Source: Akkermansia muciniphila (lineage in GTDB: Bacteria > Verrucomicrobiota > Verrucomicrobiia > Verrucomicrobiales > Akkermansiaceae). From it: 64,000 nucleotides of DNA. This document shows, piece by piece, positions 1 through 64,000 of this stretch. Both the position numbers and the translations under genes were made by a program. The stretch covers positions 1,798,001-1,862,000 of the forward strand of contig NZ_CP114598.1 in NCBI RefSeq assembly GCF_030848305.1, given 5' to 3'. Each line of letters starts with the position of its first letter. Within the stretch, counting starts at the first letter, position 1. The notes under the pieces are model-generated. The model made no database searches, was not told where the DNA came from, and saw only the letters and a program-made list of their open reading frames with translations.

Positions 1-1
1 C

Positions 2-1564
2 GTGCGCGGGGAGGTGGTGGAGGTGTTTCCCGCCTATTCGGAAGGTGAGGCAATCCGCGTGGAGTTTTTCGGCGACGAAGTGGAGCGGGTTTCTTTGATC
101 GACTCCGCCACCGGGCGCGTGAGGGAGCGGCTGGGGAGCTACACGTTTTTTCCGGCCAAACAGTATGTGGCCGCTCCGGAGAAGCGGGCGGCGGCGTTGA
201 AGGCTATCCGGGAGGAGCTGGAGGACCGCATAGGCTGGTTTGAGAAGCATGGGCGCCTTCTGGAAGCGCAGCGGCTGAAATTGCGCACGGATTATGATTT
301 GGAGCTGATAGAAGAGCTGGGTTTCTGCAAGGGGATTGAGAATTATTCCCGCCATTTGTCCGGCCGCCTGCCCGGAAGCGCGCCGTCCACCCTGCTGGAT
401 TTCTTTCCCAAGGATTCATTGACCCTGATTGATGAAAGTCATGTGGCGGTGCCGCAGCTGGGCGGCATGTACGAGGGGGACCGGAGCCGAAAAAATATTC
501 TGGTGGAGCATGGTTTCCGTCTGCCCAGCGCCCTGGATAACAGGCCCTTGAAATTCCATGAGTTTATGGAAAGGCAGAACCAGATAGTGTATGCTTCCGC
601 TACTCCGGGGCCGTTTGAACTGGTGAATTGCCGTGCGGATAATAAGACGTATATTCCCGTGCGCCGTGCCGCCAGATCCGGAGAGAAGGCTCCGGAAGGG
701 TTCAAAGGAATCCTGTTTACCTCCCCCAAAGACATTCGCGTCACTCCCAGCCCATCCACGGAACCGGTGGAAAAATTTGACCCTACCAGGCGTTCCACTC
801 CTCTGATTGTAGAGCAGATTATCCGGCCTACCGGGCTGCTGGAGCCGAAGATTACCATCCGCCCGTTGAAAGGGCAGATTGACGAGACGATTGCCATGTG
901 CAATGAACGCGTCGCCAAAAATGAACGCGTGCTGGTTACGACGCTGACCAAGAAGACGGCGGAAGATTTGACGGAGTACCTGAGAGGGGTAGGGTTGAAG
1001 GTGTCCTATATTCACGCGGATGTGGATGCGATTGAGCGCGTGGAAATTTTGCGTGCTTTGAGAGCCAGGAAGATAGATGTTCTGGTAGGTATTAACCTGC
1101 TCAGGGAAGGGCTGGATTTGCCGGAAGTTTCCCTGGTGTGCATTCTGGATGCGGACAAGGAGGGGTTTTTGCGCAATGAGACGTCCCTGGTGCAGACGGC
1201 GGGCCGCGCCGCGCGGCATTTGAATGGAGAGTGCGTCCTGTTTGCGGATGTGATGACGGATTCCATCAAACGGCTGGTTGAGCTGACGGATTACCGCCGG
1301 GGCATTCAGGAGAGATACAACCGGGAACACGGCATTGTTCCCCAGACGGTGAGCCGTTCCGAACAGGGGCAGTTGAAGTTGTATGCCGAGGATGATGATG
1401 AGTCCTTCCGCGTAGCGGAGGATGAAGCCGGGTATGGGCTGGAAGAACGCATCGCCAGGCTGGAGGCGGAAATGAAGGAGGCTGCTTCCCATTTGGAATT
1501 TGAACGCGCCGCCTTGATTCGGGATGAAATCAGAAGAATGCGCGGAGACGGCAAAAAAGCATGA
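2..1564 (+). CDS. uvrB: Excinuclease ABC subunit B, 5' truncated by window edge
   Basis: UvrB is the damage-verifying helicase-like subunit of nucleotide excision repair; it is loaded by UvrA and recruits UvrC. The visible 520 residues are the C-terminal three quarters of a protein that is usually about 660-680 residues. The Walker A region therefore lies upstream of the window, and the GTG at position 2 is an internal valine, not a start. Visible landmarks are the YASATPG helicase motif (residues 197-203), the QTAGRAAR motif VI (398-405) and a C-terminal UVR domain (about 480-515) that contacts UvrC. The gene ends before a 350-bp non-coding stretch. Assignment is secure. Confidence 0.97.
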   Translation: MRGEVVEVFPAYSEGEAIRVEFFGDEVERVSLIDSATGRVRERLGSYTFFPAKQYVAAPEKRAAALKAIREELEDRIGWFEKHGRLLEAQRLKLRTDYDLELIEELGFCKGIENYSRHLSGRLPGSAPSTLLDFFPKDSLTLIDESHVAVPQLGGMYEGDRSRKNILVEHGFRLPSALDNRPLKFHEFMERQNQIVYASATPGPFELVNCRADNKTYIPVRRAARSGEKAPEGFKGILFTSPKDIRVTPSPSTEPVEKFDPTRRSTPLIVEQIIRPTGLLEPKITIRPLKGQIDETIAMCNERVAKNERVLVTTLTKKTAEDLTEYLRGVGLKVSYIHADVDAIERVEILRALRARKIDVLVGINLLREGLDLPEVSLVCILDADKEGFLRNETSLVQTAGRAARHLNGECVLFADVMTDSIKRLVELTDYRRGIQERYNREHGIVPQTVSRSEQGQLKLYAEDDDESFRVAEDEAGYGLEERIARLEAEMKEAASHLEFERAALIRDEIRRMRGDGKKA

Positions 1565-1705
1565 AGGAGGAGTGTTTGTCTGAATTCAATTTCCGGCAAT
1601 ACGACTGTTCCATGCTTCTTTCCTGCTCTTCGCATCCCTGTTTTTTGGGGACGATGTGATGTTCGAGTGATCGCTTAATTGCTGAAAGAGATGTGAGGGT
1701 GTGAC

Positions 1706-1730
1706 GCTAACGCAGATTAGAAATCCGTTG
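1706..1730 (+). repeat. Left inverted-repeat arm of element 1
   Basis: This is the reverse complement of 1864-1886 except for a CA insertion at 1713-1714. The inner 16 bases, GATTAGAAATCCGTTG, match perfectly. Confidence 0.75.
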
Positions 1731-1863
1731 TTATCCGCAACGCCTGTTCATATGCTAAAATCGTTTATAATGAGAAAAATACCTCTGATCCAGGAATAAG
1801 CAGCAACATTTTCATGCACGCTTGAATATGCGTAAATGGCCCTTTTAGAACATTTTACCTTGA

Positions 1864-1886
1864 CAACGGATTTCTAATCCGTTAGC
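1864..1886 (-). repeat. Right inverted-repeat arm of element 1
   Basis: It contains the 19-bp palindrome at 1865-1883 with arms AACGGATT and AATCCGTT around TCT. It serves as the spacer between the putative -35 and -10 boxes. Confidence 0.75.
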
Positions 1887-1919
1887 AAATAGACGGCAGT
1901 TTTGCCCCCCCTGTTTGCC

Positions 1920-3485
1920 ATGTTCTCTGTTTCGTTTGCCCTGATCATCATCTGCTCTCTGTTTGTTTTATGGAAAATGCCCGTAAAAGAACACGCCGTC
2001 CCTTGGCGATGGATTGTTCTTTTTGCCGCTCCTGGCGCCCTGGTTCTTTTCCCTTTATCTTATGTGTTCAGCGTGGAAGGATTCTGCTTTAACGACGCGA
2101 GGGCAATTTTAAGGAATGCGGGTGTATTCTGTCTTATGTTTGCGGCGCTGTGTCTGTCTCTTCAAGCTTTGAACAGCATTTTGTGGTATGGCGCAGAGCA
2201 TCAGTCAAACTGGAATCAACGACAGAAGTGGGGCGTTGCGGGGCTGATTGCGCTCGCACTGGCGCTCGTCTGGATACGCACAGGGACAGCAACTTGCTGG
2301 GACTTTGAACATTGTCAATATCCGCAGATCCTCAGCGGACATTATGGCGTCACCCACACGTTGACCCACACATTGTTTTGCGAGGGAATTTTAGGAATCT
2401 GGCATCATATTCATGCAATCGTTCTAGTCCAGTTATTGCTCTTTCTGTTTGTTCTGTTGATGATGCTTTCCTGGGGGATCCGTGAAAAAATTCCCGCATG
2501 CATTGTGCTTGCGGCGATTCTGTTCAGCATTTACCAATTCAATCTGGTGACGACCGTCATTAAGGATACGCCCTATGCCATTTCCGTGATGACTTTGACT
2601 CTTGGCCTTTGCATGGAGATGCTGGAGACGGGAAAATCGTCCCTGTGGATGATTGCTCTGGGTCTGGCGGGAATGGGGTGTTTTCGCTACGACGGAAGCG
2701 TTCCGTTTTTCCTTACCATTGCTGTGCTTGCGTGCTGCATGCTGCGTCAGAAAGAGGTGCGTTGTCGCCTGTGGATTCCTTTATCGGCTGCTCTGGCATG
2801 CTGGCTGTTCGCCTCTGCCGTACTTCCTGAAGCGTTGCATGCGGATCAGCAGAGAACAGGCACGAGGTATGCCAAAATGGCGCATGTCATTTGCGATGTC
2901 GTTGCGGAAGGGGGGCATGTGAGCGAGCAGGATATGGAACTTATTGAACGGGAAATCATGCCCAGGGAAATGATTCTGGAACGTTATCATCATTTTCATG
3001 ATTCCTTGCACCCTGTTGTGTCGACTGCGCGCGGCGAGAAATATCTTTGGAGCGGTCTGTTCCCTTCCTTGGAAATTGGGGCCAGATATTCGTTCAATAC
3101 AACCCTGACGGATAAAGGGGAAATGATCACCCGCTTGTTTTTCTCCGTCGCTGTCGATAACCCTCTGAAAGCGGCAAAGATCCTCCTTTTGAACAGCCAG
3201 ATGGTATGGAACATGTCTCCCAATGCCTGCGTGAGACGGTCTCCCCAGCTGTGTCTGTATTATGGCTGTTTCATCACTTTGCTTCTTGTCTGCATGTTCC
3301 GGCGCTGGAAATATCTGATCCCTTTCGTCCCTTTTTATGGGACCGTTTTTGTGATTGGAGCGGTTGCCACTACTTACGAGATCCGCTACCTGTTGCCTGT
3401 CATCATGACGCTCCCCATTTTGTTTCTTTATGCAATCGCCTGCATCAGAAGGCGACGGACAATATGCGACGCAGATACCGTCTGA
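1920..3485 (+). CDS. Polytopic membrane protein, DUF6020/GT-C-like
   Basis: An integral membrane protein of 521 residues with roughly 12-13 hydrophobic helices spread along its length. One larger polar segment (about residues 300-425) lies before the last three helices. This layout resembles GT-C-type membrane glycosyltransferases and the uncharacterised DUF6020 family; the segments ILSGHYGVTHTLTHTLF and VIKDTPYAIS look like family motifs, but I assign no reaction. The ATG at 1920 is chosen over the in-frame TTG at 1902 because it is a standard start and leaves a longer leader after the putative promoter. The gene is likely under the invertible element just upstream. Codon use matches the host; the function is unknown. 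Confidence 0.7.
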   Translation: MFSVSFALIIICSLFVLWKMPVKEHAVPWRWIVLFAAPGALVLFPLSYVFSVEGFCFNDARAILRNAGVFCLMFAALCLSLQALNSILWYGAEHQSNWNQRQKWGVAGLIALALALVWIRTGTATCWDFEHCQYPQILSGHYGVTHTLTHTLFCEGILGIWHHIHAIVLVQLLLFLFVLLMMLSWGIREKIPACIVLAAILFSIYQFNLVTTVIKDTPYAISVMTLTLGLCMEMLETGKSSLWMIALGLAGMGCFRYDGSVPFFLTIAVLACCMLRQKEVRCRLWIPLSAALACWLFASAVLPEALHADQQRTGTRYAKMAHVICDVVAEGGHVSEQDMELIEREIMPREMILERYHHFHDSLHPVVSTARGEKYLWSGLFPSLEIGARYSFNTTLTDKGEMITRLFFSVAVDNPLKAAKILLLNSQMVWNMSPNACVRRSPQLCLYYGCFITLLLVCMFRRWKYLIPFVPFYGTVFVIGAVATTYEIRYLLPVIMTLPILFLYAIACIRRRRTICDADTV

Positions 3486-3516
3486 CGTAGTCTGACGGAA
3501 AAAATCATAAAAATAC

Positions 3517-3544
3517 TTGCGTATTTGGAAAAAGCCTGTAATCT
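3517..3544 (+). promoter_or_regulatory. Putative promoter of rpmI-rplT
   Basis: TTGCGT (3517-3522) and TAATCT (3539-3544) are separated by 16 bp. Transcription would begin only a few bases before the rpmI ATG at 3554, giving a very short leader. Assigned from sequence match alone. Confidence 0.4.
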
Positions 3545-3553
3545 CCTTCCACC

Positions 3554-3763
3554 ATGACCCGCAAAGGTGGTATCAATAAAACCCGCAAGGCAGTCGCCAA
3601 GCGTTTCAAGGTTACCGGCACGGGCAAGGTACTGCGCCGTAAACAAGGCAAGCGCCACATCCTCCAGAAGAAGTCCAGCAAGCGCAAGCGCCAGCTTGGC
3701 AAGGTGGCTCTGGTGGACGAGACGCAAGTCTGGGCAGTCAAGCAGAACCTGCCTTTCGCCTAA
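3554..3763 (+). CDS. rpmI: 50S ribosomal protein L35
   Basis: A structural protein of the large ribosomal subunit. It has 69 residues, is strongly basic, and opens with MTRKGGINKTRKAVAKRF followed by the conserved GTGKVLRRKQGKRH segment typical of L35. It is co-directional with rplT 149 bp downstream, the classic L35-L20 pairing. The usual upstream partner infC is absent here; a membrane protein precedes it instead. The short leader and weak ribosome-binding site fit this organism's general lack of strong Shine-Dalgarno sequences. Confidence 0.97.
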   Translation: MTRKGGINKTRKAVAKRFKVTGTGKVLRRKQGKRHILQKKSSKRKRQLGKVALVDETQVWAVKQNLPFA

Positions 3764-3795
3764 ACCGCGGAAACGCTCGACTAATGCCGAGCTTT

Positions 3796-3814
3796 CCCCC
3801 CGCTGAACGGGGGG
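3796..3814 (+). other. GC hairpin between rpmI and rplT
   Basis: CCCCCCG and CGGGGGG form a 7-bp stem around CTGAA. There is no T-run, so it is not a standard terminator. It could be a partial attenuator or an L20-binding leader structure; L20 autoregulates in several bacteria. Confidence 0.45.
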
Positions 3815-3912
3815 CCTTCATGCAGCCTTCTTCCGATGAGAAGATAAGAACAGGCGAGACTGCAGGGAGGTGAGGAAGAACAGTCTGTTCAAGATAGAAA
3901 TAGAAATAAGCT

Positions 3913-4296
3913 ATGCCACGTGCCACTAATGGACCGGCCTCTCGCAAGCGCCGTAAGCGCATTCTCTTGCGCGCCAAGGGTTTCCGCGGTTTTCGCAGCA
4001 AACTCTTCCGCTACGCCAAGGATGCTGTTTACAAGGCTTGGCAGTATGAATACCGTGACCGCAAGCGTCGGAAGGGACAATTCCGCCGTCTTTGGATTGC
4101 CCGTATTTCCGCTGCCGTCCGCGACCGCGGTCTGACCTATTCCCGCTTTATGGAAGGCCTGAAAGCCGCCAATATCGATTTGGACCGCAAGGTTCTGGCC
4201 GATTTGGCCGTCTCTGACGAAAAGGCTTTTGACGCCATCTTTGCTCAAGCGAAGAAAGCCATTGAAGCCAAGGATGGCGCCGCTCTCCGCGCCTGA
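3913..4296 (+). CDS. rplT: 50S ribosomal protein L20
   Basis: L20 binds 23S rRNA early in large-subunit assembly and in many bacteria also represses its own operon. The 127-residue protein shows the family pattern: a basic N-terminus MPRATNGPASRKRRKRIL, the central FRSKLFRYAKDAVYKAWQYEYRDRKRRK segment, and the conserved RISAAVRDRGLTYSRFMEGLK region. Its length is slightly above the usual 117-120 because of an acidic C-terminal tail. It is followed by a strong terminator at 4336-4371, closing the rpmI-rplT operon. Confidence 0.97.
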   Translation: MPRATNGPASRKRRKRILLRAKGFRGFRSKLFRYAKDAVYKAWQYEYRDRKRRKGQFRRLWIARISAAVRDRGLTYSRFMEGLKAANIDLDRKVLADLAVSDEKAFDAIFAQAKKAIEAKDGAALRA

Positions 4297-4335
4297 ATGT
4301 GCGGGAGCATCCATCTGTTCAGTAAACGTTAACCG

Positions 4336-4371
4336 ACAGCCTCCGGAAATAATTTTCCGGAGGCTGTTTTC
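4336..4371 (+). terminator. Intrinsic terminator after rplT
   Basis: A 14-bp perfect stem (4336-4349 with 4354-4367) encloses a TAAT loop and is followed by a short T-run. Confidence 0.85.
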
Positions 4372-4508
4372 ATGTCCGGACATAACGGTGCCGGTCGCCG
4401 GCATCTTTTGAAATCCGTTCGGAACATCAGCATTCACTTTGTCATTAGGACATCTTTGAAGCTTGTTCACAGGAGCGTTCTGTGGTAGCCTGAACAGCAA
4501 AAACTACC

Positions 4509-5954
4509 ATGGACAGCATTCTTTCCGTTCTTACCACCATCGCCATTATTTTCGGTGTGGTGATGTTGTTTAACTTCATGATTTTTATTCATGAGCTTGG
4601 TCATTTTTTCGCTGCCCGCTGGCGCGGTCTGTATGTGGACAGGTTTCAAATCTGGTTTGGCCGTCCCATCTGGAAAAAAACGGTGAACGGCGTACAGTGG
4701 GGGCTGGGCTGGATTCCGGCCGGCGGCTTTGTTTCCCTGCCACAGATGGCTCCTATGGAAGCCATTGAAGGGCATGCGGAGCTTCCCAGGGATTTGAAGC
4801 CGGTCACTCCCCTGGACAAGATTATCGTTGCCGCCGCCGGGCCTGCCGCTTCTTTTCTGCTGGCTGTGTTGTTTGCCGTGGCCGTCTGGATGGTGGGCAA
4901 GCCGGATGTGGAGATGGGCGTGACTACGGTCGGTTTCGTTGCGCCGGACAGTCCTGCGGCGCAGGCCGGCATTCTGCCCGGGGACAAGATTGTGAAGGTG
5001 GACGGCCATCCTGTGGACAAGTGGGCTGGCAATATGGAAGGCGTGCGGGAATTGATCATGCTGGGCGAGCATGACCGTGTGGTTTTTACGGTGCAGAGGC
5101 CCGGACATGAAGGAGAGATGGAAATTTCCTGCGGATTCCGGATTCCGGAAACGTCCTGGTGGCAGCGCTCCGGCATGCGCCAGGTGGGATTGATGCAGGC
5201 CATGCCCTGCGTGATTGGGGAAGTGCTTCCCAATTCTCCTGCCGCTCTGGCCGGATTGAACCCGGGCGATAAGATTACGGCCGCCAACGGAGAACGCCTC
5301 TGGAACCCTGCCGCGCTGGACGCTCTGCTGAAGAAGAATGAACCGCTCCTGCTGGATGTGACGGACAGGGATGGGGGGGCAAGGCAGGTGAATATCCAGG
5401 GGAAGCTACCTGAGAATTGGCACAATAGTGCGGACGGCTCCCTGCTCAGGGGAGCGCAGCCTATTCTGGGCGTGAGCTGGGACCTGAGCTCCGTGGGACG
5501 TGACGTCACCGTCCATCCTTCTCCGTGGGCGCAGATCAGGCAAAGTTTGAAATGGATGGGGGATACCCTGGCGAAGGTGGTGGCCCCCGGCAGCAGCGTG
5601 GGCGTGGAGCACCTTTCCGGGCCAGTGGGAATTGCCAATCAGTTTTACAAGATGTTCTCCCTGGATGAAGGGTGGAAGCTGGCCCTGTGGTTTTCCGTGG
5701 TGTTGAACGTGAACCTGGCGATTCTGAATATTCTGCCTCTTCCGGTGGTGGATGGCGGCCATGTGGTCATGAATGCCGTTGAATTGATTTTCCGGCGCCC
5801 CCTGAATGCAAAAGTCCTGGAATTCGTCCAGTTCGGCTTTGTGTTCCTGCTGATGGGGTTCTTCCTGTTCGTGACATTCAAAGACGTGGGAGATTTCTTT
5901 GGCAAGAAGCCGGACAAGCTGCCCACCCCGGTATTCAAGGCCGTTGCGGATTAG
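4509..5954 (+). CDS. rseP: RIP metalloprotease RseP (site-2 protease, M50)
   Basis: An inner-membrane zinc protease that cleaves transmembrane substrates such as anti-sigma factors and remnant signal peptides. The zinc motif HELGH is at residues 28-32 in the first membrane helix, and the third ligand motif NILPLPVVDGG is at 407-417. Two PDZ domains lie between them (about 135-215 and 230-310), matching the tandem-PDZ bacterial subfamily. Length 481 is typical. It follows the rplT terminator, so it has its own promoter in 4372-4508. The membrane protein at 5987 begins only 32 bp after its stop and may be co-transcribed. Confidence 0.93.
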   Translation: MDSILSVLTTIAIIFGVVMLFNFMIFIHELGHFFAARWRGLYVDRFQIWFGRPIWKKTVNGVQWGLGWIPAGGFVSLPQMAPMEAIEGHAELPRDLKPVTPLDKIIVAAAGPAASFLLAVLFAVAVWMVGKPDVEMGVTTVGFVAPDSPAAQAGILPGDKIVKVDGHPVDKWAGNMEGVRELIMLGEHDRVVFTVQRPGHEGEMEISCGFRIPETSWWQRSGMRQVGLMQAMPCVIGEVLPNSPAALAGLNPGDKITAANGERLWNPAALDALLKKNEPLLLDVTDRDGGARQVNIQGKLPENWHNSADGSLLRGAQPILGVSWDLSSVGRDVTVHPSPWAQIRQSLKWMGDTLAKVVAPGSSVGVEHLSGPVGIANQFYKMFSLDEGWKLALWFSVVLNVNLAILNILPLPVVDGGHVVMNAVELIFRRPLNAKVLEFVQFGFVFLLMGFFLFVTFKDVGDFFGKKPDKLPTPVFKAVAD

Positions 5955-5986
5955 TTGCGGACGGCGTTTTTATTCCGGCTTGTTCC

Positions 5987-7372
5987 ATGAAGCAGTCACT
6001 GGCGGCGCGTTTCCTGTTCCGGGTGGTGGTGCTGGCGTTTCTTGTGTATGCCATGCTGCTTACCTGGTGGACTCCTTTCACCGGGGACAGCTTGATGCAT
6101 TCCGTGTTCGGGGCGGACCACCGCCTTGCCTTTCAGCCCGTGCTGGAGCGGTGCTGGTGGTCATACATGCACTGGAATCCCCGGCTGGGGGAATTCCTCG
6201 CTATTTTTACGGCTACGGCGGGAAAATGGCTTTTTCTGGCCGTCAATCCCTTCGTGCTTTTTTCCCTGGCGTTGATGATGTTTTTCCTGGCGCAGGGAAG
6301 AAGGGTAAATTCCGGAAACTGGCGGGATGTGCTGCTGTTTGCCGCAGGGGCGCTTCTTTTGCTTACGTCTTCATCCAGGCCGGGCATCACGATGTTCTGG
6401 CTGTCCGGAGGGACCAATTACGCATGGTCGGCCGCCATCTGGCTGGGTTTCCTGTGCCTGTACCGCTCCTTATGGGCAGGAACTTCCCGGATTAGGGACA
6501 CTCCTTTTTCCTGGTTCTGGATAGGCGTCACGGCATTTGCCGCCGGCATGACGAATGAGAACCAGATTCCCGCTTCCCTGGGCATGCTGTTCGTGTACTG
6601 GTTTTATGCTCGCAGCCGGGGAATGATTCTTCCCCGCTGGTTCTTCATTGGCTGGGGATTCCATGCGTTGGGAGGGGCCTTTCTTCTGCTGGCCCCGGGC
6701 AATGCTGCCCGACTTCATTCGGAAACGGCGGGCGGCGCTGCCGTCCTTCATTCCTGGGGAGAGCGTTTCGGCGCTATTCCGGAACTGGTAAACGCCTTTT
6801 ATGAATTCATGCTGATTCCTAAAATGTTGCTGGCCGTTGCCGCCGCCGCTCTGATCCTGCTGACTGTGAAAGCGGGGATGAAAATCTGGCGGGGGGAGGC
6901 CGGGCGGCGCATGTGCGCCTCCCTGCTGTTTATTCTGGTGGCTCATGCCATGGCAATCAGCTTTTTTGTACGTGTGATTCCGGCATGGCACGCCATGTTT
7001 TCCGCTACGGTGTTGATGATGACGGGCATTCTGGGGTTGTACGGAGTATGGATGGAGGCTGTGCAAAGGCGCTGGATTCCATTCTGCGTACTGCTGGCGG
7101 CGGCTGGCGCGGCCCTGTGGATATGCTCCGGATATCTGGATGCTTTTCCCCGTATCCACCGCCAGTGCGAGGAACGGAACATGTTCATCCGCCGTGAATT
7201 GGAACAAGGCAAGAAAAACATTACGGTTCCTCCTTATGATTCCGTGCCGTTGGCTCCTTATGTTTCCGTGATGTGGCGCATGAGCAGCGGGGATCCGGAT
7301 GAATTTATCAATCGTTCCATGGCCCGGTATTTGGGGATTGAAAGCATCCGGGTGGCTGTTCCAGAACCTTGA
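5987..7372 (+). CDS. Polytopic membrane protein, DUF6056-like
   Basis: A 461-residue integral membrane protein with about ten to eleven hydrophobic helices. Features that recall the DUF6056 family are an early aspartate-containing loop (FTGDSLMHSV), FWLSGGTNYAWSAAIW, GMTNENQIP and LLLAPGNAARL. That family is uncharacterised and resembles membrane glycosyltransferases of the GT-C fold; a role in glycan or polysaccharide modification is inference only. The ATG at 5987 is the first in-frame start after the rseP stop. A weak hairpin with a T-run follows the stop codon. Codon use matches the neighbours. Confidence 0.7.
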   Translation: MKQSLAARFLFRVVVLAFLVYAMLLTWWTPFTGDSLMHSVFGADHRLAFQPVLERCWWSYMHWNPRLGEFLAIFTATAGKWLFLAVNPFVLFSLALMMFFLAQGRRVNSGNWRDVLLFAAGALLLLTSSSRPGITMFWLSGGTNYAWSAAIWLGFLCLYRSLWAGTSRIRDTPFSWFWIGVTAFAAGMTNENQIPASLGMLFVYWFYARSRGMILPRWFFIGWGFHALGGAFLLLAPGNAARLHSETAGGAAVLHSWGERFGAIPELVNAFYEFMLIPKMLLAVAAAALILLTVKAGMKIWRGEAGRRMCASLLFILVAHAMAISFFVRVIPAWHAMFSATVLMMTGILGLYGVWMEAVQRRWIPFCVLLAAAGAALWICSGYLDAFPRIHRQCEERNMFIRRELEQGKKNITVPPYDSVPLAPYVSVMWRMSSGDPDEFINRSMARYLGIESIRVAVPEP

Positions 7373-7394
7373 CGGCTTATTTTTTTGCCGTTTT
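7372..7394 (+). terminator. Weak intrinsic terminator
   Basis: ACGGC and GCCGT form a 5-bp stem around a T-rich 10-base loop, followed by TTTT immediately after the stop codon. Confidence 0.4.
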
Positions 7395-7443
7395 ACTGAT
7401 CCATTTCCGGGCGGCCTTTTTTATTTAGATACCGGCTAATGTC

Positions 7444-7463
7444 CGCGGATCAACAATCCGGTG
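7444..7463 (+). repeat. Left inverted-repeat arm of element 2
   Basis: TCAACAATCCGGTG (7450-7463) is the exact reverse complement of the inner part of the right arm. The outer CGCGGA is partly matching. Confidence 0.7.
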
Positions 7464-7599
7464 AGTGCCGGGTTGTTTCAATAAAAATCCATTTTATTCT
7501 CATTAAACATGTTATATATTTCTATCATCTTGATGGAAGATGACTGATGCCATAAAAAATAAATGTAGTATATGATTAAGTTTTCATGATTTCCATTGA

Positions 7600-7619
7600 C
7601 ACCGGATTGTTGAACCGGT
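7600..7619 (-). repeat. Right inverted-repeat arm of element 2
   Basis: A 19-bp imperfect palindrome with ACCGG and CCGGT ends. It occupies the -35/-10 spacer. Confidence 0.7.
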
Positions 7620-7634
7620 TTACTCTCTTTTGTC

Positions 7635-8423
7635 ATGAAGAAATCCTTATTTTCTTTAGCTTTGATCGCGAGTTCCCTGCTTGCAGTACAGGCGGCGACG
7701 GTACAGATTGATTTCGGACGCAGTGACGCCACGACGGAAGGCGCGCTCAATATGAATTATGATAACGCCACCGCCTCTTTGGGCAGCATGCCGGGAAGCG
7801 TTTCTTTGGCGTGGAGCACGGCCGGAGGATATGTATCGGAAAACGGTTATACCACCACCAAGACGGCTGAGGAAGAAGCCGATTGGAAAAATCCTTTCAA
7901 CGGCAGCATGCCTTTCAGTCTGGGGGACTCCTTTCGTGACGGTCTTTTAACGCAAACGGCCGATGGTTCCGGTTATTTCACCGTAACGTTCAGTGGTCTT
8001 GCCGCCGGGGAATATGCCTTGTCCATCTTTGGAGGTTTCACAGGCAAGGACGTGTTTGCCGGTCAGACCTGGACGATTGGAAACGCCGATGCTTCCAATG
8101 CCGTGTGGACAAGCTTCGGTACAGACGCCAGCGGGAACTGGGCTGAAATTTCTTCCGTGACGGGAGATAATTCCGGCGTTCTGACTCCGGGAAATGCTGG
8201 AACTTCCAGCGCTACCGCCAATAAAGGGCTTTATTCCTCGGTGGAGAACATTGTCGTGGGGGAAGATGGAACGCTTACCCTTACGATTCAGGGGAATGGT
8301 TCCAGCTCTTACGGCCGGACGGCCCTCAATTATCTTGCCCTGACGCAGGTTCCGGAACCCGCTACGGCAGCATTGAGCCTGCTGGGCGCTGCTGCTCTGT
8401 TCCTGCGCCGCCGCAGGGCCTGA
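7635..8423 (+). CDS. PEP-CTERM sorting-domain secreted protein
   Basis: A 262-residue exported protein. A signal peptide occupies about residues 1-21 (MKKSLFSLALIASSLLAVQA). The C-terminus from residue 239 has the PEP-CTERM layout: VPEP, a hydrophobic helix and a terminal RRRR cluster. This tail directs proteins to the exosortase/archaeosortase pathway and the envelope in Verrucomicrobiota. The middle is a Ser/Gly/Thr-rich beta-type domain with no catalytic motif I recognise; the region around residues 105-120 (YFTVTFSGLAAGEYALSIFGG) resembles lectin- or adhesin-like folds. The ATG lies 15 bp after the invertible element, so expression is probably phase-variable. A terminator follows. Confidence 0.85.
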   Translation: MKKSLFSLALIASSLLAVQAATVQIDFGRSDATTEGALNMNYDNATASLGSMPGSVSLAWSTAGGYVSENGYTTTKTAEEEADWKNPFNGSMPFSLGDSFRDGLLTQTADGSGYFTVTFSGLAAGEYALSIFGGFTGKDVFAGQTWTIGNADASNAVWTSFGTDASGNWAEISSVTGDNSGVLTPGNAGTSSATANKGLYSSVENIVVGEDGTLTLTIQGNGSSSYGRTALNYLALTQVPEPATAALSLLGAAALFLRRRRA

Positions 8424-8454
8424 CCCGGAAAGCAACAAAGCCTTGTTATCAACG

Positions 8455-8486
8455 CCGCTCCGTAATTCACACGGAGCGGTTTTTTA
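8455..8486 (+). terminator. Intrinsic terminator after PEP-CTERM gene
   Basis: A 9-bp stem CCGCTCCGT/ACGGAGCGG is followed by six T. It separates the gene from the convergent addA-like gene. Confidence 0.85.
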
Positions 8487-8637
8487 TTTGGCGTTTTTCC
8501 TCTTCCTGTCTGTGCGGCAGGGCATTTCTATTCCAGCCTGTTTTCCGGGTGCCCCTTTTTCCCATACCGGAGATGAGCCGGAATTGGAATGAAGCGCGGG
8601 AAAATACAGGGAAACGGATTTGCCCGGAAAGAAAGGC

Positions 8638-11600
8638 TTATTGGATGGGAACGGTTTCCTTTAAGCAGGTGGAAACAATGATGCGCGTTATGCGTTCCAG
8701 CGGTATTCCGGTGATTCTGGACACAATGCGGGCATAAGCATTCAATTGGTTTGAGTGGCGCTCGCGCAGTTGTTCCGGGGATTCGGCATGATCCGTCTTG
8801 AAGTCCACGATGACGGCGGCTCCGTCATCAAGAATCAGCCTGTCAATGATGCCGGAAATCCAGTTGTTCCCGTCAATGGCTTCAATACGCTGTTCCTTCA
8901 TGATGCGCGCTGTTTCCGGAGGCGTGAAAAGTTCCCGGATGGATGGGATGTCCATGCACTCCGTTACGATGCGTTCCGCCTCCGTAGCAGGGTGGAGAGC
9001 CCACTCCGGCTTGTTTTCACCATCCCAGCGGGTAATCCGTTCAAACACGGCGTGGACGGCGGAACCTAGCGCGGCGGCCTTCCCTGCGCCCGCGTGTTTT
9101 TCTCCCTGGAGCGGGGAGGCTTCCTCCGACAGGCCGGAAGGGGATATCCGTTCTCTGGCCAACGGTTTTTGCGCCGGCCATTTCAGCGCGCTTTCCTCCG
9201 CGCGTTTTTGTATGATTTCCGGGAATTCCGCGTACCACCCTTCAAGACCGCGGGAGTACAGGCATGACGCTCCGGATTCCGGAAGTATGTCTTCCGTTCC
9301 CCGGTTGAGGGACCGGATAGAGGAACGGACCACTTTCCACATGGAATCTGCCGTCTCTTCTCCCTTGTCTTCCCGGTACGGGAGGATAACGTAAGTAGCC
9401 CGCTTGGCCCGGGTAAGCGCCACATACAGCTTGCAGAATCCGTCAAATTGCTGCCGCGCGCGCCATTCCCCGTAAAGTTCCCGGAATTGCGGAATTTCTT
9501 GATAGATTTCTTTGGGCGGTTTGATGACGATTCCTTCTATTCCACCATCCCTGTTTTTTTTGACGAAGTGAGTCAAATGCGTGGCGTTTGCGAAAGGAGT
9601 ATCCCTGCCGATCTGGGGCAGGATGACGATGTCAAATCCCAGCCCTTTGGATTTGTGGATGGTCATGATGCGGACAGTTCCCGCGGCGGGATCTTCCCGC
9701 CGGGTCAGGTCCTCCATGCGCCTGATCCATTCATCCAGGGAAACGCCCTGTTCGTCCACCTGTTCCGCCTCATTCTGCCAGACGGCCAGTCGGTCGCGGT
9801 GGAAGTCCGTCAGTTCCGTCCCTCTCTGGAGCAGGCGCCGTTCCAGTTCCTCCATGACGGCGGCGTAGCCCTCCCGTTCCAGCAGGAGGCGCCATTCTTT
9901 CCACCCCATGCTTTCCGGGCATCCCGGCGTGATGAGGGGGCGGAGCGGGGAATGAGTAAGCAGACCGACGACAAAGGGATCTCCCGGAATCAGCAGCCAG
10001 CGGAAGAAGTACAGCAGGTTTTTCCCCAGCGGAGAGTCCACGCCTACCGGAACGTCGTCACACACTTCTGCGGGGATGCCGTGATCCGTCAGCCATCCCT
10101 TGATGACAAGAGCCTGGTTCTTCGTACTGACCAGTATCGCTGTTTCCAGGCCGCGGCGCAGGGCCCCTGTACGCTCCAGAATATCAGCCGCCGCCTGGCA
10201 TACCAGGTCATTGGCGGAGACGTTTTCCTCCTTGGGCGCCTGCCAGATTTGGGAGGCGCCGGGGCGGCCTTCCAGATGGGGGGCACACCGGTGCTCCGGA
10301 TATTCCCCCCATTGTTCCAGGGCGGCGGGTTCGCACCCGGGCGCTGTCCGGGCATAGTCGCAAATATCGTTGACCAGATCCAGCACAGGCTGGACGGAGC
10401 GGTAGGAAGTGGACATGCCGCGTTGTTCCAGTTGAAGCTGTGAAGAAACGGAGCGGAACAGCTCCGGGTCTCCGCCGCGCCACTGGTACACGCTCTGCTT
10501 GATATCCCCCACCACGAAAATGCTGCCTTCATTTCCGGCCTTGGATTCCGCCAGGTCATCCAGGAAAGGCTTGATGACGCGCCATTGGGGCTGGGACGTA
10601 TCCTGAAATTCATCCAGCATCCAATGGTCGTAACGGCAGTACATGCGGTATTGCAGGTCCCGTTTGAGTTCCGGCGTAATGGTGCCCCCTCCCAGCATGC
10701 GCGTAACGTCGTGGAACAGGAACCTCCCCCTGTTGCGGACCAGGGAGGAGTATTTGTCCTCAAACAGGAGCATCAGTCCGTGCGTGGCGCGGGTGCGGCG
10801 CAGTACCTGCAGCGTCTCCATGCGTAGCCAGCTCTGGATGAGTTTTTCCAATAGCGGAGACCAGTATTCAGCAAATTTGGCACGAGCCTTTTCCGGGGAG
10901 ATGTCCGTCTTGGAACCGCTCTTTCCTCGGAACCAGACTTTACCCAGAAACGTGTAGGTGTTGAAACTTTTCAGATAACTGATGAAGTCTTCCCGCGTAT
11001 TCGCTTCTCTTTTTTTCTCCGGTATGGGGGTGGCTTTGGCCTGTTCCAACAGGTCGTGCAGGACGGAGTCAAATTGTTCCAGGGGGACGGGAGGCGCCAG
11101 CTCCTCCTGCGTGAAGCCCAGCGTGACGGGGTTTCCCCACATCCCGGCATCCGGCACATCCAGAAAAAGTTCGTGATAGGTGTCCAGGCGGCGCATCATG
11201 GAATTCTCCGCGTCCGCGGCTTCCGCGTCAGAATCCGCCCCGGAAAGGAAAGCGTCCTCAAAGTCCTTCCTTCGCTCCCTGTTTACGGAGCATTCCCGGT
11301 ACAGGGAGAGCAGGGCTTCACGGCGCGCCAGTTTCTCCGCCGTGGGGTCAATCATGCTGAAGCCGCTGACTCCCAGTTCAAAGGCGCTGGCGGAGGCAAT
11401 CTGGGCAAACAGGCTGTCAATGGTGCAGAGGTTGAGCCGCGCCAAATTCTGCACCAGAATGTGCAGTAAATGGAGGAAGCGTTCCCGATGCAGGTTTTCC
11501 TCCTTCCATGCCTCCGGAGCGCCGGGCCAGAGGCCGGGCTCCCCATCCGTTCCCTTGATGACCGCCCAGAGCCGTTCTTTCAGCCGCGCCGCGCCTGCTT

Positions 11601-11802
11601 CGTCCGCGGCCCCCGCGGCCAGGTCTGTCAGAATGCGGTCCTTGAACTCTCCCGCCGCTTTGCGGGTGAATGTAATGGCGATGAGGCGTTCGGGGTGGTT
11701 GCCGCCGTTCAGCGCCAGCAATCCCAGGAAACGCAGGGAGAGCTGGTAGGTTTTTCCCGTTCCGGCGGAAGCGGAGATCAACATGTTGGTCAGGAGCGGC
11801 AT
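8638..11802 (-). CDS. addA: AddA-like UvrD-family helicase/PD-(D/E)XK exonuclease
   Basis: The helicase-nuclease subunit of an AddAB/RecBCD-type double-strand-break repair enzyme, which degrades and unwinds DNA ends and loads RecA. It has 1054 residues. Walker A SASAGTGKT is at 10-18, a Walker B-like DEFQDTSQPQW lies in the first third, and helicase motifs such as GTVRIMTIHKSKGLGFDIV follow. The C-terminal nuclease has VDFKTD (D1000, K1002) and QLNAYA at about 1019. The start is one base from the stop of the upstream partner, so the two are co-translated. No chi-recognition features can be judged from sequence. Confidence 0.85.
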   Translation of the reverse strand: MPLLTNMLISASAGTGKTYQLSLRFLGLLALNGGNHPERLIAITFTRKAAGEFKDRILTDLAAGAADEAGAARLKERLWAVIKGTDGEPGLWPGAPEAWKEENLHRERFLHLLHILVQNLARLNLCTIDSLFAQIASASAFELGVSGFSMIDPTAEKLARREALLSLYRECSVNRERRKDFEDAFLSGADSDAEAADAENSMMRRLDTYHELFLDVPDAGMWGNPVTLGFTQEELAPPVPLEQFDSVLHDLLEQAKATPIPEKKREANTREDFISYLKSFNTYTFLGKVWFRGKSGSKTDISPEKARAKFAEYWSPLLEKLIQSWLRMETLQVLRRTRATHGLMLLFEDKYSSLVRNRGRFLFHDVTRMLGGGTITPELKRDLQYRMYCRYDHWMLDEFQDTSQPQWRVIKPFLDDLAESKAGNEGSIFVVGDIKQSVYQWRGGDPELFRSVSSQLQLEQRGMSTSYRSVQPVLDLVNDICDYARTAPGCEPAALEQWGEYPEHRCAPHLEGRPGASQIWQAPKEENVSANDLVCQAAADILERTGALRRGLETAILVSTKNQALVIKGWLTDHGIPAEVCDDVPVGVDSPLGKNLLYFFRWLLIPGDPFVVGLLTHSPLRPLITPGCPESMGWKEWRLLLEREGYAAVMEELERRLLQRGTELTDFHRDRLAVWQNEAEQVDEQGVSLDEWIRRMEDLTRREDPAAGTVRIMTIHKSKGLGFDIVILPQIGRDTPFANATHLTHFVKKNRDGGIEGIVIKPPKEIYQEIPQFRELYGEWRARQQFDGFCKLYVALTRAKRATYVILPYREDKGEETADSMWKVVRSSIRSLNRGTEDILPESGASCLYSRGLEGWYAEFPEIIQKRAEESALKWPAQKPLARERISPSGLSEEASPLQGEKHAGAGKAAALGSAVHAVFERITRWDGENKPEWALHPATEAERIVTECMDIPSIRELFTPPETARIMKEQRIEAIDGNNWISGIIDRLILDDGAAVIVDFKTDHAESPEQLRERHSNQLNAYARIVSRITGIPLERITRIIVSTCLKETVPIQ

Positions 11803-11803
11803 C

Positions 11804-14677
11804 TTAGAAAGGCAGGTGGGGGGTGAGGCGGAGGCCCAGCAGATCCTGCAGGCTTTCCCTCCGGGAAGTCATCAGGTCCTTGAATACGTCATAAGAGGGC
11901 GGTGTCCAGCCCAGTTCCTCCGCGGTGATGAGCCCGCGGCCTTCGTGAAGAAGCTTCATCAGCTCCACCGTCCAGGAACGGGCGCTGTCCAGCGCGCATT
12001 CCTCATACCCGGGCATGGTGTCGTGGAGGGAGTCCCAGGCGGAGATTCCGATGTCCATGGGATTGGCGGGAAGGGCGTAATAAGCCGCAGAGGGATGGCC
12101 CCCGTAGGTTTCCGAGGCCCACAGCACATAAACGGGCAGCTGCAGGTCTTTCCAGCGCGCGTGCGCCAGCTTCCCGTTTTTCTGGCGTTTGGTGTAGGGA
12201 TGCAGGGCCGGGGAAAGAAGGGACAGGGCGTCCGGCCGTCCGAGCGGTTCCAGATGTTTTTTCTCACAGGAGGAGGCCGCTCCCGTTTTGTAGTCAATGA
12301 CCCGTATGCGACCGTCCGCGTGGCGGTCAATGCGGTCAATGCGGAATTTCATGGGGAATCCGTCCAGTGCCCAGTTCTCTACCTGGCGCTCAAAGGCAAT
12401 GCAGGACCATCCTTCCTGAAGGGCCTGCAAGTGCTGAACGGCGTAAACGGAAAGCCTCTGTTCCATGGAGCGTTTTTGTAGCAGCAGGGGCATGAGGGGG
12501 GAGGGGCCGTATTGTTTCCGGAAGGTGTGTTCCAGTATTTCCGTGATGGCGTCCTGAAGGGAGGCTGCGTTCATGCCGTCTTTCAGGACGGCGTGCTCCC
12601 GGCAGAAGCATTCCAGCACGTCGTGCAGCATGGTGCCCAGTTCGTTGACGGCCATGTCCTCTTTGTCCGGCAGGAATTCTTCCTCGTTCATATGCAACGC
12701 CTCCCGCATCCAGAAGCGCATGGGGCAGGCCAGGAACCTTTTGAGGACGGAGGGGGAGAAGGGAAGTCCTCTTTCCTTCCACGGGTTTTTGTAGCCGGGT
12801 GCCATCGCGCCGATGTCCGCAGCGGTCTTCCAGCCTTCCGCGGGTTGAAGATGCCAGTTCCCGCGCTGGTAGGGCAGGGGCGCGGGCGCATCGCTGATTT
12901 CCTGGAAAAGCAGTTCTACGCGGCGCGGCAGCTCCGCCTCCGTGCAGCGCATGAGCAGGGAGGAAGGGGTCAGAGGATCGTTCCTGCTGTTGGTCCGGGA
13001 AAGAAGGAGGGTGAGGCTGCCTTCCTGTTCGCGGGAATGGAGCAGGGCGGTCAGCAGAAAACTGTCCCGGGCTTTTTTCCGGTTAAAGGAATCAATGCCC
13101 AGGGTCTCCCGCAGCTCCTCCGGCATAAACTGGTCGGAAACGCCCCCTTCCGGTACGGTCCCTTCGTTTAGTCCCGTCAGAATGAGGTGTTTTTCCGGGC
13201 GGAAATGGACTTCCATCCAGCCCAGGGAATCCAGAGCCGCATGAGCTTTTCTCCTGTTTTTGACGCGCAGCGGCTGGAGGCATTTCATCAGGAGCAGGAG
13301 GGCCGCCCCCGGGCTGGAGAACTCGGTGGAGCGCTGTTGCAGCCGCATGAGTCCGGAAAGGCAGGAATGGAACATTTCCATGGCTTCCGCCTCCGGGCCA
13401 TAGATTGTTGCCAGGGCCGGAAACCATTCCATCAGCCGTTCCCCCAGCATTCCCGGTTCCGCCATCCGGTTCCGCCATTCCAGAATGGCCTGGATGGAAG
13501 GAAAAGCGCCGGGATGAGCCTCTTTCAGCCTGGAAAGCAGGTATTCTTCCGTTTCCGGAAGGAATTTCTGTTGGATTTTGTCCAGCGCGGCGCAGCAACT
13601 TTGCTGGTTCCTTATTCCCAGGGAGGCGCAGAGCAGGGCAGAGCGGGCCAGGGAATAGATGGGGCGCGCCGTCCCTTTTTCTTCCAGCGCCCGCTGGAGG
13701 TTGCGGAGCAGGTCCATGACGCCGCTTCCGCCAAAAGGCTTCCCTTCCGGATTGTGGAGGCCCCAGCCGTATTGGCGCAGGGCTGCGTCCAGGGCGACGT
13801 TCATGTCAGGATCGCAAACGCCCAGGGCGATGTCCGGCGTTCCTCCTTCCGCTGTGCGGGCGATGATGCGGCACGTTTCTTCAGCCAGCCGTGCCGGATT
13901 GGCCGCCATTCTGATTTGGCCGTCGCGGATTTGGATGGGGCGCCGGGACCACTCTTCCGGCAGAGGGCATCCCCAGGAATCAAAGGAGTCGGCTTCTTCC
14001 TCCGGCGCGTGGATCCATATCTGAACGGGTACGCCATTTCTTTCCGCATGCTGGAGGGCATGGCGCAGGGGGGACGGCACCTCCGCTGTGCAGGCCAGAA
14101 TAATGTTTCCTCCTGTTTCCCGCAGGGAGTTCAGCAGCCGGGGCGGGGCTTCCGCCTTCATGGCGGTTCTGTTTTCAAGCTTCCAGCTTTCCAGTTGTTG
14201 CGCGCATTGTTCCTCCAGCCTTTCCAGGTCCGTCCAGCGTTCGTCTCTGCCCGCACAGGCATGGTGGGCCATGATGCAGGAAATGCCCTGGTTCGCCATG
14301 GCGTGCCTCAAGTTTTGCAGGCTGCCGGCCATTTCCAGCATGCTGGAAAAATCCTTCGGCATGGCGCGTGGAAACAGGCGGGGGTAAAGGCGGTGGGGAG
14401 AGTCCCCCAGAGCCAGGAGCCACCCGGCCAGTTCTTCCAGAGCGGACGCCGTTTCTTCCTTTTCTTCCATCCGGGGGAACTGGTCTGCCGGAATGACCTG
14501 GGGAGCGAAGGTTGCCTGTGTACGGGAAATGGAGGCGAGAAATTCCCTCAGCTGCCTCCCGGATTCCCGTGTGGGAACCAGCACCAGATGCCGGTGGAAG
14601 TCATTTCCCAGGGAAAGCAGGCGTTCCGCCACAGCCCGGCAGGCTGGTTTGTCCCAGGATAGAAAGAATCGGTTCAT
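11804..14677 (-). CDS. addB: AddB/RecC-like PD-(D/E)XK nuclease family protein
   Basis: The partner subunit of the downstream AddA-like helicase. It has 957 residues and ends one base before the addA start. The C-terminal nuclease carries RVIDYKTG near residue 795 with the preceding KFRIDRIDRH strand. FLACPMRFWMREAL marks the entry to the nuclease domain. The N-terminus has no GxxGxGK Walker A, so the helicase half is probably inactive. The four-cysteine iron-sulfur cluster of Bacillus AddB is not evident. The symbol is given by context; RecC-like or Bacteroidota-type AddB are alternatives. Start ATG at 14677 has no strong Shine-Dalgarno. Confidence 0.78.
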   Translation of the reverse strand: MNRFFLSWDKPACRAVAERLLSLGNDFHRHLVLVPTRESGRQLREFLASISRTQATFAPQVIPADQFPRMEEKEETASALEELAGWLLALGDSPHRLYPRLFPRAMPKDFSSMLEMAGSLQNLRHAMANQGISCIMAHHACAGRDERWTDLERLEEQCAQQLESWKLENRTAMKAEAPPRLLNSLRETGGNIILACTAEVPSPLRHALQHAERNGVPVQIWIHAPEEEADSFDSWGCPLPEEWSRRPIQIRDGQIRMAANPARLAEETCRIIARTAEGGTPDIALGVCDPDMNVALDAALRQYGWGLHNPEGKPFGGSGVMDLLRNLQRALEEKGTARPIYSLARSALLCASLGIRNQQSCCAALDKIQQKFLPETEEYLLSRLKEAHPGAFPSIQAILEWRNRMAEPGMLGERLMEWFPALATIYGPEAEAMEMFHSCLSGLMRLQQRSTEFSSPGAALLLLMKCLQPLRVKNRRKAHAALDSLGWMEVHFRPEKHLILTGLNEGTVPEGGVSDQFMPEELRETLGIDSFNRKKARDSFLLTALLHSREQEGSLTLLLSRTNSRNDPLTPSSLLMRCTEAELPRRVELLFQEISDAPAPLPYQRGNWHLQPAEGWKTAADIGAMAPGYKNPWKERGLPFSPSVLKRFLACPMRFWMREALHMNEEEFLPDKEDMAVNELGTMLHDVLECFCREHAVLKDGMNAASLQDAITEILEHTFRKQYGPSPLMPLLLQKRSMEQRLSVYAVQHLQALQEGWSCIAFERQVENWALDGFPMKFRIDRIDRHADGRIRVIDYKTGAASSCEKKHLEPLGRPDALSLLSPALHPYTKRQKNGKLAHARWKDLQLPVYVLWASETYGGHPSAAYYALPANPMDIGISAWDSLHDTMPGYEECALDSARSWTVELMKLLHEGRGLITAEELGWTPPSYDVFKDLMTSRRESLQDLLGLRLTPHLPF

Positions 14678-14900
14678 GGCAGGAAAGCAGGATCCCCCAG
14701 AAAAAAGGAAAGCAGAGGATTGCTCGAAGATGTTACATCAGAATGGAGGGATTTTCCACCTATTTTTTTCCATCATTACCGGCAGGAATTCGGTGTAATG
14801 GCGTGTTGTCAGCTCATGAAAAAATGCGGAACATCGGAAAATGCGGTTATATGGACATGGGGGAGGCGTCAGGCAAGGTCGGGGAAGAGAGATGGATGGG

Positions 14901-15485
14901 TTAATGCCAGAAAGCAGCGGATTTCCGTCTGGAAATCCCCTCCATATTGAGAGTTGAACATCTCAGAGCAGTAAATTTTGATTTATCGCTTTGATTTACC
15001 AGTTGCTCATACGCAGCTTGTTCTTCCAAAGGCGGTATCGGAATTTCATAAGCATGTACCACCTTATCTGTAACTGCAGGGTAGTTCGCACCACTGGCCT
15101 GATTTATCATAGACTCCGTAAATGGCACGCTATTAATGACACCCCACATATACCCTGTAGTAACACCAGTACACCTCAAAACACAGAAACCAGTTGAACC
15201 TACCACGTTATCATCAGAATATGGATTAACTGCAATATTCTGCAAGTTTGGTCTTACCGTAGAGTACATTATATCGCCTTGTTTCAGCACATACTGCGCT
15301 CTCGATGGAGCATCCTTAAGAACATAGGGTGTCAATCCTGTCACCATTTTGGAAGAATTATCAATCGATGATATATCTAAATACTGTATCTCATCTGATT
15401 TCTCAAAGATTTTCGCTACTCGATCAATCTTCTTTTCGATTACATCTCCAATCTTCTTTACTGGATATCCCTTACCGTAAAACAT
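14901..15485 (-). pseudogene. Silent hsdS fragment: second target-recognition domain
   Basis: An open frame of 194 codons whose first about 171 residues are identical to the second target-recognition domain of HsdS (16563-17678), beginning MFYGKGYPVKKIGDVIEKK. It lacks the first domain and its own start context. Its reading frame opens just inside the 13-bp junction sequence, 11 bp after the integrase stop. After the identity ends, the frame runs into about 23 unrelated residues. It is best read as a silent recognition-domain cassette or a leftover of a recombination event. Expression is unlikely, although it lies in the same direction as the operon. Confidence 0.8.
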
Positions 15486-15500
15486 CTCGACAAATTGAGA
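14973..15500 (-). repeat. Direct repeat copy A (TRD2 cassette)
   Basis: 528 bp that reads identical to 16632-17159, in the same orientation, offset 1659 bp. One border coincides with the 13-bp junction CGACAAATTGAGA (15488-15500). Confidence 0.9.
15488..15500 (-). repeat. Junction site S3 (CGACAAATTGAGA)
   Basis: 13-bp sequence shared with 17147-17159 and 17737-17749. It forms the edge of direct repeat A next to the integrase stop and is a candidate crossover site. Confidence 0.6.
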
Positions 15501-15511
15501 ATTGCAAACAG

Positions 15512-16489
15512 CTACCCGATGAACTTCCGGTGCGATTCCTTCACGTTGTTCTGGTTCACCATAGCGTATTGCAGGGTTGTATCAATGCTTTGGTGGCCGA
15601 GAAGTTGCTGCACCTGCTCAATTGGCATTCCTTTGTCAATGGCCATCGTCGCCAGCGTCCGTCGAAATTTATGCGGGTGTACCTTATGAAAGTTCAACTC
15701 CTTTCCGATTTTGCGAAGACGAATCTCTACGCCGCTAATCTGCAGCCGGTCATACGGCTTCAGAAGAGAAACGAACAGCGCGTCATTGTCGTCGGTACGT
15801 TCCGTGAGGTAACGCTGCAGGTGAATTTTCGTCCGTGCATCAAAATATACCTTGCGCTGCTTGTTTCCTTTGCCGAAGACGATGCATTCTCTGTTTTCAA
15901 AATCCACATCACCGCGATTGAGCTTGACGAGCTCACCGACACGGATGCCGGTAGAGGACAAGAGGTCAATCATGGCAAGATCACGTGTGTTATCGCAGTG
16001 GTCGCGCATGAGCTCCAGCGATTCATCGGAATAGGTCTCCTTGACCGTTTTGCCGGTCTTGACCTTATGAATCCTCCTCACAGGGCTCTTGACGATATAG
16101 TCCTCATCTTCCAACCAAGCGAAGAACGAGGAGAGGATGCGCCTCACATTGTCTAATGTGACCTTGCTGACGGTTCCTCGACGTTGATATGTATCGAGGT
16201 AACCTCGCAGATCTTCGGTAGTGATCTGGCATTCAGGCTTGTTGAGCGTCTTCAGCATATTACGAATCGTCGATTCATAATAGCGTAGAGACTTTTCGGA
16301 ACAGCCTTCTACACGCTTTGCGGCGATAAACAACGGAAGCATATTCGGCGTTGTGTTCTCTATCGCAGGGGTGTTTACAGACAGATTAGACAGATGCTTG
16401 TTGAGTGTCCGCGATAGTGCTTCCTTTTGATTTTCAGTCAGGATTTGTGATAAGTCCTGTTGTATGTTTGCGATTATTTGATTGATCAT
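15512..16489 (-). CDS. Tyrosine recombinase/site-specific integrase
   Basis: A 325-residue XerC/D-like DNA recombinase. An N-terminal SAM-like core-binding domain (about 45-140) precedes the catalytic domain. Catalytic residues are visible: R183 in TGIRVGEL, H273 and R276 in HPHKFRRT, H299 in LLGHQS, and the nucleophile Y308 in TLQYAM. GKGNKQRKV supplies the beta-hairpin lysine. The start is preceded by AAGGA. It sits between the full hsdS gene and a duplicated copy of the hsdS second domain, the usual position of recombinases that shuffle hsdS recognition domains in gut Firmicutes. Its likely targets are the 13-bp junction sites. A general Xer role is unlikely given the context. Confidence 0.9.
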   Translation of the reverse strand: MINQIIANIQQDLSQILTENQKEALSRTLNKHLSNLSVNTPAIENTTPNMLPLFIAAKRVEGCSEKSLRYYESTIRNMLKTLNKPECQITTEDLRGYLDTYQRRGTVSKVTLDNVRRILSSFFAWLEDEDYIVKSPVRRIHKVKTGKTVKETYSDESLELMRDHCDNTRDLAMIDLLSSTGIRVGELVKLNRGDVDFENRECIVFGKGNKQRKVYFDARTKIHLQRYLTERTDDNDALFVSLLKPYDRLQISGVEIRLRKIGKELNFHKVHPHKFRRTLATMAIDKGMPIEQVQQLLGHQSIDTTLQYAMVNQNNVKESHRKFIG

Positions 16490-16562
16490 GGTGTTTCCTT
16501 CTTTTTGTTTCCTCCGTTATCCGGAATTCCTCGGGGCAGAGGAAACACCATGAGCATAGCAA

Positions 16563-17678
16563 TTAGCCAAGATTCTCAGCAATGATGCGTTTATAGGTTG
16601 CGGTCAGCTCTGCAAGAGCCTGTTCGAGTTCAAATTTTGATTTATCGCTTTGATTTACCAGTTGCTCATACGCAGCTTGTTCTTCCAAAGGCGGTATCGG
16701 AATTTCATAAGCATGTACCACCTTATCTGTAACTGCAGGGTAGTTCGCACCACTGGCCTGATTTATCATAGACTCCGTAAATGGCACGCTATTAATGACA
16801 CCCCACATATACCCTGTAGTAACACCAGTACACCTCAAAACACAGAAACCAGTTGAACCTACCACGTTATCATCAGAATATGGATTAACTGCAATATTCT
16901 GCAAGTTTGGTCTTACCGTAGAGTACATTATATCGCCTTGTTTCAGCACATACTGCGCTCTCGATGGAGCATCCTTAAGAACATAGGGTGTCAATCCTGT
17001 CACCATTTTGGAAGAATTATCAATCGATGATATATCTAAATACTGTATCTCATCTGATTTCTCAAAGATTTTCGCTACTCGATCAATCTTCTTTTCGATT
17101 ACATCTCCAATCTTCTTTACTGGATATCCCTTACCGTAAAACATCTCGACAAATTGAGACTTAACGAGCTCATCCGTTGCAGAAATCAGCTTTTTATAGG
17201 ATTCCATCGTGTTATTGATGGACCATAATACTGCAGCCAGTTTGCGCTGTGTTTTCAGATCTGGCAGGTCAAATTCTAAAATTTTGAGGTCACGCCAGTT
17301 GATTGTCGGCGAAAGGGAACCTACGGAGATTTTGATGGCTGCGTCCAGAAAATAATCCGAGCTGATAAACAGCGGGAAGAAGTCCGGGTCAATGATTTCT
17401 ACATTAGGACGCAGTACCATGCCGTGCGCAGAGAAGATACCATCAAAAGGTGCGATGGCTACTTTCTTCTGATAGGCTCGGCGTTTGCCAAACAGGACAT
17501 CGCCTTTGCGCATCACGAGCTTTTCACCGACAGGAGCGACGTCGGAGCCGAAGCGAGTAACCTTCAAGTTAGCGGAATCGAGGTGTTCCAGTCCAATGTA
17601 TGTGAAGCGGTCTTTTTCGACCGGTTTTTTCTTTTCAGTGCTGTTGATTGCAATCTGTTCAAAACGATATTTTGCCAT
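16563..17678 (-). CDS. hsdS: Type I restriction-modification specificity subunit HsdS
   Basis: HsdS selects the bipartite DNA target of the type I complex. The protein has 371 residues in the two-domain layout: TRD1 (about 1-145), a central helical spacer ending KLISATDELVKSQFVE, TRD2 (about 160-335, starting MFYGKGYPVKK), and a distal helical region ending YKRIIAENLG. The start at 17678 is chosen because AAGGAGGTG lies just upstream and the ATG overlaps the half-hsdS stop (TAATG), implying coupling. The TRD1/TRD2 boundary coincides with the 13-bp junction site S2. TRD2 is duplicated exactly downstream of the integrase. Confidence 0.93.
   Translation of the reverse strand: MAKYRFEQIAINSTEKKKPVEKDRFTYIGLEHLDSANLKVTRFGSDVAPVGEKLVMRKGDVLFGKRRAYQKKVAIAPFDGIFSAHGMVLRPNVEIIDPDFFPLFISSDYFLDAAIKISVGSLSPTINWRDLKILEFDLPDLKTQRKLAAVLWSINNTMESYKKLISATDELVKSQFVEMFYGKGYPVKKIGDVIEKKIDRVAKIFEKSDEIQYLDISSIDNSSKMVTGLTPYVLKDAPSRAQYVLKQGDIMYSTVRPNLQNIAVNPYSDDNVVGSTGFCVLRCTGVTTGYMWGVINSVPFTESMINQASGANYPAVTDKVVHAYEIPIPPLEEQAAYEQLVNQSDKSKFELEQALAELTATYKRIIAENLG
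16632..17159 (-). repeat. Direct repeat copy B (TRD2 within hsdS)
   Basis: 528 bp that reads identical to 14973-15500. It covers HsdS residues about 174-349. Homologous or site-specific exchange with copy A would excise 1659 bp including the integrase. Confidence 0.9.
17147..17159 (-). repeat. Junction site S2 inside hsdS
   Basis: CGACAAATTGAGA at the end of the central spacer (coding KSQFV). The sequence on the TRD1 side differs from S3, while the TRD2 side is identical. Confidence 0.6.
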
Positions 17679-18262
17679 TATGCGCACCTCCTTAAACAAG
17701 TAACATGATCGAATAAATCATTGAGGGTTACGAACCCGACAAATTGAGATTTCACCAGTTCATCTGTAGCAGAAATTAGCTTTTGGTAGGATTTTTTAGT
17801 ATCATCCATAGACCAGAGCAGGGTAGCCAGTTCTCTTTGCTTATCCATATCCGGGAGATCAAATTCGTAATTTTTCAGGTGTTCCCACTTTACACGAGGA
17901 GAGAGGGAGCCAGCGGACTTGCCAATGGCAAAGTCGAACAGTGCATCGTTCTGAATGATGAACGGCAGTAGCTCAGGCAGGATGCGGTCAGGCTTTGCTT
18001 CAATAACGGTGATGTCACCGGAGCAGATGCCATCAAAAGGAGCAACAGCAGCCTTCTTCAGGTAGGCTCTGCGACGTCCAAACAACACATTGCCTTTGCG
18101 GAACATCTTCGTGAAGGTGTTTTCGCTGCCTTCGTTCCAAGTGGTCAATGTGATCTCTCCCGGTATCAGGTGCTCTAAGCCAATGATAGGATAGCCATCC
18201 TTGTCTCCTTTGCAGGTTTCCTTATGTTCTATAGCGACATCGCCAAGAAGAACTTTACTCAT
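17678..18262 (-). CDS. Half-length HsdS (single recognition domain)
   Basis: A 194-residue protein matching only the first half of an HsdS: one recognition domain (about 1-145, starting MSKVLLGDVAIEHKETCKG) and the central helical spacer ending LVKSQFV. Beyond the junction site S1 the frame continues for 19 unrelated residues, ending TAATG, which overlaps the next hsdS start. It differs in sequence from TRD1 of that gene, so it is not a simple duplicate. It may act as a half-S subunit that dimerises, or it may be a parked alternative first domain for recombination. GAAAGGAG precedes the start, and the gene overlaps the hsdM stop by 8 bp. Confidence 0.85.
   Translation of the reverse strand: MSKVLLGDVAIEHKETCKGDKDGYPIIGLEHLIPGEITLTTWNEGSENTFTKMFRKGNVLFGRRRAYLKKAAVAPFDGICSGDITVIEAKPDRILPELLPFIIQNDALFDFAIGKSAGSLSPRVKWEHLKNYEFDLPDMDKQRELATLLWSMDDTKKSYQKLISATDELVKSQFVGFVTLNDLFDHVTCLRRCA
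17737..17749 (-). repeat. Junction site S1 in half-hsdS
   Basis: CGACAAATTGAGA at the point where the half-length HsdS departs from HsdS similarity. It has the same orientation as S2 and S3. Confidence 0.6.
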
Positions 18263-19778
18263 CGATATCTGTCTCCTTTCCTAATAATGCGTTCAATTTT
18301 TCATAGCTCAGCTTCATCATTTCGGAAGCTGCGAGCCAACTATCATAATGTTCCTGAATAGTGCGGTCATCCACGTCTTTTTCATTGACCTCCGCTTTCA
18401 CATACAGAGGAATACTCAGTGAAAAGTTGTTGTCCGCAATGTCCTGAATGGTAGCCACCTTTGCAAAATTGCCATCGTCAGCATAGCTCTCATATGCGGC
18501 AGCGATGCGAGCGATGTGGCGTTCTTCCAGATAACTCTGTGCGTTTTTACGCTCGACCTCGTTAATGGCATTGATGAATAATACCTGCCCTCTGCGGTCG
18601 GGGCGCTTATTCATGCGGCAAATCATGATGCAGGCTTCCATCGGCGAATTGTAGAAGAGGTTTGGTCCGAGACCGATAATACATTCCACTTTATCGCTGC
18701 GAACCAGTTTTTCGCGCATAGCGCTTTCCTCATTACGGAAAAGGACTCCGTGCGGGAACAGGATAGCGCATCGACCGGTATCATATCGCTTTTTCTCATC
18801 CTCCTCATCCTTCAGGCTTGCTATGATGTGCTGCAGGAAGGCATAGTCAGCGCGGCCCTGCGGAGGCACACCTAAGAAGTTACGACCATACTTGTCGCTT
18901 TCAAAGGCTGCACGGTCCCATTGGCTAATCGAATAAGGCGGATTAGCGAGGATTAGGTCGAATTGCCGCAGTTTGCCATTTTCGACGAAGGCGGGCGCTT
19001 TCAGAGTATCGCCGTTTACGATGTTGAAGTCCTTAACGCCATGCAGGAAGAGATTCATTTTGCCGATAGCGGAGGTAAGAGCGTTGATTTCCTGACCGAA
19101 CACGGCAACATTACGCCATTCCTTATTTTTTTCTTTGAGATACGCAATCGACGAAATAAGCATACCAGCGCTGCCACACGTCGGATCATAGATGGATTCT
19201 CCGGATTCCGGCTTCAGCATCTCGGACATCAAATGCACAACGGTACGATTCGTGTAGAACTCCTGCGCGGTGTGACCGCTGTCATCAGCAAACTTTTTGA
19301 TGAGATACTCGTATCCTTGACCGAGCTCGTCTTCCGGGCAGTTGGTGATGGAAAGAGTCTTGGCGCTAAAGTGTTCCAAAAGGTCTTTTAACAGCCTGTC
19401 GGGGAGTCTGTTTTTATTTGTCCATGCACCATCGCCGAAAATGCCTTGCAGCTTACCGAAGTTGGCGTTTTCCACTTTGCGGAAGGCTTCAACGATAGCT
19501 TTCCCAACATTTTCGGATACGGTGCGAACATCATTCCAGTGATAACCTTTTGGAACCACAAAGGTATGGATTTCGTCGTCATCAAATTCTTCAGCATCGT
19601 CACCGTATTTTTTGATAGCGAGAGCAGTTTCCTCGTCGTATACATCACAAATGCGTTTGAAGAACAACAGCGGGAAAATATACTGCTTGTAGGCACCGGC
19701 ATCAATGTTAGTTCTCAAAAGAACAGCCGAGTTCCAAAGATAAGACTGCAGTTCCTCAATAGTTATTCTTTTACTCAT
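18255..19778 (-). CDS. hsdM: Type I restriction-modification methyltransferase HsdM
   Basis: An N6-adenine methyltransferase subunit of a type I system. It has 507 residues: an N-terminal helical domain (about 1-150), the SAM-binding motif I YDPTCGSAGM near 195-205, and the catalytic NPPY at 279-282. All key motifs are intact. AAAGGAGG precedes the start. The gene overlaps the upstream ADP-ribosylglycohydrolase-HsdM gene by 8 bp and the downstream half-hsdS by 8 bp, so translation is coupled. It is clearly diverged from the HsdM part of the upstream fusion, so the locus encodes two different, apparently active methylase subunits. Confidence 0.95.
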   Translation of the reverse strand: MSKRITIEELQSYLWNSAVLLRTNIDAGAYKQYIFPLLFFKRICDVYDEETALAIKKYGDDAEEFDDDEIHTFVVPKGYHWNDVRTVSENVGKAIVEAFRKVENANFGKLQGIFGDGAWTNKNRLPDRLLKDLLEHFSAKTLSITNCPEDELGQGYEYLIKKFADDSGHTAQEFYTNRTVVHLMSEMLKPESGESIYDPTCGSAGMLISSIAYLKEKNKEWRNVAVFGQEINALTSAIGKMNLFLHGVKDFNIVNGDTLKAPAFVENGKLRQFDLILANPPYSISQWDRAAFESDKYGRNFLGVPPQGRADYAFLQHIIASLKDEEDEKKRYDTGRCAILFPHGVLFRNEESAMREKLVRSDKVECIIGLGPNLFYNSPMEACIMICRMNKRPDRRGQVLFINAINEVERKNAQSYLEERHIARIAAAYESYADDGNFAKVATIQDIADNNFSLSIPLYVKAEVNEKDVDDRTIQEHYDSWLAASEMMKLSYEKLNALLGKETDIDE

Positions 19779-22188
19779 TGATGTAGCCTCCTTTCAGTAA
19801 GAGTTGGCGCATTTTTTCTTCGGCAGCGATCATTTCTTCGTAGGCTTCAAAATACTGTCTACGGATTTCTGCCGGAGGAACGGTTTCCTGCTCCTTCTTT
19901 TCGATATAGTTGTTAATTGCGAGAGAGAAGTCCTTCTCACGAATTTCCGGTATAGTAACGATTTTGACCTTTTCGATAACATCCTCGTATTCAGTGTAGT
20001 AGTTAAATACGGTCTGAATGTCATCTTCGGTCATGATGTTCTGCGCTCTCTGAGGGGTATAAATTCCGGAGCCATCAATCATACAAATGCGGCCACGGTG
20101 TTCAGGAACTTTGTTATTGTTCAGGAACAGAATACAAGCGGAAACACCGGTGGAGTAGAAGACGCCACTTGCCATAGTGATGATAGCTTCCAGCTTGTCG
20201 GATTCCACAAGCTGCTTACGAATTTCGCCTTCCTTGCCGCTTCTGAAGAGTACGCCCTGGGGCAGCACTACGGCACAACGACCTGTTTTCGAATTCATAG
20301 ACTTAACCATGTGTTGGAGCCATGCAAAGTCGCCGTTGGAATCGGTTGGGCTTCCCCAGATATTTCTGCCGTAAATGTCACTACTGAACTGATCAGAACC
20401 CCAGTTTTTGAGCGAGAACGGAGGATTTGCCACTACGCAATCAAAGGTCCGAAGGGAACCATGCGATAGATAGTTTGGAGAGCGCAGGGTATCTCCCTGA
20501 GTTACTTTAAAATCACGTGCGCCATGTAGGAACAGGTTCATTCGAGCGATAGCAGAGGTTGCGAGGTTCTTTTCTTGACCATAGATTTTTCCGTAGGTTA
20601 ATTTATCATCGTGCATGTATCGGATAGCCTCGATAAGCATGCCCCCCGTGCCACAGGCTGGATCGTAAACCGTTTCTCCGGCCTTAGGTGCCATCAGCAT
20701 AATGAGCAATTTGACGATAGAACGAGGCGTGTAGAACTCGCCCGCATTTTTTTTGGAGAGGTCAGCAAATTTCTTAATCAGGAATTCATAACTGTCGCCC
20801 ATTACGTCAGCGGAATAGTTGTTGTTGCCGACCTTGATTTTCGACATGTGTTCAATCAGGTCTTTCAGACGCTCGTCGGACAGCTTGGTCTTGTCAGTCC
20901 AGTTTGCATCGTCAAAGCTGCTGAACACACCGCTCAGGGTGTCAGGGTTAGTTCGTTCAATTCCGTTCATGGCTGTAACAATAGCCTTACCGACATTTTC
21001 GCTTGTCTCACGAACATTCTGCCAATGGCAGCCTTCTGGAATAACAAAGCGGTGATTTTCCGGGAAGTTGGCGTATTCTTCGTCGCCACCGGATTCTTCG
21101 AGTGCGGCCTGGGTTTCTTCATCATAAACGTCGGATAGACGCTTGAAGAAAAGGATAGGCGTTACATAGCTCTTGTACTCGTCTTGATTGATAGGGCCAC
21201 GCAGAATGTTGCAGGCTTCAAACAGATGGGAGAACAGCTTTTGACTGGTTGTTTCTTCCGGATGAGCGGTGCTGGCTTCCAGTTCCATATCGGCGAAATC
21301 CATAGCGGATTGTATCATTTCAGCACGACCTCCTGTCTTTACTTTTTTGCCGGTAGAAGGTTTTACACCAACGTTGCCCTTTCCCTGATTTTTTTCGAAC
21401 TTCGCAGGATACTTGTTTTCAAATTCCAGTAAGATTTTCAGAAGACGCTCGTCCAAAAATGTGAGAGCGTGTTTTCTGATACTAATGGGTACTCCGTAAT
21501 AGGCTTCAGCCACGGCGCCGGTGATGGCCGCCAATGTGTCGCTGTCGCCACCAATAGAGATGGCATTGCGAATGGCATCCTCGAAGCTAATGGACTCAAA
21601 GAATGCTTCGAGTGCCTGAGGGACTGTGCCTTGGCAGGATACATTGAATTGGTAGGTATCACGGATAGTATCCAACGTAAAGTTAATCGGATAATAGTGA
21701 TTTACAATGTAATCCTGAATTTCCATCAGACTGCTTCCGGTACGGGCTAGATACACTGCAACAGCTGTAGCTTCAGCGCCTTTGATACCTTCCGGGTGGT
21801 TGTGAGTAATTTCGGTAACAGCTCTTGAAAACGCTGCAGCTTCTGCGACGGAATTGGCTACATAAGCGCATCCACTGACACGCATTGCAGCCCCGTTTCC
21901 GTAGCTGTTATAGGGATGCGGATTGTCTGAGTACATCCAGCGATAGAAGGAACCGCCATAACCGCAATGCGGATAAGGGCGACCAATACGCTGCATGGAC
22001 TCGACCGCAACATTACTTAAATCGCTGTAGTCGGGTTTGCAATGCGATAAGGCATCGCATATGGCCAGAGACATGACGGAGTCGTCGGTGAAAAAACATT
22101 TATGAGTAAGGAAATCAAAATCTTTCGATCTGTGATTGTTCCACTCAAATCTGGAACCGACAATGTCGCCAACAATTGCTCCAATCAT
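19771..22188 (-). CDS. ADP-ribosylglycohydrolase-HsdM fusion
   Basis: An 805-residue two-domain protein. Residues about 1-265 form a DraG/ARH-type ADP-ribosylglycohydrolase with the magnesium ligands of TDDS (T34, D35, D36) and GGDSDT (213-218), plus the HNHPEGIKGA segment typical of the family; these enzymes remove ADP-ribose from proteins or nucleic acids. A basic linker (about 265-320) joins a full HsdM: an N-terminal helical region from about 325 (LFEACNILRGPIN), motif I YDPACGTGGM at 508-517 and NPPF at 588-591. The frame is continuous with no internal stop. Both halves keep their catalytic motifs. The ribosome-binding site is weak, 28 bp after hsdR. What the hydrolase domain does in a restriction system is unknown. 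Confidence 0.9.
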   Translation of the reverse strand: MIGAIVGDIVGSRFEWNNHRSKDFDFLTHKCFFTDDSVMSLAICDALSHCKPDYSDLSNVAVESMQRIGRPYPHCGYGGSFYRWMYSDNPHPYNSYGNGAAMRVSGCAYVANSVAEAAAFSRAVTEITHNHPEGIKGAEATAVAVYLARTGSSLMEIQDYIVNHYYPINFTLDTIRDTYQFNVSCQGTVPQALEAFFESISFEDAIRNAISIGGDSDTLAAITGAVAEAYYGVPISIRKHALTFLDERLLKILLEFENKYPAKFEKNQGKGNVGVKPSTGKKVKTGGRAEMIQSAMDFADMELEASTAHPEETTSQKLFSHLFEACNILRGPINQDEYKSYVTPILFFKRLSDVYDEETQAALEESGGDEEYANFPENHRFVIPEGCHWQNVRETSENVGKAIVTAMNGIERTNPDTLSGVFSSFDDANWTDKTKLSDERLKDLIEHMSKIKVGNNNYSADVMGDSYEFLIKKFADLSKKNAGEFYTPRSIVKLLIMLMAPKAGETVYDPACGTGGMLIEAIRYMHDDKLTYGKIYGQEKNLATSAIARMNLFLHGARDFKVTQGDTLRSPNYLSHGSLRTFDCVVANPPFSLKNWGSDQFSSDIYGRNIWGSPTDSNGDFAWLQHMVKSMNSKTGRCAVVLPQGVLFRSGKEGEIRKQLVESDKLEAIITMASGVFYSTGVSACILFLNNNKVPEHRGRICMIDGSGIYTPQRAQNIMTEDDIQTVFNYYTEYEDVIEKVKIVTIPEIREKDFSLAINNYIEKKEQETVPPAEIRRQYFEAYEEMIAAEEKMRQLLLKGGYINE

Positions 22189-22216
22189 TTAATTTTCTTG
22201 CTTTCTTTCGGTGATA

Positions 22217-25141
22217 TTAATAATATTGCTCGATGTAGTTATAAGCCTTATCAAAGACCTCTTTATCCTTGATTTTGTACTTAATCCAAACAACGCTTCG
22301 GAGGGCTTTCTTGACTTCCTGTTTGCCGGTAGTGGTGTTCTGCCATCCATCGAAACGCACAAGCTTAACGATACTGTCGATATCAGCAACGATGCGCTCA
22401 ACAATGACGGGAGTGTTGCAGTTTTTCAAACCGTTAAAAAGTTCTGTCAACGCAGCGATGCCTTTATCAACTTCTTGTTCCGGCACAACTTCTTTTTCGG
22501 CCTGTGCCGCTTCTTTAGCTAGTTCCAACAGAAGTTTCAAGAATTCGATGCTGGTCAGCAGGCCCTGTTCGTGCTTTTCGCGTAGAGTTTCCAGTTTTTC
22601 GCCGAGCTTGATGAATTTCTGGTCTTTGGAGTGCTTCATGATTTTGGCGACAAGATTGATTTCGACCTTTTTGGTGGTCTTCTTCAAATCTTTCTGATTT
22701 TCCAAGAAATCATCGATCAGGTCAGCGTCCATTGCGAGAATTTCCATATCCTCATCAGCTTCGCCGACGGTCAGATTCTGATGGACAAGCTCAATTGTTT
22801 TTGCACCCAGAGAGGCCCAGATCAAACCACCACGGCCATCTGTCGGTTTCACGGACTCGTAAACACGGGACAGCCACTGGTAGTCGGTTTTATAAGCGTT
22901 CAGGAAACCGTCAGGAGACAGAGCGTCCCACGCACGGTTCAGTACACGGTAGTCGGCAGCAAATGCGTCTTTTTCCTTATTTGTAGGTAAGCATTCCTGC
23001 GCCGCCATGAGACCTTCCCAGCCTTCGACTGTTCTGTCAACACCCATGAAATAACTCAGACACTTTTTGAGGAGTGCAGGAAGCTGCTTTTTGATTTTTT
23101 CGATGTTAGTGATGATTTTACGCATGCTGTTTTCGTCGAAATCCAGAGCACGTGCAACATCATCGAAGATGCCGATGTAGTCAACGATAAGACCATGCGT
23201 TTTGCCTTGGTCGTAAGTACGGTTGGTACGGCAGATTGCCTGCAGAAGGGTATGGTCCTTCATAGGTTTATCCAGATACATCGCCTGAAGAATCGGTGCG
23301 TCAAAACCGGTCAGCAGTTTAGCGGTAACAATAACGAGCTTCAGCGGGCTGGCAGGGTCACGGAAGATGTCCAGCACCTTGCCTTCTGCATCACGGTCAC
23401 GGCGATATTTCTTATAACGGTCTTCTTTATCGTTATTGGTATCCATGACGATGGTACTGGCTTCTTCGCCAAGCAGTTCATCAAGGACAGCCTTATACAT
23501 CAGGCAGCATTCACGGTCATAAACAACGACCTGACCTTTGTAGCCATTAGGCTCAATTTTTTCCTTAAAGTGTTTAGCGATGTGTTCACACACTTTGCGG
23601 ATTCTGGCAGGATTGTACATGATTGCTTTCATGTTCACTCTGCGAGAAAGCTCGTTCTTCTCATCCTTGCTGAGCCCAGCCTCGTCGGTCATGGTTTCAA
23701 ATTCACGATCCAGTTTTTCCTTATCCACATGGAGCTCTACCGGAACAGGCTCAAAGTGAAGAGGAAGGGTGGCTCCGTCACGGATGGAATTGGAGAAAGA
23801 GTAACGGCTCATATAACCGGTGCGGTCTTCTTCAGCGCCAAAGGTAGCAAAGGTGTTCTTGTCGATGCGGTTGATAGGAGTACCGGTCAGACCGAAGAAG
23901 AATGCGTTTGGCAGAGCAATTCTCATTTTTTCACCCAGATCGCCTTCCTGCGTTCTGTGGGCCTCGTCGACCATGACGATAATATTGTCACGAGGGTTAA
24001 GCTCACCACTAACTTCACCAAACTTGAAAATAGTGGTGATGAGGATTTTGCGCATGTCCCCACGGAAGAAAGAAAGGAGCTCTTCTTTGGTGGCAGCACT
24101 GGTCAGGTTCGGAATATCCGAGGCGTTAAAGGTAGCAGTAATCTGCGTTTCCAGATCAATGCGGTCGTCAACAATAACAACGGTCGGATTTTTGAGTTCT
24201 GGGATCATTCTCAGTTTCTGCGCTGCAAAGACCATCAGCAGGGATTTACCGGAACCTTGGAAATGCCAGATGAGACCTTTCTTCGGGTAACCGGCGATAA
24301 CACGACTCACAATCATGTTAGCGCCTTCAAACTGCTGGTAACGGCAGATGATTTTATATTTGCGATATTTTTTGTCAGTAGCGAACATCGTGAAGAACTG
24401 GAAAATGTCCATGACGTTCTCAGGCGTAATCATATCCTCAACACTGATTTTTACATCTGCGAGGCCGCCTTCCACCTTATGCGTTACAGTGTGCCACGGT
24501 CCCCACATGTTAATAGGCATATTGATGGAGCCATAGCGATAGCATTTACCTTCGGTAGCAAAGTTGAAGATGTTGGTTACGAACATTGCGGGGATGCTCT
24601 TTTCATAGGCAGAAATGTCACCAGCCGCATCCAGCCAAGTAATAGCGCTACGAACTGGAGTTTTCAATTCGCCGATAGCAATCGGAAAACCATTGATTAG
24701 AAGAACAATGTCCAGACGTTTGCCGTCTTCGGCCTGCGGGTATACCCACTGATTGGTCACAACATATTCATTGAGAGCAAGATCTTCTTTGCGCATAGTT
24801 CCGAAGAAGCGGATCGGAACCATACGTCCATCCTTGCCAAAAGGGTAGGAGTTTTCTTCGAAAATCATCTTTTTGAAGACTTCGTTCTGAGTGACAAGGT
24901 TGTGCGGCTGAACAGACAAGATGACGGTTCTGAGCTTGTAAATAATTTCATCAGCACGGGAAGGGTCTTCTGCGATTTCAGGATTAAGGCGAATGAGCGC
25001 CTCTTTTACCATCGGTTCGACGAGTACATCCGAATGCATACGAGGGAGTTCCTCGGCAGGAATGTATTTCCAGCCATTTCCTTGAAGGGTGGAAAGTATC
25101 ATCTGTTCAATGGTGTTATCTTCATTAAAAATAGTAGCCAT
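22217..25141 (-). CDS. hsdR: Type I restriction endonuclease subunit HsdR
   Basis: The motor-nuclease subunit that translocates and cuts unmethylated DNA. It has 974 residues. The N-terminal PD-(D/E)XK nuclease shows D144 in LDIVLL and E158-L-K160 in GELKTP. Superfamily 2 helicase motifs follow: Walker A GSGKS around K299, and the DEAH box 392-395 in VMVDEAHRTQEGD. A helicase C-terminal lobe and a helical tail complete it. GGAGG precedes the start. It is the only HsdR in the locus and so would serve whichever M and S combination assembles. Confidence 0.95.
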   Translation of the reverse strand: MATIFNEDNTIEQMILSTLQGNGWKYIPAEELPRMHSDVLVEPMVKEALIRLNPEIAEDPSRADEIIYKLRTVILSVQPHNLVTQNEVFKKMIFEENSYPFGKDGRMVPIRFFGTMRKEDLALNEYVVTNQWVYPQAEDGKRLDIVLLINGFPIAIGELKTPVRSAITWLDAAGDISAYEKSIPAMFVTNIFNFATEGKCYRYGSINMPINMWGPWHTVTHKVEGGLADVKISVEDMITPENVMDIFQFFTMFATDKKYRKYKIICRYQQFEGANMIVSRVIAGYPKKGLIWHFQGSGKSLLMVFAAQKLRMIPELKNPTVVIVDDRIDLETQITATFNASDIPNLTSAATKEELLSFFRGDMRKILITTIFKFGEVSGELNPRDNIIVMVDEAHRTQEGDLGEKMRIALPNAFFFGLTGTPINRIDKNTFATFGAEEDRTGYMSRYSFSNSIRDGATLPLHFEPVPVELHVDKEKLDREFETMTDEAGLSKDEKNELSRRVNMKAIMYNPARIRKVCEHIAKHFKEKIEPNGYKGQVVVYDRECCLMYKAVLDELLGEEASTIVMDTNNDKEDRYKKYRRDRDAEGKVLDIFRDPASPLKLVIVTAKLLTGFDAPILQAMYLDKPMKDHTLLQAICRTNRTYDQGKTHGLIVDYIGIFDDVARALDFDENSMRKIITNIEKIKKQLPALLKKCLSYFMGVDRTVEGWEGLMAAQECLPTNKEKDAFAADYRVLNRAWDALSPDGFLNAYKTDYQWLSRVYESVKPTDGRGGLIWASLGAKTIELVHQNLTVGEADEDMEILAMDADLIDDFLENQKDLKKTTKKVEINLVAKIMKHSKDQKFIKLGEKLETLREKHEQGLLTSIEFLKLLLELAKEAAQAEKEVVPEQEVDKGIAALTELFNGLKNCNTPVIVERIVADIDSIVKLVRFDGWQNTTTGKQEVKKALRSVVWIKYKIKDKEVFDKAYNYIEQYY

Positions 25142-25192
25142 ATATATTCCTCCATATCTATAGTATCAAAGCAACGGTCCTAAATATTGGAC

Positions 25193-26800
25193 TTAATAGA
25201 GTTTTGATTGGATTTCTGCTTGCACTCCACGCCAGCCTTCTTCGGCTGCGGCGATGGTTTCCTTATAAAGGTTCAGGCCGGTGTTATATTCCTGAACAAG
25301 TGCTTCCTGCACTTCGAGAGGAAGAACAGGGACTTCCAACTCGCTCATGTCCTTGAAATTGATATTCACGACACCGGTTCCACGCTGTAGACTTTTCAGC
25401 ATCTTCGTTCCTACGGGAGATTCAAGGAAAAGTTTTAAATAGGTGCCGTTCAGCACATCTTTCGGACGAATTACGTTGATGTTTGCAGATGGTATGCAGA
25501 TAGAAGACTGTTCTTCAAATACTGCGATTTTAACGGTAGTGCCTCTGGCTGTCACCAAAACATCTCCGGTCTGCAAAATATATCGGGAGACTTTTCGCTC
25601 TTCATCAACGATGTAGTCAAGGCCAGAATAGTCAATGCCTGTATCGTTAATGTTTGAAATGTTGATGACTCCGATATTTCCTCCTTCGGTCTTGGTATTC
25701 AAAGCTTTACCTCTGAAAACGGTGGCCACATCTTTAAGATGGAGCTTTTTCACAGGAGAAGCGGAAAAGGCTTTGATGGCATCCTCTTCCTCGAAAAACG
25801 CCATATCGATGTTCCAGCCACTGAGCTCAGCAAACTCATCACTAAAGAGAAGCTGTTCGTTTGCTACAACGAGTTTCTGACAGGAAGAAGTTCTCCTGAT
25901 AGGCTTGTCTGGCTCATATTGTTTCAAAACCACATCGTCAGTCGTGCCAGGTGAGAAAACGAAGAGGTACGTTCTTATTGCGGTATATGGTGTGAACAGT
26001 CCGGCAGGTAAGGAGCTGATTTCCTTGATTTTATAGTTGCTTTCGATATAACTTCTAAGTGATGCAGTGCTTCCACTACCAAAGGTGATCTTGGCCGGTA
26101 AGACGATTACAAGCTCGCCATCCATATTTATATGGTAGAGCAGGTTTTGAACCGCAATCAGGTCGGGTTCACGGCTGATGAAATCTTCATCGTTTACCAG
26201 CATGCGTCCACCGAAAACCGGAATAGCAACAATAAGGTCAAAACGTTCGGAAGTGAAACCGTAACTGTATATGTCAGCCATCTGAACCTTTACGTTGCTG
26301 AATACTGCGTAAACTGAAGATAGCAACTCGTATTTCAATTCCTGCTTGCAGGTCAAGGTGAACTTGATAGCCGGATGGCTCTCGATGATATCCAGAAGAC
26401 CGGGTCCGTACTTCTCACATTCAGGAATGAGAACGCTTTCAATCTTGTCTGTGATATATTCTGCAAATTTCTCCACCAGTACTTCCGGTGCTGCAAGCTC
26501 ACGACCTTCGCTGGATGCATTTAAATAGGAAAGAATAGCGTACCCATCAATGAAAGATAGAATGTTGTACAGTTTGTAAAACATGTCGGCGTCTCCGGGG
26601 AAACGAGGCATTGAAGAAGTTACTTCCTGCATTGTGCGATACACTGTGTCGGTATCTGTCTCAGAAATTGTCAGAACTTTCTTGGTTCTTGTAACTCTGC
26701 ACAGGGTATCGAGTAGGGCTTGTTGGCCGCTGAATCCGTAACTTCTTAAAATATCAATGGCGTTAAAAATGTCTTTATTATACGATATACGATTGCTCAT
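25193..26800 (-). CDS. Degenerate N6-methylase fused to HsdS-type recognition domain
   Basis: The first gene of the island operon, 535 residues from the ATG at 26800 (AAAGG upstream); an extension to 26857 would run into the upstream palindrome. Residues about 1-330 resemble an HsdM-type methylase core, but the NPPY/F site reads IPVFG (193-197) and no clear glycine-rich SAM motif is present, so methylation is probably lost. Residues about 350-520 look like a single HsdS recognition domain: KDVATVFRGKAL, GVINISNINDTGIDYSGLDY, LQTGDVLVTARGTT, and ELEVPVLPLEVQEALV. It may be a specificity or scaffold subunit partnered with the fusion HsdM. Function is inferred. Confidence 0.75.
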   Translation of the reverse strand: MSNRISYNKDIFNAIDILRSYGFSGQQALLDTLCRVTRTKKVLTISETDTDTVYRTMQEVTSSMPRFPGDADMFYKLYNILSFIDGYAILSYLNASSEGRELAAPEVLVEKFAEYITDKIESVLIPECEKYGPGLLDIIESHPAIKFTLTCKQELKYELLSSVYAVFSNVKVQMADIYSYGFTSERFDLIVAIPVFGGRMLVNDEDFISREPDLIAVQNLLYHINMDGELVIVLPAKITFGSGSTASLRSYIESNYKIKEISSLPAGLFTPYTAIRTYLFVFSPGTTDDVVLKQYEPDKPIRRTSSCQKLVVANEQLLFSDEFAELSGWNIDMAFFEEEDAIKAFSASPVKKLHLKDVATVFRGKALNTKTEGGNIGVINISNINDTGIDYSGLDYIVDEERKVSRYILQTGDVLVTARGTTVKIAVFEEQSSICIPSANINVIRPKDVLNGTYLKLFLESPVGTKMLKSLQRGTGVVNINFKDMSELEVPVLPLEVQEALVQEYNTGLNLYKETIAAAEEGWRGVQAEIQSKLY

Positions 26801-26834
26801 ACGGATACCTTTTTTAGGTCGTGGGAGTAAATTG

Positions 26835-26874
26835 CTACATATAATTTGGTATGTCAATACTAAATTATATGTAG
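26835..26874. promoter_or_regulatory. 40-bp near-perfect palindrome upstream of the RM operon
   Basis: Arms of 18 bp with one mismatched pair (CTACATATAATTT and its complement at the ends) surround GTCA. On the minus strand the centre contains TTGACA, so the palindrome may combine a -35 box with an operator. It lies 35 bp before the first RM gene. It could also act as a terminator or transcription insulator. Confidence 0.6.
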
Positions 26875-27031
26875 ATGTGTTTTTATCAGTGTTGATGCAT
26901 TTAGGTACACGACATCGTTATTCCGTCACGCTTTGCTATAACACGTTTTCGTTGAGGGAACTGACTGAGAGAGAAAAGAAGTGTGAGGGAAGGCAGACAA
27001 GCACTCTTCCCCTGACCGGTCTGGTTCCGGA

Positions 27032-27060
27032 GGCCCCCGGCGGCATATCCGCCAGGGGCC
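27032..27060 (-). terminator. Hairpin downstream of alpha-2-macroglobulin gene
   Basis: GC-rich stem (GGCCCC/GGGGCC and GGCGG/CCGCC with one mismatch) without a T-run. It is a possible terminator of weak type. Confidence 0.35.
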
Positions 27061-27091
27061 ATCGTGGAATGACGGATATTTCCAGAAGGTC

Positions 27092-30000
27092 TTATGGCAT
27101 GGAAATGCCGATTTTGTGTTCCCGGCTGTTGCCGCGGAGTTCCGGGGCGTACATGGCCTCAATGACGGCCGGAAGGGCGCTGAAGCGTCCCGGACGTTCC
27201 GCGCGCAGGCGGTGGCTGATCTGGTATTGGCCCATGGGCAGGGAGGAAAGGAAGAGGCGTATTTCTTCATCCCCTATTTCCCTGTAGCCGAAGACGGTTC
27301 CCAGCCGGGCGTAGCCGCTGGCGGTTTCCCGGGATTCGCAGCCTGCGGGCTTGGGGGCCCGGAGCATGAGGTATTCCACGTCGTTCTTCGTTTTCACGGT
27401 CATCACCACTTCAATGGTGTCGCCGCTGGCAATGACGTCTCCGTCTTTCAACAGCGTGCGCCGTGTCAGGTCTCTGCCCTGGGAGACGAGCTCCCCTGCA
27501 TCCGTCTGGGTGTCCTTCACGGAACCGTCTTTCACCGTTTCCTTCCGGATGCGGTAGTAGGAGCGTTCCACGGTGACGGCATTCCCCGCGGCGGGAATGG
27601 GATCTTCCTGGGAGAAGTAGCTGAGGGTGGAATGGGCATAAATGTTCCCTCTGCCCTTTTTCCTGCGGATGGTGATGACATGGCTGCCGTCCGTCAGGTC
27701 TTTTCCACTCATGCGGAAGGCGTTGTCAAAGGTGAACAGGGTTTCTTTCGTGCTGGAAACCGTTTTAACCGGAACGCCGTCGTACAGGATTTCCGCTTCC
27801 ATGTCCTCCATGCCTTCCCTGGTCTGGAGAAGGTAGGCAGACAAGGCTTCCAGACAATCCGCCGTATCTTTGGTGGAGTCCCAGTAGGAACCGTTGGCGC
27901 GGTTGTCGAGCAGCCATTTTGCCAGGCGCGCCGTGACGGGATTGCCGGGGTCGCTCTTGGCCATCAGTTTCAGGTAGGCCGCCTGCGTGGCCGCGCCGCT
28001 GCCGTACCACCGCCACCAGTAGCCTTCATTGGGAAGGCGCAGCCAGGCGGTTTGCAGGGAGTCGTCCTGCTGGAGGAACTGGGAGATGATGGGCATTACC
28101 TTCTTGAAGTCGTCCATGCGGTGGGCGTCCAGCAGGATTTCCGCCAGTTGAATCTGGCTGATGACGGGAAGTTCCAGCCTGTCGCGGAACAGGTAGCGTT
28201 CCATGGGCAGGTTTTTAACGCCGCATTCCGCCAGGACGGAGTAGATCAGGGTATCCGTCGCGGAGGCCGTCAGGCGGTAATCCCCCAGCTTGCGGATGGC
28301 TTCCTTCTTTTCAGGGCCGTCCGGCAGTTGTTCCAGTTTCCGGTATTCGTCTCCTTTTTCAAGAAGAGCTGTCTGGCGTTCCTGATAGTTTCTCAGCCAG
28401 CGGACGGCTTTGGAAAGCATCCCCTCCGGGACATTGACCGTGTTTGAAGCAATCTTCAGGCCGTGCGCCACATGGGCCGTCATGACGGGGTCTCCCTCGC
28501 TGGCTCCTCCGAACCATCCCCAGGAACCGTTGGAGAGCTGTTTCTCCCGGAGGGAGGAGATTCCCCTGGCGGCCATCTTCTTCAGCGCGGCTTCATCATA
28601 AACGGGGTTGCGTTCCAGCTTCTTCATGACGCTGTCATGGAAGGCCTTGTCCCTGATGTCCCGGGGATTCAGATTGCGATGGCTTGTCAGCGCTGCTCCG
28701 GGATTCAGGCCGAGCTGCTTGAGCGTGTCCATGACGACGAGAGCGGGCAGGAAACGGTTGAGCGTCTGTTCCACGCAGCCGTAGGGGTATTCCGCCAGAT
28801 AAGGCAGCGCTTCCACCATGCTGAGGGCGATGCTGGGGGAGACCTTGACGACCAGTTCGCTTTCCTCCCTGCGCCGCTGCTGCGGCAGGGAAATGGAGAG
28901 CGTCTTTTCCTGTTCTCCGGAGAGCACTGCGGCGCTTTCCGCATGGAGCTGCTTCATGCCGTGCACCAGTACGGGAAAGTTCATCTGCATGGCGTCTCCG
29001 GTAGAGCCTGCCGCCGCTTCCATGGCGACGGCGGCGGTTCCCTCCCTGACGGCGGAGGTCCACCAGTTGACGACCGTCTGCCCCTGGGCGGGAACGTCCA
29101 CTTCCCGCGCGGCTGAATTGTCTGAATCTGCGGAAAGCCCCTTCACGGCCGGAGCGTCAGCCGGGAGAAGTTCCAGACAGCTGTTTTTCAGGGAAATGGA
29201 AACGCGGGCGCGGATGTTTTTGTCCGTCCGGTTGCGGATCAGGGCGCTGAGCATCACGACATCTTTTTCCACAAAGAAGCGTGGGGCTTGCATGCTGACC
29301 ATGAAGTCCTTTGTGGTCAGGAATTCCGCGGAAGCCTGCCCCACCTGCAATCCGGGGGTGATGACCCAGGCTGAGGCTTTCCAGGTAGTCAGATTGTCCG
29401 GCATTTCCACAGGGACGGCAACGTTTCCTTCTTCATCCGTTTTGAGCGTGCCGCACCACTTGATGCAGTCCGCAAAATGGGTGCGCAGTTGAATATGCGG
29501 GGAACCGTTTTCCTGTACGTCCGCATTTCCCTGTTCGGCTGCATGGGAATCACTTTTTGCGCCTTTCTTGTCCGCGGCCATAGCCATGACAGGAGCGGCG
29601 GCGGGGGCTACCGCTCCTGTAGCCAATACGCGGCCTGCGGCGGCATCAACGCCGGAATCGAGTTCTGCTTCCGCAAAGCCGTTGACGGTTCCTTTGGCCT
29701 TTCTCTCCATAGGGCCGTAATTTCTGTAGAGCAGGGATTGGAAATAGGGCTGGTCCGGACCTCGGTCCTGCTGCGTTCCGGAAGCCGTCATTTTTTTCAG
29801 GCTGAGGAAGCCGGTTTCGTTCAGGCTGCCCCATACGGTTTTGGCGATTTCCGTAATATTGGGGCGTGCGATGTATTCCAGAGCCTTGTCATAAATGGCC
29901 AGGGTGACGACGCCGTTTCTGACGGGGGTGCCGTCCGGCCCCTTGACCTGAATGCTGACGTTGCCTTGTTCACCGGGCCGGTATTGGGATTTGCCCGGCG

Positions 30001-33000
30001 TGACGGCAGGTTCCAGAATCTGCCCGGCGGGCGGAATCAGCAGTTCGGCGGAAGCCGTATGAAGTTCTCCGTTTCTGACAGTAAAGGCGTTGACGCCCAT
30101 ATTGGGCATGTCTTCCCGGGTCAGGCGGCATTCCACAAGGGCTGTCTGCCGGTCCAGGGGAACCAGGCTGCGGGATTCGTTTTTCCAGGAGTTTCGCAGG
30201 AAGATCCAGACGCGGGCGTCCGGATAATCAGAGGTGACGAGCAGCCTGGCCGTATCTCCCGGAGCGTATTCCTTTTTGTCCGGAGTGATGGAAAGGGGAT
30301 TGATTTTAAAAGGATTCTGTTTGCCCTTGCCGTAGGAAAGGAACTGGAAGGTCTCTTCTACCCTGTTGCCGTGCCCGTCCTCCAGGGTTGTGGAAAGGGC
30401 ATACAGGCCGGATTCCCCGGTCTGGAAGGACAGGGAGGCTTCCCCATCTTTTCCGGTGGCGATGTTCCAGGTTTCCAGAGTTTCCCGTTTGCCGTCCGCA
30501 CGGATATGCCGCAGGACGCAGGTTCCTCTGGCATGGGCAATTTTGGCGCCATCCGCCGTGGCCGCGGTAATGGATGCCTGAACCGGCGTTCCGGCGGGGG
30601 CATAGCCGCGATTCAGGGTGGTGAAGATATTGAACGGACGGAACGTGGCAATGACCTGTCCGGAAGCGGCAACTTCCCGCAGGGAGGCGTCCGTCACGCT
30701 GACGGAAACGCGGTAGGTGATGTTGCTGGAGGGGAAATCCCGGGCATCCTGCGCCGTGGATAATTCTACGGATGTTTTTCCGTCTTTGTTCAGCGGAACC
30801 GTCTTTTCCAGGACGGTCAGAGGCGCATCCGGGAAAAAGGGAATGCTGTACGGGCTGAAATACCTGTCGTACAGCCAGCTCCATTTCCAGTAAGGCGTCC
30901 AGACATCCGCTCCCAGCGTCCGGGTAATCGTGATGGTTGCCTTTCCCCCGCTTACGGGGCCGCCCGCGTAATAATCCGCCTGAATGGCGACGGGAATGGG
31001 CTGACCCAGCCGGACTGGTTTGGCGGGAGCGTCCATTCTGACGGAAAATTCCGGCTTTTTATACTCTTCCATCCGGAAAAGGGGGGCATACAGCCGGAAA
31101 TCCGGGTCTGCGGAGTCATGCAGTTTCAGCTTGGCTCCGTACTGGCCCAGCGGAGCTTCCGCGGGAATAAGCAGTTCCAGTTCAAAGCTGCCTGTGGAAT
31201 CCGTCGTAACGGTTTTTGGCGGGAAAATGCTTTCATCCCCTGTTGGGGAGGCAATGGTCAGCGTCAGTTTTTTCCCTGCGCAGTCTTTTGTTCCGGGATT
31301 CGCGATGTCCGGGCGGAAGAGGACGCCTTTGAAACGGGCCGTCTGTCCGGGGCGGTACACGGGCTGGCTTTCCAGGAAAAAGCAGGAATAGGAGTCGGAG
31401 GCCTTGTTGGCCGTATCCATGAGGTAATTGCCGGATTCCCAGCCGTAGTCAGATATTCCCGCCAGCACATAACTTTCCCCCTTGGAAGCGATGCCCAGGA
31501 ACATGTTGTAAGAAGAGGCGCTGGAATCGCGGGGAGGTATTGTTTCCACCATGGTTCCGTCCTTGTCCGTGATCCCCTTTACCTGGCGTTTTTGGAGCGT
31601 TTTATCCTGCCGGTAGCGGAGGAACCGCAGGCTGCCTCCTTCCACGGGCATTCCCGTTCCGGCGTCCGCCAGGAACCAGAGATTGCCTTCCGGAACGGAA
31701 CGGCGTACCAGCACCATGTCCGACAGAGTGAGAAAGCGATGGAACCGGTAGCCATTTTCCAGGGTGACGGTAAGCAGATACCAGCCGGGCTTGCGGGTGG
31801 GAACGGGAATATGGGCGATATGGTTCAGGTGCCGGTCCCCGGGAGTCAGGGCTATTTCCTCCCCCTTGATTTCCTCCCCCAGATAGCGGGCACAGGATGA
31901 GTCATGCAGCAGGTTGGAGAGCAGGTTTCCCAGATTGGAATACCCGTTTCTGTAAGCTTTTTCCAGCGTTTTGGAGGTCTGGATCTTGTCCATGCGCTCC
32001 TCCTGCCACCGCTTCATATCTACGGGGCGGACCGCTACGCAAGCCCGGGAGGCGTTGCGGTAGGAGAAGGAGACGGTCACCGGTTCTCCTGCCAGCAGCG
32101 TTCTTTTATCCGTATCAAATGTCCCGTTGGGTTCCGTGATGGAGGCGATGCGTTTCTTCAGGTTGCCCGCCACGTTCAGAAATTCCTTCCTGTCTTTCTT
32201 GTCCCAGGACTGCGCGTTCCAGTTCTGAAGGGCTTTTCCTAATAACTGCGCGGCGGCGGGCCTCTGGTTGCGGGCCAGGAACTCGTCCGCTGCCAGATGG
32301 GCGGCGTTGACGTAATCATCCGGCTCCGGAGTTATCCGGACGGCGGAAGCAATCCGGATGAAATCATAATCCGGGGGAAGGGTGGCGAGCAGGAATTTAC
32401 CGTTGCCCGTCCGGTCGGTTTTAACGACGGTCTGGTTCGTTTTTAATTCAGCCGGGTTGACGCCCGCCACCATTCCCGCGTTGCCGGGACCGTACACGAA
32501 TTCCTGATCCGGCGCCGTATTGGCATAAGAGAACAATCGGCGGCACCAGGATGCGGTGAAATAATTGACCTGGTTGGCTAGTTCCGGATTCGCCTGAATG
32601 GCGGCGTCCAGCAGCCAGCGCATGCGTTCTCCGTCGTTTTTAGCCGTCTCCCAGGAGGAAGAGGCATGATAAAAGACGACTTCCGGCTTCCCCGTTTTGG
32701 CATTGACCTCGACGGGCACGGTGGCGACGTTCCGGAACGGGGAGGCTTCCTCCCTGGCGACGTACCCCGGCAGTTCCTCCAGGCTGGTGAGGTTTCCCAG
32801 GGCGGCGTAAGCTTGGAAGGGGGAAGGGGAACTGTAGCGGCTGCCTTTCACCAGCAACGCCTGCGCCGTGATGAAGCGCAGTTGCCCCAGAAGTTTCATG
32901 TTGTTGTCCTTTTCCGCCAGCCGCATGGCCTTGACAAGGCACCGCAGGGCTTCCACTCGGTCCCTTGCTTCTCCGGAATATTCCCCATCCCATGGTCCGG

Positions 33001-33442
33001 CGCCGCGGATATAGGCGCCGTCCACCAGTTTGAACGTATGGCAGGCGTTCTGGTACAGGAGCGCGGCGTCCATCAGGAAATGGGGGTTGCTTCCGTGACG
33101 CTTCATCTGTTCCTGCAAAATGGAATTCAGATTGATGGAATCATCCAGGACATTGAGACGGGTAAGAGCCTGGCAGTAAAGAAGCAGATCTGTCCCGCTG
33201 TATTGGTCGTCATATTCATGGAGTTGTTTCAGGGCCTGTTCCGCCGCTTTTTTGAACAGCCTTTTACCCAGAAGCTTTTCAATGTTTTCAACAGCTTGCT
33301 TCCTTTGCTGCGGGGAAACAGGGGAACTTTTAACTTCCGCAGGGGCATGTTGTTGCGGAGGGGTGGAGGCGTCCGCCGGAGACGGCATTCCTGAGGCCAG
33401 CAATCCTGCCGCCAGAAAAAGAGCGGAAAAGAATCTGTTCAT
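27092..33442 (-). CDS. Bacterial alpha-2-macroglobulin family protein
   Basis: A very large (2116-residue) exported protein thought to trap proteases or protect the envelope. A signal peptide covers about residues 1-25 (ending PSPADA), with no lipobox, so it is secreted or periplasmic rather than a lipoprotein. Repeated beta-sandwich MG domains fill the first about 1300 residues. A Gly/Ala/Lys-rich stretch near 1270-1300 precedes the complement-like thioester domain. That domain carries GCVEQ with C1556 and Q1559, a CxEQ thioester motif as in E. coli YfhM. A helical toroid follows, then a C-terminal beta domain. The usual partner gene pbpC is not adjacent. It is host-like in composition. Confidence 0.88.
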   Translation of the reverse strand: MNRFFSALFLAAGLLASGMPSPADASTPPQQHAPAEVKSSPVSPQQRKQAVENIEKLLGKRLFKKAAEQALKQLHEYDDQYSGTDLLLYCQALTRLNVLDDSINLNSILQEQMKRHGSNPHFLMDAALLYQNACHTFKLVDGAYIRGAGPWDGEYSGEARDRVEALRCLVKAMRLAEKDNNMKLLGQLRFITAQALLVKGSRYSSPSPFQAYAALGNLTSLEELPGYVAREEASPFRNVATVPVEVNAKTGKPEVVFYHASSSWETAKNDGERMRWLLDAAIQANPELANQVNYFTASWCRRLFSYANTAPDQEFVYGPGNAGMVAGVNPAELKTNQTVVKTDRTGNGKFLLATLPPDYDFIRIASAVRITPEPDDYVNAAHLAADEFLARNQRPAAAQLLGKALQNWNAQSWDKKDRKEFLNVAGNLKKRIASITEPNGTFDTDKRTLLAGEPVTVSFSYRNASRACVAVRPVDMKRWQEERMDKIQTSKTLEKAYRNGYSNLGNLLSNLLHDSSCARYLGEEIKGEEIALTPGDRHLNHIAHIPVPTRKPGWYLLTVTLENGYRFHRFLTLSDMVLVRRSVPEGNLWFLADAGTGMPVEGGSLRFLRYRQDKTLQKRQVKGITDKDGTMVETIPPRDSSASSYNMFLGIASKGESYVLAGISDYGWESGNYLMDTANKASDSYSCFFLESQPVYRPGQTARFKGVLFRPDIANPGTKDCAGKKLTLTIASPTGDESIFPPKTVTTDSTGSFELELLIPAEAPLGQYGAKLKLHDSADPDFRLYAPLFRMEEYKKPEFSVRMDAPAKPVRLGQPIPVAIQADYYAGGPVSGGKATITITRTLGADVWTPYWKWSWLYDRYFSPYSIPFFPDAPLTVLEKTVPLNKDGKTSVELSTAQDARDFPSSNITYRVSVSVTDASLREVAASGQVIATFRPFNIFTTLNRGYAPAGTPVQASITAATADGAKIAHARGTCVLRHIRADGKRETLETWNIATGKDGEASLSFQTGESGLYALSTTLEDGHGNRVEETFQFLSYGKGKQNPFKINPLSITPDKKEYAPGDTARLLVTSDYPDARVWIFLRNSWKNESRSLVPLDRQTALVECRLTREDMPNMGVNAFTVRNGELHTASAELLIPPAGQILEPAVTPGKSQYRPGEQGNVSIQVKGPDGTPVRNGVVTLAIYDKALEYIARPNITEIAKTVWGSLNETGFLSLKKMTASGTQQDRGPDQPYFQSLLYRNYGPMERKAKGTVNGFAEAELDSGVDAAAGRVLATGAVAPAAAPVMAMAADKKGAKSDSHAAEQGNADVQENGSPHIQLRTHFADCIKWCGTLKTDEEGNVAVPVEMPDNLTTWKASAWVITPGLQVGQASAEFLTTKDFMVSMQAPRFFVEKDVVMLSALIRNRTDKNIRARVSISLKNSCLELLPADAPAVKGLSADSDNSAAREVDVPAQGQTVVNWWTSAVREGTAAVAMEAAAGSTGDAMQMNFPVLVHGMKQLHAESAAVLSGEQEKTLSISLPQQRRREESELVVKVSPSIALSMVEALPYLAEYPYGCVEQTLNRFLPALVVMDTLKQLGLNPGAALTSHRNLNPRDIRDKAFHDSVMKKLERNPVYDEAALKKMAARGISSLREKQLSNGSWGWFGGASEGDPVMTAHVAHGLKIASNTVNVPEGMLSKAVRWLRNYQERQTALLEKGDEYRKLEQLPDGPEKKEAIRKLGDYRLTASATDTLIYSVLAECGVKNLPMERYLFRDRLELPVISQIQLAEILLDAHRMDDFKKVMPIISQFLQQDDSLQTAWLRLPNEGYWWRWYGSGAATQAAYLKLMAKSDPGNPVTARLAKWLLDNRANGSYWDSTKDTADCLEALSAYLLQTREGMEDMEAEILYDGVPVKTVSSTKETLFTFDNAFRMSGKDLTDGSHVITIRRKKGRGNIYAHSTLSYFSQEDPIPAAGNAVTVERSYYRIRKETVKDGSVKDTQTDAGELVSQGRDLTRRTLLKDGDVIASGDTIEVVMTVKTKNDVEYLMLRAPKPAGCESRETASGYARLGTVFGYREIGDEEIRLFLSSLPMGQYQISHRLRAERPGRFSALPAVIEAMYAPELRGNSREHKIGISMP

Positions 33443-33582
33443 TCCGCCAGACTACTTCCAAGTAAAATCGTTGGCAAGTTGCAAGTAGGCTGCGGGAAAA
33501 GGGAGAGTGTCTTAATGCTGTTAACAACACCGGGAGCGCTGGAAGGCCGGGAACTTCATGAATGGACGTTTTACCCCTTTCG

Positions 33583-34770
33583 TCATGCGTGTTGCAGATT
33601 ACTGCAACCCAGTTTGTAGATGGCCTGGATGTCCCGGACATCCAGCTTTTCCAGGCTTCCGACGGAGCCGCGCACACTGATGGCCTGTTCCGCCATCAGG
33701 GGGAAATCCCCGGGAAGGATGTCCAGCTCCTCCATAGTCGTCGGAAGCCCTAATTCCCGGTAAAAACGTTCCAGACGGGAAATGCCTTCCCGGATGATGG
33801 CCTCCGGTTCCCGGAAAGAACCTTCCACACCCATCACATTCACGGCGAATTGCACGAATATTTCCTGGTGTTTGGGGGAAACATACTTCATCCACGCCGG
33901 GGTGACGACGGCCAGGCCTGCGCCGTGGTCCACATGGTACAGTGCGCTCAATTCGTGTTCCATGGCGTGGCAGCCCCAGTCCTGTTCGCGGCCTACGCCC
34001 AACAGGTTGTTGTGGGCGATGTTGCCGGAAAACGCAATCTCCGCCCAGGCGTTGTAATCATTCAGGTCCCCGTTCAGGATGCGGGCGTTTTTCATGATGG
34101 TGCGCAGGGTGGCTTCACAAAGGCTGTCGGAAAGGTCCGTATGCAGGGTTCTGGTGAAATAGCGCTCAAAAATGTGGCTCATCATGTCGCTGACGCCGTT
34201 GGCCATCTGGCGGCGCGGGAGCGTGAAGAACAATTCCGGATTGATAATGCTGAATACGGGGCGCAGTTTGGGGGATCCGTACCCCAGTTTTCTTCTGGTC
34301 TCTTCATTGGTGATGACCGTATTCGGGCTGCTCTCGCTGCCTGCGGCGGGAATGGTCAGCACGGTGGCGACGGGCAGAGGGTCGGACTGAGGCTGTTTTT
34401 TGGAAAGGTATAGTTCCCATACGTCCCCTTCGTAGGGCACGCCCAGTGCAATCGCTTTGGCAGAGTCAATCACGCTGCCTCCTCCCACGGCCAGCACGAG
34501 GCCCAGACCGTGTTCCCGGCAGAGGCGGATGCCCTCATACACCAGGGGGAGCGTGGGGTTCGCCTGAACGCCTCCCAATTCTTCATACTCCACGCCGGCG
34601 GCTTTCAGGGACGCCGTGACAGCATCGTAAAGACCGGAACGTTTGATGCTGCCGCTACCGTAATGGAGCAGGATTTTTTTGCCTAACGGCTTGAGAAGGG
34701 TTCCCGTTTCATGGTGGGTGCCTTTTCCGAAAATAAGAGTGGTTTTGTTATCGTAAACGAAGTTGAGCAT
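33583..34770 (-). CDS. Iron-containing alcohol dehydrogenase
   Basis: A cytosolic NAD(P)-dependent dehydrogenase of 395 residues reducing aldehydes to alcohols, closest in style to YqhD/BdhA-type enzymes. The cofactor-binding VLAVGGGSVIDSAKAIA motif and metal-binding segments GCHAMEHELSALYHVDHGAGLAV and the NGVSDMMSHIFERYF helix are present. The C-terminal part is normal. Substrate cannot be told; fermentation of short aldehydes or detoxification are both plausible. It stands alone, with no obvious operon partner. The N-terminus MLNFVYDNKTTLIFGKG is typical. Confidence 0.9.
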   Translation of the reverse strand: MLNFVYDNKTTLIFGKGTHHETGTLLKPLGKKILLHYGSGSIKRSGLYDAVTASLKAAGVEYEELGGVQANPTLPLVYEGIRLCREHGLGLVLAVGGGSVIDSAKAIALGVPYEGDVWELYLSKKQPQSDPLPVATVLTIPAAGSESSPNTVITNEETRRKLGYGSPKLRPVFSIINPELFFTLPRRQMANGVSDMMSHIFERYFTRTLHTDLSDSLCEATLRTIMKNARILNGDLNDYNAWAEIAFSGNIAHNNLLGVGREQDWGCHAMEHELSALYHVDHGAGLAVVTPAWMKYVSPKHQEIFVQFAVNVMGVEGSFREPEAIIREGISRLERFYRELGLPTTMEELDILPGDFPLMAEQAISVRGSVGSLEKLDVRDIQAIYKLGCSNLQHA

Positions 34771-35207
34771 GGCGGGAATGATACGGCAACGCTACGGTCC
34801 TTCCGCTCCCTGCTCAAGATTTTTGTATGGCCTGTTCCCTTTCCAGGGGGCCGTTCTGGAGGATATGCTCCCATGCAGGGTTCCGGTTCGCCTCTGTTTT
34901 CCCGGAATTGGCTCATCTGGACGGAGCTTTCTGGGAACTGTTTTCTTTCCGTTGTTTTTGGCGATAATATTCAGCAGGAATGATTCTCTGCGGGAGTGGA
35001 GGCGCCTTCCGGCCCCAAGGGGGCAGCGGAAGACGGTTATTTCATTATTCTGGGCCGCTTCCGGCAGGCAATCAGAACAATGACCGTATCCGTCCAGGGA
35101 AGAGCGGGGAACGGAAGGAGAACAGGAAGTTGTGAAAATCCGGGAAAATCGTTCTGGTGAACACTGTTCAAAATCACGATGCATGGCATACTCATTCTGC
35201 TTTTTGC
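34771..35207. other. Non-coding stretch upstream of tRNA-Arg
   Basis: Non-coding between the dehydrogenase start and the tRNA promoter. Open frames here have no recognisable protein content. I see no repeat or structured RNA. Confidence 0.5.
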
Positions 35208-35236
35208 TTGAGCGCGGAGGACTTCCCGTTTATTGT
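35208..35236 (+). promoter_or_regulatory. Promoter of tRNA-Arg
   Basis: TTGAGC (35208-35213), 17-bp spacer, TATTGT (35231-35236). The predicted transcription start is about 10 bp upstream of the tRNA. Confidence 0.6.
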
Positions 35237-35255
35237 CGCGCACGGGCCATGTACG

Positions 35256-35330
35256 GTCCCCGTAGTTCAATGGATAGAACGGGTCTCTCCTAAAGACTAG
35301 ATGCAGGTTCGATTCCTGCCGGGGACGCCA
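35256..35330 (+). tRNA. tRNA-Arg(CCT)
   Basis: A full cloverleaf can be drawn: acceptor GTCCCCG/CGGGGAC, D arm, anticodon loop CTCCTAA with anticodon CCT (reads AGG), T arm with GTTCGATTC, and encoded 3' CCA. No interrupting sequence or duplicated 3' end is visible nearby, so there is no sign of an integrated element. Confidence 0.95.
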
Positions 35331-35689
35331 CCCAATATTATTCAGAGCCTTGCATCAGCATTAAAAACGCAAGGATTTTGCCTCTCTTGTGCGAGGTATC
35401 GTCATGGTTGATTGAATGGGGAATGGTTCAAGGGGAGAGCAGGTATCCGGATTATCGGCGCCCGTTCGGGGTAGGACGTGATAACCTGGAATTCATGTCT
35501 GATTGGAAACAAAAAGCAAATGCGGAAGAATGATTGCAGACAGCAAGAAAATGTGCTAAAGGCTGCCGGAGAAGAGCCTTTGGGACGGAACATGATGCTT
35601 TGAGGCATGAACCGGGCAGCATGGAGCAATGCTTTCCAGCCGTACAAGGGATGGATGAAAGAGCATTATGCAATGACAAGGACAAGAAG
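35331..35689. other. Non-coding stretch between tRNA-Arg and ogt
   Basis: About 360 bp without a convincing gene. A loose CCTTGC/GCAAGG hairpin just after the tRNA may be a weak terminator. The frame that extends ogt upstream to 35534 lacks family similarity. Confidence 0.5.
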
Positions 35690-36217
35690 ATGGAGGCAAT
35701 CAACATCATCCGTTATCTGTCGCCCGTTGGAGAAATGATGATTGGCTCCCATGGCGGCAAGCTTTGCATTTGCGACTGGGCGAAGGAAAAACGCCGCAGC
35801 ACGATAGACCGCCGCATTTGTCGGCGTCTCAACGCTGAATATGAAGAAGGGACTTCCGAGGTTATTGAACAGGCGGTAAGCCAGCTCCGTGAATATTTCC
35901 AGGGGGAACGCAGAGCTTTTGATATACCCATTGTATTTACGGGATCGGAATTTCAAAATTCAGTCTGGGGGGAATTGATGAACATCCCTTACGGTTCCAC
36001 CATTTCCTATGCAGAGCTGGCGCGCCGCATTCATCATCCGAGGGCTGTCCGGGCTGTAGCGTCCGCTAACGCCACCAATCCCATCTCCATTTTCGTGCCC
36101 TGTCACCGCGTCATCGGCAGCAATCAGAAACTGACAGGTTACGGCGGGGGGCTTGATGCCAAACGGGAATTGCTTGCCCTGGAGGGGCGGGTAAGCGGCA
36201 GAATGCTGGTCTTGTGA
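35690..36217 (+). CDS. ogt: Methylated-DNA--protein-cysteine methyltransferase
   Basis: A suicide repair enzyme that takes alkyl groups from O6-alkylguanine. It has 175 residues from the ATG at 35690, where AAGGA sits at a good distance. An N-terminal ferredoxin-like part is followed by the DNA-binding helix-turn-helix (IPYGSTISYAELARRI) and the active-site PCHRV with acceptor Cys138. The remainder GYGGGLDAKRELLALEG is standard. It is a single-gene unit; no Ada regulatory domain is present. An earlier in-frame ATG (35651) would add 13 residues. Confidence 0.93.
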   Translation: MEAINIIRYLSPVGEMMIGSHGGKLCICDWAKEKRRSTIDRRICRRLNAEYEEGTSEVIEQAVSQLREYFQGERRAFDIPIVFTGSEFQNSVWGELMNIPYGSTISYAELARRIHHPRAVRAVASANATNPISIFVPCHRVIGSNQKLTGYGGGLDAKRELLALEGRVSGRMLVL

Positions 36218-36257
36218 CCCGGTGATGTGCGGGGCAGGCAAGGACGTGTCAGGATCT

Positions 36258-36737
36258 TTACCATTTGAGGAGGGTATTTCCTCCCTGGGCGAATCCGGAG
36301 AGCAGGGTACCCATTGCTGAGGTTTTCTGGGCTCTCGCATTGGCGCGGCCCATGTATTGCTCCATGTTGGCGCGGTTGTACAGGGATTGGGCGTTCCTCA
36401 TGGCTTCCGCCGCTTCGTCCTGAATCCGGGTTTGCAGGCGCGTCGCCAGAGCCTGTTCCCTGATGGGAACGGAACCTTCCCGGAGCAGGGAGGATTGGGC
36501 GGCGTCCAGTCGGGCTTCTCCCATTTGGCGCGCAGCGTCCTGCTGCATGCGTTTGGCATTTTCCATCCCTGTCTGTTTTTGGAGGTTCGCTTCGTTCCTG
36601 AGTGTGGCGGCATTGGCATCCGCCGCCTGTCTGGTGGCTTCCGCGCTTTTTTTCTGTGCAGACGCGGACGCCGCGCCTGCTACCGCTGAAGTAGCGGCCA
36701 ACGTTATTATTCCCAATGATGCTGGATCAAATCCCAT
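36258..36737 (-). CDS. Small Ala/Gln-rich protein, phage-virion-like
   Basis: A 159-residue protein from the ATG at 36737. Translating from further upstream would pass through the terminator of the next gene. After a short Gly/Ala hydrophobic segment (SLGIITLAATSAVAGAASA) it is a long, polar, alanine-, glutamine- and arginine-rich predicted helix or coiled coil (about 25-150). This pattern resembles internal virion or tail-assembly proteins of podophages, which begin the same way, but no phage genes surround it. It may be an orphan phage gene or an unrelated membrane-tethered coiled coil. Function is unassigned. Confidence 0.6.
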   Translation of the reverse strand: MGFDPASLGIITLAATSAVAGAASASAQKKSAEATRQAADANAATLRNEANLQKQTGMENAKRMQQDAARQMGEARLDAAQSSLLREGSVPIREQALATRLQTRIQDEAAEAMRNAQSLYNRANMEQYMGRANARAQKTSAMGTLLSGFAQGGNTLLKW

Positions 36738-36754
36738 GCGCGCATTCTGATATG

Positions 36755-36788
36755 AAAAACGGTTCAGGCGCAAAACGCCTGAACCGTT
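36755..36788 (-). terminator. Intrinsic terminator after the lipoprotein gene
   Basis: A 13-bp perfect stem (36758-36770 with 36776-36788) around CAAAA, followed on the minus strand by five T. Confidence 0.88.
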
Positions 36789-36821
36789 CGACATGAATCA
36801 GGGTTTGGCGCAGAAGGGGGA

Positions 36822-37343
36822 TTATTCAATCACGATGCTTTCAATGTTCAGCACCGGACGTTCCGGAGTGGAATGGGGATCAATGGTTCCGGTAATGATG
36901 ACGGCGTCCTGTTCTTTCAGCCCGTTCACGCCTTTGGCGGAGTGTTTGATGGGCTGCCCCTGTTCATCCACGAACTGGACGGTCATCGTATTGTTTTTCC
37001 GTATTTCCACAGGTACCGTACCGGCGGCCCAAACTCCTTTCTCCTTCATGTTGACCAGGAGCTGAGCCGGGTCCCCAATGGTGAAGGAGGCAATGTTCTT
37101 TGAAAAGACGGGGTCATCTCCGATCACTGCTCCCTTGACGGTGACTTTGTCGCCCGGAGCCGCTTTTCTGGCATCTGAAACGACCAGGGCGCGTGGCAGG
37201 CCAACCATATTTTCCGCGAATCTCACGGCCATCTTCTGGGTAATGTTCTGGTCGGAAGTGAGGGCGTTTACCGTTTCCTTGGGATTGCAGCCCATCAGGG
37301 AAACTGAAGCCATCGTCAAAATAATCAAGCGTGTGGTGTGCAT
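36822..37343 (-). CDS. Putative lipoprotein
   Basis: A 173-residue envelope protein from the ATG at 37343, preceded by AGGAG. The signal peptide ends in a lipobox LMGC with Cys19 as lipidation site. The mature part is mostly beta with two similar halves: GDKVTVKGAVIGDDPVF and KEQDAVIITGTIDPHS both look like OB-fold strands. A longer upstream extension to 37754 is rejected because it has no family-like sequence and would bury the signal peptide. Function is unknown; it is likely periplasmic-facing. It ends at a strong terminator. Confidence 0.75.
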   Translation of the reverse strand: MHTTRLIILTMASVSLMGCNPKETVNALTSDQNITQKMAVRFAENMVGLPRALVVSDARKAAPGDKVTVKGAVIGDDPVFSKNIASFTIGDPAQLLVNMKEKGVWAAGTVPVEIRKNNTMTVQFVDEQGQPIKHSAKGVNGLKEQDAVIITGTIDPHSTPERPVLNIESIVIE

Positions 37344-37423
37344 GGAATCTCCTTTCTGTCGAAAGGTTGGATTCCTTTTCTCCTTCTGCCGTTCATCATT
37401 CCGTGTAAGGAAAAGAATATTTT

Positions 37424-38332
37424 TTACAGGAACAGCCCGGCAGCCAGCATGGCGAGGTCCCTGAGAACGTCCCACAATTTTTCCGCATTGTGGATGCAGT
37501 CCGCCAGAAAGCGGTGGAGGCTGACGGCGTTGAACAGGCGCAGGAGCGCCAAGAAGAGAAGAAGATTGGCAAAATATACGAGAATCAAAGAGAAGAAGGT
37601 GCCGTTGTCCGCCAGGTCCGGCTGATCCTTGGGAATGATCCACGCCGTCCAGAACAGGTGGAAGCACCACCAGAAGCCCAGGCCGGAATAAAGAAGGGCC
37701 TGGCAGGTGACCGTAGGCCAGAAGATGTACGTTACACCCCATACCAATCCCCACAGCATGGCCCAGAGAGGCAGGAAATAGGGGGAAAGGGAGATAAAGA
37801 TGTTGTTTTTATCCGTCTGGATGTAACCTCCGTCCAGATCCGCTTTGAAAGCATGGATGGAGCCGCGGCTGCAAATAACCGCCAGCGCGTGCGTCAGTTC
37901 ATGCCCCAATACGTACAGGTACAGCAGGGAGGACGTGAACAGCCTGCTGCTGCCCAGCACCACCCACACGGCAGCTCCCATCAGGGCGTACCATACGGGA
38001 ATGGAGAAGAGGATATTGAGGCTGCCGGAGGCATGGGCCAGCTGGTCGCACAGGGACATGGCCGTGATCAGAGCCAGCGGGAGCAGGATAAGGGTGGCTA
38101 CGGCATGCCTGGTGAACCGGGTTCTGCGCGGGAGGTCCATGAAGGAAAATTCCTGGCATTCGTCCTCCCAGTATTCGGAGGAGACCTGGGCGCGGTAAGT
38201 CTTGTCCCAGGCGTCCCGGTTGCATTGCCTCATCATGTCGCCGAGGCTTGCCGCGGATCTTGGTTTCCGGGCGGTTTCTGCATACCGGCGCCAGTCCTGG
38301 CGCGGCGGTGTGTGTCTGGGGGCCTTGGGCAT
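37424..38332 (-). CDS. Integral membrane protein with HEXXH motif (M50-like)
   Basis: A 302-residue membrane protein starting at 38332. A soluble basic N-terminus (1-75) is followed by about six helices. HELTH at residues 144-148 lies in a hydrophobic helix, as in site-2 or M50-type intramembrane zinc proteases. The second conserved NPDG-type motif is not obvious, so activity is uncertain. It is divergent from tsaB, with a short shared promoter region (38333-38456). An open frame extends upstream to 38563 but has no family-like content. Confidence 0.7.
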   Translation of the reverse strand: MPKAPRHTPPRQDWRRYAETARKPRSAASLGDMMRQCNRDAWDKTYRAQVSSEYWEDECQEFSFMDLPRRTRFTRHAVATLILLPLALITAMSLCDQLAHASGSLNILFSIPVWYALMGAAVWVVLGSSRLFTSSLLYLYVLGHELTHALAVICSRGSIHAFKADLDGGYIQTDKNNIFISLSPYFLPLWAMLWGLVWGVTYIFWPTVTCQALLYSGLGFWWCFHLFWTAWIIPKDQPDLADNGTFFSLILVYFANLLLFLALLRLFNAVSLHRFLADCIHNAEKLWDVLRDLAMLAAGLFL

Positions 38333-38456
38333 GCGGTGTGAGGTCTGAAGCCAGCATAAAGGGACTTGGCGAGAAATGCGAACCAAATTTGCCTCTTCCG
38401 GAAACCGGAGGAAAAAATGTTTTATGCGCGTTGGATGTTCCTGTATAATCCGCCGC

Positions 38457-39125
38457 ATGCAAGATGTCCTGCTGGTTCTGGAAACTTCCTGTGTGCAGTC
38501 TTCCGCTGCGGCTTGGAGCGGGGAAAGACTGCTGTGCCAGACGGCATGGAGAGCGGAGCGCAATCATTCTTCCGCTATTTTCAAAGCGGTGCGGCAGGTC
38601 CTGGATGCTTTGGAAGGGCGGCGTTTGAAGGAAATCGTGGTAGGTTCCGGTCCGGGCTCTTACGGCGGAATCCGCGTCGCGCTCGCCGTGGCGGACGGTC
38701 TTTCCCTGGTGCACGGTTCCCGCGTGGCGGCTTTTTCCTCATGGAACGGGCTGGATTTGCTGCATGGGAAGGCCTGCGTAATGTCAGACGCCCGGCGTGG
38801 CGGCTGGACGTGGGGGAAGCTGGAAAACGGCGTTCTGACGGATGTGCCGGCAGTATTGTCCGCGGAGCAGGCCCGCGCCTGCGTGGCGGAGTGTTTGGAA
38901 AAAGGCGTGCCCGTTTTTTCCACGGAAACGGCGGAACATCTGACCGCCCGGGAAATGTCGGGGATTGTTCCCGTGTGTCCTTCTGCGGGGGCGCTCGGAG
39001 TCGCGTGGATGGCCCAGACGGAGGCCCGCAGAGAAGAACTTCTGGAAAGTCCGGCGGAACCGCTGTATATAAGGGCTCCGCACATCACCCGCGCCAAACG
39101 TCCCGCATGGGCCGTGAAGGCGTAA
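38457..39125 (+). CDS. tsaB: tRNA threonylcarbamoyladenosine biosynthesis protein TsaB
   Basis: The scaffold partner of TsaD in making t6A at position 37 of ANN-decoding tRNAs. It has 222 residues from the ATG at 38457 (MQDVLLVLETSCVQSSAAAW). The ASKHA-fold landmarks VGSGPGSYGGIRVALAVADGL are clear. tsaD and tsaE are not in the window. The start further upstream (38376) is rejected because it would run through the divergent gene's promoter region. Citrate synthase follows 72 bp downstream. Confidence 0.9.
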   Translation: MQDVLLVLETSCVQSSAAAWSGERLLCQTAWRAERNHSSAIFKAVRQVLDALEGRRLKEIVVGSGPGSYGGIRVALAVADGLSLVHGSRVAAFSSWNGLDLLHGKACVMSDARRGGWTWGKLENGVLTDVPAVLSAEQARACVAECLEKGVPVFSTETAEHLTAREMSGIVPVCPSAGALGVAWMAQTEARREELLESPAEPLYIRAPHITRAKRPAWAVKA

Positions 39126-39197
39126 TTAAGGTTTGACTTTCTGGAAGATTGTTAGACTTTTAACCGGTAATCTTCACCACCAGTAGTATTTTTTAAC

Positions 39198-40340
39198 ATG
39201 AGCAATGACACTTTTTCCGAACGCCTCGCATATCCCAAAGGTTTAAAAGGAATCATCGCCAATGAATCCGCTTTGAGTGACGTGCGCGGCGAGGAAGGGC
39301 GTCTGTTGTATCTGGGCTATGATATTGATGATCTGGTGGAGATGTGCTGTTTTGAAGAAGTGGTTTATCTGCTTCTCAACAAGCGTCTTCCCAACCGGGA
39401 GGAATTGGAGAGCATCAAGAAGCGCCTCCGTTCCGACCGCGACCTGCCCCAGCCCATTCTGGATTTCTTTAAAACGGCCACCAAGTCCGCCCGGCCCATG
39501 TCCGCCCTCCGGACGGCTGTTTCCATGCTCGGCATGTATGACGACCGGACGAAGGACGCCGGGCAGTTGAAGGAAATAGGCCTCAGCCTCATTGCCAAGG
39601 TTCCCGTGATGGTGGCGTATTACTACCGTTTGTGCCAGGGGCTGGACCTTCCCCCCGTTCGGGAAGACCTGAGCGAGGCGGAACATTTCCTGTGGTTGCT
39701 GAAGGGGGTGGAACCGGATCAGGATGAAGCCCATATCCTGGAGGTAGCCTACATCCTGCACGCAGACCATGGCATGAATGCCTCCACCTTTGCGGCCCGC
39801 GTCTGCATCGCCACGCTTTCGGATATGTATTCCGCCATCACAGCGGCCATCGGCACGCTGAAAGGGCCGCTTCACGGCGGTGCCAATGAGGGCGTGATTG
39901 AAATGCTCAAGGAAATAGGCACGGAGGACCGGGTGGACTCTTACATTGAGGACAAGCTGGCGCGGAAGGAAAAAATCATGGGCATGGGCCACCGCGTGTA
40001 CCGCGTGCTGGACCCCCGCGCCCCGCATTTGCGCCGCATGGCCATCCGCCTCGCCTCCCGGATCGGAGAACCCAAGTGGATACGCATGTCGGAACGCATC
40101 GCGAAACTTGTTCGGGAGCGCAAGGGATTGAATGCCAATGTGGATTTTTATTCCGCCACGGTTTATTACAGCATCGGGATTCCCTCCAGGCTGTTTACCG
40201 CCATTTTCTCCATTGCCCGCTGTAGCGGCTGGGTGGCCCAGGTGCTGGAACAAATGGAAGATAACACGCTGTACAGGCCGCTGACTCTTTACACGGGGCC
40301 CAAGGACCGCATTCCGGTTCCTACGATAGACATGCGGTGA
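39198..40340 (+). CDS. gltA: Citrate synthase
   Basis: It condenses oxaloacetate with acetyl-CoA at the entry of the TCA cycle. It has 380 residues, the short Gram-positive-like type. Active-site residues are H226 (GPLHGGANE), H265 (GMGHRVYR) and D316 (NVDFYS). HADHGMNASTFAARV is also typical. A 2-methylcitrate synthase role cannot be ruled out, but no prp genes are nearby. A strong terminator follows, so it is monocistronic. Confidence 0.94.
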   Translation: MSNDTFSERLAYPKGLKGIIANESALSDVRGEEGRLLYLGYDIDDLVEMCCFEEVVYLLLNKRLPNREELESIKKRLRSDRDLPQPILDFFKTATKSARPMSALRTAVSMLGMYDDRTKDAGQLKEIGLSLIAKVPVMVAYYYRLCQGLDLPPVREDLSEAEHFLWLLKGVEPDQDEAHILEVAYILHADHGMNASTFAARVCIATLSDMYSAITAAIGTLKGPLHGGANEGVIEMLKEIGTEDRVDSYIEDKLARKEKIMGMGHRVYRVLDPRAPHLRRMAIRLASRIGEPKWIRMSERIAKLVRERKGLNANVDFYSATVYYSIGIPSRLFTAIFSIARCSGWVAQVLEQMEDNTLYRPLTLYTGPKDRIPVPTIDMR

Positions 40341-40355
40341 CAAGTTTTGAGCGGG

Positions 40356-40387
40356 AAAGGCGCCGGATATGGCTTCCGGCGCCTTTT
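40356..40387 (+). terminator. Intrinsic terminator after citrate synthase
   Basis: A 12-bp stem AAAGGCGCCGGA/TCCGGCGCCTTT followed by TTT. Confidence 0.88.
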
Positions 40388-40793
40388 CTGTAAGTGTCTC
40401 CCGCTTCTCCGTAATGTTTGTTCATTGTCCTGGGCATTTCCTTCCTTCTCCCCGTTCCGTCTGGCTGGGGAAATGATTCCCGTAGTACTGGCGGTGAGCC
40501 TTTTGGCTGCGGGATTCCGGAGATTCTATATTAGCGGTTAGTTCTAGACGTTGATGTTCTTTTGACCGGCCTTCCATATAGTGGGGCACATGGCGCTTTT
40601 GCAGAGGCCCCTTTCAAGTGATTCCGGAGGGCTGGCGGGAGTCCCCCGCAACCCGTCTGACCGGGTGGCCCGTGTTACGGTGGAGTTTTATGCCTTTCCC
40701 GTAGAAAAATATTTGATGCGCAGGAAATATGCCGGAAAAGAGCCGGCAGGCATTTTCAGATCCCTTTTTCCCGTGATGGCCACGGCGGCCTCG
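40388..40793. other. Non-coding stretch after citrate synthase
   Basis: About 400 bp with no supported gene. The open frame at 40581-40850 has no family features and runs into trmL. A GC-rich segment at 40630-40670 could fold, but no known RNA pattern is recognised. Confidence 0.5.
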
Positions 40794-41258
40794 TCAAATG
40801 CCTGTCTGGCGCAGTCCTTCATAAAGAACAACAGCTACGGCTGTGGATAGATTCAGGCTGCGGGCTCCTTCCCCGGGCATCGGAATCGTCAGGGCGGTAT
40901 CTGCGTACTCTCTCAGCATGCTTTCCGGCAGTCCTCGGGATTCCGGTCCAAAAACCAGATAGTCCCCCGCATGAAAAACCGCATTCCAATGGGAACGTGG
41001 CGCCTTGGTGCTCAGGTACCAGAATTGCGCGCCGGGGGCTGCCGCCTGCTTCAATTCCTCCAGGCTGTCCCAGACATGCAGATCCACTTTGGCCCAATAG
41101 TCCAGCCCCGTACGGCGCACATGCTTTTCATCCAGGCTGAACCCCAAAGGTTTGATCAGATGGAGCCTGGAACCCGTTGCCAGAGCCAACCGTCCGGCGG
41201 CTCCCGTATTATGCGGAATTTCCGGATGAAACATGACGATGTGGAAACGGGGCTGCAT
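40794..41258 (-). CDS. trmL: tRNA (cytidine/uridine-34-2'-O)-methyltransferase TrmL
   Basis: A SPOUT methyltransferase that methylates the wobble base of leucine tRNAs. It has 154 residues, typical. It starts MQPRFHIVMFHPEIPHNTG, with the knot motifs YLVFGPESRGLPES and IPMPGEGARSLNLSTAVAVVLYEG. The ATG at 41258 is chosen; an upstream frame adds 20 unrelated residues. It is divergent from the exonuclease gene at 41339. Confidence 0.93.
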   Translation of the reverse strand: MQPRFHIVMFHPEIPHNTGAAGRLALATGSRLHLIKPLGFSLDEKHVRRTGLDYWAKVDLHVWDSLEELKQAAAPGAQFWYLSTKAPRSHWNAVFHAGDYLVFGPESRGLPESMLREYADTALTIPMPGEGARSLNLSTAVAVVLYEGLRQTGI

Positions 41259-41338
41259 GCGCTTATTCTCATCACAAACATGCCTCCCGTTCAAGTGGGA
41301 CTTGTCCAAAAGTGGCAAATAATGTACGTTTTCACCCG

Positions 41339-41902
41339 ATGAGAGACATCGTGTATTTTGATTTGGAAACCCGTCATTCCGCGGCGGAGGTGGGCGGCTG
41401 GCACAATACGGCCGAGATGCGCCTTTCCGTGGGTGTGACTTATTCCACGGCTTCCGGAAAATATACGATTTATTCCGAGGAAATGGTGGATGATCTCATC
41501 CGGCAGCTTTCCCAGGCCGACCTGGTGGTGGGTTACAACCACGAGCATTTCGACTATGGCGTGTTGCAGCGTTATACGATGTGGAACATGATTGATATCA
41601 CGAACAACCTTGATTTGTGCAAGGACATCGAACAGCGCGGGGGAGTGCGCGTCAAGCTGGATTCCGTGGCGGCCGCCTCCATCGGTTCTTCAAAAACGGC
41701 CGTGGGCACCCAGGCTCTCAAATGGTGGGCGGAATATGTGCAGACGGGCAATACGGAGCTTTTAATGGATATAGCCCGTTATTGCTGTTTTGACGTGAAG
41801 GTGACGAGGGATGTGCACTGGTACGGTGCGGAGCACGGTTTCATCCGTTATGATGATAAAAAGGGCGGCCAGGTGGAATTGCCCGTAGATTGGAAGTTGT
41901 AA
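41339..41902 (+). CDS. RNase H-like 3'-5' exonuclease (DEDD/YprB-like)
   Basis: A 187-residue predicted exonuclease. The Exo I motif DLET is near the N-terminus (VYFDLET), and an Exo II-type VVGYNHEHFD and Exo III-type YCCFDVKVTRDV are in order, as in the YprB-type ribonuclease-H-like domain. Stand-alone copies are usually annotated as helicase-associated exonucleases. The ATG at 41339 is chosen over an upstream GTG at 41312. A terminator follows directly after the stop. Confidence 0.78.
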   Translation: MRDIVYFDLETRHSAAEVGGWHNTAEMRLSVGVTYSTASGKYTIYSEEMVDDLIRQLSQADLVVGYNHEHFDYGVLQRYTMWNMIDITNNLDLCKDIEQRGGVRVKLDSVAAASIGSSKTAVGTQALKWWAEYVQTGNTELLMDIARYCCFDVKVTRDVHWYGAEHGFIRYDDKKGGQVELPVDWKL

Positions 41903-41920
41903 TTCTGTGGGCATTTCCGG

Positions 41921-41939
41921 ACGGCTGTGGCCGTTTTTT
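41921..41939 (+). terminator. Short intrinsic terminator
   Basis: ACGGC/GCCGT stem with TGTG loop and a six-T tail. Confidence 0.7.
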
Positions 41940-42084
41940 CTCCGGGTGCTGGAATATGTCTGGTTTCCCGCCTTTGGCGGCGCTGCCGTTTGTCCCGGGC
42001 GGATGCCGGTTATCAAGAAATGGCAGGGGCAGAGAAAAAGCTTCCGACAGGAGGCGGATGTCAATCGCATGGTTGCCGTTTGGC

Positions 42085-42543
42085 TTACCGGCGGTTGATG
42101 CGGGCCACTTCCCGCTGGGCTTCGCGCATTTCCACGCGGGCTTTCAAATCGTAGCGCTGGTCGCGGTGAGTTTTGCCCTTGCCCAGGCCAAGAGCCAGTT
42201 TCACCTTGCCGTTTTTCCAGTACAGCTTGAGGGCCACCAGGGAGCAGCCTTTCTGGGAAGTCTGCTGCTCCAGTTTGAAGATTTCCCGTTTATGGAGAAG
42301 AAGACGGCGGGGGCGGCGCGCCTGGTGCTGGAAGAATTCTCCTGCTGTCTCCCAGGGCTGGATGTCGCAGCCGTACAGGAGCATCTGGCCGTTTTCCACC
42401 CTGGCGAAGGAATCGGCAATGTTCACCTTGCCGGCGCGGATGGACTTGACTTCCGTGCCCTTGAGTTCCATGCCGCATTCGTAGGTGTCCAGAATTTCGT
42501 AATCCCGGCGGGCTTTTTTGTTGGTGGAAATGTCGGAGCTCAT
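42085..42543 (-). CDS. smpB: SsrA-binding protein SmpB
   Basis: It carries tmRNA to stalled ribosomes in trans-translation. It has 152 residues with the OB-fold core ECGMELKGTEVKSIRAGKVNIADSF region and the basic C-terminal tail KGKTHRDQRYDLKAR that enters the mRNA channel. No tmRNA gene is seen in the window. rpoZ lies 114 bp upstream on the same strand, with a terminator between. Confidence 0.96.
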   Translation of the reverse strand: MSSDISTNKKARRDYEILDTYECGMELKGTEVKSIRAGKVNIADSFARVENGQMLLYGCDIQPWETAGEFFQHQARRPRRLLLHKREIFKLEQQTSQKGCSLVALKLYWKNGKVKLALGLGKGKTHRDQRYDLKARVEMREAQREVARINRR

Positions 42544-42560
42544 GGCACGAAGGGGAGAAG

Positions 42561-42595
42561 GAGGAAAAGGCCCCGGACTGGGAGACCGGGGCCTT
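42561..42595 (-). terminator. Intrinsic terminator after rpoZ
   Basis: AAGGCCCCGG/CCGGGGCCTT stem, followed on the minus strand by TTTTCC. It separates rpoZ from smpB. Confidence 0.85.
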
Positions 42596-42657
42596 GCTGG
42601 ATAGAGAGGATTCCGTACGGAATTCCGGTCCGGAACGGCAATAAAGGGAATGTATTG

Positions 42658-42879
42658 TTATTGGTTGTCTTCCTGGAGGTCGCCGGATTCCGCATGATAG
42701 ACGAGCTTGCCTTCAATGATCTCCGTCAGGGCAATGTTCGCGTTGCCCATATGGGGCGTGGTGGGTACCAGCGGAGCGCGGCCATTATTAAGCTGGGCAA
42801 CGCGGCGGGAGACCACGTTGATCAGCATCTGGGGCTCGGAAATGATTTTGGAGGCTTGTTCGACGAGTTCGGCTTTCAT
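42658..42879 (-). CDS. rpoZ: RNA polymerase omega subunit
   Basis: A 73-residue small subunit that helps assemble RNA polymerase. Conserved features are MLINVVSRRVAQLNNG and the later ANIALTEIIEGKLVY. The length is on the short side of the family but normal for Verrucomicrobiota. It sits upstream of a terminator and smpB. Confidence 0.9.
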   Translation of the reverse strand: MKAELVEQASKIISEPQMLINVVSRRVAQLNNGRAPLVPTTPHMGNANIALTEIIEGKLVYHAESGDLQEDNQ

Positions 42880-42953
42880 GTAAAAAGGTCTAGGTGGATA
42901 TCCTGATGCGGAAAAACATATAAGGGCGGCTTCTGCCCGGAATCAAGCCTATA

Positions 42954-43520
42954 TTACGGCATGAGCTGCCTCCGCTCGCGGGAATCCAGCTCTTTCCATG
43001 CGCCGGGTTTCAGTCCCGACAAGGAGAAATTTCCGATTCTGGCGCGCAGAAGCCGGAGCGTGGGAAAGCCGATGGCGGCGGTCATGCGCCGCACCTGGCG
43101 GTTTTTCCCTTCCACCAGCGTCAATTCCAGCCATGAAGTGGGAATGGAGGCGCGGTAGCGGACGGGAGGGATGCGGGGCGGCACGTCAGGCTCCCTGCGC
43201 ATGAGGCGTGCCCGGCAAGGCAGCGTGCAGTGCCCGCGGATGCGGAGGCCACCGAGTTCCAGCGGGCGCAGGTCCGTTTCGGAAGGAGTGCCTTCCACCT
43301 GGCTCCAATAGGTTCTGGGATGTCTGCCGGAGGGGTTCAGGAGACGGTCCGCCAAGCCCTTCTCATCGGATAGAAGAAGCAGCCCTTCCGAATCCGCATC
43401 CAGCCTTCCGACAGGATACACGCCGGGAGGAAAACCGAATTCGGCCAGTGTCCGGTGGTGGGGAGCCTCCTTCGTAAATTGGGAGAGAACACCGTAAGGT
43501 TTATTGAACGCCAGAATCAT
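42954..43520 (-). CDS. rluE: rRNA pseudouridine synthase, RluE/RsuA type
   Basis: A 188-residue pseudouridine synthase of the RsuA/RluB/E/F group lacking the S4 domain. Catalytic D41 is in GRLDADSEGLLLL, with the conserved NKPYGVLSQF start and the LVEGKNRQVRRMTAAIGFPTLRLLR C-terminal region. The ATG at 43520 is supported by family length; the much longer upstream frame is antisense to the secreted protein. RluE modifies U2457 of 23S rRNA; exact target is inferred from overall shape. Confidence 0.88.
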   Translation of the reverse strand: MILAFNKPYGVLSQFTKEAPHHRTLAEFGFPPGVYPVGRLDADSEGLLLLSDEKGLADRLLNPSGRHPRTYWSQVEGTPSETDLRPLELGGLRIRGHCTLPCRARLMRREPDVPPRIPPVRYRASIPTSWLELTLVEGKNRQVRRMTAAIGFPTLRLLRARIGNFSLSGLKPGAWKELDSRERRQLMP

Positions 43521-43613
43521 GCCGTGTGCGGCGAGGGTAGCATGAAATGCCGGCTTTGGCACGGGAATTTGAAGCGGCTTGACTTGTCTGCGTTGGGGAA
43601 GGAAAGTATCTGC

Positions 43614-44402
43614 ATGCATGGAAAAACGGCAGGCTGCGTCCTGATGCTTGCGTGCTGCGTGCCCTTCTGGGTTCAGGCCGCGCCGGATACGGCAGAAGTG
43701 AAGGCAAAAATTGCGCGGAAAATCTGGCAAAACGAATGTGCCGGGACAATAAAGGGGCTGGTTTCCTGGAACCGGGGAGAGGCGTTTCCTTCCCTGGGCA
43801 TCGGACATTTCATCTGGTTCCCAGCCGGAGTCACGGAAAGGTTTGAGGAAAGTTTCCCTTCTTTCATTCATTTCTGCCGCAGGAAGGGAGGCCGGGTTCC
43901 GGAATGGTTTTCCGGTGCGGCTCCGTGGCGGACCAGGGATGAGTTTGAAGCGGCGGATGTTCGCGGCGGTCTTCCTGAACAAATGCGCCGGTGGTTGTCC
44001 AGTCCGGCGGCCCTGCAAATGCAGGCGGATTTCATTATTGCCAGGTCTGTGGCCGCTCTGGAGCGTATCAAGAGCCAATCCCGCCGCCCGGAAGAGATGG
44101 CGGCCCGCTATTATGCCGTGGCGGCGGCGCCCAACGGCATGTACGCCCTGATTGACTACGTGAATTTCAAGGGAGAAGGAACCAATCCGGCGGAACAGTA
44201 CGGGGGGAGGGGCTGGGGGCTCAGGCAGGTGCTGGAAGAAATGCGGCCTGTTTCTCCCGGACAGCCCGCGGCGGTTGAATTCGCGGAAGCGGCCAAAAGG
44301 GTGCTTCAGCGCCGCGTGGACAACAGCCCCCCGGGCCGCGGAGAAGCGCGCTGGCTTGCCGGATGGCGGAACCGGTGCGATTCCTATAAGAGGAATTGGT
44401 GA
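43614..44402 (+). CDS. Secreted protein, possible lysozyme-like fold
   Basis: A 262-residue exported protein from the ATG at 43614, preceded by GGGGAAGG. The signal peptide covers about 1-23 (GCVLMLACCVPFWVQAA). The mature region opens with a helix and LVSWNRGEAFPSLGIGHFIWFPAG, where a glutamate followed by a GIGH strand recalls lysozyme-like muramidases. No second catalytic residue can be fixed, so this is a hint, not an assignment. It has many Trp/Arg residues. It is divergent from rluE across a 93-bp gap. Confidence 0.7.
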   Translation: MHGKTAGCVLMLACCVPFWVQAAPDTAEVKAKIARKIWQNECAGTIKGLVSWNRGEAFPSLGIGHFIWFPAGVTERFEESFPSFIHFCRRKGGRVPEWFSGAAPWRTRDEFEAADVRGGLPEQMRRWLSSPAALQMQADFIIARSVAALERIKSQSRRPEEMAARYYAVAAAPNGMYALIDYVNFKGEGTNPAEQYGGRGWGLRQVLEEMRPVSPGQPAAVEFAEAAKRVLQRRVDNSPPGRGEARWLAGWRNRCDSYKRNW

Positions 44403-44445
44403 CGAATTCCTTTCCTGACGGAAAAGACCAGTTGCGCAATTATCC

Positions 44446-44474
44446 TTGACCTGACGGGGATTAAGGTGTAATTC
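44446..44474 (+). promoter_or_regulatory. Promoter of ndk
   Basis: TTGACC (44446-44451), 17-bp spacer, TAATTC (44469-44474), about 30 bp upstream of the ATG. Confidence 0.55.
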
Positions 44475-44505
44475 CCTCACTTCATCCTGAAACTTCGCTA
44501 AGTTT

Positions 44506-44961
44506 ATGCCAGACACTCAAGAAGAAACAACGCTGATTCTGCTGAAGCCCGACTGTGTGCGGAAAAACCTTTCCGGCACCATTCTGAAACGTTTTTTGTC
44601 CGAAGGGTTTCGCCTGCGCGGCATAAAGATGATTCAGCTTGACGAACCGGTTCTCCGGGAACATTACGCCCACATTCTGGACCTGGTTATCAACGGAGAA
44701 CCGCTTTTCCCGAAGCTGCTTGATTTCATGACCAGTTCTCCGGTCATCGCCATCGCCCTGAAGGGGCCCGGCGTTATTGTGCGCGTGCGCGAACTGCTGG
44801 GGCCCACCAACTCTCAGAAGGCGGAGAAAGGCACAATCCGCGGCGATTACGGAACAGACAGCATGATGAACATCTGCCATGCGTCCGACAGCCGTGAATC
44901 CGCCGCTGTAGAGCTGGCAAGATTTTTCCGGGAAGAAGAATTGTTTGACGGCCTTAATTAA
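44506..44961 (+). CDS. ndk: Nucleoside diphosphate kinase
   Basis: It transfers the terminal phosphate between NTPs and NDPs through phosphohistidine H125 in NICHASDS. It has 151 residues. TLILLKPDCVRKNLSG and GTIRGDYG are standard. The stop codon lies in a terminator hairpin. Confidence 0.96.
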   Translation: MPDTQEETTLILLKPDCVRKNLSGTILKRFLSEGFRLRGIKMIQLDEPVLREHYAHILDLVINGEPLFPKLLDFMTSSPVIAIALKGPGVIVRVRELLGPTNSQKAEKGTIRGDYGTDSMMNICHASDSRESAAVELARFFREEELFDGLN

Positions 44962-44978
44962 GCGAAGGCCGCCTTTTT
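44949..44978 (+). terminator. Intrinsic terminator overlapping ndk stop
   Basis: CGGCCTT/AAGGCCG stem with a loop containing the TAA stop, then CCTTTTT. Confidence 0.8.
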
Positions 44979-45107
44979 CCCGTCCGGTTCATTGTAGGCC
45001 GCAGCTGTTGTCGCAGTTGCGGCCTTGGTCGTGTCGGAACTGTGCTTCCTATGGGATGATGAAGAGGGAATACAGCGGTTTTGCAGGGAAAAGCAGAAAA
45101 GAACGGA

Positions 45108-45935
45108 TTACTTTTCCCAGGGAGTGGTGAGATAAAGGAAGGCCTTTTTCATGCGGTAGGCCTCGCGCATGAAGCCGTCCATGATATTGTTGCAGCTGTG
45201 CTTGGAAAAGGAATAGCCGTAAATGCGCTTGATGGCGGCATCCTCCCCGTGCTGCTTCTGGCGCTTTAATTCCGCGTCCATGTCCCGGCGTTCGATGTTG
45301 GGGGCGCTCAGATTGTCGCCATGCCAGCGGAAATCCGCCAGCAGCCTGTTGTAATGCACGAATTTCTTTCCGGCACGGCCCAGGCGCGCGTAATATTCCC
45401 CGTCCATATCATAGTGGAAACGCTCGTCCAGCAGAAACCCCTCTTCAATAGTAGTGCTCCGGCGCAGGAACAATGCCGTGGAGGCCAGATAGGTTCCGTA
45501 CCAGATGTGCATGTTCAGGCTGTAGGGCAGGGCTTTCATGGCGCGTTGGATATCTCCGTCCGGCCCGATGAAATTCCATGCTCCGTGCACGATATCCGCA
45601 TCCGGGCGGGAATCCGCAAAGACCTTGACCGCCGCCAGAGCTCCCGGCAGCAGCCGGTCATCCGTATTCAGCCACATTACCCATTTCCCGCGCGCTTTGC
45701 GGAAGCCGCGGTTAATGCCTTCTGACATGCCGGAATCCTTCTCCACATGCAGTTTCAGGTGAGGATAGGAATGCAGGATATCCAGGGTGCCGTCCGTGGA
45801 GCCTGCATCCTGGATGATGTGTTCAAATGTGGCTCCTTTCTGGTTATGGACGCTCTCTATGCATTCCCGCACGTAGCGGGCGTAATTATAGCTGGGCGTA
45901 ATGATGCTGAAGTCCGGTTCTGTGTCCATGGGCAA
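45108..45935 (-). CDS. Glycosyltransferase family 2
   Basis: A 275-residue GT-A fold transferase. FSIITPSYNYARYVRECIESV starts the nucleotide-binding domain, DAGSTDGT binds the sugar nucleotide and NTDD (in WLNTDDRLLPG) is the DXD-like metal site. Later motifs include DMDGEYYARLG. It likely adds a sugar to a polysaccharide or glycolipid. It is the downstream gene of a pair with the GT2 at 45938, separated by 2 bp. Donor and acceptor are unknown. Confidence 0.85.
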   Translation of the reverse strand: MPMDTEPDFSIITPSYNYARYVRECIESVHNQKGATFEHIIQDAGSTDGTLDILHSYPHLKLHVEKDSGMSEGINRGFRKARGKWVMWLNTDDRLLPGALAAVKVFADSRPDADIVHGAWNFIGPDGDIQRAMKALPYSLNMHIWYGTYLASTALFLRRSTTIEEGFLLDERFHYDMDGEYYARLGRAGKKFVHYNRLLADFRWHGDNLSAPNIERRDMDAELKRQKQHGEDAAIKRIYGYSFSKHSCNNIMDGFMREAYRMKKAFLYLTTPWEK

Positions 45936-45937
45936 GG

Positions 45938-46882
45938 TCAGTTAAAAGGCTTGATGGAACGTTCCTTGGCGATGTAAATAGGGCGCTTTTTAACTTCCGT
46001 ATAAGTCTTGGCCAGGTACTGGCCCAGAATGCCCAGGCACAGCAGCACGATGCCGCCCATCATGCAGAACACGCATACCAGGGAAGTCCAGCCGTAGGCG
46101 GAATGGGGCCAGATTAATTCGTGGACCGTCAAGATAATGATGGAAAGGAATGAGATGAAGGAAAGAAGCACCCCCATGATGGAGGCCAGCGCCAGGGGGG
46201 CGGTGGAAAAAGCCACAATGCCTTCAATGGAGTACAGAAACAGCTTGAAGAAAGACCACTTGGTTTGTCCTGCCACACGTTCCACATTTTCATATTCAAA
46301 CCATTTGGTCCGGAACCCCACCCATTCGTACAGCCCTTTGGAAAACCGGTTGTACTCCTTCAGGGAAAGCAGGGCTTCCAGTACGGGACGGGTCATCAGC
46401 TTGTAGTCCCGGGCTCCATCTACGATGCGGGTGTCCGATATCTGGTGAATGGTCTTGTAAAAGGCACGGGCGAAAAAGGACCGCAACGACGGTTCCCCCT
46501 GCCGGGTGACGCGTCGCGTCCCCGCACAGTCGTACCCTTCCTCTTCAATGGCTTTCACCATATCCGGGAGCAGGGAGGGAGGATCCTGGAGATCCACATC
46601 CATGACGGCGGCATAATCCCCTGTGGCCGCTTCCAGGCCCGCATAGATGGCGGCTTCCTTTCCGAAATTGCGGGAGAAGGAAATGAATTTTACCTCAGGG
46701 GAATATTCCGCCATTTTCTTAATTATTTCAAGGGAACGGTCCGTGGAACCGTCGTCCACGAAGATAAGTTCCGGGGAATAGCCCTCCAGGCGTTCCTTGA
46801 AAACCCGGTCTACTTCTTGCTTGAACACCGGAATGGCTTCTTCTTCATTCAGGCAGGGAATGATCAGGGAAATGCGTTTCAT
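45938..46882 (-). CDS. Membrane-anchored GT2 glycosyltransferase (GtrB/DPMS-like)
   Basis: A 314-residue protein with an N-terminal GT-A domain (DDGSTDRS, then DVDLQDPPS as the DXD metal site) and two C-terminal membrane helices (about 230-300). This is the layout of bactoprenol glucosyltransferases and dolichol-phosphate mannose synthases. It probably charges a lipid carrier with a sugar used by the neighbouring GT2. The stop lies 2 bp before the next gene, so they are co-transcribed. Confidence 0.88.
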   Translation of the reverse strand: MKRISLIIPCLNEEEAIPVFKQEVDRVFKERLEGYSPELIFVDDGSTDRSLEIIKKMAEYSPEVKFISFSRNFGKEAAIYAGLEAATGDYAAVMDVDLQDPPSLLPDMVKAIEEEGYDCAGTRRVTRQGEPSLRSFFARAFYKTIHQISDTRIVDGARDYKLMTRPVLEALLSLKEYNRFSKGLYEWVGFRTKWFEYENVERVAGQTKWSFFKLFLYSIEGIVAFSTAPLALASIMGVLLSFISFLSIIILTVHELIWPHSAYGWTSLVCVFCMMGGIVLLCLGILGQYLAKTYTEVKKRPIYIAKERSIKPFN

Positions 46883-46946
46883 ATCAGTGCCCGAATCATA
46901 CTTGAGAGGACGTACGGATACCAGAAAATAGTCCTAGCATGCACAA

Positions 46947-46978
46947 AGCCTTCCTCCGCCTTTTGGCGGAGGAAGGCT
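46947..46978 (-). terminator. Terminator of the type II secretion operon
   Basis: A 14-bp perfect stem (46947-46960 with 46965-46978) and TTTT/AAAA loop, downstream of gspG; short T-run. Confidence 0.8.
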
Positions 46979-47018
46979 GCCGGAGAAGGAAGCCGTGAGC
47001 GGCAAAATACCGGTAAAG

Positions 47019-47687
47019 TCAGAATTTCGGCAGGTTGCCGATGTCATCTTCGTTTTCAGGGGCGTGCGGGTCTTTCAAATCACTATCCCCGTCTTTTCCA
47101 AAAGACCAGAAATCATAATCCGGATTCAGGCCGTTGCCCATTTTCAGGTTTCTGGCCCTGTCAGTTCTGGTGGGGATGGACTGTTCGCTGCCCAGACGGT
47201 AACGGTAGGGAGAACCCCATGGATCCGCCAGAATATAAAGGGTAACCGGTCTGCCGTCCTTGCCTTTCACATGGACCTCCCGGACAGTCGGATTGCTTTT
47301 GGGCTGCGTAGAGGGATTCAGCTCGTCATTGTAAATGGTTGTATCCCTGGCAGGGACACCCTCATTCTTATGGTCGCCGAACAGGGCCATGTAAACTACA
47401 TTGGAGCTGTATTCCTCCCCGTCGGCCACGGCTACGCCGTGATTGTTGAAGGGAGCTTCCGTGCCGTAGGGATAGCGGTCATGGTCGCTGTGGTAGCTCT
47501 CCAGCCCCATTTCAATTTTGCGGACAATGGATTCCGTAGCCTGTTCATTTTTTCTGGTTTCAAGCCAGGTGTAAATGGAGATGGTCAGCGTGGCCAGCAC
47601 CACGATGATCACCATCACCACCAGGATTTCCATGAGGGTGAACCCCTTTGCCTCCCGGAGCCTGCGGTATGCGGAGTGAATTTTCAT
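47019..47687 (-). CDS. gspG: Type II secretion/pseudopilin GspG-like
   Basis: A 222-residue major pseudopilin candidate. The class III prepilin leader cuts after G15 in KGFTLMEILVV, with E20 at the fifth mature position. A hydrophobic helix follows, then a globular domain with the GspG-like end (DPWGSPYRYRLGSEQ and DFWSFGKDGDS). A calcium-site loop is plausible. The start at 47687 is chosen because it leaves a standard short leader; the extended frame to 47759 overlaps gspF. It is the last gene of the gspE-gspE-gspF-gspG operon. Confidence 0.85.
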   Translation of the reverse strand: MKIHSAYRRLREAKGFTLMEILVVMVIIVVLATLTISIYTWLETRKNEQATESIVRKIEMGLESYHSDHDRYPYGTEAPFNNHGVAVADGEEYSSNVVYMALFGDHKNEGVPARDTTIYNDELNPSTQPKSNPTVREVHVKGKDGRPVTLYILADPWGSPYRYRLGSEQSIPTRTDRARNLKMGNGLNPDYDFWSFGKDGDSDLKDPHAPENEDDIGNLPKF

Positions 47688-47706
47688 CTGCTTCTGCTTG
47701 AGCGGG

Positions 47707-48975
47707 TTACCCCATCTTTTCAATAACCTGCAGGAGGGGCAGGAACATGGCGAACACAATGCCGCCCACGACCACGGCCAGGAATACGATCATGATGGGT
47801 TCCAGCATGGAGGTCATGGCTCCCACGGCATTGTCCACTTCATCGTCATACACATCCGCGATTTTCAGGAGCATGTCCGGCAGTTGGCCTGTTTCTTCCC
47901 CCACGTCCACCATGGAGATCACCATGGGCGGGAAAAGCTTGGAGGAGGACATGGGCGTCACTACGGATTCGCCTTCTTTGACGGAGCCATGGATGAGGCC
48001 GATGGCGTCTCCCACGATCATGTTGCCGGCGGTGTCCTTCGTGATGGTAAGCGCCTGGAGGATGGGAACGCCGGAAGTCACCAGCGTGCCGAAGGTTCGG
48101 GCAAAGCGGGCGATGGCGCTTTTGCTCTGGACATTGCCGATGACCGGCATTGTCAGCAGTGCGGAGTCAATCTTGCGGCGTCCGTTGGGCGTCTTGCTCA
48201 TGGCCGTGAAGACAGCGTACAGGATGGCGACTACAGCGGCCAGAATGACGGCATTGGGTACGAAGAAGGGAGCGGCCATGAACCAGTCGCTGATGCCGAA
48301 CACAAACTCGGAAATACCGGGAAGCTCCTGATTCTGCTCTGCGAACATCGCCTTGAATTTGGGCACGATGACCAGCATCAGGAAGATCACAATGCCTACG
48401 GCGATGAACAGGACGATGGAGGGGTACACCATGGCGGAGATCACCTTGCTTTTCAGTTTTTGAGCCTTTTCCTGGTATTCCGCCAGACGGTTCAGCACGA
48501 CTTCCAGCACGCCGCCCAGTTCCCCTGCCTTAACCATGTTGACAAACAGACGGTCAAAAATTCTGGGGTGTTGGGCCAGGGCTTCCGAGAAGGTGGAACC
48601 GCCTTGAACGGAATCTCCCAGAGCTTCGATGGTTACGCGCAGGTTGGGGTTTGCCTCCTGTTTGGCCAGCACGTTCAGACTCTGGAGCAGGGGAAGCCCT
48701 GCGTCAATCAGCGTAGCAAGCTGGCGGGTGAAAATCATCAGAGCCTTGGCCTTGATTTTGCCTCCCAGCTTGCCTTTTTGCTTCTTGGCCCCCTTGGCCT
48801 TTTTCTTGGCGGCAGGCGTCTGCTGAATTTTGCCCTTGCCCGCTTCTACGATCTGGGTGGGGTACAGGCCATGCGCCCGGATGGCTTCCATGGCCTCCGC
48901 TTCGGAGTTGGCCTCCAGGGCGCCTGTTTTCTGGTCGCCTTTATGGTCAAGTGCTGTATATTGATATTTAGGCAT
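47707..48975 (-). CDS. gspF: Type II secretion inner-membrane platform protein GspF
   Basis: The polytopic inner-membrane platform of type II secretion or type IV pilus systems, 422 residues. An N-terminal segment with Lys/Ala-rich linker (about 40-75) precedes two homologous cytoplasmic T2SSF domains separated by membrane helices (about 180-235 and 385-420). MFTRQLATLIDAGLPLLQSL and FARTFGTLVTSGVPILQAL are the paired repeat motifs. It lies downstream of two GspE ATPases and 19 bp before gspG. Confidence 0.92.
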   Translation of the reverse strand: MPKYQYTALDHKGDQKTGALEANSEAEAMEAIRAHGLYPTQIVEAGKGKIQQTPAAKKKAKGAKKQKGKLGGKIKAKALMIFTRQLATLIDAGLPLLQSLNVLAKQEANPNLRVTIEALGDSVQGGSTFSEALAQHPRIFDRLFVNMVKAGELGGVLEVVLNRLAEYQEKAQKLKSKVISAMVYPSIVLFIAVGIVIFLMLVIVPKFKAMFAEQNQELPGISEFVFGISDWFMAAPFFVPNAVILAAVVAILYAVFTAMSKTPNGRRKIDSALLTMPVIGNVQSKSAIARFARTFGTLVTSGVPILQALTITKDTAGNMIVGDAIGLIHGSVKEGESVVTPMSSSKLFPPMVISMVDVGEETGQLPDMLLKIADVYDDEVDNAVGAMTSMLEPIMIVFLAVVVGGIVFAMFLPLLQVIEKMG

Positions 48976-49046
48976 ATATATTATGTTTTAAGTGTTTTTT
49001 CTTGGTGGTTGAAATAAGGGGGGAAGCAATGGCGTCCGGTTGTCCA

Positions 49047-50705
49047 TTAAGTATATTTCAGCACTTCTTCAATAGTAGTGTTGCCGTCATAAATATTTCT
49101 CAGCCCGTCTTCCCGCAGCGTGGACATGCCCATTTCAATGGCTTTCTGTTTTAGCACCACGGAAGGAGCGCGATCCGTAATCATGTCACGCAGGGTGTCG
49201 TTAATATCCAGAAGCTCATAAATTCCCTTGCGGCCCCTGTAGCCGGAATTGGAGCATTTATCACAGCCGCGGCCCGTGAAAAAGTGCTTGTCCCCCAATT
49301 CATAAGGAGATACGCCAAGCTGGGAGAGGATGGTGGATGAGGGTTCATACGGCGTGCGGCAGTCCGGACAGATGGTGCGCACCAGGCGCTGGGCAAGCAC
49401 CCCTTCCAGGGAGGCGGCCACCAGGAAAGGTTCGCACCCCATGTCCACCAGTCGCGTAATGGCTCCGGCAGAGTCGTTCGTATGCAGGGTGGAGAGAACC
49501 AGGTGCCCCGTCAGGGATGCCTGGATGGCGATTTGAGCTGTTGCCATGTCTCGCATTTCCCCCACCAGAATACGGTCCGGGTCCTGTCGCAGGAAGGCGC
49601 GCAGCACCATTGGGAAGTCCAGGCCGATGGCTTCATTGATGGGAATCTGGATGATGCCGTCAATGTCGTATTCAACGGGGTCTTCCGCCGTCAGAACCTT
49701 GGAATCAATGGTATTGATTTCACGCAGGGCGGCATACAGCGTGGTTGTCTTGCCGGCGCCGGTGGGGCCGGTAACGATGAAAATGCCGTTGGGCTTGTGG
49801 ACTGTGTCCAGAATATACTCGTGGATATGCGCCGGAAGCCCCAGATTGTCCATGTTCAGGTTGACGGAAGAACGGTCCAGGACGCGGAGCACTACGGATT
49901 CTCCGTACTGAGTGGGGAGGGAAGAAACGCGCATGTCCACGGAACGGTCCCCTATCTGCTTGACGATGCGGCCGTCCTGCGGAATGCGACGTTCCGCAAT
50001 GTTCATGTTCGCCATGACCTTGACGCGGGAAATGACCGGCACAGACAGGTGAACGGGGGGCGGCTGCATTTCATACAGGGCGCCGTCCACACGGTAGCGG
50101 ATTTTGAATTCCTTCTCAAAGGGTTCAAAGTGAATGTCGGAGGCCTTCTCCTTGATGGCCTGCGTAATGACGAGGTCCACAAAGCGGATGACGGGAGCGG
50201 CGGCGGAATCTTCCGTCTCATTGTTGACCTGCATGTTGTTCAGTTCCTGCATCAGGTCGGACATGGCGGCGGATTCGCCTCCATAGAGTTCATTGATACG
50301 GTCAGAAATCTGGTAATCCGGCGCTACCAGAACATGGATGTCCTGGCCGAGGGCGAAGCGCAGGTCTTCTACCGTCTGGGGATTCAGGGGATCCACCAGG
50401 CAGACGTACAGGCCTTCCGGGCCGTGCCGAACAGGGAGCGCCCCGTGCAGGCGCACGAGCGTGGCCGGCATCATGTTCTGCACATTCGGGTCAGGCTGGA
50501 AGTTGTCCAGTGTAATAAATTCCGTACCCAGGTCGCTGGCGATCATCTGCCAGATGTCGTCCTTGCTGCCGATAATGCCGAAGTCCGCAAGCACTTCCGG
50601 CAGTTCCTTGCCGGAGGCGGTCATTTCCTCCTTGATGTCCTTTGCCAGGGATTTGTCGATCATTCCCCGGCCGATAAAAAGTTCCAGTGTGAGGTTGGTG
50701 TCCAT
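49047..50705 (-). CDS. GspE/PilB-family secretion ATPase, second copy
   Basis: A 552-residue hexameric ATPase. An MshEN-like N-terminal domain (about 1-150) precedes the catalytic core with Walker A GPTGAGKTT, Asp box and GEMRDMATAQIA Walker B. The tetracysteine zinc motif CPDC...CDKC lies near the C-terminus. Sequence is clearly diverged from the neighbour at 50734, so they are not a recent duplication. It may drive a different step or a different partner. Confidence 0.9.
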   Translation of the reverse strand: MDTNLTLELFIGRGMIDKSLAKDIKEEMTASGKELPEVLADFGIIGSKDDIWQMIASDLGTEFITLDNFQPDPNVQNMMPATLVRLHGALPVRHGPEGLYVCLVDPLNPQTVEDLRFALGQDIHVLVAPDYQISDRINELYGGESAAMSDLMQELNNMQVNNETEDSAAAPVIRFVDLVITQAIKEKASDIHFEPFEKEFKIRYRVDGALYEMQPPPVHLSVPVISRVKVMANMNIAERRIPQDGRIVKQIGDRSVDMRVSSLPTQYGESVVLRVLDRSSVNLNMDNLGLPAHIHEYILDTVHKPNGIFIVTGPTGAGKTTTLYAALREINTIDSKVLTAEDPVEYDIDGIIQIPINEAIGLDFPMVLRAFLRQDPDRILVGEMRDMATAQIAIQASLTGHLVLSTLHTNDSAGAITRLVDMGCEPFLVAASLEGVLAQRLVRTICPDCRTPYEPSSTILSQLGVSPYELGDKHFFTGRGCDKCSNSGYRGRKGIYELLDINDTLRDMITDRAPSVVLKQKAIEMGMSTLREDGLRNIYDGNTTIEEVLKYT

Positions 50706-50733
50706 AATAAGCAGAATGAATAGCGGGGAAAAA

Positions 50734-52374
50734 TCAGTTGGCGTCTCCCATGGTGACGTTCAGCACTTCTTCCGGAGAAGTAAGCCCGGCCAGCACTTTG
50801 CGTACGCCGTCTTCTCTCAAGGTTCTCATGCCCAGTTCCCGGGCGCGCTGGCGCAGCTGGGGGGAAGTCAGGTTCTCGTTAATCATGCGGCGCACCTCGT
50901 CGTCGATTTCGAAAATTTCAAACAGGCCCATTCGTCCCTTGAATCCGCCGCCGCGGCAAAAGTCGCAGCCGTGGGGCGCCTTGATTTGGCCCTGGGCAAG
51001 GCGGGACATATCAATGTTCAGCGTATGCGCCTGCTTTTCCGTCAGAGCGCCGTCCACCTTGCAGCGGTCACACAGCTTGCGGACGAGACGCTGGGCCATG
51101 ATGGCGCGGACGGAGGAGGCGATCAGGAAGCGTTTGATGCCGATGTCCGCCAGACGGGCCACGGCGCTGGGCGCATCATTGGTGTGAAGGGTGGAGAATA
51201 CGAGGTGCCCCGTCAAGGAGGCGTTGATGGCGATGCTGGCTGTTTCCATGTCTCGAATTTCCCCAATCATGATGATGTTGGGAGCCTGGCGGAGCATGGC
51301 GCGCAGGGCGGCGGCGAAGGTCATGCCGATATCCGCTTTCACCATGACCTGGTTGATGCCGGAGAGTTCATATTCCACAGGATCTTCCACCGTGATGATT
51401 TTTTTATCCGGGCGGTTGATGTGGTTCAGGCACGCGTAGAGGGTCGTGGTCTTACCGGAGCCGGTAGGCCCCGTTACCAGGATAATGCCGTCCGGCAGGG
51501 TAATGAGGCGGTCGAACACGGCTTCATCATCCGAGAAAAATCCGAGCTGGGGAAGGCCCAGCACCAGGGCGGATTTATCCAGAATACGCATGACGATGCT
51601 TTCCCCGTGGTTGCTGGGGACGGAGGAAACACGGAGGTCGATTTGCTTGCCGCCGATGCTCATCTGGATGCGTCCGTCCTGGGGCATGCGTTTTTCCGCA
51701 ATGCTCATGGTGGTGCTCATTACCTTGAGGCGCGCGATGATGGGGCTGAGCAATTTTTTGGGATGCGTGGCAACCTCCACCAGCTTGCCGTCCACGCGGT
51801 AGCGGATGCGGAGCCTGTTTTCCATGGGTTCAATGTGAATATCGGAGGCCCTCATCTTGAAAGCGTCCGTCAGCATTTGCTGCACCAGCCGGATAATGGG
51901 AGCGTCCTCCCCTTCCAGTCCGTCGGTTTCTTCCGGAACGCTCAGATCCCGGTAAAATTCATTTAACCGGCTTTCTACCGCGCTGCGGGTGGCGACGCTG
52001 AAAATCACGTCCCGTCCCATCAGCTGGGGCAGGCTGTCCATCGTCTCCAGATTCAGGGGATCGTCAATGGCTATGTTGATGGAAAAACCGTCGTCGGAAA
52101 TGGGAATGGCCCGGAAACGTCTGGCAAGTTCCGGCGTGATGAGTTCGCGCACCTCCTGGGGAATGTGCATGGCGCCCAGGTCTACAACGGGGAGAAGGGA
52201 GTTGGACGCCGCCACCTGGGCGATGACGTCTTCCGTAAGATAATTGGCCTGAATCAAAAAATCGACCAGGTCCTGGGTGGGAGATTTTTGACTGCGCGCG
52301 TACTGAAGAATTTCTTCATTCAGATATCCGGCCTGCGTAAGAAGTTCGATGAGATATGATTCGTTGGAGTACAC
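50734..52374 (-). CDS. gspE: GspE/PilB-family secretion ATPase, first copy
   Basis: A 546-residue hexameric ATPase opening the operon. It has an N-terminal MshEN domain, the core with GPTGSGKTT Walker A, GEIRDMETASIA Walker B and the zinc tetracysteine CDRC...CDFC. The two-ATPase arrangement followed by gspF and gspG resembles combined type IV pilus/type II secretion loci of Verrucomicrobiota, where one ATPase may assemble and the other may modulate. Which is which cannot be told here. Confidence 0.9.
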   Translation of the reverse strand: MYSNESYLIELLTQAGYLNEEILQYARSQKSPTQDLVDFLIQANYLTEDVIAQVAASNSLLPVVDLGAMHIPQEVRELITPELARRFRAIPISDDGFSINIAIDDPLNLETMDSLPQLMGRDVIFSVATRSAVESRLNEFYRDLSVPEETDGLEGEDAPIIRLVQQMLTDAFKMRASDIHIEPMENRLRIRYRVDGKLVEVATHPKKLLSPIIARLKVMSTTMSIAEKRMPQDGRIQMSIGGKQIDLRVSSVPSNHGESIVMRILDKSALVLGLPQLGFFSDDEAVFDRLITLPDGIILVTGPTGSGKTTTLYACLNHINRPDKKIITVEDPVEYELSGINQVMVKADIGMTFAAALRAMLRQAPNIIMIGEIRDMETASIAINASLTGHLVFSTLHTNDAPSAVARLADIGIKRFLIASSVRAIMAQRLVRKLCDRCKVDGALTEKQAHTLNIDMSRLAQGQIKAPHGCDFCRGGGFKGRMGLFEIFEIDDEVRRMINENLTSPQLRQRARELGMRTLREDGVRKVLAGLTSPEEVLNVTMGDAN

Positions 52375-52585
52375 GTCGATCTCTGGATGCTATTGTTGAA
52401 AGTCTGCCGAAATGGAGCGGCAGGATACTCCCCTATTTCTGACAGGTTCGGAACGTAAAGTCAACTTAGCTTCCCTCAAAATGGCATTTTTTTTCAGGCG
52501 TGTGCGAAGGAGGAAAAAAACTCTTTCCCTCTCCGCCGTTTCCCGAATCTGCGGAATCTCCCGGAAGGAGGGATTTTCCCTGTTT

Positions 52586-53590
52586 TCAGGGCTTCTGGCC
52601 GGGAAGGTTGGAAAGCAGGTCTTCCAGTTCCGACATGCTGGATACGCGCACCAGGCGGGAGCGCATTTCCTTGGCGCCGGGAAATCCCTTCGTATAAGCC
52701 AGGATTCGTGACCTCATATGGCGCATGGTGTGAAGTTCGTCCCCATAATGGCGGGACTCCAGGGCCATCCGGGCATGCCGCAAAATCAGGTTTGTCTTTT
52801 CCTGCGGGGCTCTGGCCGGCGGCATGGCCCCGTGCAGCAGATAATACTTGGCGTCTCCGAAAATCCATGGGTTTTCCATGGCCGCACGACCAATCATGAC
52901 GCCGCTGACGGCCGTATTCTCTTTTACATACGCTACTGCCTGCGGGGTGGAAATATCCCCGTTCCCGATAACCGGCACGGACATGGCCCGCGCGCATTCG
53001 TCAATAATGTCCCAGTTGGCCGTCCCCGAATACTGCTGGGAGCGGGTGCGTCCGTGAATGGTAATCATGGAAATTCCCTCATTCTCCAGCAGGCGGCACG
53101 CGTCCATGGCGCACAGGCTCTGGAAATCCCAGCCAATGCGTATTTTGGCTGTGACGGGGATTCGTTCTCCTACGGCTTTCACGACGCTTCCGGCTACGGA
53201 AGCCAGCAGGGGCAGATCTTTCAGGAGGGAAGAACCTCCATTTTTGCCAACCACTTTGGGAACCGGGCAGCCGAAGTTGATGTCGATAAAATCCGGCTTC
53301 TCATGGTCAAGGATCATTCTGGCCGCCTCTCCCATGTGGTTTCCGTCCGCCCCGAAGAGCTGGATGCCTATGGGGCGATGGGCATTTTCTATCTTTGCGT
53401 ACCTGCGGTTCCTCTCCCATGCCTGGAGAATGCCTTCCGCAGAGACGAATTCCGTCACCATCACATCCACTCCCAGTTCCTTGCAGATGGTGCGGAATAT
53501 AGGGTCCGTCACTCCTGCCATTGGAGCCAGGAATAGTGGGAAATCCGTTTTGAAGAACGGGAGGGGAGCGGGACGGTTGGAAAAAGTCAT
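52586..53590 (-). CDS. dus: tRNA-dihydrouridine synthase
   Basis: An FMN enzyme reducing uridine in tRNA D-loops. It has 334 residues. The TIM-barrel start FPLFLAPMAGVTDPIFR, catalytic C108 in INFGCPVPKVVGKNGG and the phosphate-binding region VMIGRAAMENPWIF are visible. It is closest in shape to DusB. It is monocistronic, with a non-coding gap before the gspE operon. Confidence 0.92.
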   Translation of the reverse strand: MTFSNRPAPLPFFKTDFPLFLAPMAGVTDPIFRTICKELGVDVMVTEFVSAEGILQAWERNRRYAKIENAHRPIGIQLFGADGNHMGEAARMILDHEKPDFIDINFGCPVPKVVGKNGGSSLLKDLPLLASVAGSVVKAVGERIPVTAKIRIGWDFQSLCAMDACRLLENEGISMITIHGRTRSQQYSGTANWDIIDECARAMSVPVIGNGDISTPQAVAYVKENTAVSGVMIGRAAMENPWIFGDAKYYLLHGAMPPARAPQEKTNLILRHARMALESRHYGDELHTMRHMRSRILAYTKGFPGAKEMRSRLVRVSSMSELEDLLSNLPGQKP

Positions 53591-53801
53591 GATTCCTTAG
53601 GGTGAGGCTAGCACGGGTTTCTATTCCATTCAAGCATCTTGCCTGTTTGGGCGGGGAGGGGAAGACGCAACATGACGGTACTGCGCAGGCATCGGAACTT
53701 TGGAAAAATACGGTGAGCGATAAGGAGGCGCGGTATTCCTCCCGGTCTCCCGGAGGGAATTGCAGGCGTGCAGGACAACATCTTTGCGTGCGTTTTCAGG
53801 A

Positions 53802-53837
53802 AGAAAAAACGGCTTCACTTGTTGAGTGAAGCCGTTT
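53802..53837 (-). terminator. Intrinsic terminator after the YlbF-like gene
   Basis: A 13-bp stem AAACGGCTTCACT with its complement around TGTTG, followed on the minus strand by a T-run. Confidence 0.88.
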
Positions 53838-53858
53838 GGCAAAAGTTGAAAGATTGTT

Positions 53859-54368
53859 TTAATGGTTGCCGCAGCCGCAACCGCCGTCCTTGTGGTCGTG
53901 GTCGCACTTGCCCTCGCAATCACAATTTTCCTTGTCGCACTGGCCGCCGCAGGAGCAGGAAGACTGGGCGCTCATGGCGCGCTGGCGGGCTTCCTCTATT
54001 TCTTCAGGAGTGGGGGCGCGGCCCAAGTCAATGGACATGCCCAGATAATGATTGATGGTGTTCAGAAGTTCGTCAATGGTCTGGCGCGCTTCCAGGAAGC
54101 CGCGGGCCGCATCATTCTTGATGACGTTTTCACGCAGGGCGTCGAACTTGGAAATTTCCTCTTCGGTAGGAGGCATCCCGGCCAGGTGCTTGTTGCGCAG
54201 TTCTTCACCGTAAGCGTTGACTTCCTCAAAAAGCTTGGTTGCTTCAGGATTCTGGAAAAAGAGACCTATTTTTGCCTTGGAGGCCACAATTTTGTCTTCC
54301 TTGGCGAGCAGGTTGCAAAGGGCTTCCGTGGCGGCGCGCAGGTTGTCGTTGAGAACGGGGGTATTCAT
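53859..54368 (-). CDS. YlbF-family protein with Cys/His-rich tail
   Basis: A 169-residue protein. Residues about 1-130 form the helical YlbF/YmcA fold (ALCNLLAKEDKIVASK, LFFQNPEATKLFEEVNAYGEEL), known in Firmicutes as a partner of RNase Y and of biofilm control. The C-terminus (about 132-169) is an unusual Cys/His cluster (SCSCGGQCDKENCDCEGKC, then HDHKDGGCGCGNH) that would bind zinc or iron-sulfur. In B. subtilis the Y complex holds iron-sulfur clusters through YlbF, so this tail may do the same. Inference only. Confidence 0.8.
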   Translation of the reverse strand: MNTPVLNDNLRAATEALCNLLAKEDKIVASKAKIGLFFQNPEATKLFEEVNAYGEELRNKHLAGMPPTEEEISKFDALRENVIKNDAARGFLEARQTIDELLNTINHYLGMSIDLGRAPTPEEIEEARQRAMSAQSSCSCGGQCDKENCDCEGKCDHDHKDGGCGCGNH

Positions 54369-54475
54369 ATGGAATTTATTTAATCATGTCTTTTCGTGCA
54401 GGGCAATCCGGTTGCGAGGCATGGCGCGCATTTCCTTGACGCAGATTTGCTGCAGGCGGGAAACCCGGAAGAATA

Positions 54476-54508
54476 AAAAGGCGTTCCACGTTAAGCGGAA
54501 CGCCTTTT
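54476..54508. terminator. Terminator between aminotransferase and YlbF-like gene
   Basis: A 12-bp perfect stem AAAAGGCGTTCC with its complement; symmetric A/T tails make it usable in both directions. It closes the minus-strand aminotransferase gene. Confidence 0.85.
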
Positions 54509-54526
54509 GATGATGATCAACGTTTT

Positions 54527-55693
54527 TTAATGCGCCTTGCAGAATTCTTCAAAGCGGTCCAGCGCTTCCTTCAGAATGTCCAGCGTGGTGCAGTAGCTGA
54601 TGCGGATAGCCTTGTCATTGCCGAAGGCGATGCCGGGGACGGCCGCGACCTTGTAGCGTTCCAGAAGCTTGTCGCACAGGTTCAGGGAGGTGAGCCCCAG
54701 CCTGCTCGTGTCCACAAAGAAATAGAAAGCGCCCTGCGGTTCCACAACGCTGATGTTCGGGATGGCGCTGAGGCGGGAGTAAACGTACTGGCGTCGCATG
54801 TCGTATTCGTCGCGCATGTCGCTGATGAAACTCTGGTCTCCCGTAAGGGCCTCAATGCCGCCGTACTGGGCGAAGGTGCAGACGTTGGACGTGGTGTGGT
54901 CCTGAATCATCTGGATGGCCTTGGCAATGGCGGCCGGAGCTGCGGAGTAGCCCAGGCGCCAGCCGGTCATGGCGTAGCCCTTGGAAAAGCCGTTGATGGT
55001 GATGGTCAGGTCGTACAGTTCCGGACTGAGGGAGGCGATGCTGACGTGCTTGGTGTCTCCATATACGAGGTGTTCGTAAATTTCATCAGCCAGGATGAGG
55101 ATGTCTTCGCTCAGGGCCACTTCTCCCAGGGCGCGCAGTTCTTCTTCGGAATAAACGGCTCCGGTCGGATTGTTCGGGGTAGTGAGGATGACCATTTTGG
55201 TGCGGGGGGTCATGGCTTCCTCAAATTGTTCGGCGGTAAGCTTCCATCCGTTTTCCGCCGTAGTTTCCACGATGACGGGAATGCCGCCGCACATGCGGAC
55301 CATTTCCGGATAGCTGACCCAGTACGGTGCGGGGATGATGACTTCGTCTCCCTCGGATACGGTCGCCATGATGGCGTTGAAACAGGCATGCTTGGCGCCG
55401 GCTCCCACGGTGATCTGGGTGAAATCGTATTCCAGGTTGTTTTCCCTCTTGAGCTTTTCAGCGATGGCCTGGCGGAGTGCGGGCAGACCGGCGGAAGGCG
55501 TATATTTGGTGGCTCCGTTGTTCAGGGCCTCGATGGCTGCCTGCTTGATGTTTTCCGGGGTGTCCATTTCAGGTTCACCGCCTGCCAAACCGTAAACTTC
55601 TTCACCGGAGGCTTTCATAGCCTTGGCCCGGTTGGTCACCTTGAGGGTCAGGGAAGGGGTCAATGCCGCAATGCTGGGGGAAATCATGTCCAT
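54527..55693 (-). CDS. aspC: Pyridoxal-phosphate aminotransferase (aspartate type)
   Basis: A class I/II aminotransferase of 388 residues. The PLP lysine K238 is in INGFSKGYAMTGWRLGY, and the NNPTG motif is at 174-178. AAAPA-type substrate residues such as YAMTGWR and RISYCT are conserved. Most probably aspartate aminotransferase; other amino acids cannot be excluded. Confidence 0.9.
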   Translation of the reverse strand: MDMISPSIAALTPSLTLKVTNRAKAMKASGEEVYGLAGGEPEMDTPENIKQAAIEALNNGATKYTPSAGLPALRQAIAEKLKRENNLEYDFTQITVGAGAKHACFNAIMATVSEGDEVIIPAPYWVSYPEMVRMCGGIPVIVETTAENGWKLTAEQFEEAMTPRTKMVILTTPNNPTGAVYSEEELRALGEVALSEDILILADEIYEHLVYGDTKHVSIASLSPELYDLTITINGFSKGYAMTGWRLGYSAAPAAIAKAIQMIQDHTTSNVCTFAQYGGIEALTGDQSFISDMRDEYDMRRQYVYSRLSAIPNISVVEPQGAFYFFVDTSRLGLTSLNLCDKLLERYKVAAVPGIAFGNDKAIRISYCTTLDILKEALDRFEEFCKAH

Positions 55694-55862
55694 TGTTGTG
55701 GTGCAGTCGTAAATTTTGATGCCCTGGCGGAAAACAGGCTATTCTCCGCATAAGCGGAAAAACTTTACTCACTGAGCGCACCCCTGGCAAGGAGAATGCT
55801 TGCGGCGGCCATTCTTTTTCTTGCGGAGGGCGTTTCTCCCTTTGTAGAAGGGAATTTTCCCG

Positions 55863-57428
55863 TCAGCGTTTCAGGAGTTTGGCGCGCACCGCTTCCAGCT
55901 CCGGCGTTTTCAGCAGGAAAGCGGCTGCCAGATAAACGATGCCGGCACAGCCGCAGACCAGGGATATCCCCAGCACTCTGGCCGGGAAGGGCCAGTTCAG
56001 GAAGCCCTGGAGGAACCATGTCTTGCCTGCCCAGCACACCGCACCCAGCAATATTCCCGCCGCCATGATTCTGGACAGCCCGGAAAGCAGCGTCCGTCCG
56101 TCTGCGCCGCCCAGCTGGCGGCGCAGGTAAAGGAAGTAAAAGAGAAAATTGAAGGTAGTGACTACGGAGGTGGTCAGCGCCAGCCACGCCGCGTTTTTAT
56201 GCAGGATATAGACAAAACAGTAGTTGAGGCCGATGCTGATGGCCAGAGCCGCGGCGGCGGCGATCAGAGGAACCCAGCGTTTTTCAAGAGCCAGGAAGAC
56301 GGGCTGCACCACCTTGGTTCCGGCATAGCCCAGCAGGCCCAGGGAATAGGCCCCCAGCACTTCCCCCGTGTAGCGCACGGCCTCCTGGTTAAAGCGCCCC
56401 CACTGGTATACGGCGGAGACGAATTCCGTTCCCAGGATGGAGAGGATGAGAAAAGCGGGTACCGCAAAGAATGCCACCAGCCGCAACCCCTTGGCGATGT
56501 GGACGGCCACTTCCTTTCTCCCGTCTCCCACCATCATGCGGGAAACGGCGGGCAGCACCACCATGCCCGTCGCTACTCCGAAGAGCCCCACGGGAAGCTG
56601 CCAGAGTCGGAACGCCGTGGTCAGGGCGGTGACGGAGCCTTTTTGGAGATCCAGAGCGAACCCCGTATTGATGAAGATGGTGAATTGCGTCACGCCTGAA
56701 GCCAGCACGGAGGGGAGCATCAGCCCCCAGATTTTGCGCATGCGGGAATCGTCCCAGCGGAAATTGGGTTTCCAGCGGAAGCCGGTTTTTCTGAGTTTGG
56801 GAAGCTGCACGGCAATCTGGGCCATGCCCCCGATGGTAACGCCGCAGGCAAAACCATACAAAGCTTTGGGGCCGAAGGATGGATCAATGAAATATCCGAT
56901 CAGCAGGCCGAACAGGACGGAAGTAACGTTGAAAGCGGCGGAGGCCAGCATGGGCAATCCGAAAACTCCCACTATGTTCAGCGCTCCCATGATGAGGGCG
57001 GACAGGGAGGCGAAGCCGATGAAAGGCCACATGAGGCGGCTCAGGTCCGTGGCGAACAATTGCTCCGCCGGAGAGTGATCCCCGCTGTAAAGGGCTTCCA
57101 TGACGGGCCCCGCAAACAGAATCCCCAGGGTTACAATAGCGATCATCAGGGTGGAAAGCTGGGTTGCCACCTTGTTGGTCAGTTCCCACGCGGCCGCATC
57201 GCCCTGCGCCTCCCTCGTTTTGGAGGCTACGCTGGTATAGGATTGGGAGAGAGCTCCTTCCGCAAACAGGTCCCTTAACAGGTTAGGGATGCGGAAAGCC
57301 GTGTAAAAGGCGTCCAGGGCCCCGGTAGCCCCGAACAGGGAGGTGTACACAACTTCCCTGACCATGCCTGTCAGGCGACAGGCAAAGATAGCGCTGGAGG
57401 CAACCAGGCTGTTCCGCATCAGGGACAT
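55863..57428 (-). CDS. murJ: Lipid II flippase MurJ
   Basis: It flips lipid II across the inner membrane for peptidoglycan synthesis. It has 521 residues and about 13-14 helices. The MATE-like N-terminus (MVREVVYTSLFGATGALDAF) and DLFAEGALSQSYTSV are characteristic; basic residues in the central cavity are present. It follows the nucleotidyltransferase-kinase gene by 12 bp and is probably in the same transcript. Confidence 0.94.
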   Translation of the reverse strand: MSLMRNSLVASSAIFACRLTGMVREVVYTSLFGATGALDAFYTAFRIPNLLRDLFAEGALSQSYTSVASKTREAQGDAAAWELTNKVATQLSTLMIAIVTLGILFAGPVMEALYSGDHSPAEQLFATDLSRLMWPFIGFASLSALIMGALNIVGVFGLPMLASAAFNVTSVLFGLLIGYFIDPSFGPKALYGFACGVTIGGMAQIAVQLPKLRKTGFRWKPNFRWDDSRMRKIWGLMLPSVLASGVTQFTIFINTGFALDLQKGSVTALTTAFRLWQLPVGLFGVATGMVVLPAVSRMMVGDGRKEVAVHIAKGLRLVAFFAVPAFLILSILGTEFVSAVYQWGRFNQEAVRYTGEVLGAYSLGLLGYAGTKVVQPVFLALEKRWVPLIAAAAALAISIGLNYCFVYILHKNAAWLALTTSVVTTFNFLFYFLYLRRQLGGADGRTLLSGLSRIMAAGILLGAVCWAGKTWFLQGFLNWPFPARVLGISLVCGCAGIVYLAAAFLLKTPELEAVRAKLLKR

Positions 57429-57440
57429 GGAAGAGGGAGT

Positions 57441-58532
57441 CTACTTGAACAGCTGGCGGCAATAAGGCTCCACCTTTTTCATTGCCGGGTTGTCCTTGAC
57501 AGCCTGATCGCGATCATCCCGGCAGGGGAAAAGGTACAGGGCATATCCTCCGTAGCCGCCCCCCAGGTATTTTTTTGCAAGGGCGTTGGGAATATCCGGC
57601 AGGGGCCGCATTCCTTCGTCAAGCTGTACGCTGTAATACAGGGCTACGCCTGCCGCCAGGGTATTGATGTTGCGTTCCAGCACTCCGGTGCGGGCAATGA
57701 GGGAGGATTGGGAGATGCGTACGTAGTCCCGTTGTTCATCCGCCATTTTTGGAGTGTCGTGTTCCTCGCCCGTGTATAGAATAGCCATTCTGCCTTCCAG
57801 GAAGTCGCCCGTGCCTTTGACGTCCAGCACCGGAGAACTGCCGGAGCGCCATACGCACAACCCCGTTTCCGCGATGACGGCGGGATCCTGCCAGCCGACG
57901 CCCAGAGCGAGTTCGGAAGCGACCGGATCGCGCCCTTCCAACATGGCCCACGCGCCGCTACCTCCCAACCCGGAACGTTTTTCATACGGCCATTCGCAGA
58001 GGGAAACCATGGGGGTGATGGCGCAGTTGACCACATAGGAACCTTTTCTGGAGTAGCGGGGCACATCCAGCCATCCCCCGGCGAAGTCCACGCGAAGAGG
58101 TACGGAGGACGGAGCCTTAATGCGGTTCACCAGCATGGTGGTGGAAACGGGAGTGAATTTGGGGGGCGTTTTGGGAAGCACCACATAATCGGCTCCGACG
58201 CGGGCGCACAGCTCTTTCTTGATATCGCTGTAAAGGTCATCTTCCGTGACGGCCAGAATGTCCGGTTTTTCCTGAAGAAATTCCTCTTCAAAATCCAGGC
58301 CTTTCTTCATGCCGGTACCCAGAATAACCTTGTCAACCATGCGCAGGCTTTCCAGCAAAACTTTTTTGTGTTCGTCCGGAATGGACGGCTTGCGCTGCTT
58401 GTGGTGCCACAGCACGGGTTCCGAAGCAAAAGAGACGATCAGAAAGTCGCCCAGAGCACGGGCTTCTTCAAAAAACTGGATATGGCCAGCGTGGACAATA
58501 TCATAGCAACCGGAGACGAAAACTTTTTTCAT
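57441..58532 (-). CDS. Nucleotidyltransferase-GHMP kinase fusion
   Basis: A 363-residue bifunctional candidate. Residues 1-135 form a cytidylyltransferase-like domain with GCYDIVHAGH (HxGH at 14-17) and a SDIKKELCARVGADYVVL strand. From about 140 a GHMP kinase begins with PLRVDFAGGWLDVP (145-158) and the phosphate loop GLGGSGAWAML (188-198). Together they would phosphorylate and activate a sugar, as separate genes do for heptose or fucose precursors. The sugar is unknown. An upstream frame to 58673 is rejected. It is co-transcribed with murJ, hinting at an envelope glycan. Confidence 0.8.
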   Translation of the reverse strand: MKKVFVSGCYDIVHAGHIQFFEEARALGDFLIVSFASEPVLWHHKQRKPSIPDEHKKVLLESLRMVDKVILGTGMKKGLDFEEEFLQEKPDILAVTEDDLYSDIKKELCARVGADYVVLPKTPPKFTPVSTTMLVNRIKAPSSVPLRVDFAGGWLDVPRYSRKGSYVVNCAITPMVSLCEWPYEKRSGLGGSGAWAMLEGRDPVASELALGVGWQDPAVIAETGLCVWRSGSSPVLDVKGTGDFLEGRMAILYTGEEHDTPKMADEQRDYVRISQSSLIARTGVLERNINTLAAGVALYYSVQLDEGMRPLPDIPNALAKKYLGGGYGGYALYLFPCRDDRDQAVKDNPAMKKVEPYCRQLFK

Positions 58533-58610
58533 ACGTGTGAAAATGATAATTAGTCTGCGGCAGTATGCCCTATTGCCGCGCCGGATGCAAGAGCGAGATG
58601 CAGGTATATC

Positions 58611-58645
58611 AAAAAACGGCACGGGCTGAAGGAAGCCCGTACCGT
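58611..58645 (-). terminator. Intrinsic terminator after superoxide dismutase
   Basis: An 11-bp stem with one mismatch (ACGG and ACGGGCT with complements) followed on the minus strand by six T. Confidence 0.88.
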
Positions 58646-58680
58646 CAGGGGTATAGAAAATCAACCTTTGCAAAGAACGG

Positions 58681-59424
58681 TCAGGAAGCTATGGCTTCCT
58701 GGTAGCGGCGTTCCACATCGTCCCAGTTGATCAGGCGGCAGAAGTCTTCAATATAGTCCGCCCGGAGGTTCTGGTGCTTCAGATAATAAGCGTGTTCCCA
58801 AACGTCGCAGACGAGAATGGGGACAAGGCCGGGAATTTCCAGATTCTGATGTTTTTCCGCCCCGCAGATTACCAGCGTCTTGCTGACGGGGTCCACGCCC
58901 AGAATGCCCCAGCCGGAACCTTCCACGCCCTGGGAGGCCGCCTTGAATTCATTCATCATGGCTTCCAGAGAACCGAATTTTTCCTTGATGGCATCTGCCA
59001 GAGGTCCTTGCGGCTCTTTTTTGGGATCAGGCGTCATGTTGGTCCAGTAAATGGTATGGAGAACATGGCCGGAAACATTGAAGGACAAGTTGCGCACCCA
59101 GTTGGTGGTGGCGGAAGCGTCCAGCTTCCCGTCCGCAATTTCACGGAGCTTTTCAGCCGCGGCATTGGCGCCGGCGACATAGGCCGCATGATGCTTGTCG
59201 TGGTGGATGCGCACGGTCTTTTCATCCAGCATGGGTTCAAGCGCGTCGTAGGCGTACGGAAGGGGAGGTAACACATATTTGCCGTCGGCATAACCGATCG
59301 TGGAGGGATTTTGCTTTTTAGTCATCTTGCGTTGTGAATGTAGGAATGGCCCTGCTGCCCGGGCTTGGCTGATTGTTCCCAGCGCCGCCAATGAGGAAAG
59401 AGCAATAAAACGTCTTCTGTTCAT
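58681..59424 (-). CDS. sodB: Iron/manganese superoxide dismutase, exported
   Basis: It converts superoxide to peroxide and oxygen. The 247-residue protein carries an N-terminal MNRRRFIALSSLAALG segment that looks like a Tat leader (RRRF) before the usual enzyme. Metal ligands appear in HHDKHHAAY, GHVLHTIYW, and CDVWEHAYYLKHQ. The mature enzyme is full length. The start at 59424 is chosen so that the leader begins at the arginines; an upstream frame is rejected. Secreted or periplasmic location is inferred from the leader. Confidence 0.9.
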   Translation of the reverse strand: MNRRRFIALSSLAALGTISQARAAGPFLHSQRKMTKKQNPSTIGYADGKYVLPPLPYAYDALEPMLDEKTVRIHHDKHHAAYVAGANAAAEKLREIADGKLDASATTNWVRNLSFNVSGHVLHTIYWTNMTPDPKKEPQGPLADAIKEKFGSLEAMMNEFKAASQGVEGSGWGILGVDPVSKTLVICGAEKHQNLEIPGLVPILVCDVWEHAYYLKHQNLRADYIEDFCRLINWDDVERRYQEAIAS

Positions 59425-59543
59425 GTCCGCGCCACGGGAATCCATGGGAGTTTGGACATGGGTTGTTTTGGAGTTGTTCAAAAAAACTGGAACCCCGGGT
59501 GTTTTATTATGCTCCCTGGGTGGCGGGTCGGGGAAAAGCTTTT

Positions 59544-61004
59544 CTACCTCTTGACGGCCGATGCCGGCCCCTGGGCCCCGTAGGCGCTGACGCCCCTGAC
59601 GGCGACAGCCCCCGCATCTCTCAGGAAAGATTTGGGCAGGGTTACGCGGGTCTGGCTGCCCGGAAGGAGGATGCGCGTGGCCCACCGGCTGCCGTAGCGC
59701 GCCTGAACGGCCCATTTCCTGGAGGGATTGCCGGACGGCTGCCAGGAGAGGGTTACGGTGGACCCGTTGTCCGCCACGTAAAAATTCTGCGGTTGTCCGG
59801 GCGTGCCGGTTCCGCACCAGGGCATGGCGGGCGGAACAGCCATGGAGGGATACAATCTGTTCAGGTATTTCTGGATGCCTCCTGCATTCCGCATGATGGA
59901 TTTGATGCTCCAGAAGCATTGCCCGGGGGCGGTTCTGGCAAGGCTGCGGGAATAGTTGACCTGAGCCGCTATTTCAGAGGCGGGGCGGCCCGGGTCTTCG
60001 CTGCTCATGATGCGTGCCGTGGCAATGCCGGGCCACACCGGGCGTCTGGAGTTCTGGGCTGCCCACCATTGCATCAATGCGGGAAAGCTCTGCTTGGCCG
60101 GGCTGCAGCGCCAGTAAAGCTGAGGGGCTAGGTAATCCACCCATCCGCGGGAAAGCCACTTGCGGGCGTCGCAGGCCAGGTGCTCGTAGGCGTCCACTCC
60201 CGCTTCAATGCCGCCGGGAACGCCCGGCCTCCAGATGCCGAACGGGCTGACGCCCACCCGCACCCAGGGTTTGGAAGATTTGACGGATTTGTACATGTCC
60301 TGCACGAAGTCGTCGATATAGCTCCGGCGCTGGGAGGGAGATTTCCCGTCTCCAAAGGCGGCGGGAGACCACGCCCGGCCGGGAGTGGGGTAGGGGTAGA
60401 AATAGTCGTCCAGGTGCACCCCGTCAATGTCGTAGCGGCGCACGACGTCCATGATAACTTTCAGCGCGTGGTCGCGGGAGGCGGAAGCGCTGGGGTTCAT
60501 CAGCAGCACGGAGCCGGTTCGTTTCATCAAATCGGGGCGCATGAGGGAAACATGGTTGCGGCCTACGGCATGCTTGACGTTGGCCTTTGCCCGGAAGGGG
60601 TTGAACCAGGCGTGCAATTCAATGCCGCGGCGGTGAGCCTCCTGAATGGCGAAGGCCAGAGGGTCATACCCCGGATTGACTCCCGGGCCGGAGAGCCACT
60701 GGCTCCATGGCTCCAGAGAAGAGCGGTACAGGGCGTCGGCATTCGGGCGCACCTGGAGAAACACGGCGTTCAGCTTTAACTGGGCGCAGGTATTCAGAAT
60801 GTTCAACAGCTCCGCGCGCTGGGCTGCTCCGGGGAGGCCGGAACGGGAGGGCCAGTCAATATTATGAACGGTGGATATCCATGCCGCGCGGAATTCCTGA
60901 GGGACGGCGGGGACGGATTCTCCGGAGGGCTGCCACCCGAGCGCCTGGGAAGCCAGGGCAAGCAGGGAGCAGGAAAAGGCACGAAACAGGGGAAATCTGG
61001 TCAT
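59544..61004 (-). CDS. GHL10-type (DUF187) glycoside hydrolase family protein
   Basis: A 486-residue exported protein with a signal peptide (PLFRAFSCSLLALASQA). The TIM-barrel core begins EFRAAWISTVHNIDWPS, and LNAVFLQVRPNADALY, GIELHAWFNPFRA and VRRYDIDGVHLDDYFYPYP are the family motifs of GHL10 hydrolases. The candidate catalytic acids include the aspartates of DGVHLDDYF. The C-terminal about 90 residues look like a fibronectin-III-type domain. Substrate is probably an envelope or host glycan. The start at 61004 gives a compact leader; 61037 is possible. Confidence 0.85.
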   Translation of the reverse strand: MTRFPLFRAFSCSLLALASQALGWQPSGESVPAVPQEFRAAWISTVHNIDWPSRSGLPGAAQRAELLNILNTCAQLKLNAVFLQVRPNADALYRSSLEPWSQWLSGPGVNPGYDPLAFAIQEAHRRGIELHAWFNPFRAKANVKHAVGRNHVSLMRPDLMKRTGSVLLMNPSASASRDHALKVIMDVVRRYDIDGVHLDDYFYPYPTPGRAWSPAAFGDGKSPSQRRSYIDDFVQDMYKSVKSSKPWVRVGVSPFGIWRPGVPGGIEAGVDAYEHLACDARKWLSRGWVDYLAPQLYWRCSPAKQSFPALMQWWAAQNSRRPVWPGIATARIMSSEDPGRPASEIAAQVNYSRSLARTAPGQCFWSIKSIMRNAGGIQKYLNRLYPSMAVPPAMPWCGTGTPGQPQNFYVADNGSTVTLSWQPSGNPSRKWAVQARYGSRWATRILLPGSQTRVTLPKSFLRDAGAVAVRGVSAYGAQGPASAVKR

Positions 61005-61060
61005 GACGAGGGAGGGAAAGGGGTGTTTCCGGAACATTTAACGCCCATTCGGCGGATCTG

Positions 61061-61092
61061 TCCATGACGGATGCCGGAGGTTCCGTCATGGA
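61061..61092. repeat. 11-bp perfect inverted repeat
   Basis: TCCATGACGGA (61061-61071) and its complement (61082-61092) around a 10-base loop lie between larB and the glycosidase start. There is no T-run, so it is either a weak terminator or an operator. Confidence 0.6.
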
Positions 61093-61102
61093 GAGGCGCT
61101 CC

Positions 61103-61858
61103 TCAGCAGGGCCTGGACGCCAGGCTGTTGATCAGGTGGGCATTGAATCCGGCCCCGAAACCGTTGTCTATGTTGACGACGGAAACTCCGTTGGCGCAGG
61201 AATTCATCATGGCGAGCAGGGTGGTCACCCCGTGGAAATTGGTTCCATAGCCCACGCTCGTAGGCACGGCGATCACGGGGGCCTTTACCAGGCCTGCCAG
61301 CACGCTGGGAAGTGCTCCTTCCATGCCCGCCACGGCCACCAGCGCGGTAGCTTGGCGAATGGAGTCCAGATGGGAGACCAGGCGGTGCAGGCCGGCTACG
61401 CCGCAGTCCCGGTACCGGACTACACGGCTGCCCAGAAATTCCGCCGTCAGGGCGGCTTCCTCCGCTACGGATTGGTCCGAGGTCCCCGCGCTGACGATGC
61501 CGACGAAACCCTTCGTCCGCGGGACGGGATTCGGAGCAATGCGCATGAGACGGGCTTCCGGGTGCATGTCCGCCGCCGGAAAGGCGCGGGTCAGGTAGTC
61601 CAGAGCTTCCCCGCTCAGGCGCGTAGCCAGAACATTTTGTCCGGCGGCAAGCAGACTGCGGGCTATCTCTTCAATTTGCTCCGGCGTTTTTCCTGCGCCG
61701 TAAATGACTTCCGGGCATCCGGTACGTTCCAGGCGGTTGTAATCAATATCCGTGTGGGAAGAGGCGGGAGCGGTGGCGGCCCGGATTTTTTCCGCCGCTT
61801 CCTCCGTGGAAAGGCGGCCTTCCTCAAACTGGTGCAGGATGGCGGTAATGTCATTCAT
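61103..61858 (-). CDS. larB: Nickel pincer cofactor biosynthesis protein LarB
   Basis: It carboxylates and hydrolyses nicotinic acid adenine dinucleotide to start the nickel-pincer cofactor. It has 251 residues with the PurE-like C-terminal domain (GFVGIVSAGTSDQSVAEEAALTAEF). It is the third gene of the larC-larE-larB operon; its start overlaps the larE stop (ATGA). Confidence 0.9.
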   Translation of the reverse strand: MNDITAILHQFEEGRLSTEEAAEKIRAATAPASSHTDIDYNRLERTGCPEVIYGAGKTPEQIEEIARSLLAAGQNVLATRLSGEALDYLTRAFPAADMHPEARLMRIAPNPVPRTKGFVGIVSAGTSDQSVAEEAALTAEFLGSRVVRYRDCGVAGLHRLVSHLDSIRQATALVAVAGMEGALPSVLAGLVKAPVIAVPTSVGYGTNFHGVTTLLAMMNSCANGVSVVNIDNGFGAGFNAHLINSLASRPC

Positions 61859-62670
61859 GATGGTTCGTTCATGCTCCCTCTGGAATATCCTTCCAGATCC
61901 AGGGTGATGTGGCGGAAACCCAGTTCCCGCAGTCGGCGCGCCACGGTGGCGGCAAGTTTCCTGTTCCAGAACAGGTCGCCTTCCTTTTCCGGCAATTCAA
62001 TGCGGGCCAGGCTGTCTCCGTGGACACGGACGCGGCAGCCTTTCAGCCCCAGGGTCCTCAGGAAAGATTCCGCTGCGTCCACGCGTCTCAGCAGGGCTTC
62101 CGTTACGGGACGGTTGTGCTCCAGCCGGGTCAGCAGGCATGCGTAGGCCGGTTTGCCGCTGACTGATTCCGGAAGGCCCAGCCGGCAGGCCAGACGGCGG
62201 ATATCCGCCTTGTCCATGGCAGCTTCCAGAAAGGGACTCGGAATGCCGAGTTCCTGCAAAGCTCTGCGTCCGGGCCGGTAGTCGTCCAGGTCGTCAAGAT
62301 TGGAGCCGTCCGCCAGCAGGGGGAACCCCAGCTCCGCCGCTTTGTCTGCCAGGGAGGAAAACAGGGCGTGCTTGCACAGGTAGCAGCGCAGGGGCGGATT
62401 ATTCGCAAGGGCGGGCGGGATGGGAAACGCCAGTTTTTCCTGCCGGACACCCAGGCGGCGGCATAACGCCGTGCTGTCCCGCACTTCCTCCTCCATCACG
62501 TAGGGCGTTTGCGCGGTCAGGGCCAGGCAGTGATCCGCTCCCAGGATTTGGACGGCGGCGGCAAGCAGCACACTGCTGTCCAGCCCCCCGGACAAGGCGA
62601 CGGCAAGGCGCTCCCTGGGGAGAAGGACGGCGCGCAGCCGTTCAAACGGAGTCTGTGGCGTCGTCGTCAT
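61855..62670 (-). CDS. larE: ATP-dependent sacrificial sulfur transferase LarE
   Basis: It adds sulfur atoms to the pyridinium dicarboxylate mononucleotide. It has 271 residues. The PP-loop SGGLDSS is at 27-33, and Cys178 (PAYACLLTR) is the family's sacrificial sulfur donor. CYLCK (96-100) is a further cysteine pair that may be relevant to iron-sulfur type LarE enzymes. It overlaps larC and larB. Confidence 0.92.
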   Translation of the reverse strand: MTTTPQTPFERLRAVLLPRERLAVALSGGLDSSVLLAAAVQILGADHCLALTAQTPYVMEEEVRDSTALCRRLGVRQEKLAFPIPPALANNPPLRCYLCKHALFSSLADKAAELGFPLLADGSNLDDLDDYRPGRRALQELGIPSPFLEAAMDKADIRRLACRLGLPESVSGKPAYACLLTRLEHNRPVTEALLRRVDAAESFLRTLGLKGCRVRVHGDSLARIELPEKEGDLFWNRKLAATVARRLRELGFRHITLDLEGYSRGSMNEPS

Positions 62671-63862
62671 GGGAAGGTGTGGGAAAAAGCCCCATCAGCT
62701 GGCATTGCTCCAGAGGCAACACGGTCTTTTCCGCCAGGGTCCTGCAATCTTCAAATTCCGCTTTCCGGTGATGGGGTCGGCCGTGCATAAAAGAAGTTTT
62801 TACATGAACCGTTCCATGGGGCGTAGGGACAGGAGCGCTTTCCCGGCGCAAAAGATGGCGGAGCGTGCCATGCTGCCTGATGCCCGGCGTGCTGCTGTGC
62901 AGGAAGAAGGCTTCCCGCACGCGGTCCGTCTGTTCCGGTTGGCACAAGGCGCAAACCTTGACCGCCAGACGGCCTTTCTTCATGCAGACGGACTCCTGCC
63001 AGGTATCCAGAGCGCCTGCCTCCATCAGCTTTTCCGCCAGGTAGGCTGTTTGTTCCGGCGTCATATCGTCTATATTGGCGCACAGCTCCGTCAGCAGTTC
63101 CGGGGAAGTTTCCACTTCTTCCGTTTCTACCAGCATCACCCGGAGAATATTCGGTATGGACAGTCCCTGTCGGTGGCCTATCCCATAGCCGGTTGCGGTA
63201 ATCCGGCCTGCCAGCGGAGAGGGGACGGGCTGCGCCAGGGCGGCAATGTAGGCGGCTCCGGTGGGTGTAGTGGCCTCATGGGCGGTTCCATTCAGGGTGG
63301 CCCGGAAATGTTTCGCCAGCAAAGCCGTTGCCGGCGCAGGAACGGGCATTGTTCCGTGCTGGCAGGTTACGGTGCCGGACCCCAACTCCACCGGTCCGGT
63401 GAAAACGGCGTCCACCCGGAGCATTTCCAGGCAGATGGCAGCTCCCGTGATATCGATGATGGAATCCACTGCGCCCACCTCATGGAAATGTACTTCCTCA
63501 GGAGCCGTGCCGTGTACGCGGGCTTCCGCCTCCGCCAGCAGGGTGAAAATAGAAAGGGCCGTCCGCTTGACGGTGTTGGAAAGGGCGCTTGTCTCAATAA
63601 GTGTTCGTATATCAGCCATAGTCCGGTGGTGGTGCGCATGGCTGCAGCCGGAATGCCCTTCTTCCTCCGTCAGCACGTCAATCCGGGTTCCCTGGATGCC
63701 GTGTTGCTGCGCCCGGCGGCATTCCAGTTTCCACTCCCCGTGCACATGCAATTTGGACAGTTCCCGTTCCAGGTTTTCCCGGTCCGCTCCCAAATCAATC
63801 AGGGCGGCCAGATTCATATCTCCGCTGATGCCCGCGCTGCAATCATAGACCAAGGCTCTCAT
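62642..63862 (-). CDS. larC: Nickel insertion protein LarC
   Basis: It inserts nickel to finish the pincer cofactor, a CTP-dependent cyclometallase. It has 406 residues from the ATG at 63862 (MRALVYDCSAGISGDMNLAAL). The histidine-rich segment GHSGCSHAHHHRT and VHFHEVGAVDSIIDITG match the family. The gene starts the lar operon. No larA-type racemase is in the window, so the client enzyme is elsewhere. Confidence 0.9.
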   Translation of the reverse strand: MRALVYDCSAGISGDMNLAALIDLGADRENLERELSKLHVHGEWKLECRRAQQHGIQGTRIDVLTEEEGHSGCSHAHHHRTMADIRTLIETSALSNTVKRTALSIFTLLAEAEARVHGTAPEEVHFHEVGAVDSIIDITGAAICLEMLRVDAVFTGPVELGSGTVTCQHGTMPVPAPATALLAKHFRATLNGTAHEATTPTGAAYIAALAQPVPSPLAGRITATGYGIGHRQGLSIPNILRVMLVETEEVETSPELLTELCANIDDMTPEQTAYLAEKLMEAGALDTWQESVCMKKGRLAVKVCALCQPEQTDRVREAFFLHSSTPGIRQHGTLRHLLRRESAPVPTPHGTVHVKTSFMHGRPHHRKAEFEDCRTLAEKTVLPLEQCQLMGLFPTPSHDDDATDSV

Positions 63863-64000
63863 GATGGCCCAGTGTAGAAGGAAAATCTCCTGGCTCAAGG
63901 TCAAAATGAGCCTTATCCCGGGAGGGGGCCGGCGCCTGGCAAATCGGGTTTGGCGGATTGCCGTTCGGTTATGAAAAGATGTCCTGTGAAATACATTGCT
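63863..64000. other. Upstream region of the lar operon
   Basis: 138 bp with no supported gene before the window end. It should hold the lar promoter; no clear boxes or nickel-responsive operator are recognised. Confidence 0.4.

Follow-up and report, generated by a model that had tools for sequence, protein, structure and literature searches.

A member of the Akkermansia CGGATT..AATCCG inverton family upstream of a membrane-protein gene occurs in both orientations in Akkermansia muciniphila

The motif CGGATT..AATCCG was described in Akkermansia by Jiang et al. 2019 (as quoted in PMC13343947), and another study found it again as inverton group 138, for which it gave a promoter motif and, in mice, dynamic flipping (PMC11892184). 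In A. muciniphila MucT, the ON and OFF states of the cps1 inverton were followed by PCR-restriction and qPCR, and this inverton was linked to the capsule (Gracia et al. 2026, PMC13343947). The locus analyzed here shares with the described family its arm motif, its genus, a place upstream of surface or envelope genes, and, as predicted here, a segment-associated promoter. The motif is the same as that of the cps1 inverton; however, the cps1 inverton controls a capsule operon, ON/OFF control of the capsule having been shown, whereas the present locus precedes a single membrane-protein gene, which it is predicted to control. The main-text passages compared do not name this locus (uvrB, membrane protein, rpmI), which may already be listed in the supplements or in Jiang 2019. 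The locus is a further, well-supported member of an inverton family already described in this species. It is very likely an ON/OFF phase-variation switch (inverton) of the CGGATTnnnAATCCG family of Akkermansia that is flipped by a tyrosine recombinase acting in trans, both the enzyme and the effect on transcription being predicted.

The window, that is, the whole stretch of 64,000 nucleotides that was analyzed, corresponds to bases 1798001-1862000 of a 2.65-Mb single-contig genome (labelled G000, contig C1). The order of the locus is uvrB (2-1564), the inverted arms, the gene for a 521-aa membrane protein (ATG at 1920), rpmI, and rplT; uvrB, rpmI, and rplT are what we take the neighbor genes to be after reading their sequences. 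A repeat search gave two perfect arms of 17 nt each, 100% complementary, with 131 nt between them (Table 1). The preliminary description of this DNA had already placed inverted arms just upstream of the gene, which proved right, but with a spacing of 133 bp, which did not. This arm pair was the sole perfect 17-mer inverted repeat with a spacing of at most 500 bp in the 64-kb window. Outside the perfect arms, GCTAACG/CGTTAGC is common to both sides, and the outer limits at 1706 and 1886 given in that description are correct if this shared part is counted. Within it, the left arm carries a 2-nt insertion, and the outer half-site of the left arm is degenerate. Each arm is by itself nearly palindromic, with the form CGGATT-nnn-AATCCG of the inverton family (CGGATTnnnAATCCG), exact in the right arm and with one mismatch in the left. 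A search of window positions 1-6000 against Rfam gave no match.

Table 1. Coordinates of the features of the switch locus, numbered from the first base of the window
Feature	Position	Strand	Remarks
Left arm	1706..1731	+	Core recombination site 1713-1727, CAGATTAGAAATCCG, 1 mismatch to CGGATTnnnAATCCG; perfect arm 1715-1731
Variable center of left site, AGA	1719..1721	+	Centers reverse-complementary in 37/39 genomic pairs
Invertible segment, 131 nt between the perfect arms	1732..1862		Reverse-complemented in L089 (the Mouse_2_MG allele), ~97% identity, flanks unchanged
-35 element TTGACA, 6/6 consensus	1860..1865	+	Inside the segment, partly overlapping the inner edge of the right arm
Right arm	1863..1886	-	Core recombination site 1867-1881, CGGATTTCTAATCCG, exact motif; perfect arm 1863-1879
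Variable center of right site, TCT	1873..1875	+	Reverse complement of the left center AGA
Proposed -10 element TAGCAA, weak (3/6)	1883..1888	+	Outside the segment, 17 nt after the -35; TA position matches the family
Putatively controlled gene, 521-aa polytopic membrane protein, no family match	1920..3485	+	ORF, ortholog alignment, hydropathy

The 15-nt motif CGGATTnnnAATCCG occurred 95 times in the whole genome with at most one mismatch (37 exact), and a reversed control pattern occurred 0 times at the same tolerance. Therefore, the site pattern is far beyond chance. Most sites were paired, typically about 146-300 bp apart. When 39 pairs were set by motif quality alone, with the three central bases ignored, the centers proved reverse-complementary in 37 of them and direct copies in 0, about 0.6 being expected by chance (39/64). 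In a set of 40 pairs, to which three had been added with help from the center, the left and right arms agreed in 100% of the pairs at motif positions 4-11, in 75 to 97% at the other motif positions, and at the background level outside the motif. Site-specific recombination, here with an overlap of some 7-8 bp, is expected to leave just such a pattern, in which the flanks are conserved and the core varies but has to match in the two partners. Because the sites are inverted, they predict inversion, not deletion. In all, this genome has about 40 such switches, the window locus among them. One pair, at 211452/212680 (L043, G000:C1:211452-212694), has its sites 1228 bp apart within a long inverted duplication, whose flanks are about 99% identical over 1.9 kb or more; as part of this duplication, the pair does not count as independent evidence.

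Two readings without site-specific inversion were weighed against these results. Since the sites are palindromes in their own right (CGGATTnnnAATCCG) and stand between a -35 and a -10 element, the arms could be operators of a dimeric regulator that loops the DNA between two palindromic sites and represses the promoter with no recombination. Such operators do not predict that the centers, although they differ from one pair to the next, are reverse complements of each other in the same pair (37/39), and they are contradicted by an allele inverted exactly at the arms (see below). On these two grounds, the operator reading was rejected as very unlikely. The many dispersed copies, which are about 150-300 bp long and have similar ends, would be accounted for by a short transposable element bounded by terminal inverted repeats, MITE-like or otherwise. 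However, a 211-nt query from the window locus matched elsewhere in the genome over the arms only, and copies that share no interior sequence led us to reject this reading, which we regard as extremely improbable. Against it stand also the centers, which vary from pair to pair, the positions, which are kept upstream of orthologous genes across species, and the inversion of the segment in place.

The sites of the inverton family showed a fixed relation to promoter elements. A -35 element of at least 5/6 was found at offset -7 from the site in 33/80 arms, belonging to 31 pairs, and 0 were found at nine other offsets tested. A TA at +16/+17, which is 17 nt beyond the -35 and outside the segment, was found in 33 arms and in exactly one arm in 33/40 pairs. 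Thus, the spacer of the promoter is the recombination site; inversion moves the -35, which is inside the segment, and leaves the -10 outside in place. The preliminary description had put TTGACA inside the segment, where the right arm has its inner edge, and this held; the -10 lies outside, so that the promoter is split by the switch at the spacer. In the window, the -35 TTGACA of this locus faces the gene, which is the ON orientation, and is followed by the weak -10 TAGCAA; a strict consensus promoter scan called no promoter at this locus, the proposed -10 included. Among the 25 pairs having one -35 and one -10 in the G000 assembly, 18 were ON and 7 were OFF. A -35 of at least 5/6 was missing in 9/40 pairs, so some members may not be promoter switches.

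According to the mechanism that we propose, a tyrosine recombinase acting in trans would pair the two palindromic sites and exchange strands within their central 7-8 bases, which by necessity would be identical in both sites, and recombination would invert the 131-nt segment. The fixed -10 would lie just outside the right arm, beside the gene, and the movable -35 just inside it, with the recombination site serving as the 17-bp spacer. In the orientation of the window, the -35 would face the gene (ON). Inversion would leave the right arm without a -35 (OFF), and the -35 would be directed at the 3' end of uvrB. We infer from the arrangement of these elements that inversion would affect transcription of the gene at 1920-3485.

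A protein search of genome contigs gave a single close relative, NZ_FXYA01000214.1 from A. muciniphila Mouse_2_MG (locus L089). Its gene was 99% identical to that of the window, its left flank was identical, and its right flank was 98% identical. The interior matched the window only as the reverse complement, with a score of 252/272, versus 18/272 in the forward direction. The outer marker (CAG versus G) stayed with the flank and the inner marker was swapped, which puts the crossover within the arm. In this allele, the right arm reads GGATAACAACGG at its inner edge, with no -35; therefore, this allele is OFF. The window locus occurs in both orientations in A. muciniphila and is inverted exactly between the arms in Mouse_2_MG, the inverted allele coming from one draft assembly. 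Because both records are assemblies, the two orientations were seen between assemblies and not within one culture, and the comparison tells that both forms exist in the species but does not give a frequency of switching in cells. Reads of the inverted form across both arms had been named in the preliminary description as the evidence that would confirm switching, and the Mouse_2_MG allele supplies such sequence as an assembly, not as reads. When switch orientation was compared between G000 and this second assembly (G067), 17 scorable switches had the same orientation and 5 were flipped: the window locus and those at 1055358 and 1888475 were clean, one had a diverged interior, and one was weak.

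Orthologs of the 521-aa protein were found at 51 to 53% identity in four other Akkermansia species (G004, G017, G051, and G061). In 4/4, an arm pair lay upstream of the ortholog, with centers different from those of the window; the arm away from the gene carried the -35 (OFF), and a -10 of the TAG type lay on the gene side. Together with Mouse_2_MG, the five relatives were all OFF, and the window was ON. The switch has remained with the gene while its own sequence drifted. The preliminary description had held that loss of the arms in close relatives would speak against an invertible promoter; the four species keep them, and these arm pairs, together with the inverted allele, support its reading of the locus as an invertible promoter. 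Exact motif sites numbered 37 to 70 in G000, G004, G017, G051, and G061; 88 in G042, the most of any genome sampled; 22 in G013; 11 in G015; and 0 to 8 in each of the other Akkermansia genomes sampled.

The reading frame of the gene is open from 1902, and its orthologs align from the ATG at 1920. Hydropathy gave 11 hydrophobic segments in the 521-aa protein, in line with its earlier description as a polytopic membrane protein. Pfam and NCBIfam gave no match to it, and a search for solved structural relatives gave none that was convincing, its one match being apparently spurious. The AlphaFold model was poor (pLDDT of 61.5), and its best Foldseek matches included GT-C enzymes (ArnT, AftA, and oligosaccharyltransferases) at E values of 0.3 or worse, which on a poor model are a hint only. 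A role of this protein in envelope glycan assembly would be a guess.

In Bacteroides fragilis, the polysaccharide promoters are reportedly inverted globally by Mpi, which is a serine-type invertase. The Akkermansia family is like this system in its many dispersed invertible promoters with shared arms and, as proposed here, in an enzyme acting in trans, but it differs in phylum, arm sequence, and promoter type. The preliminary description had likened the locus to the invertible promoters of gut Bacteroidales. The layout agrees with that concept; the host is Akkermansia, which is not one of the Bacteroidales. A serine invertase was rejected because PF00239 had no match in G000, and it had none in four of the motif-rich relatives of G000. 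One enzyme may likewise serve all the switches of this genome, which has about 40 pairs, no enzyme next to the window switch, and one non-Xer tyrosine recombinase kept in all five motif-rich relatives. As the preliminary description had noted, no recombinase gene adjoins the switch, the nearest in the window being at 15512-16489 on the minus strand, as part of a type I restriction locus.

G000 carries nine PF00589 tyrosine recombinases, among which only XerC, XerD, and the protein at 1947942-1949039 had orthologs of at least 83% identity in all five motif-rich relatives. The last of these (G000:C1:1947942-1949039; 380-386 aa) lies about 148 kb from the window locus, a distance from which it would probably act in trans, and a speA-like gene adjoins it in G000 and four relatives. 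A tree of the recombinase family placed it in a tight clade of six A. muciniphila-group genomes and does not settle its relation to homologs in G013, G015, and G042. Most low-motif Akkermansia genomes carry several paralogs of this protein (4-22). Perfect inverted repeats of 13 nt or more, spaced 90-220 bp apart, were found at 14/25 paralog loci of other Akkermansia, versus 0/20 Xer loci and about 0.6% of shuffles, and for this reason the family looks like one of promoter invertases. At L136-L156, from other Akkermansia, the family copies have inverted arms next to them, for example TTCGGAATCCGTAA or CGTATTCATAAGCCGTAA, and several paralog loci also have TTGACT at the inner edge of one arm; L136-L156 are apparently local switch modules with diverged sites. 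On balance, we favor the view that the family consists of promoter invertases and that its member at 1947942-1949039 is the best candidate for the global invertase, an assignment reached by elimination. Against this candidate, G042 pairs its many sites with homologs that are only about 45% identical. No invertase assignment for the Akkermansia inverton family was found in the literature searched.

Another enzyme might instead flip the invertible promoter, namely XerC/XerD, the recombinase at 15512-16489, or that at G000:2362726-2363646, which lies beside a switch; we consider this less likely than not. All motif-rich genomes have XerC and XerD, but Xer enzymes normally act at dif, and they would leave the motif richness of only some Akkermansia unexplained. 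The gene at 2362726 lies directly downstream of a switch, and a related recombinase of G042 lies beside CGGATTCGAAATCCG arms; however, among the five motif-rich relatives, the 2362726 gene has an ortholog only in G004 (77%). The recombinase at 15512-16489 was rejected as the invertase, as it sits among hsdS pieces of the restriction locus and has no ortholog in the five motif-rich relatives.

Two of these recombinase loci have features of their own. At L126 (G000:C1:2362436-2363646), the candidate-family recombinase gene starts directly downstream of a family switch, so its own expression may be phase-variable; it is adjoined by ORFs that, from reading them, we presume to be Cas2-like and Cas1-like. 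The type I restriction locus (window 14901-26857, minus strand) contains the recombinase gene between HsdS pieces, two HsdM-type genes, and HsdR, and it looks like a phase-variable specificity locus. Its recombinase is 87% identical to one in G042, while XerC is only 55% identical, which suggests horizontal transfer. Another gene of this locus (window 19771-22188, minus strand) encodes an 805-aa protein in which an ADP-ribosylglycohydrolase domain (PF03747) is joined to an HsdM methylase, an unusual domain combination in a restriction locus.

Returning to the global invertase proposed above, we see about an even chance that one tyrosine recombinase (1947942-1949039) flips the roughly 40 switches in trans in the A. 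muciniphila group and that other Akkermansia use 4 to 22 paralogs, several of them beside their own switch, whose site has diverged but whose layout is similar, with the -35 where one arm has its inner edge. A shift between many local invertases and one global invertase would then have taken place in the genus, with the sites diverging along with the enzymes. With the locus described here, a conserved membrane-protein gene would join the phase-variable set of a major gut commensal, with a natural inversion at that gene. The anatomy of the switch, with a matched core of about 8 bp, the site as the promoter spacer, and the -10 outside, yields a simple ON/OFF rule for Akkermansia assemblies, and the recombinase at 1947942-1949039 offers a testable candidate enzyme for the flipping of the whole family.

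Follow-up and report, generated by a model that had tools for sequence, protein, structure and literature searches.

Results

A putative split promoter upstream of a PEP-CTERM protein gene

The window, i.e. the whole 64-kb stretch of DNA analysed, belongs to an Akkermansia muciniphila genome (G000) consisting of a single contig of 2.65 Mb. Upstream of a surface-protein gene it contains a flippable stretch of 172 bases, here termed element 2, the features of which are listed in Table 1 together with an element of the same class (element 1). An initial annotation of this DNA had placed arms of 19 bp around 136 bp; the 136 bp spacing was found as described, whereas the arms are 18 bp long and match at 17 of 18 positions. 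Its further observations, that TTGAC abuts the right arm in the same manner as in element 1 and that a TTTACT -10 hexamer follows at a spacing of 17 bp, both agreed with our analysis. In element 1, which precedes a gene for a membrane protein (start codon ATG at 1920), a -10-like TAGCAA is located just outside the right arm. Arm pairs matching at 17 or more of 18 positions and separated by 80-400 bp were found in the window only at elements 1 and 2, compared to a mean of 0.03 in 30 dinucleotide shuffles of the window; the arm pair of element 2 is not a chance occurrence. Measured against the 12 fixed positions of the core motif CGGATT-nnn-AATCCG, element 2 has one mismatch on the left and two on the right, with a centre common to both, and its orthologs in the genomes G017, G047 and G049 have one mismatch per arm. 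A second local inverted repeat at 7451-7476 (AACAATCCGG...CCGGGTTGTT) is continuous with the left arm and, as judged by eye, is not retained in the other species.

Table 1. Location of element 2, element 1, the switched gene and the candidate invertase gene (window positions unless a G000 position is given)
Feature	Position	Strand	Description
Element 1	1713-1881	+	arms 1713-1727/1867-1881; TTGACA at right arm
Left inverted-repeat arm	7446-7463	+	CGGATCAACAATCCGGTG; complementary to 7600-7617 at 17/18
Left 15-nt core site	7446-7460	+	CGGATC-AAC-AATCCG
Invertible interior	7464-7599	no strand	136 bp, A+T-rich; holds TTGA of the -35
Predicted -35, TTGACA	7596-7601	+	on the invertible segment; overlaps inner edge of right arm
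Right inverted-repeat arm	7600-7617	+	CACCGGATTGTTGAACCG; doubles as promoter spacer
Spacer	7602-7618		17 nt, between -35 and -10
Right core site	7603-7617	+	CGGATT-GTT-GAACCG
Predicted -10, TTTACT	7619-7624	+	fixed, outside the invertible segment; same in six genomes, either orientation
Switched gene, PEP-CTERM protein, 262 aa	7635-8423	+	ATG 10 nt past the -10
PEP-CTERM sorting signal codons	8346-8417	+	residues 238-261; PF07589, TIGR02595
Candidate invertase, stand-alone tyrosine recombinase, 380 aa	G000:C1:1947942-1949081		outside the window

The proposed PEP-CTERM nature of the downstream product was borne out: its sorting signal scored above the cut-offs of both PF07589 (23.2 bits; cut-off 20.7) and TIGR02595 (23.8 bits; cut-off 16), and an exosortase is encoded in the genome (PF09721, 177.4 bits). 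The N-terminal sequence of the protein, MKKSLFSLALIASSLLAVQA, looks like a signal peptide. Given that the ATG is located only 10 nt beyond the -10, the mRNA of 7635-8423 is probably leaderless or near-leaderless. This distance fits the leaderless starts known in A. muciniphila, which account for approximately 10% of the mapped starts (PMC4782308). An ATG 8-13 nt past the -10 was seen at several switched genes (L078, L081, L083, L086, L087, L093), which suggests leaderless mRNAs for these genes.

Both orientations of the segment occur in nature

The locus of element 2 is present in six Akkermansia genomes (G000, G053, G017, G049, G047 and G054), and in all six the flanks and the gene are collinear, as determined by local BLAST and direct reading. 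The segment lies one way in G000, G017 and G049 and the opposite way in G053, G047 and G054, each strain being represented by one assembly and each genome by a single orientation. G053 belongs to the same species as G000; the locus is 98% identical and inverted exactly between the arms. Since both orientations are found at one collinear locus across genomes, inversion of the segment is almost certainly real in nature, and we infer that flipping also takes place within a population. The lone mismatch between the arms (7614 versus 7449) keeps its flank in G053, placing the exchange on the segment side of the mismatch. An outer arm mismatch stayed with its flank in all four clearly inverted elements (element 2, element 1 and those at 1055358 and 1888475; site letters of G000 compared to G053). 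In G000 and G053 both arms have GTT as their centre, and in the other four genomes both have ATT, i.e. the arms change together between species.

With one assembly per strain, the two orientations might also stem from assembly error or from rare homologous recombination between short repeats, without any dedicated system. We consider this extremely unlikely: homologous recombination is not efficient on arms as short as 18 bp, both orientations recur across six independent assemblies (one of them a single contig), the outer mismatches keep their flank in each of the four inverted elements, and at least 25 elements follow one common grammar, as described below.

A family of elements with pair-specific centres

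A first search pattern, TTGACAnCGGATTnnTnAAnCCG, was too strict and retrieved only the two window elements and one other site. Using TTGACAnCGGATTnnTnATCCG with at most two mismatches, 29 matches were obtained in G000 and none with the reversed control. The family in this genome comprises at least 25 arm pairs built on CGGATT-nnn-AATCCG, with 20 distinct centres. The centre triplet was the same on both arms in 25 of 25 pairs, 13 of which differ elsewhere in the 15-nt core, and concordance was likewise complete in GTDB genome records (57 of 57 pairs). TTGA was found on the inner side of one arm in all 25 pairs of G000, and TTGAC in 23. Among 20 clearly comparable pairs, 16 had the same orientation in G000 and G053 and four were inverted, both window elements among them; one further pair (598300-601300), resting on a 36-nt match, and four non-comparable pairs are not part of this count. 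By the side on which its -35 lies, element 1 is ON in G000, and it is inverted in G053.

An unpaired site, TTGCCAACGGATTATAAATCCG, is located at G000:C1:1496337 (L091) and was listed in G053 and G017 as well. Segatella copri loci (L160, L188, L191, L208, L210) contain repeated copies of TTGAC(G/T)GCGGATTGCAAATCCG with no recombinase homolog nearby, and the non-Akkermansia loci matched in the collection scan held no homolog of the 380-aa recombinase described below. One match to the motif was found in viral contigs.

Twenty-two genes of G000 were assigned as switched, of which nine were scanned with Pfam and eight with NCBIfam, the gene of element 2 being in both sets. PEP-CTERM models scored above their cut-offs in eight of the scanned genes, and the scans also identified an acyltransferase and a membrane protein of the YfhO type. 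Judging from sequence reading only, further switched genes are glycosyltransferase-like or autotransporter-like.

Only the -35 is carried by the flipping segment

Element 2 had initially been described as an invertible promoter, which holds for the inversion and needs correction for the promoter, as the segment carries the -35 only. At a distance of 17 nt, TTTACT is preceded by TTGACA in the three genomes in the ON orientation (6/6 consensus positions) and by GACTCA, CGATCA or CCTTCA in the three OFF genomes (2/6). TTTACT itself, the length of the spacer and the 10-nt gap to the ATG are constant in the six genomes. The -10 lies outside the segment at element 2 in all six genomes and also family-wide, at variance with a layout having the whole promoter inside.

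In G000, a hexamer beginning with 'TA' occupied the -10 position on the gene side of 15 of 22 elements versus one of 22 opposite outer flanks (P=9e-6), with gene sides assigned from outward open reading frames and partly by judgement. In independent named Akkermansia records, with same-species records left out and an automatic gene-side rule, the corresponding values were 20/32 and 4/32. For OFF-state elements alone, in which the -35 faces away from the gene, 'TA' was found in 15/24 on the gene side versus 1/24 on the other. As 'TA' is thus present on the gene side even with the -35 facing away, the -10 stays with the gene side whichever way the segment lies. Together, these data indicate a split promoter, with a predicted -35 on the flipping segment and a predicted -10 fixed next to the gene, and transcription is very likely switched ON and OFF by the inversion. 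The phase-variation reading proposed at the outset is in keeping with this, given that orientation varies among genomes at one locus and the promoter is complete in one orientation only.

In all elements the palindrome fills precisely the gap that separates the -35 from the -10 position, as would also be expected if CGGATT-nnn-AATCCG were mainly an operator in the spacer, with a bound regulator controlling transcription and inversion being incidental. An operator role would not lead one to expect sites in inverted pairs that share their centre, a single -35 per pair or segments inverted between genomes, and the -10 signal on the gene side of OFF-state elements counts against it as well. We regard an operator role of this kind as very improbable.

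A tyrosine recombinase is a candidate for the invertase

A serine invertase was rejected, as the serine recombinase model PF00239 had no match in G000 at E<=0.001; nine tyrosine-recombinase genes were found in this genome. One encodes a stand-alone protein of 380 aa that matches PF00589 (Phage_integrase; 43.3 bits, cut-off 27.1) and shares the GIR/GLR, LRH and GH motifs with XerD (1a0p), the aligned stretch ending short of the tyrosine. Orthologs of this protein (89-100%) were present in 9 of 11 motif-rich genomes (at least 20 motif matches) and in none of 48 motif-poor genomes (at most 3), a difference that is confounded by common descent because the nine orthologs come from related species. 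The motif-rich genomes G013 and G028 have only relatives of approximately 45-47% identity. The gene adjoins that of a 645-aa decarboxylase in eight of the nine genomes, the neighbour in G037 not being resolved by a crude open reading frame call; by reading, this neighbour would be an arginine decarboxylase, speA.

Among 18 motif-poor genomes from which a motif locus was fetched, 12 have the motif adjoining a relative of the 380-aa recombinase (38-43% identical); part of this adjacency evidence consists of loci fetched for carrying the motif, and the binomial calculation for adjacency assumes approximately 12 relatives per genome. Of 20 further relatives picked from the hit list regardless of the motif, 13 are directly preceded by an inverted repeat, in many cases one with different arms. 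Such repeats with other arms were located upstream of the recombinase genes at L138, L139, L141, L142, L144, L146, L147, L151, L152 and L154, as if each of these relatives switched its own gene. The type of arm tracks the recombinase clade, with three changes on the tree and none of 5000 shuffles giving as few. The gene of the 380-aa recombinase, unlike those of its relatives, has no element upstream, and the protein falls outside the main clade of CGGATT-adjacent relatives. Based on co-occurrence, adjacency and the covariation of clade and arms, associations that fall short of proof, we infer with moderate confidence that the 380-aa recombinase is the invertase.

The segment could also be inverted by another enzyme, either one of two XerC/D-like proteins of the genome (295 and 315 aa) or a 356-aa member of the recombinase family (G000:C1:2362615-2363682), which has a CGGATT-type element with arm pair TACGGATTGGGAATCC upstream of its own gene. 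We consider this unlikely. The 356-aa protein was set aside, as its close orthologs in the sample are confined to G000 and G004, compared to 11 motif-rich genomes. XerC/D are expected to be near-universal, and a near-universal Xer protein would not explain a family confined to part of the genus. A 416-aa recombinase (G000:C1:1590944-1592191) was rejected, its close orthologs being found only in G000, G053, G017 and G054.

Elsewhere in the window (14901-17699), hsdS-like genes with a long identical stretch in common (FEKSDEIQYLDISSIDNSSK...) flank an XerC-like recombinase gene (15512-16489); this is likely a type I specificity-switching locus.

Discussion

We propose that element 2 is a phase-variation switch operating by inversion of half a promoter, an explanation that we hold, taken as a whole, to be highly probable. 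A tyrosine recombinase would pair the two 15-nt core sites, and strand exchange at or close to the centre specific to the pair (GTT in element 2) would invert the segment. In the ON state, the TTGACA of the segment would be set 17 bp upstream of the fixed TTTACT, and the surface protein, a substrate of exosortase sorting, could be expressed from an essentially leaderless mRNA. In the OFF state, the -35 would be directed toward the silent left flank, leaving the -10 without a -35. The 380-aa recombinase may act in trans on the dispersed sites. More tentatively, a single stand-alone tyrosine recombinase encoded on the chromosome could flip all half-promoter switches in trans, with the centre confining the choice of partner and binding blocking transcription; this extension is possible but rather doubtful. 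In the family of this enzyme, an element upstream of the recombinase gene itself is frequent. Binding of the recombinase would block transcription because its site is the promoter spacer, and flipping would then be coupled to repression.

Akkermansia is a much-studied gut symbiont in which surface switches are already known. The ON or OFF state could be read from any assembly by asking whether TTGAC is at the arm next to the fixed -10. Having one candidate gene makes it possible to address whether the switches have one common enzyme. By their description, fimS of E. coli and the invertible promoters of Bacteroides resemble element 2 in that a short segment bearing a promoter is inverted in a site-specific manner. 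In these systems the whole promoter is inside the segment, whereas element 2 carries the -35 only. A literature search for split invertible promoters yielded no usable precedent.

As far as the accessible parts of the following reports go, the mpl/P35 system of Mycoplasma penetrans comprises many surface-protein genes, each with its own promoter inversion (Horino et al. 2003, via PMC10502178); it belongs to an unrelated organism and is likened here by description only, on account of its multiple surface-protein promoter inversions. The A. muciniphila cps1 inverton, which PCR-restriction digest and qPCR showed to switch in culture, in mice and in human stool, has the motif of element 2 but controls a capsule locus (PMC13343947); the text available to us names no recombinase for it (0 occurrences). 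The motif CGGATT..AATCCG (Jiang et al. 2019) was used for Akkermansia invertons in the same report, and an enrichment of PEP-CTERM genes among the regulatable neighbours was reported for the mostly Akkermansia inverton group 138 (PMC11892184), in a survey whose invertase section, in the part consulted, draws links for Clostridia and Bacteroidia only. Given this published motif and the enrichment of PEP-CTERM genes nearby, element 2 belongs to a kind of inverton already described, sharing genus, repeat motif and short segments with those of PMC13343947 and PMC11892184. As far as the literature consulted goes, what is new here is the predicted split-promoter grammar, which was replicated in independent genomes, the centre triplet particular to each pair, and a candidate for the invertase. 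The Akkermansia invertons were described, in the portions of the reports at hand, with embedded promoters, whereas element 2 has just its -35 embedded, next to a fixed -10 outside.
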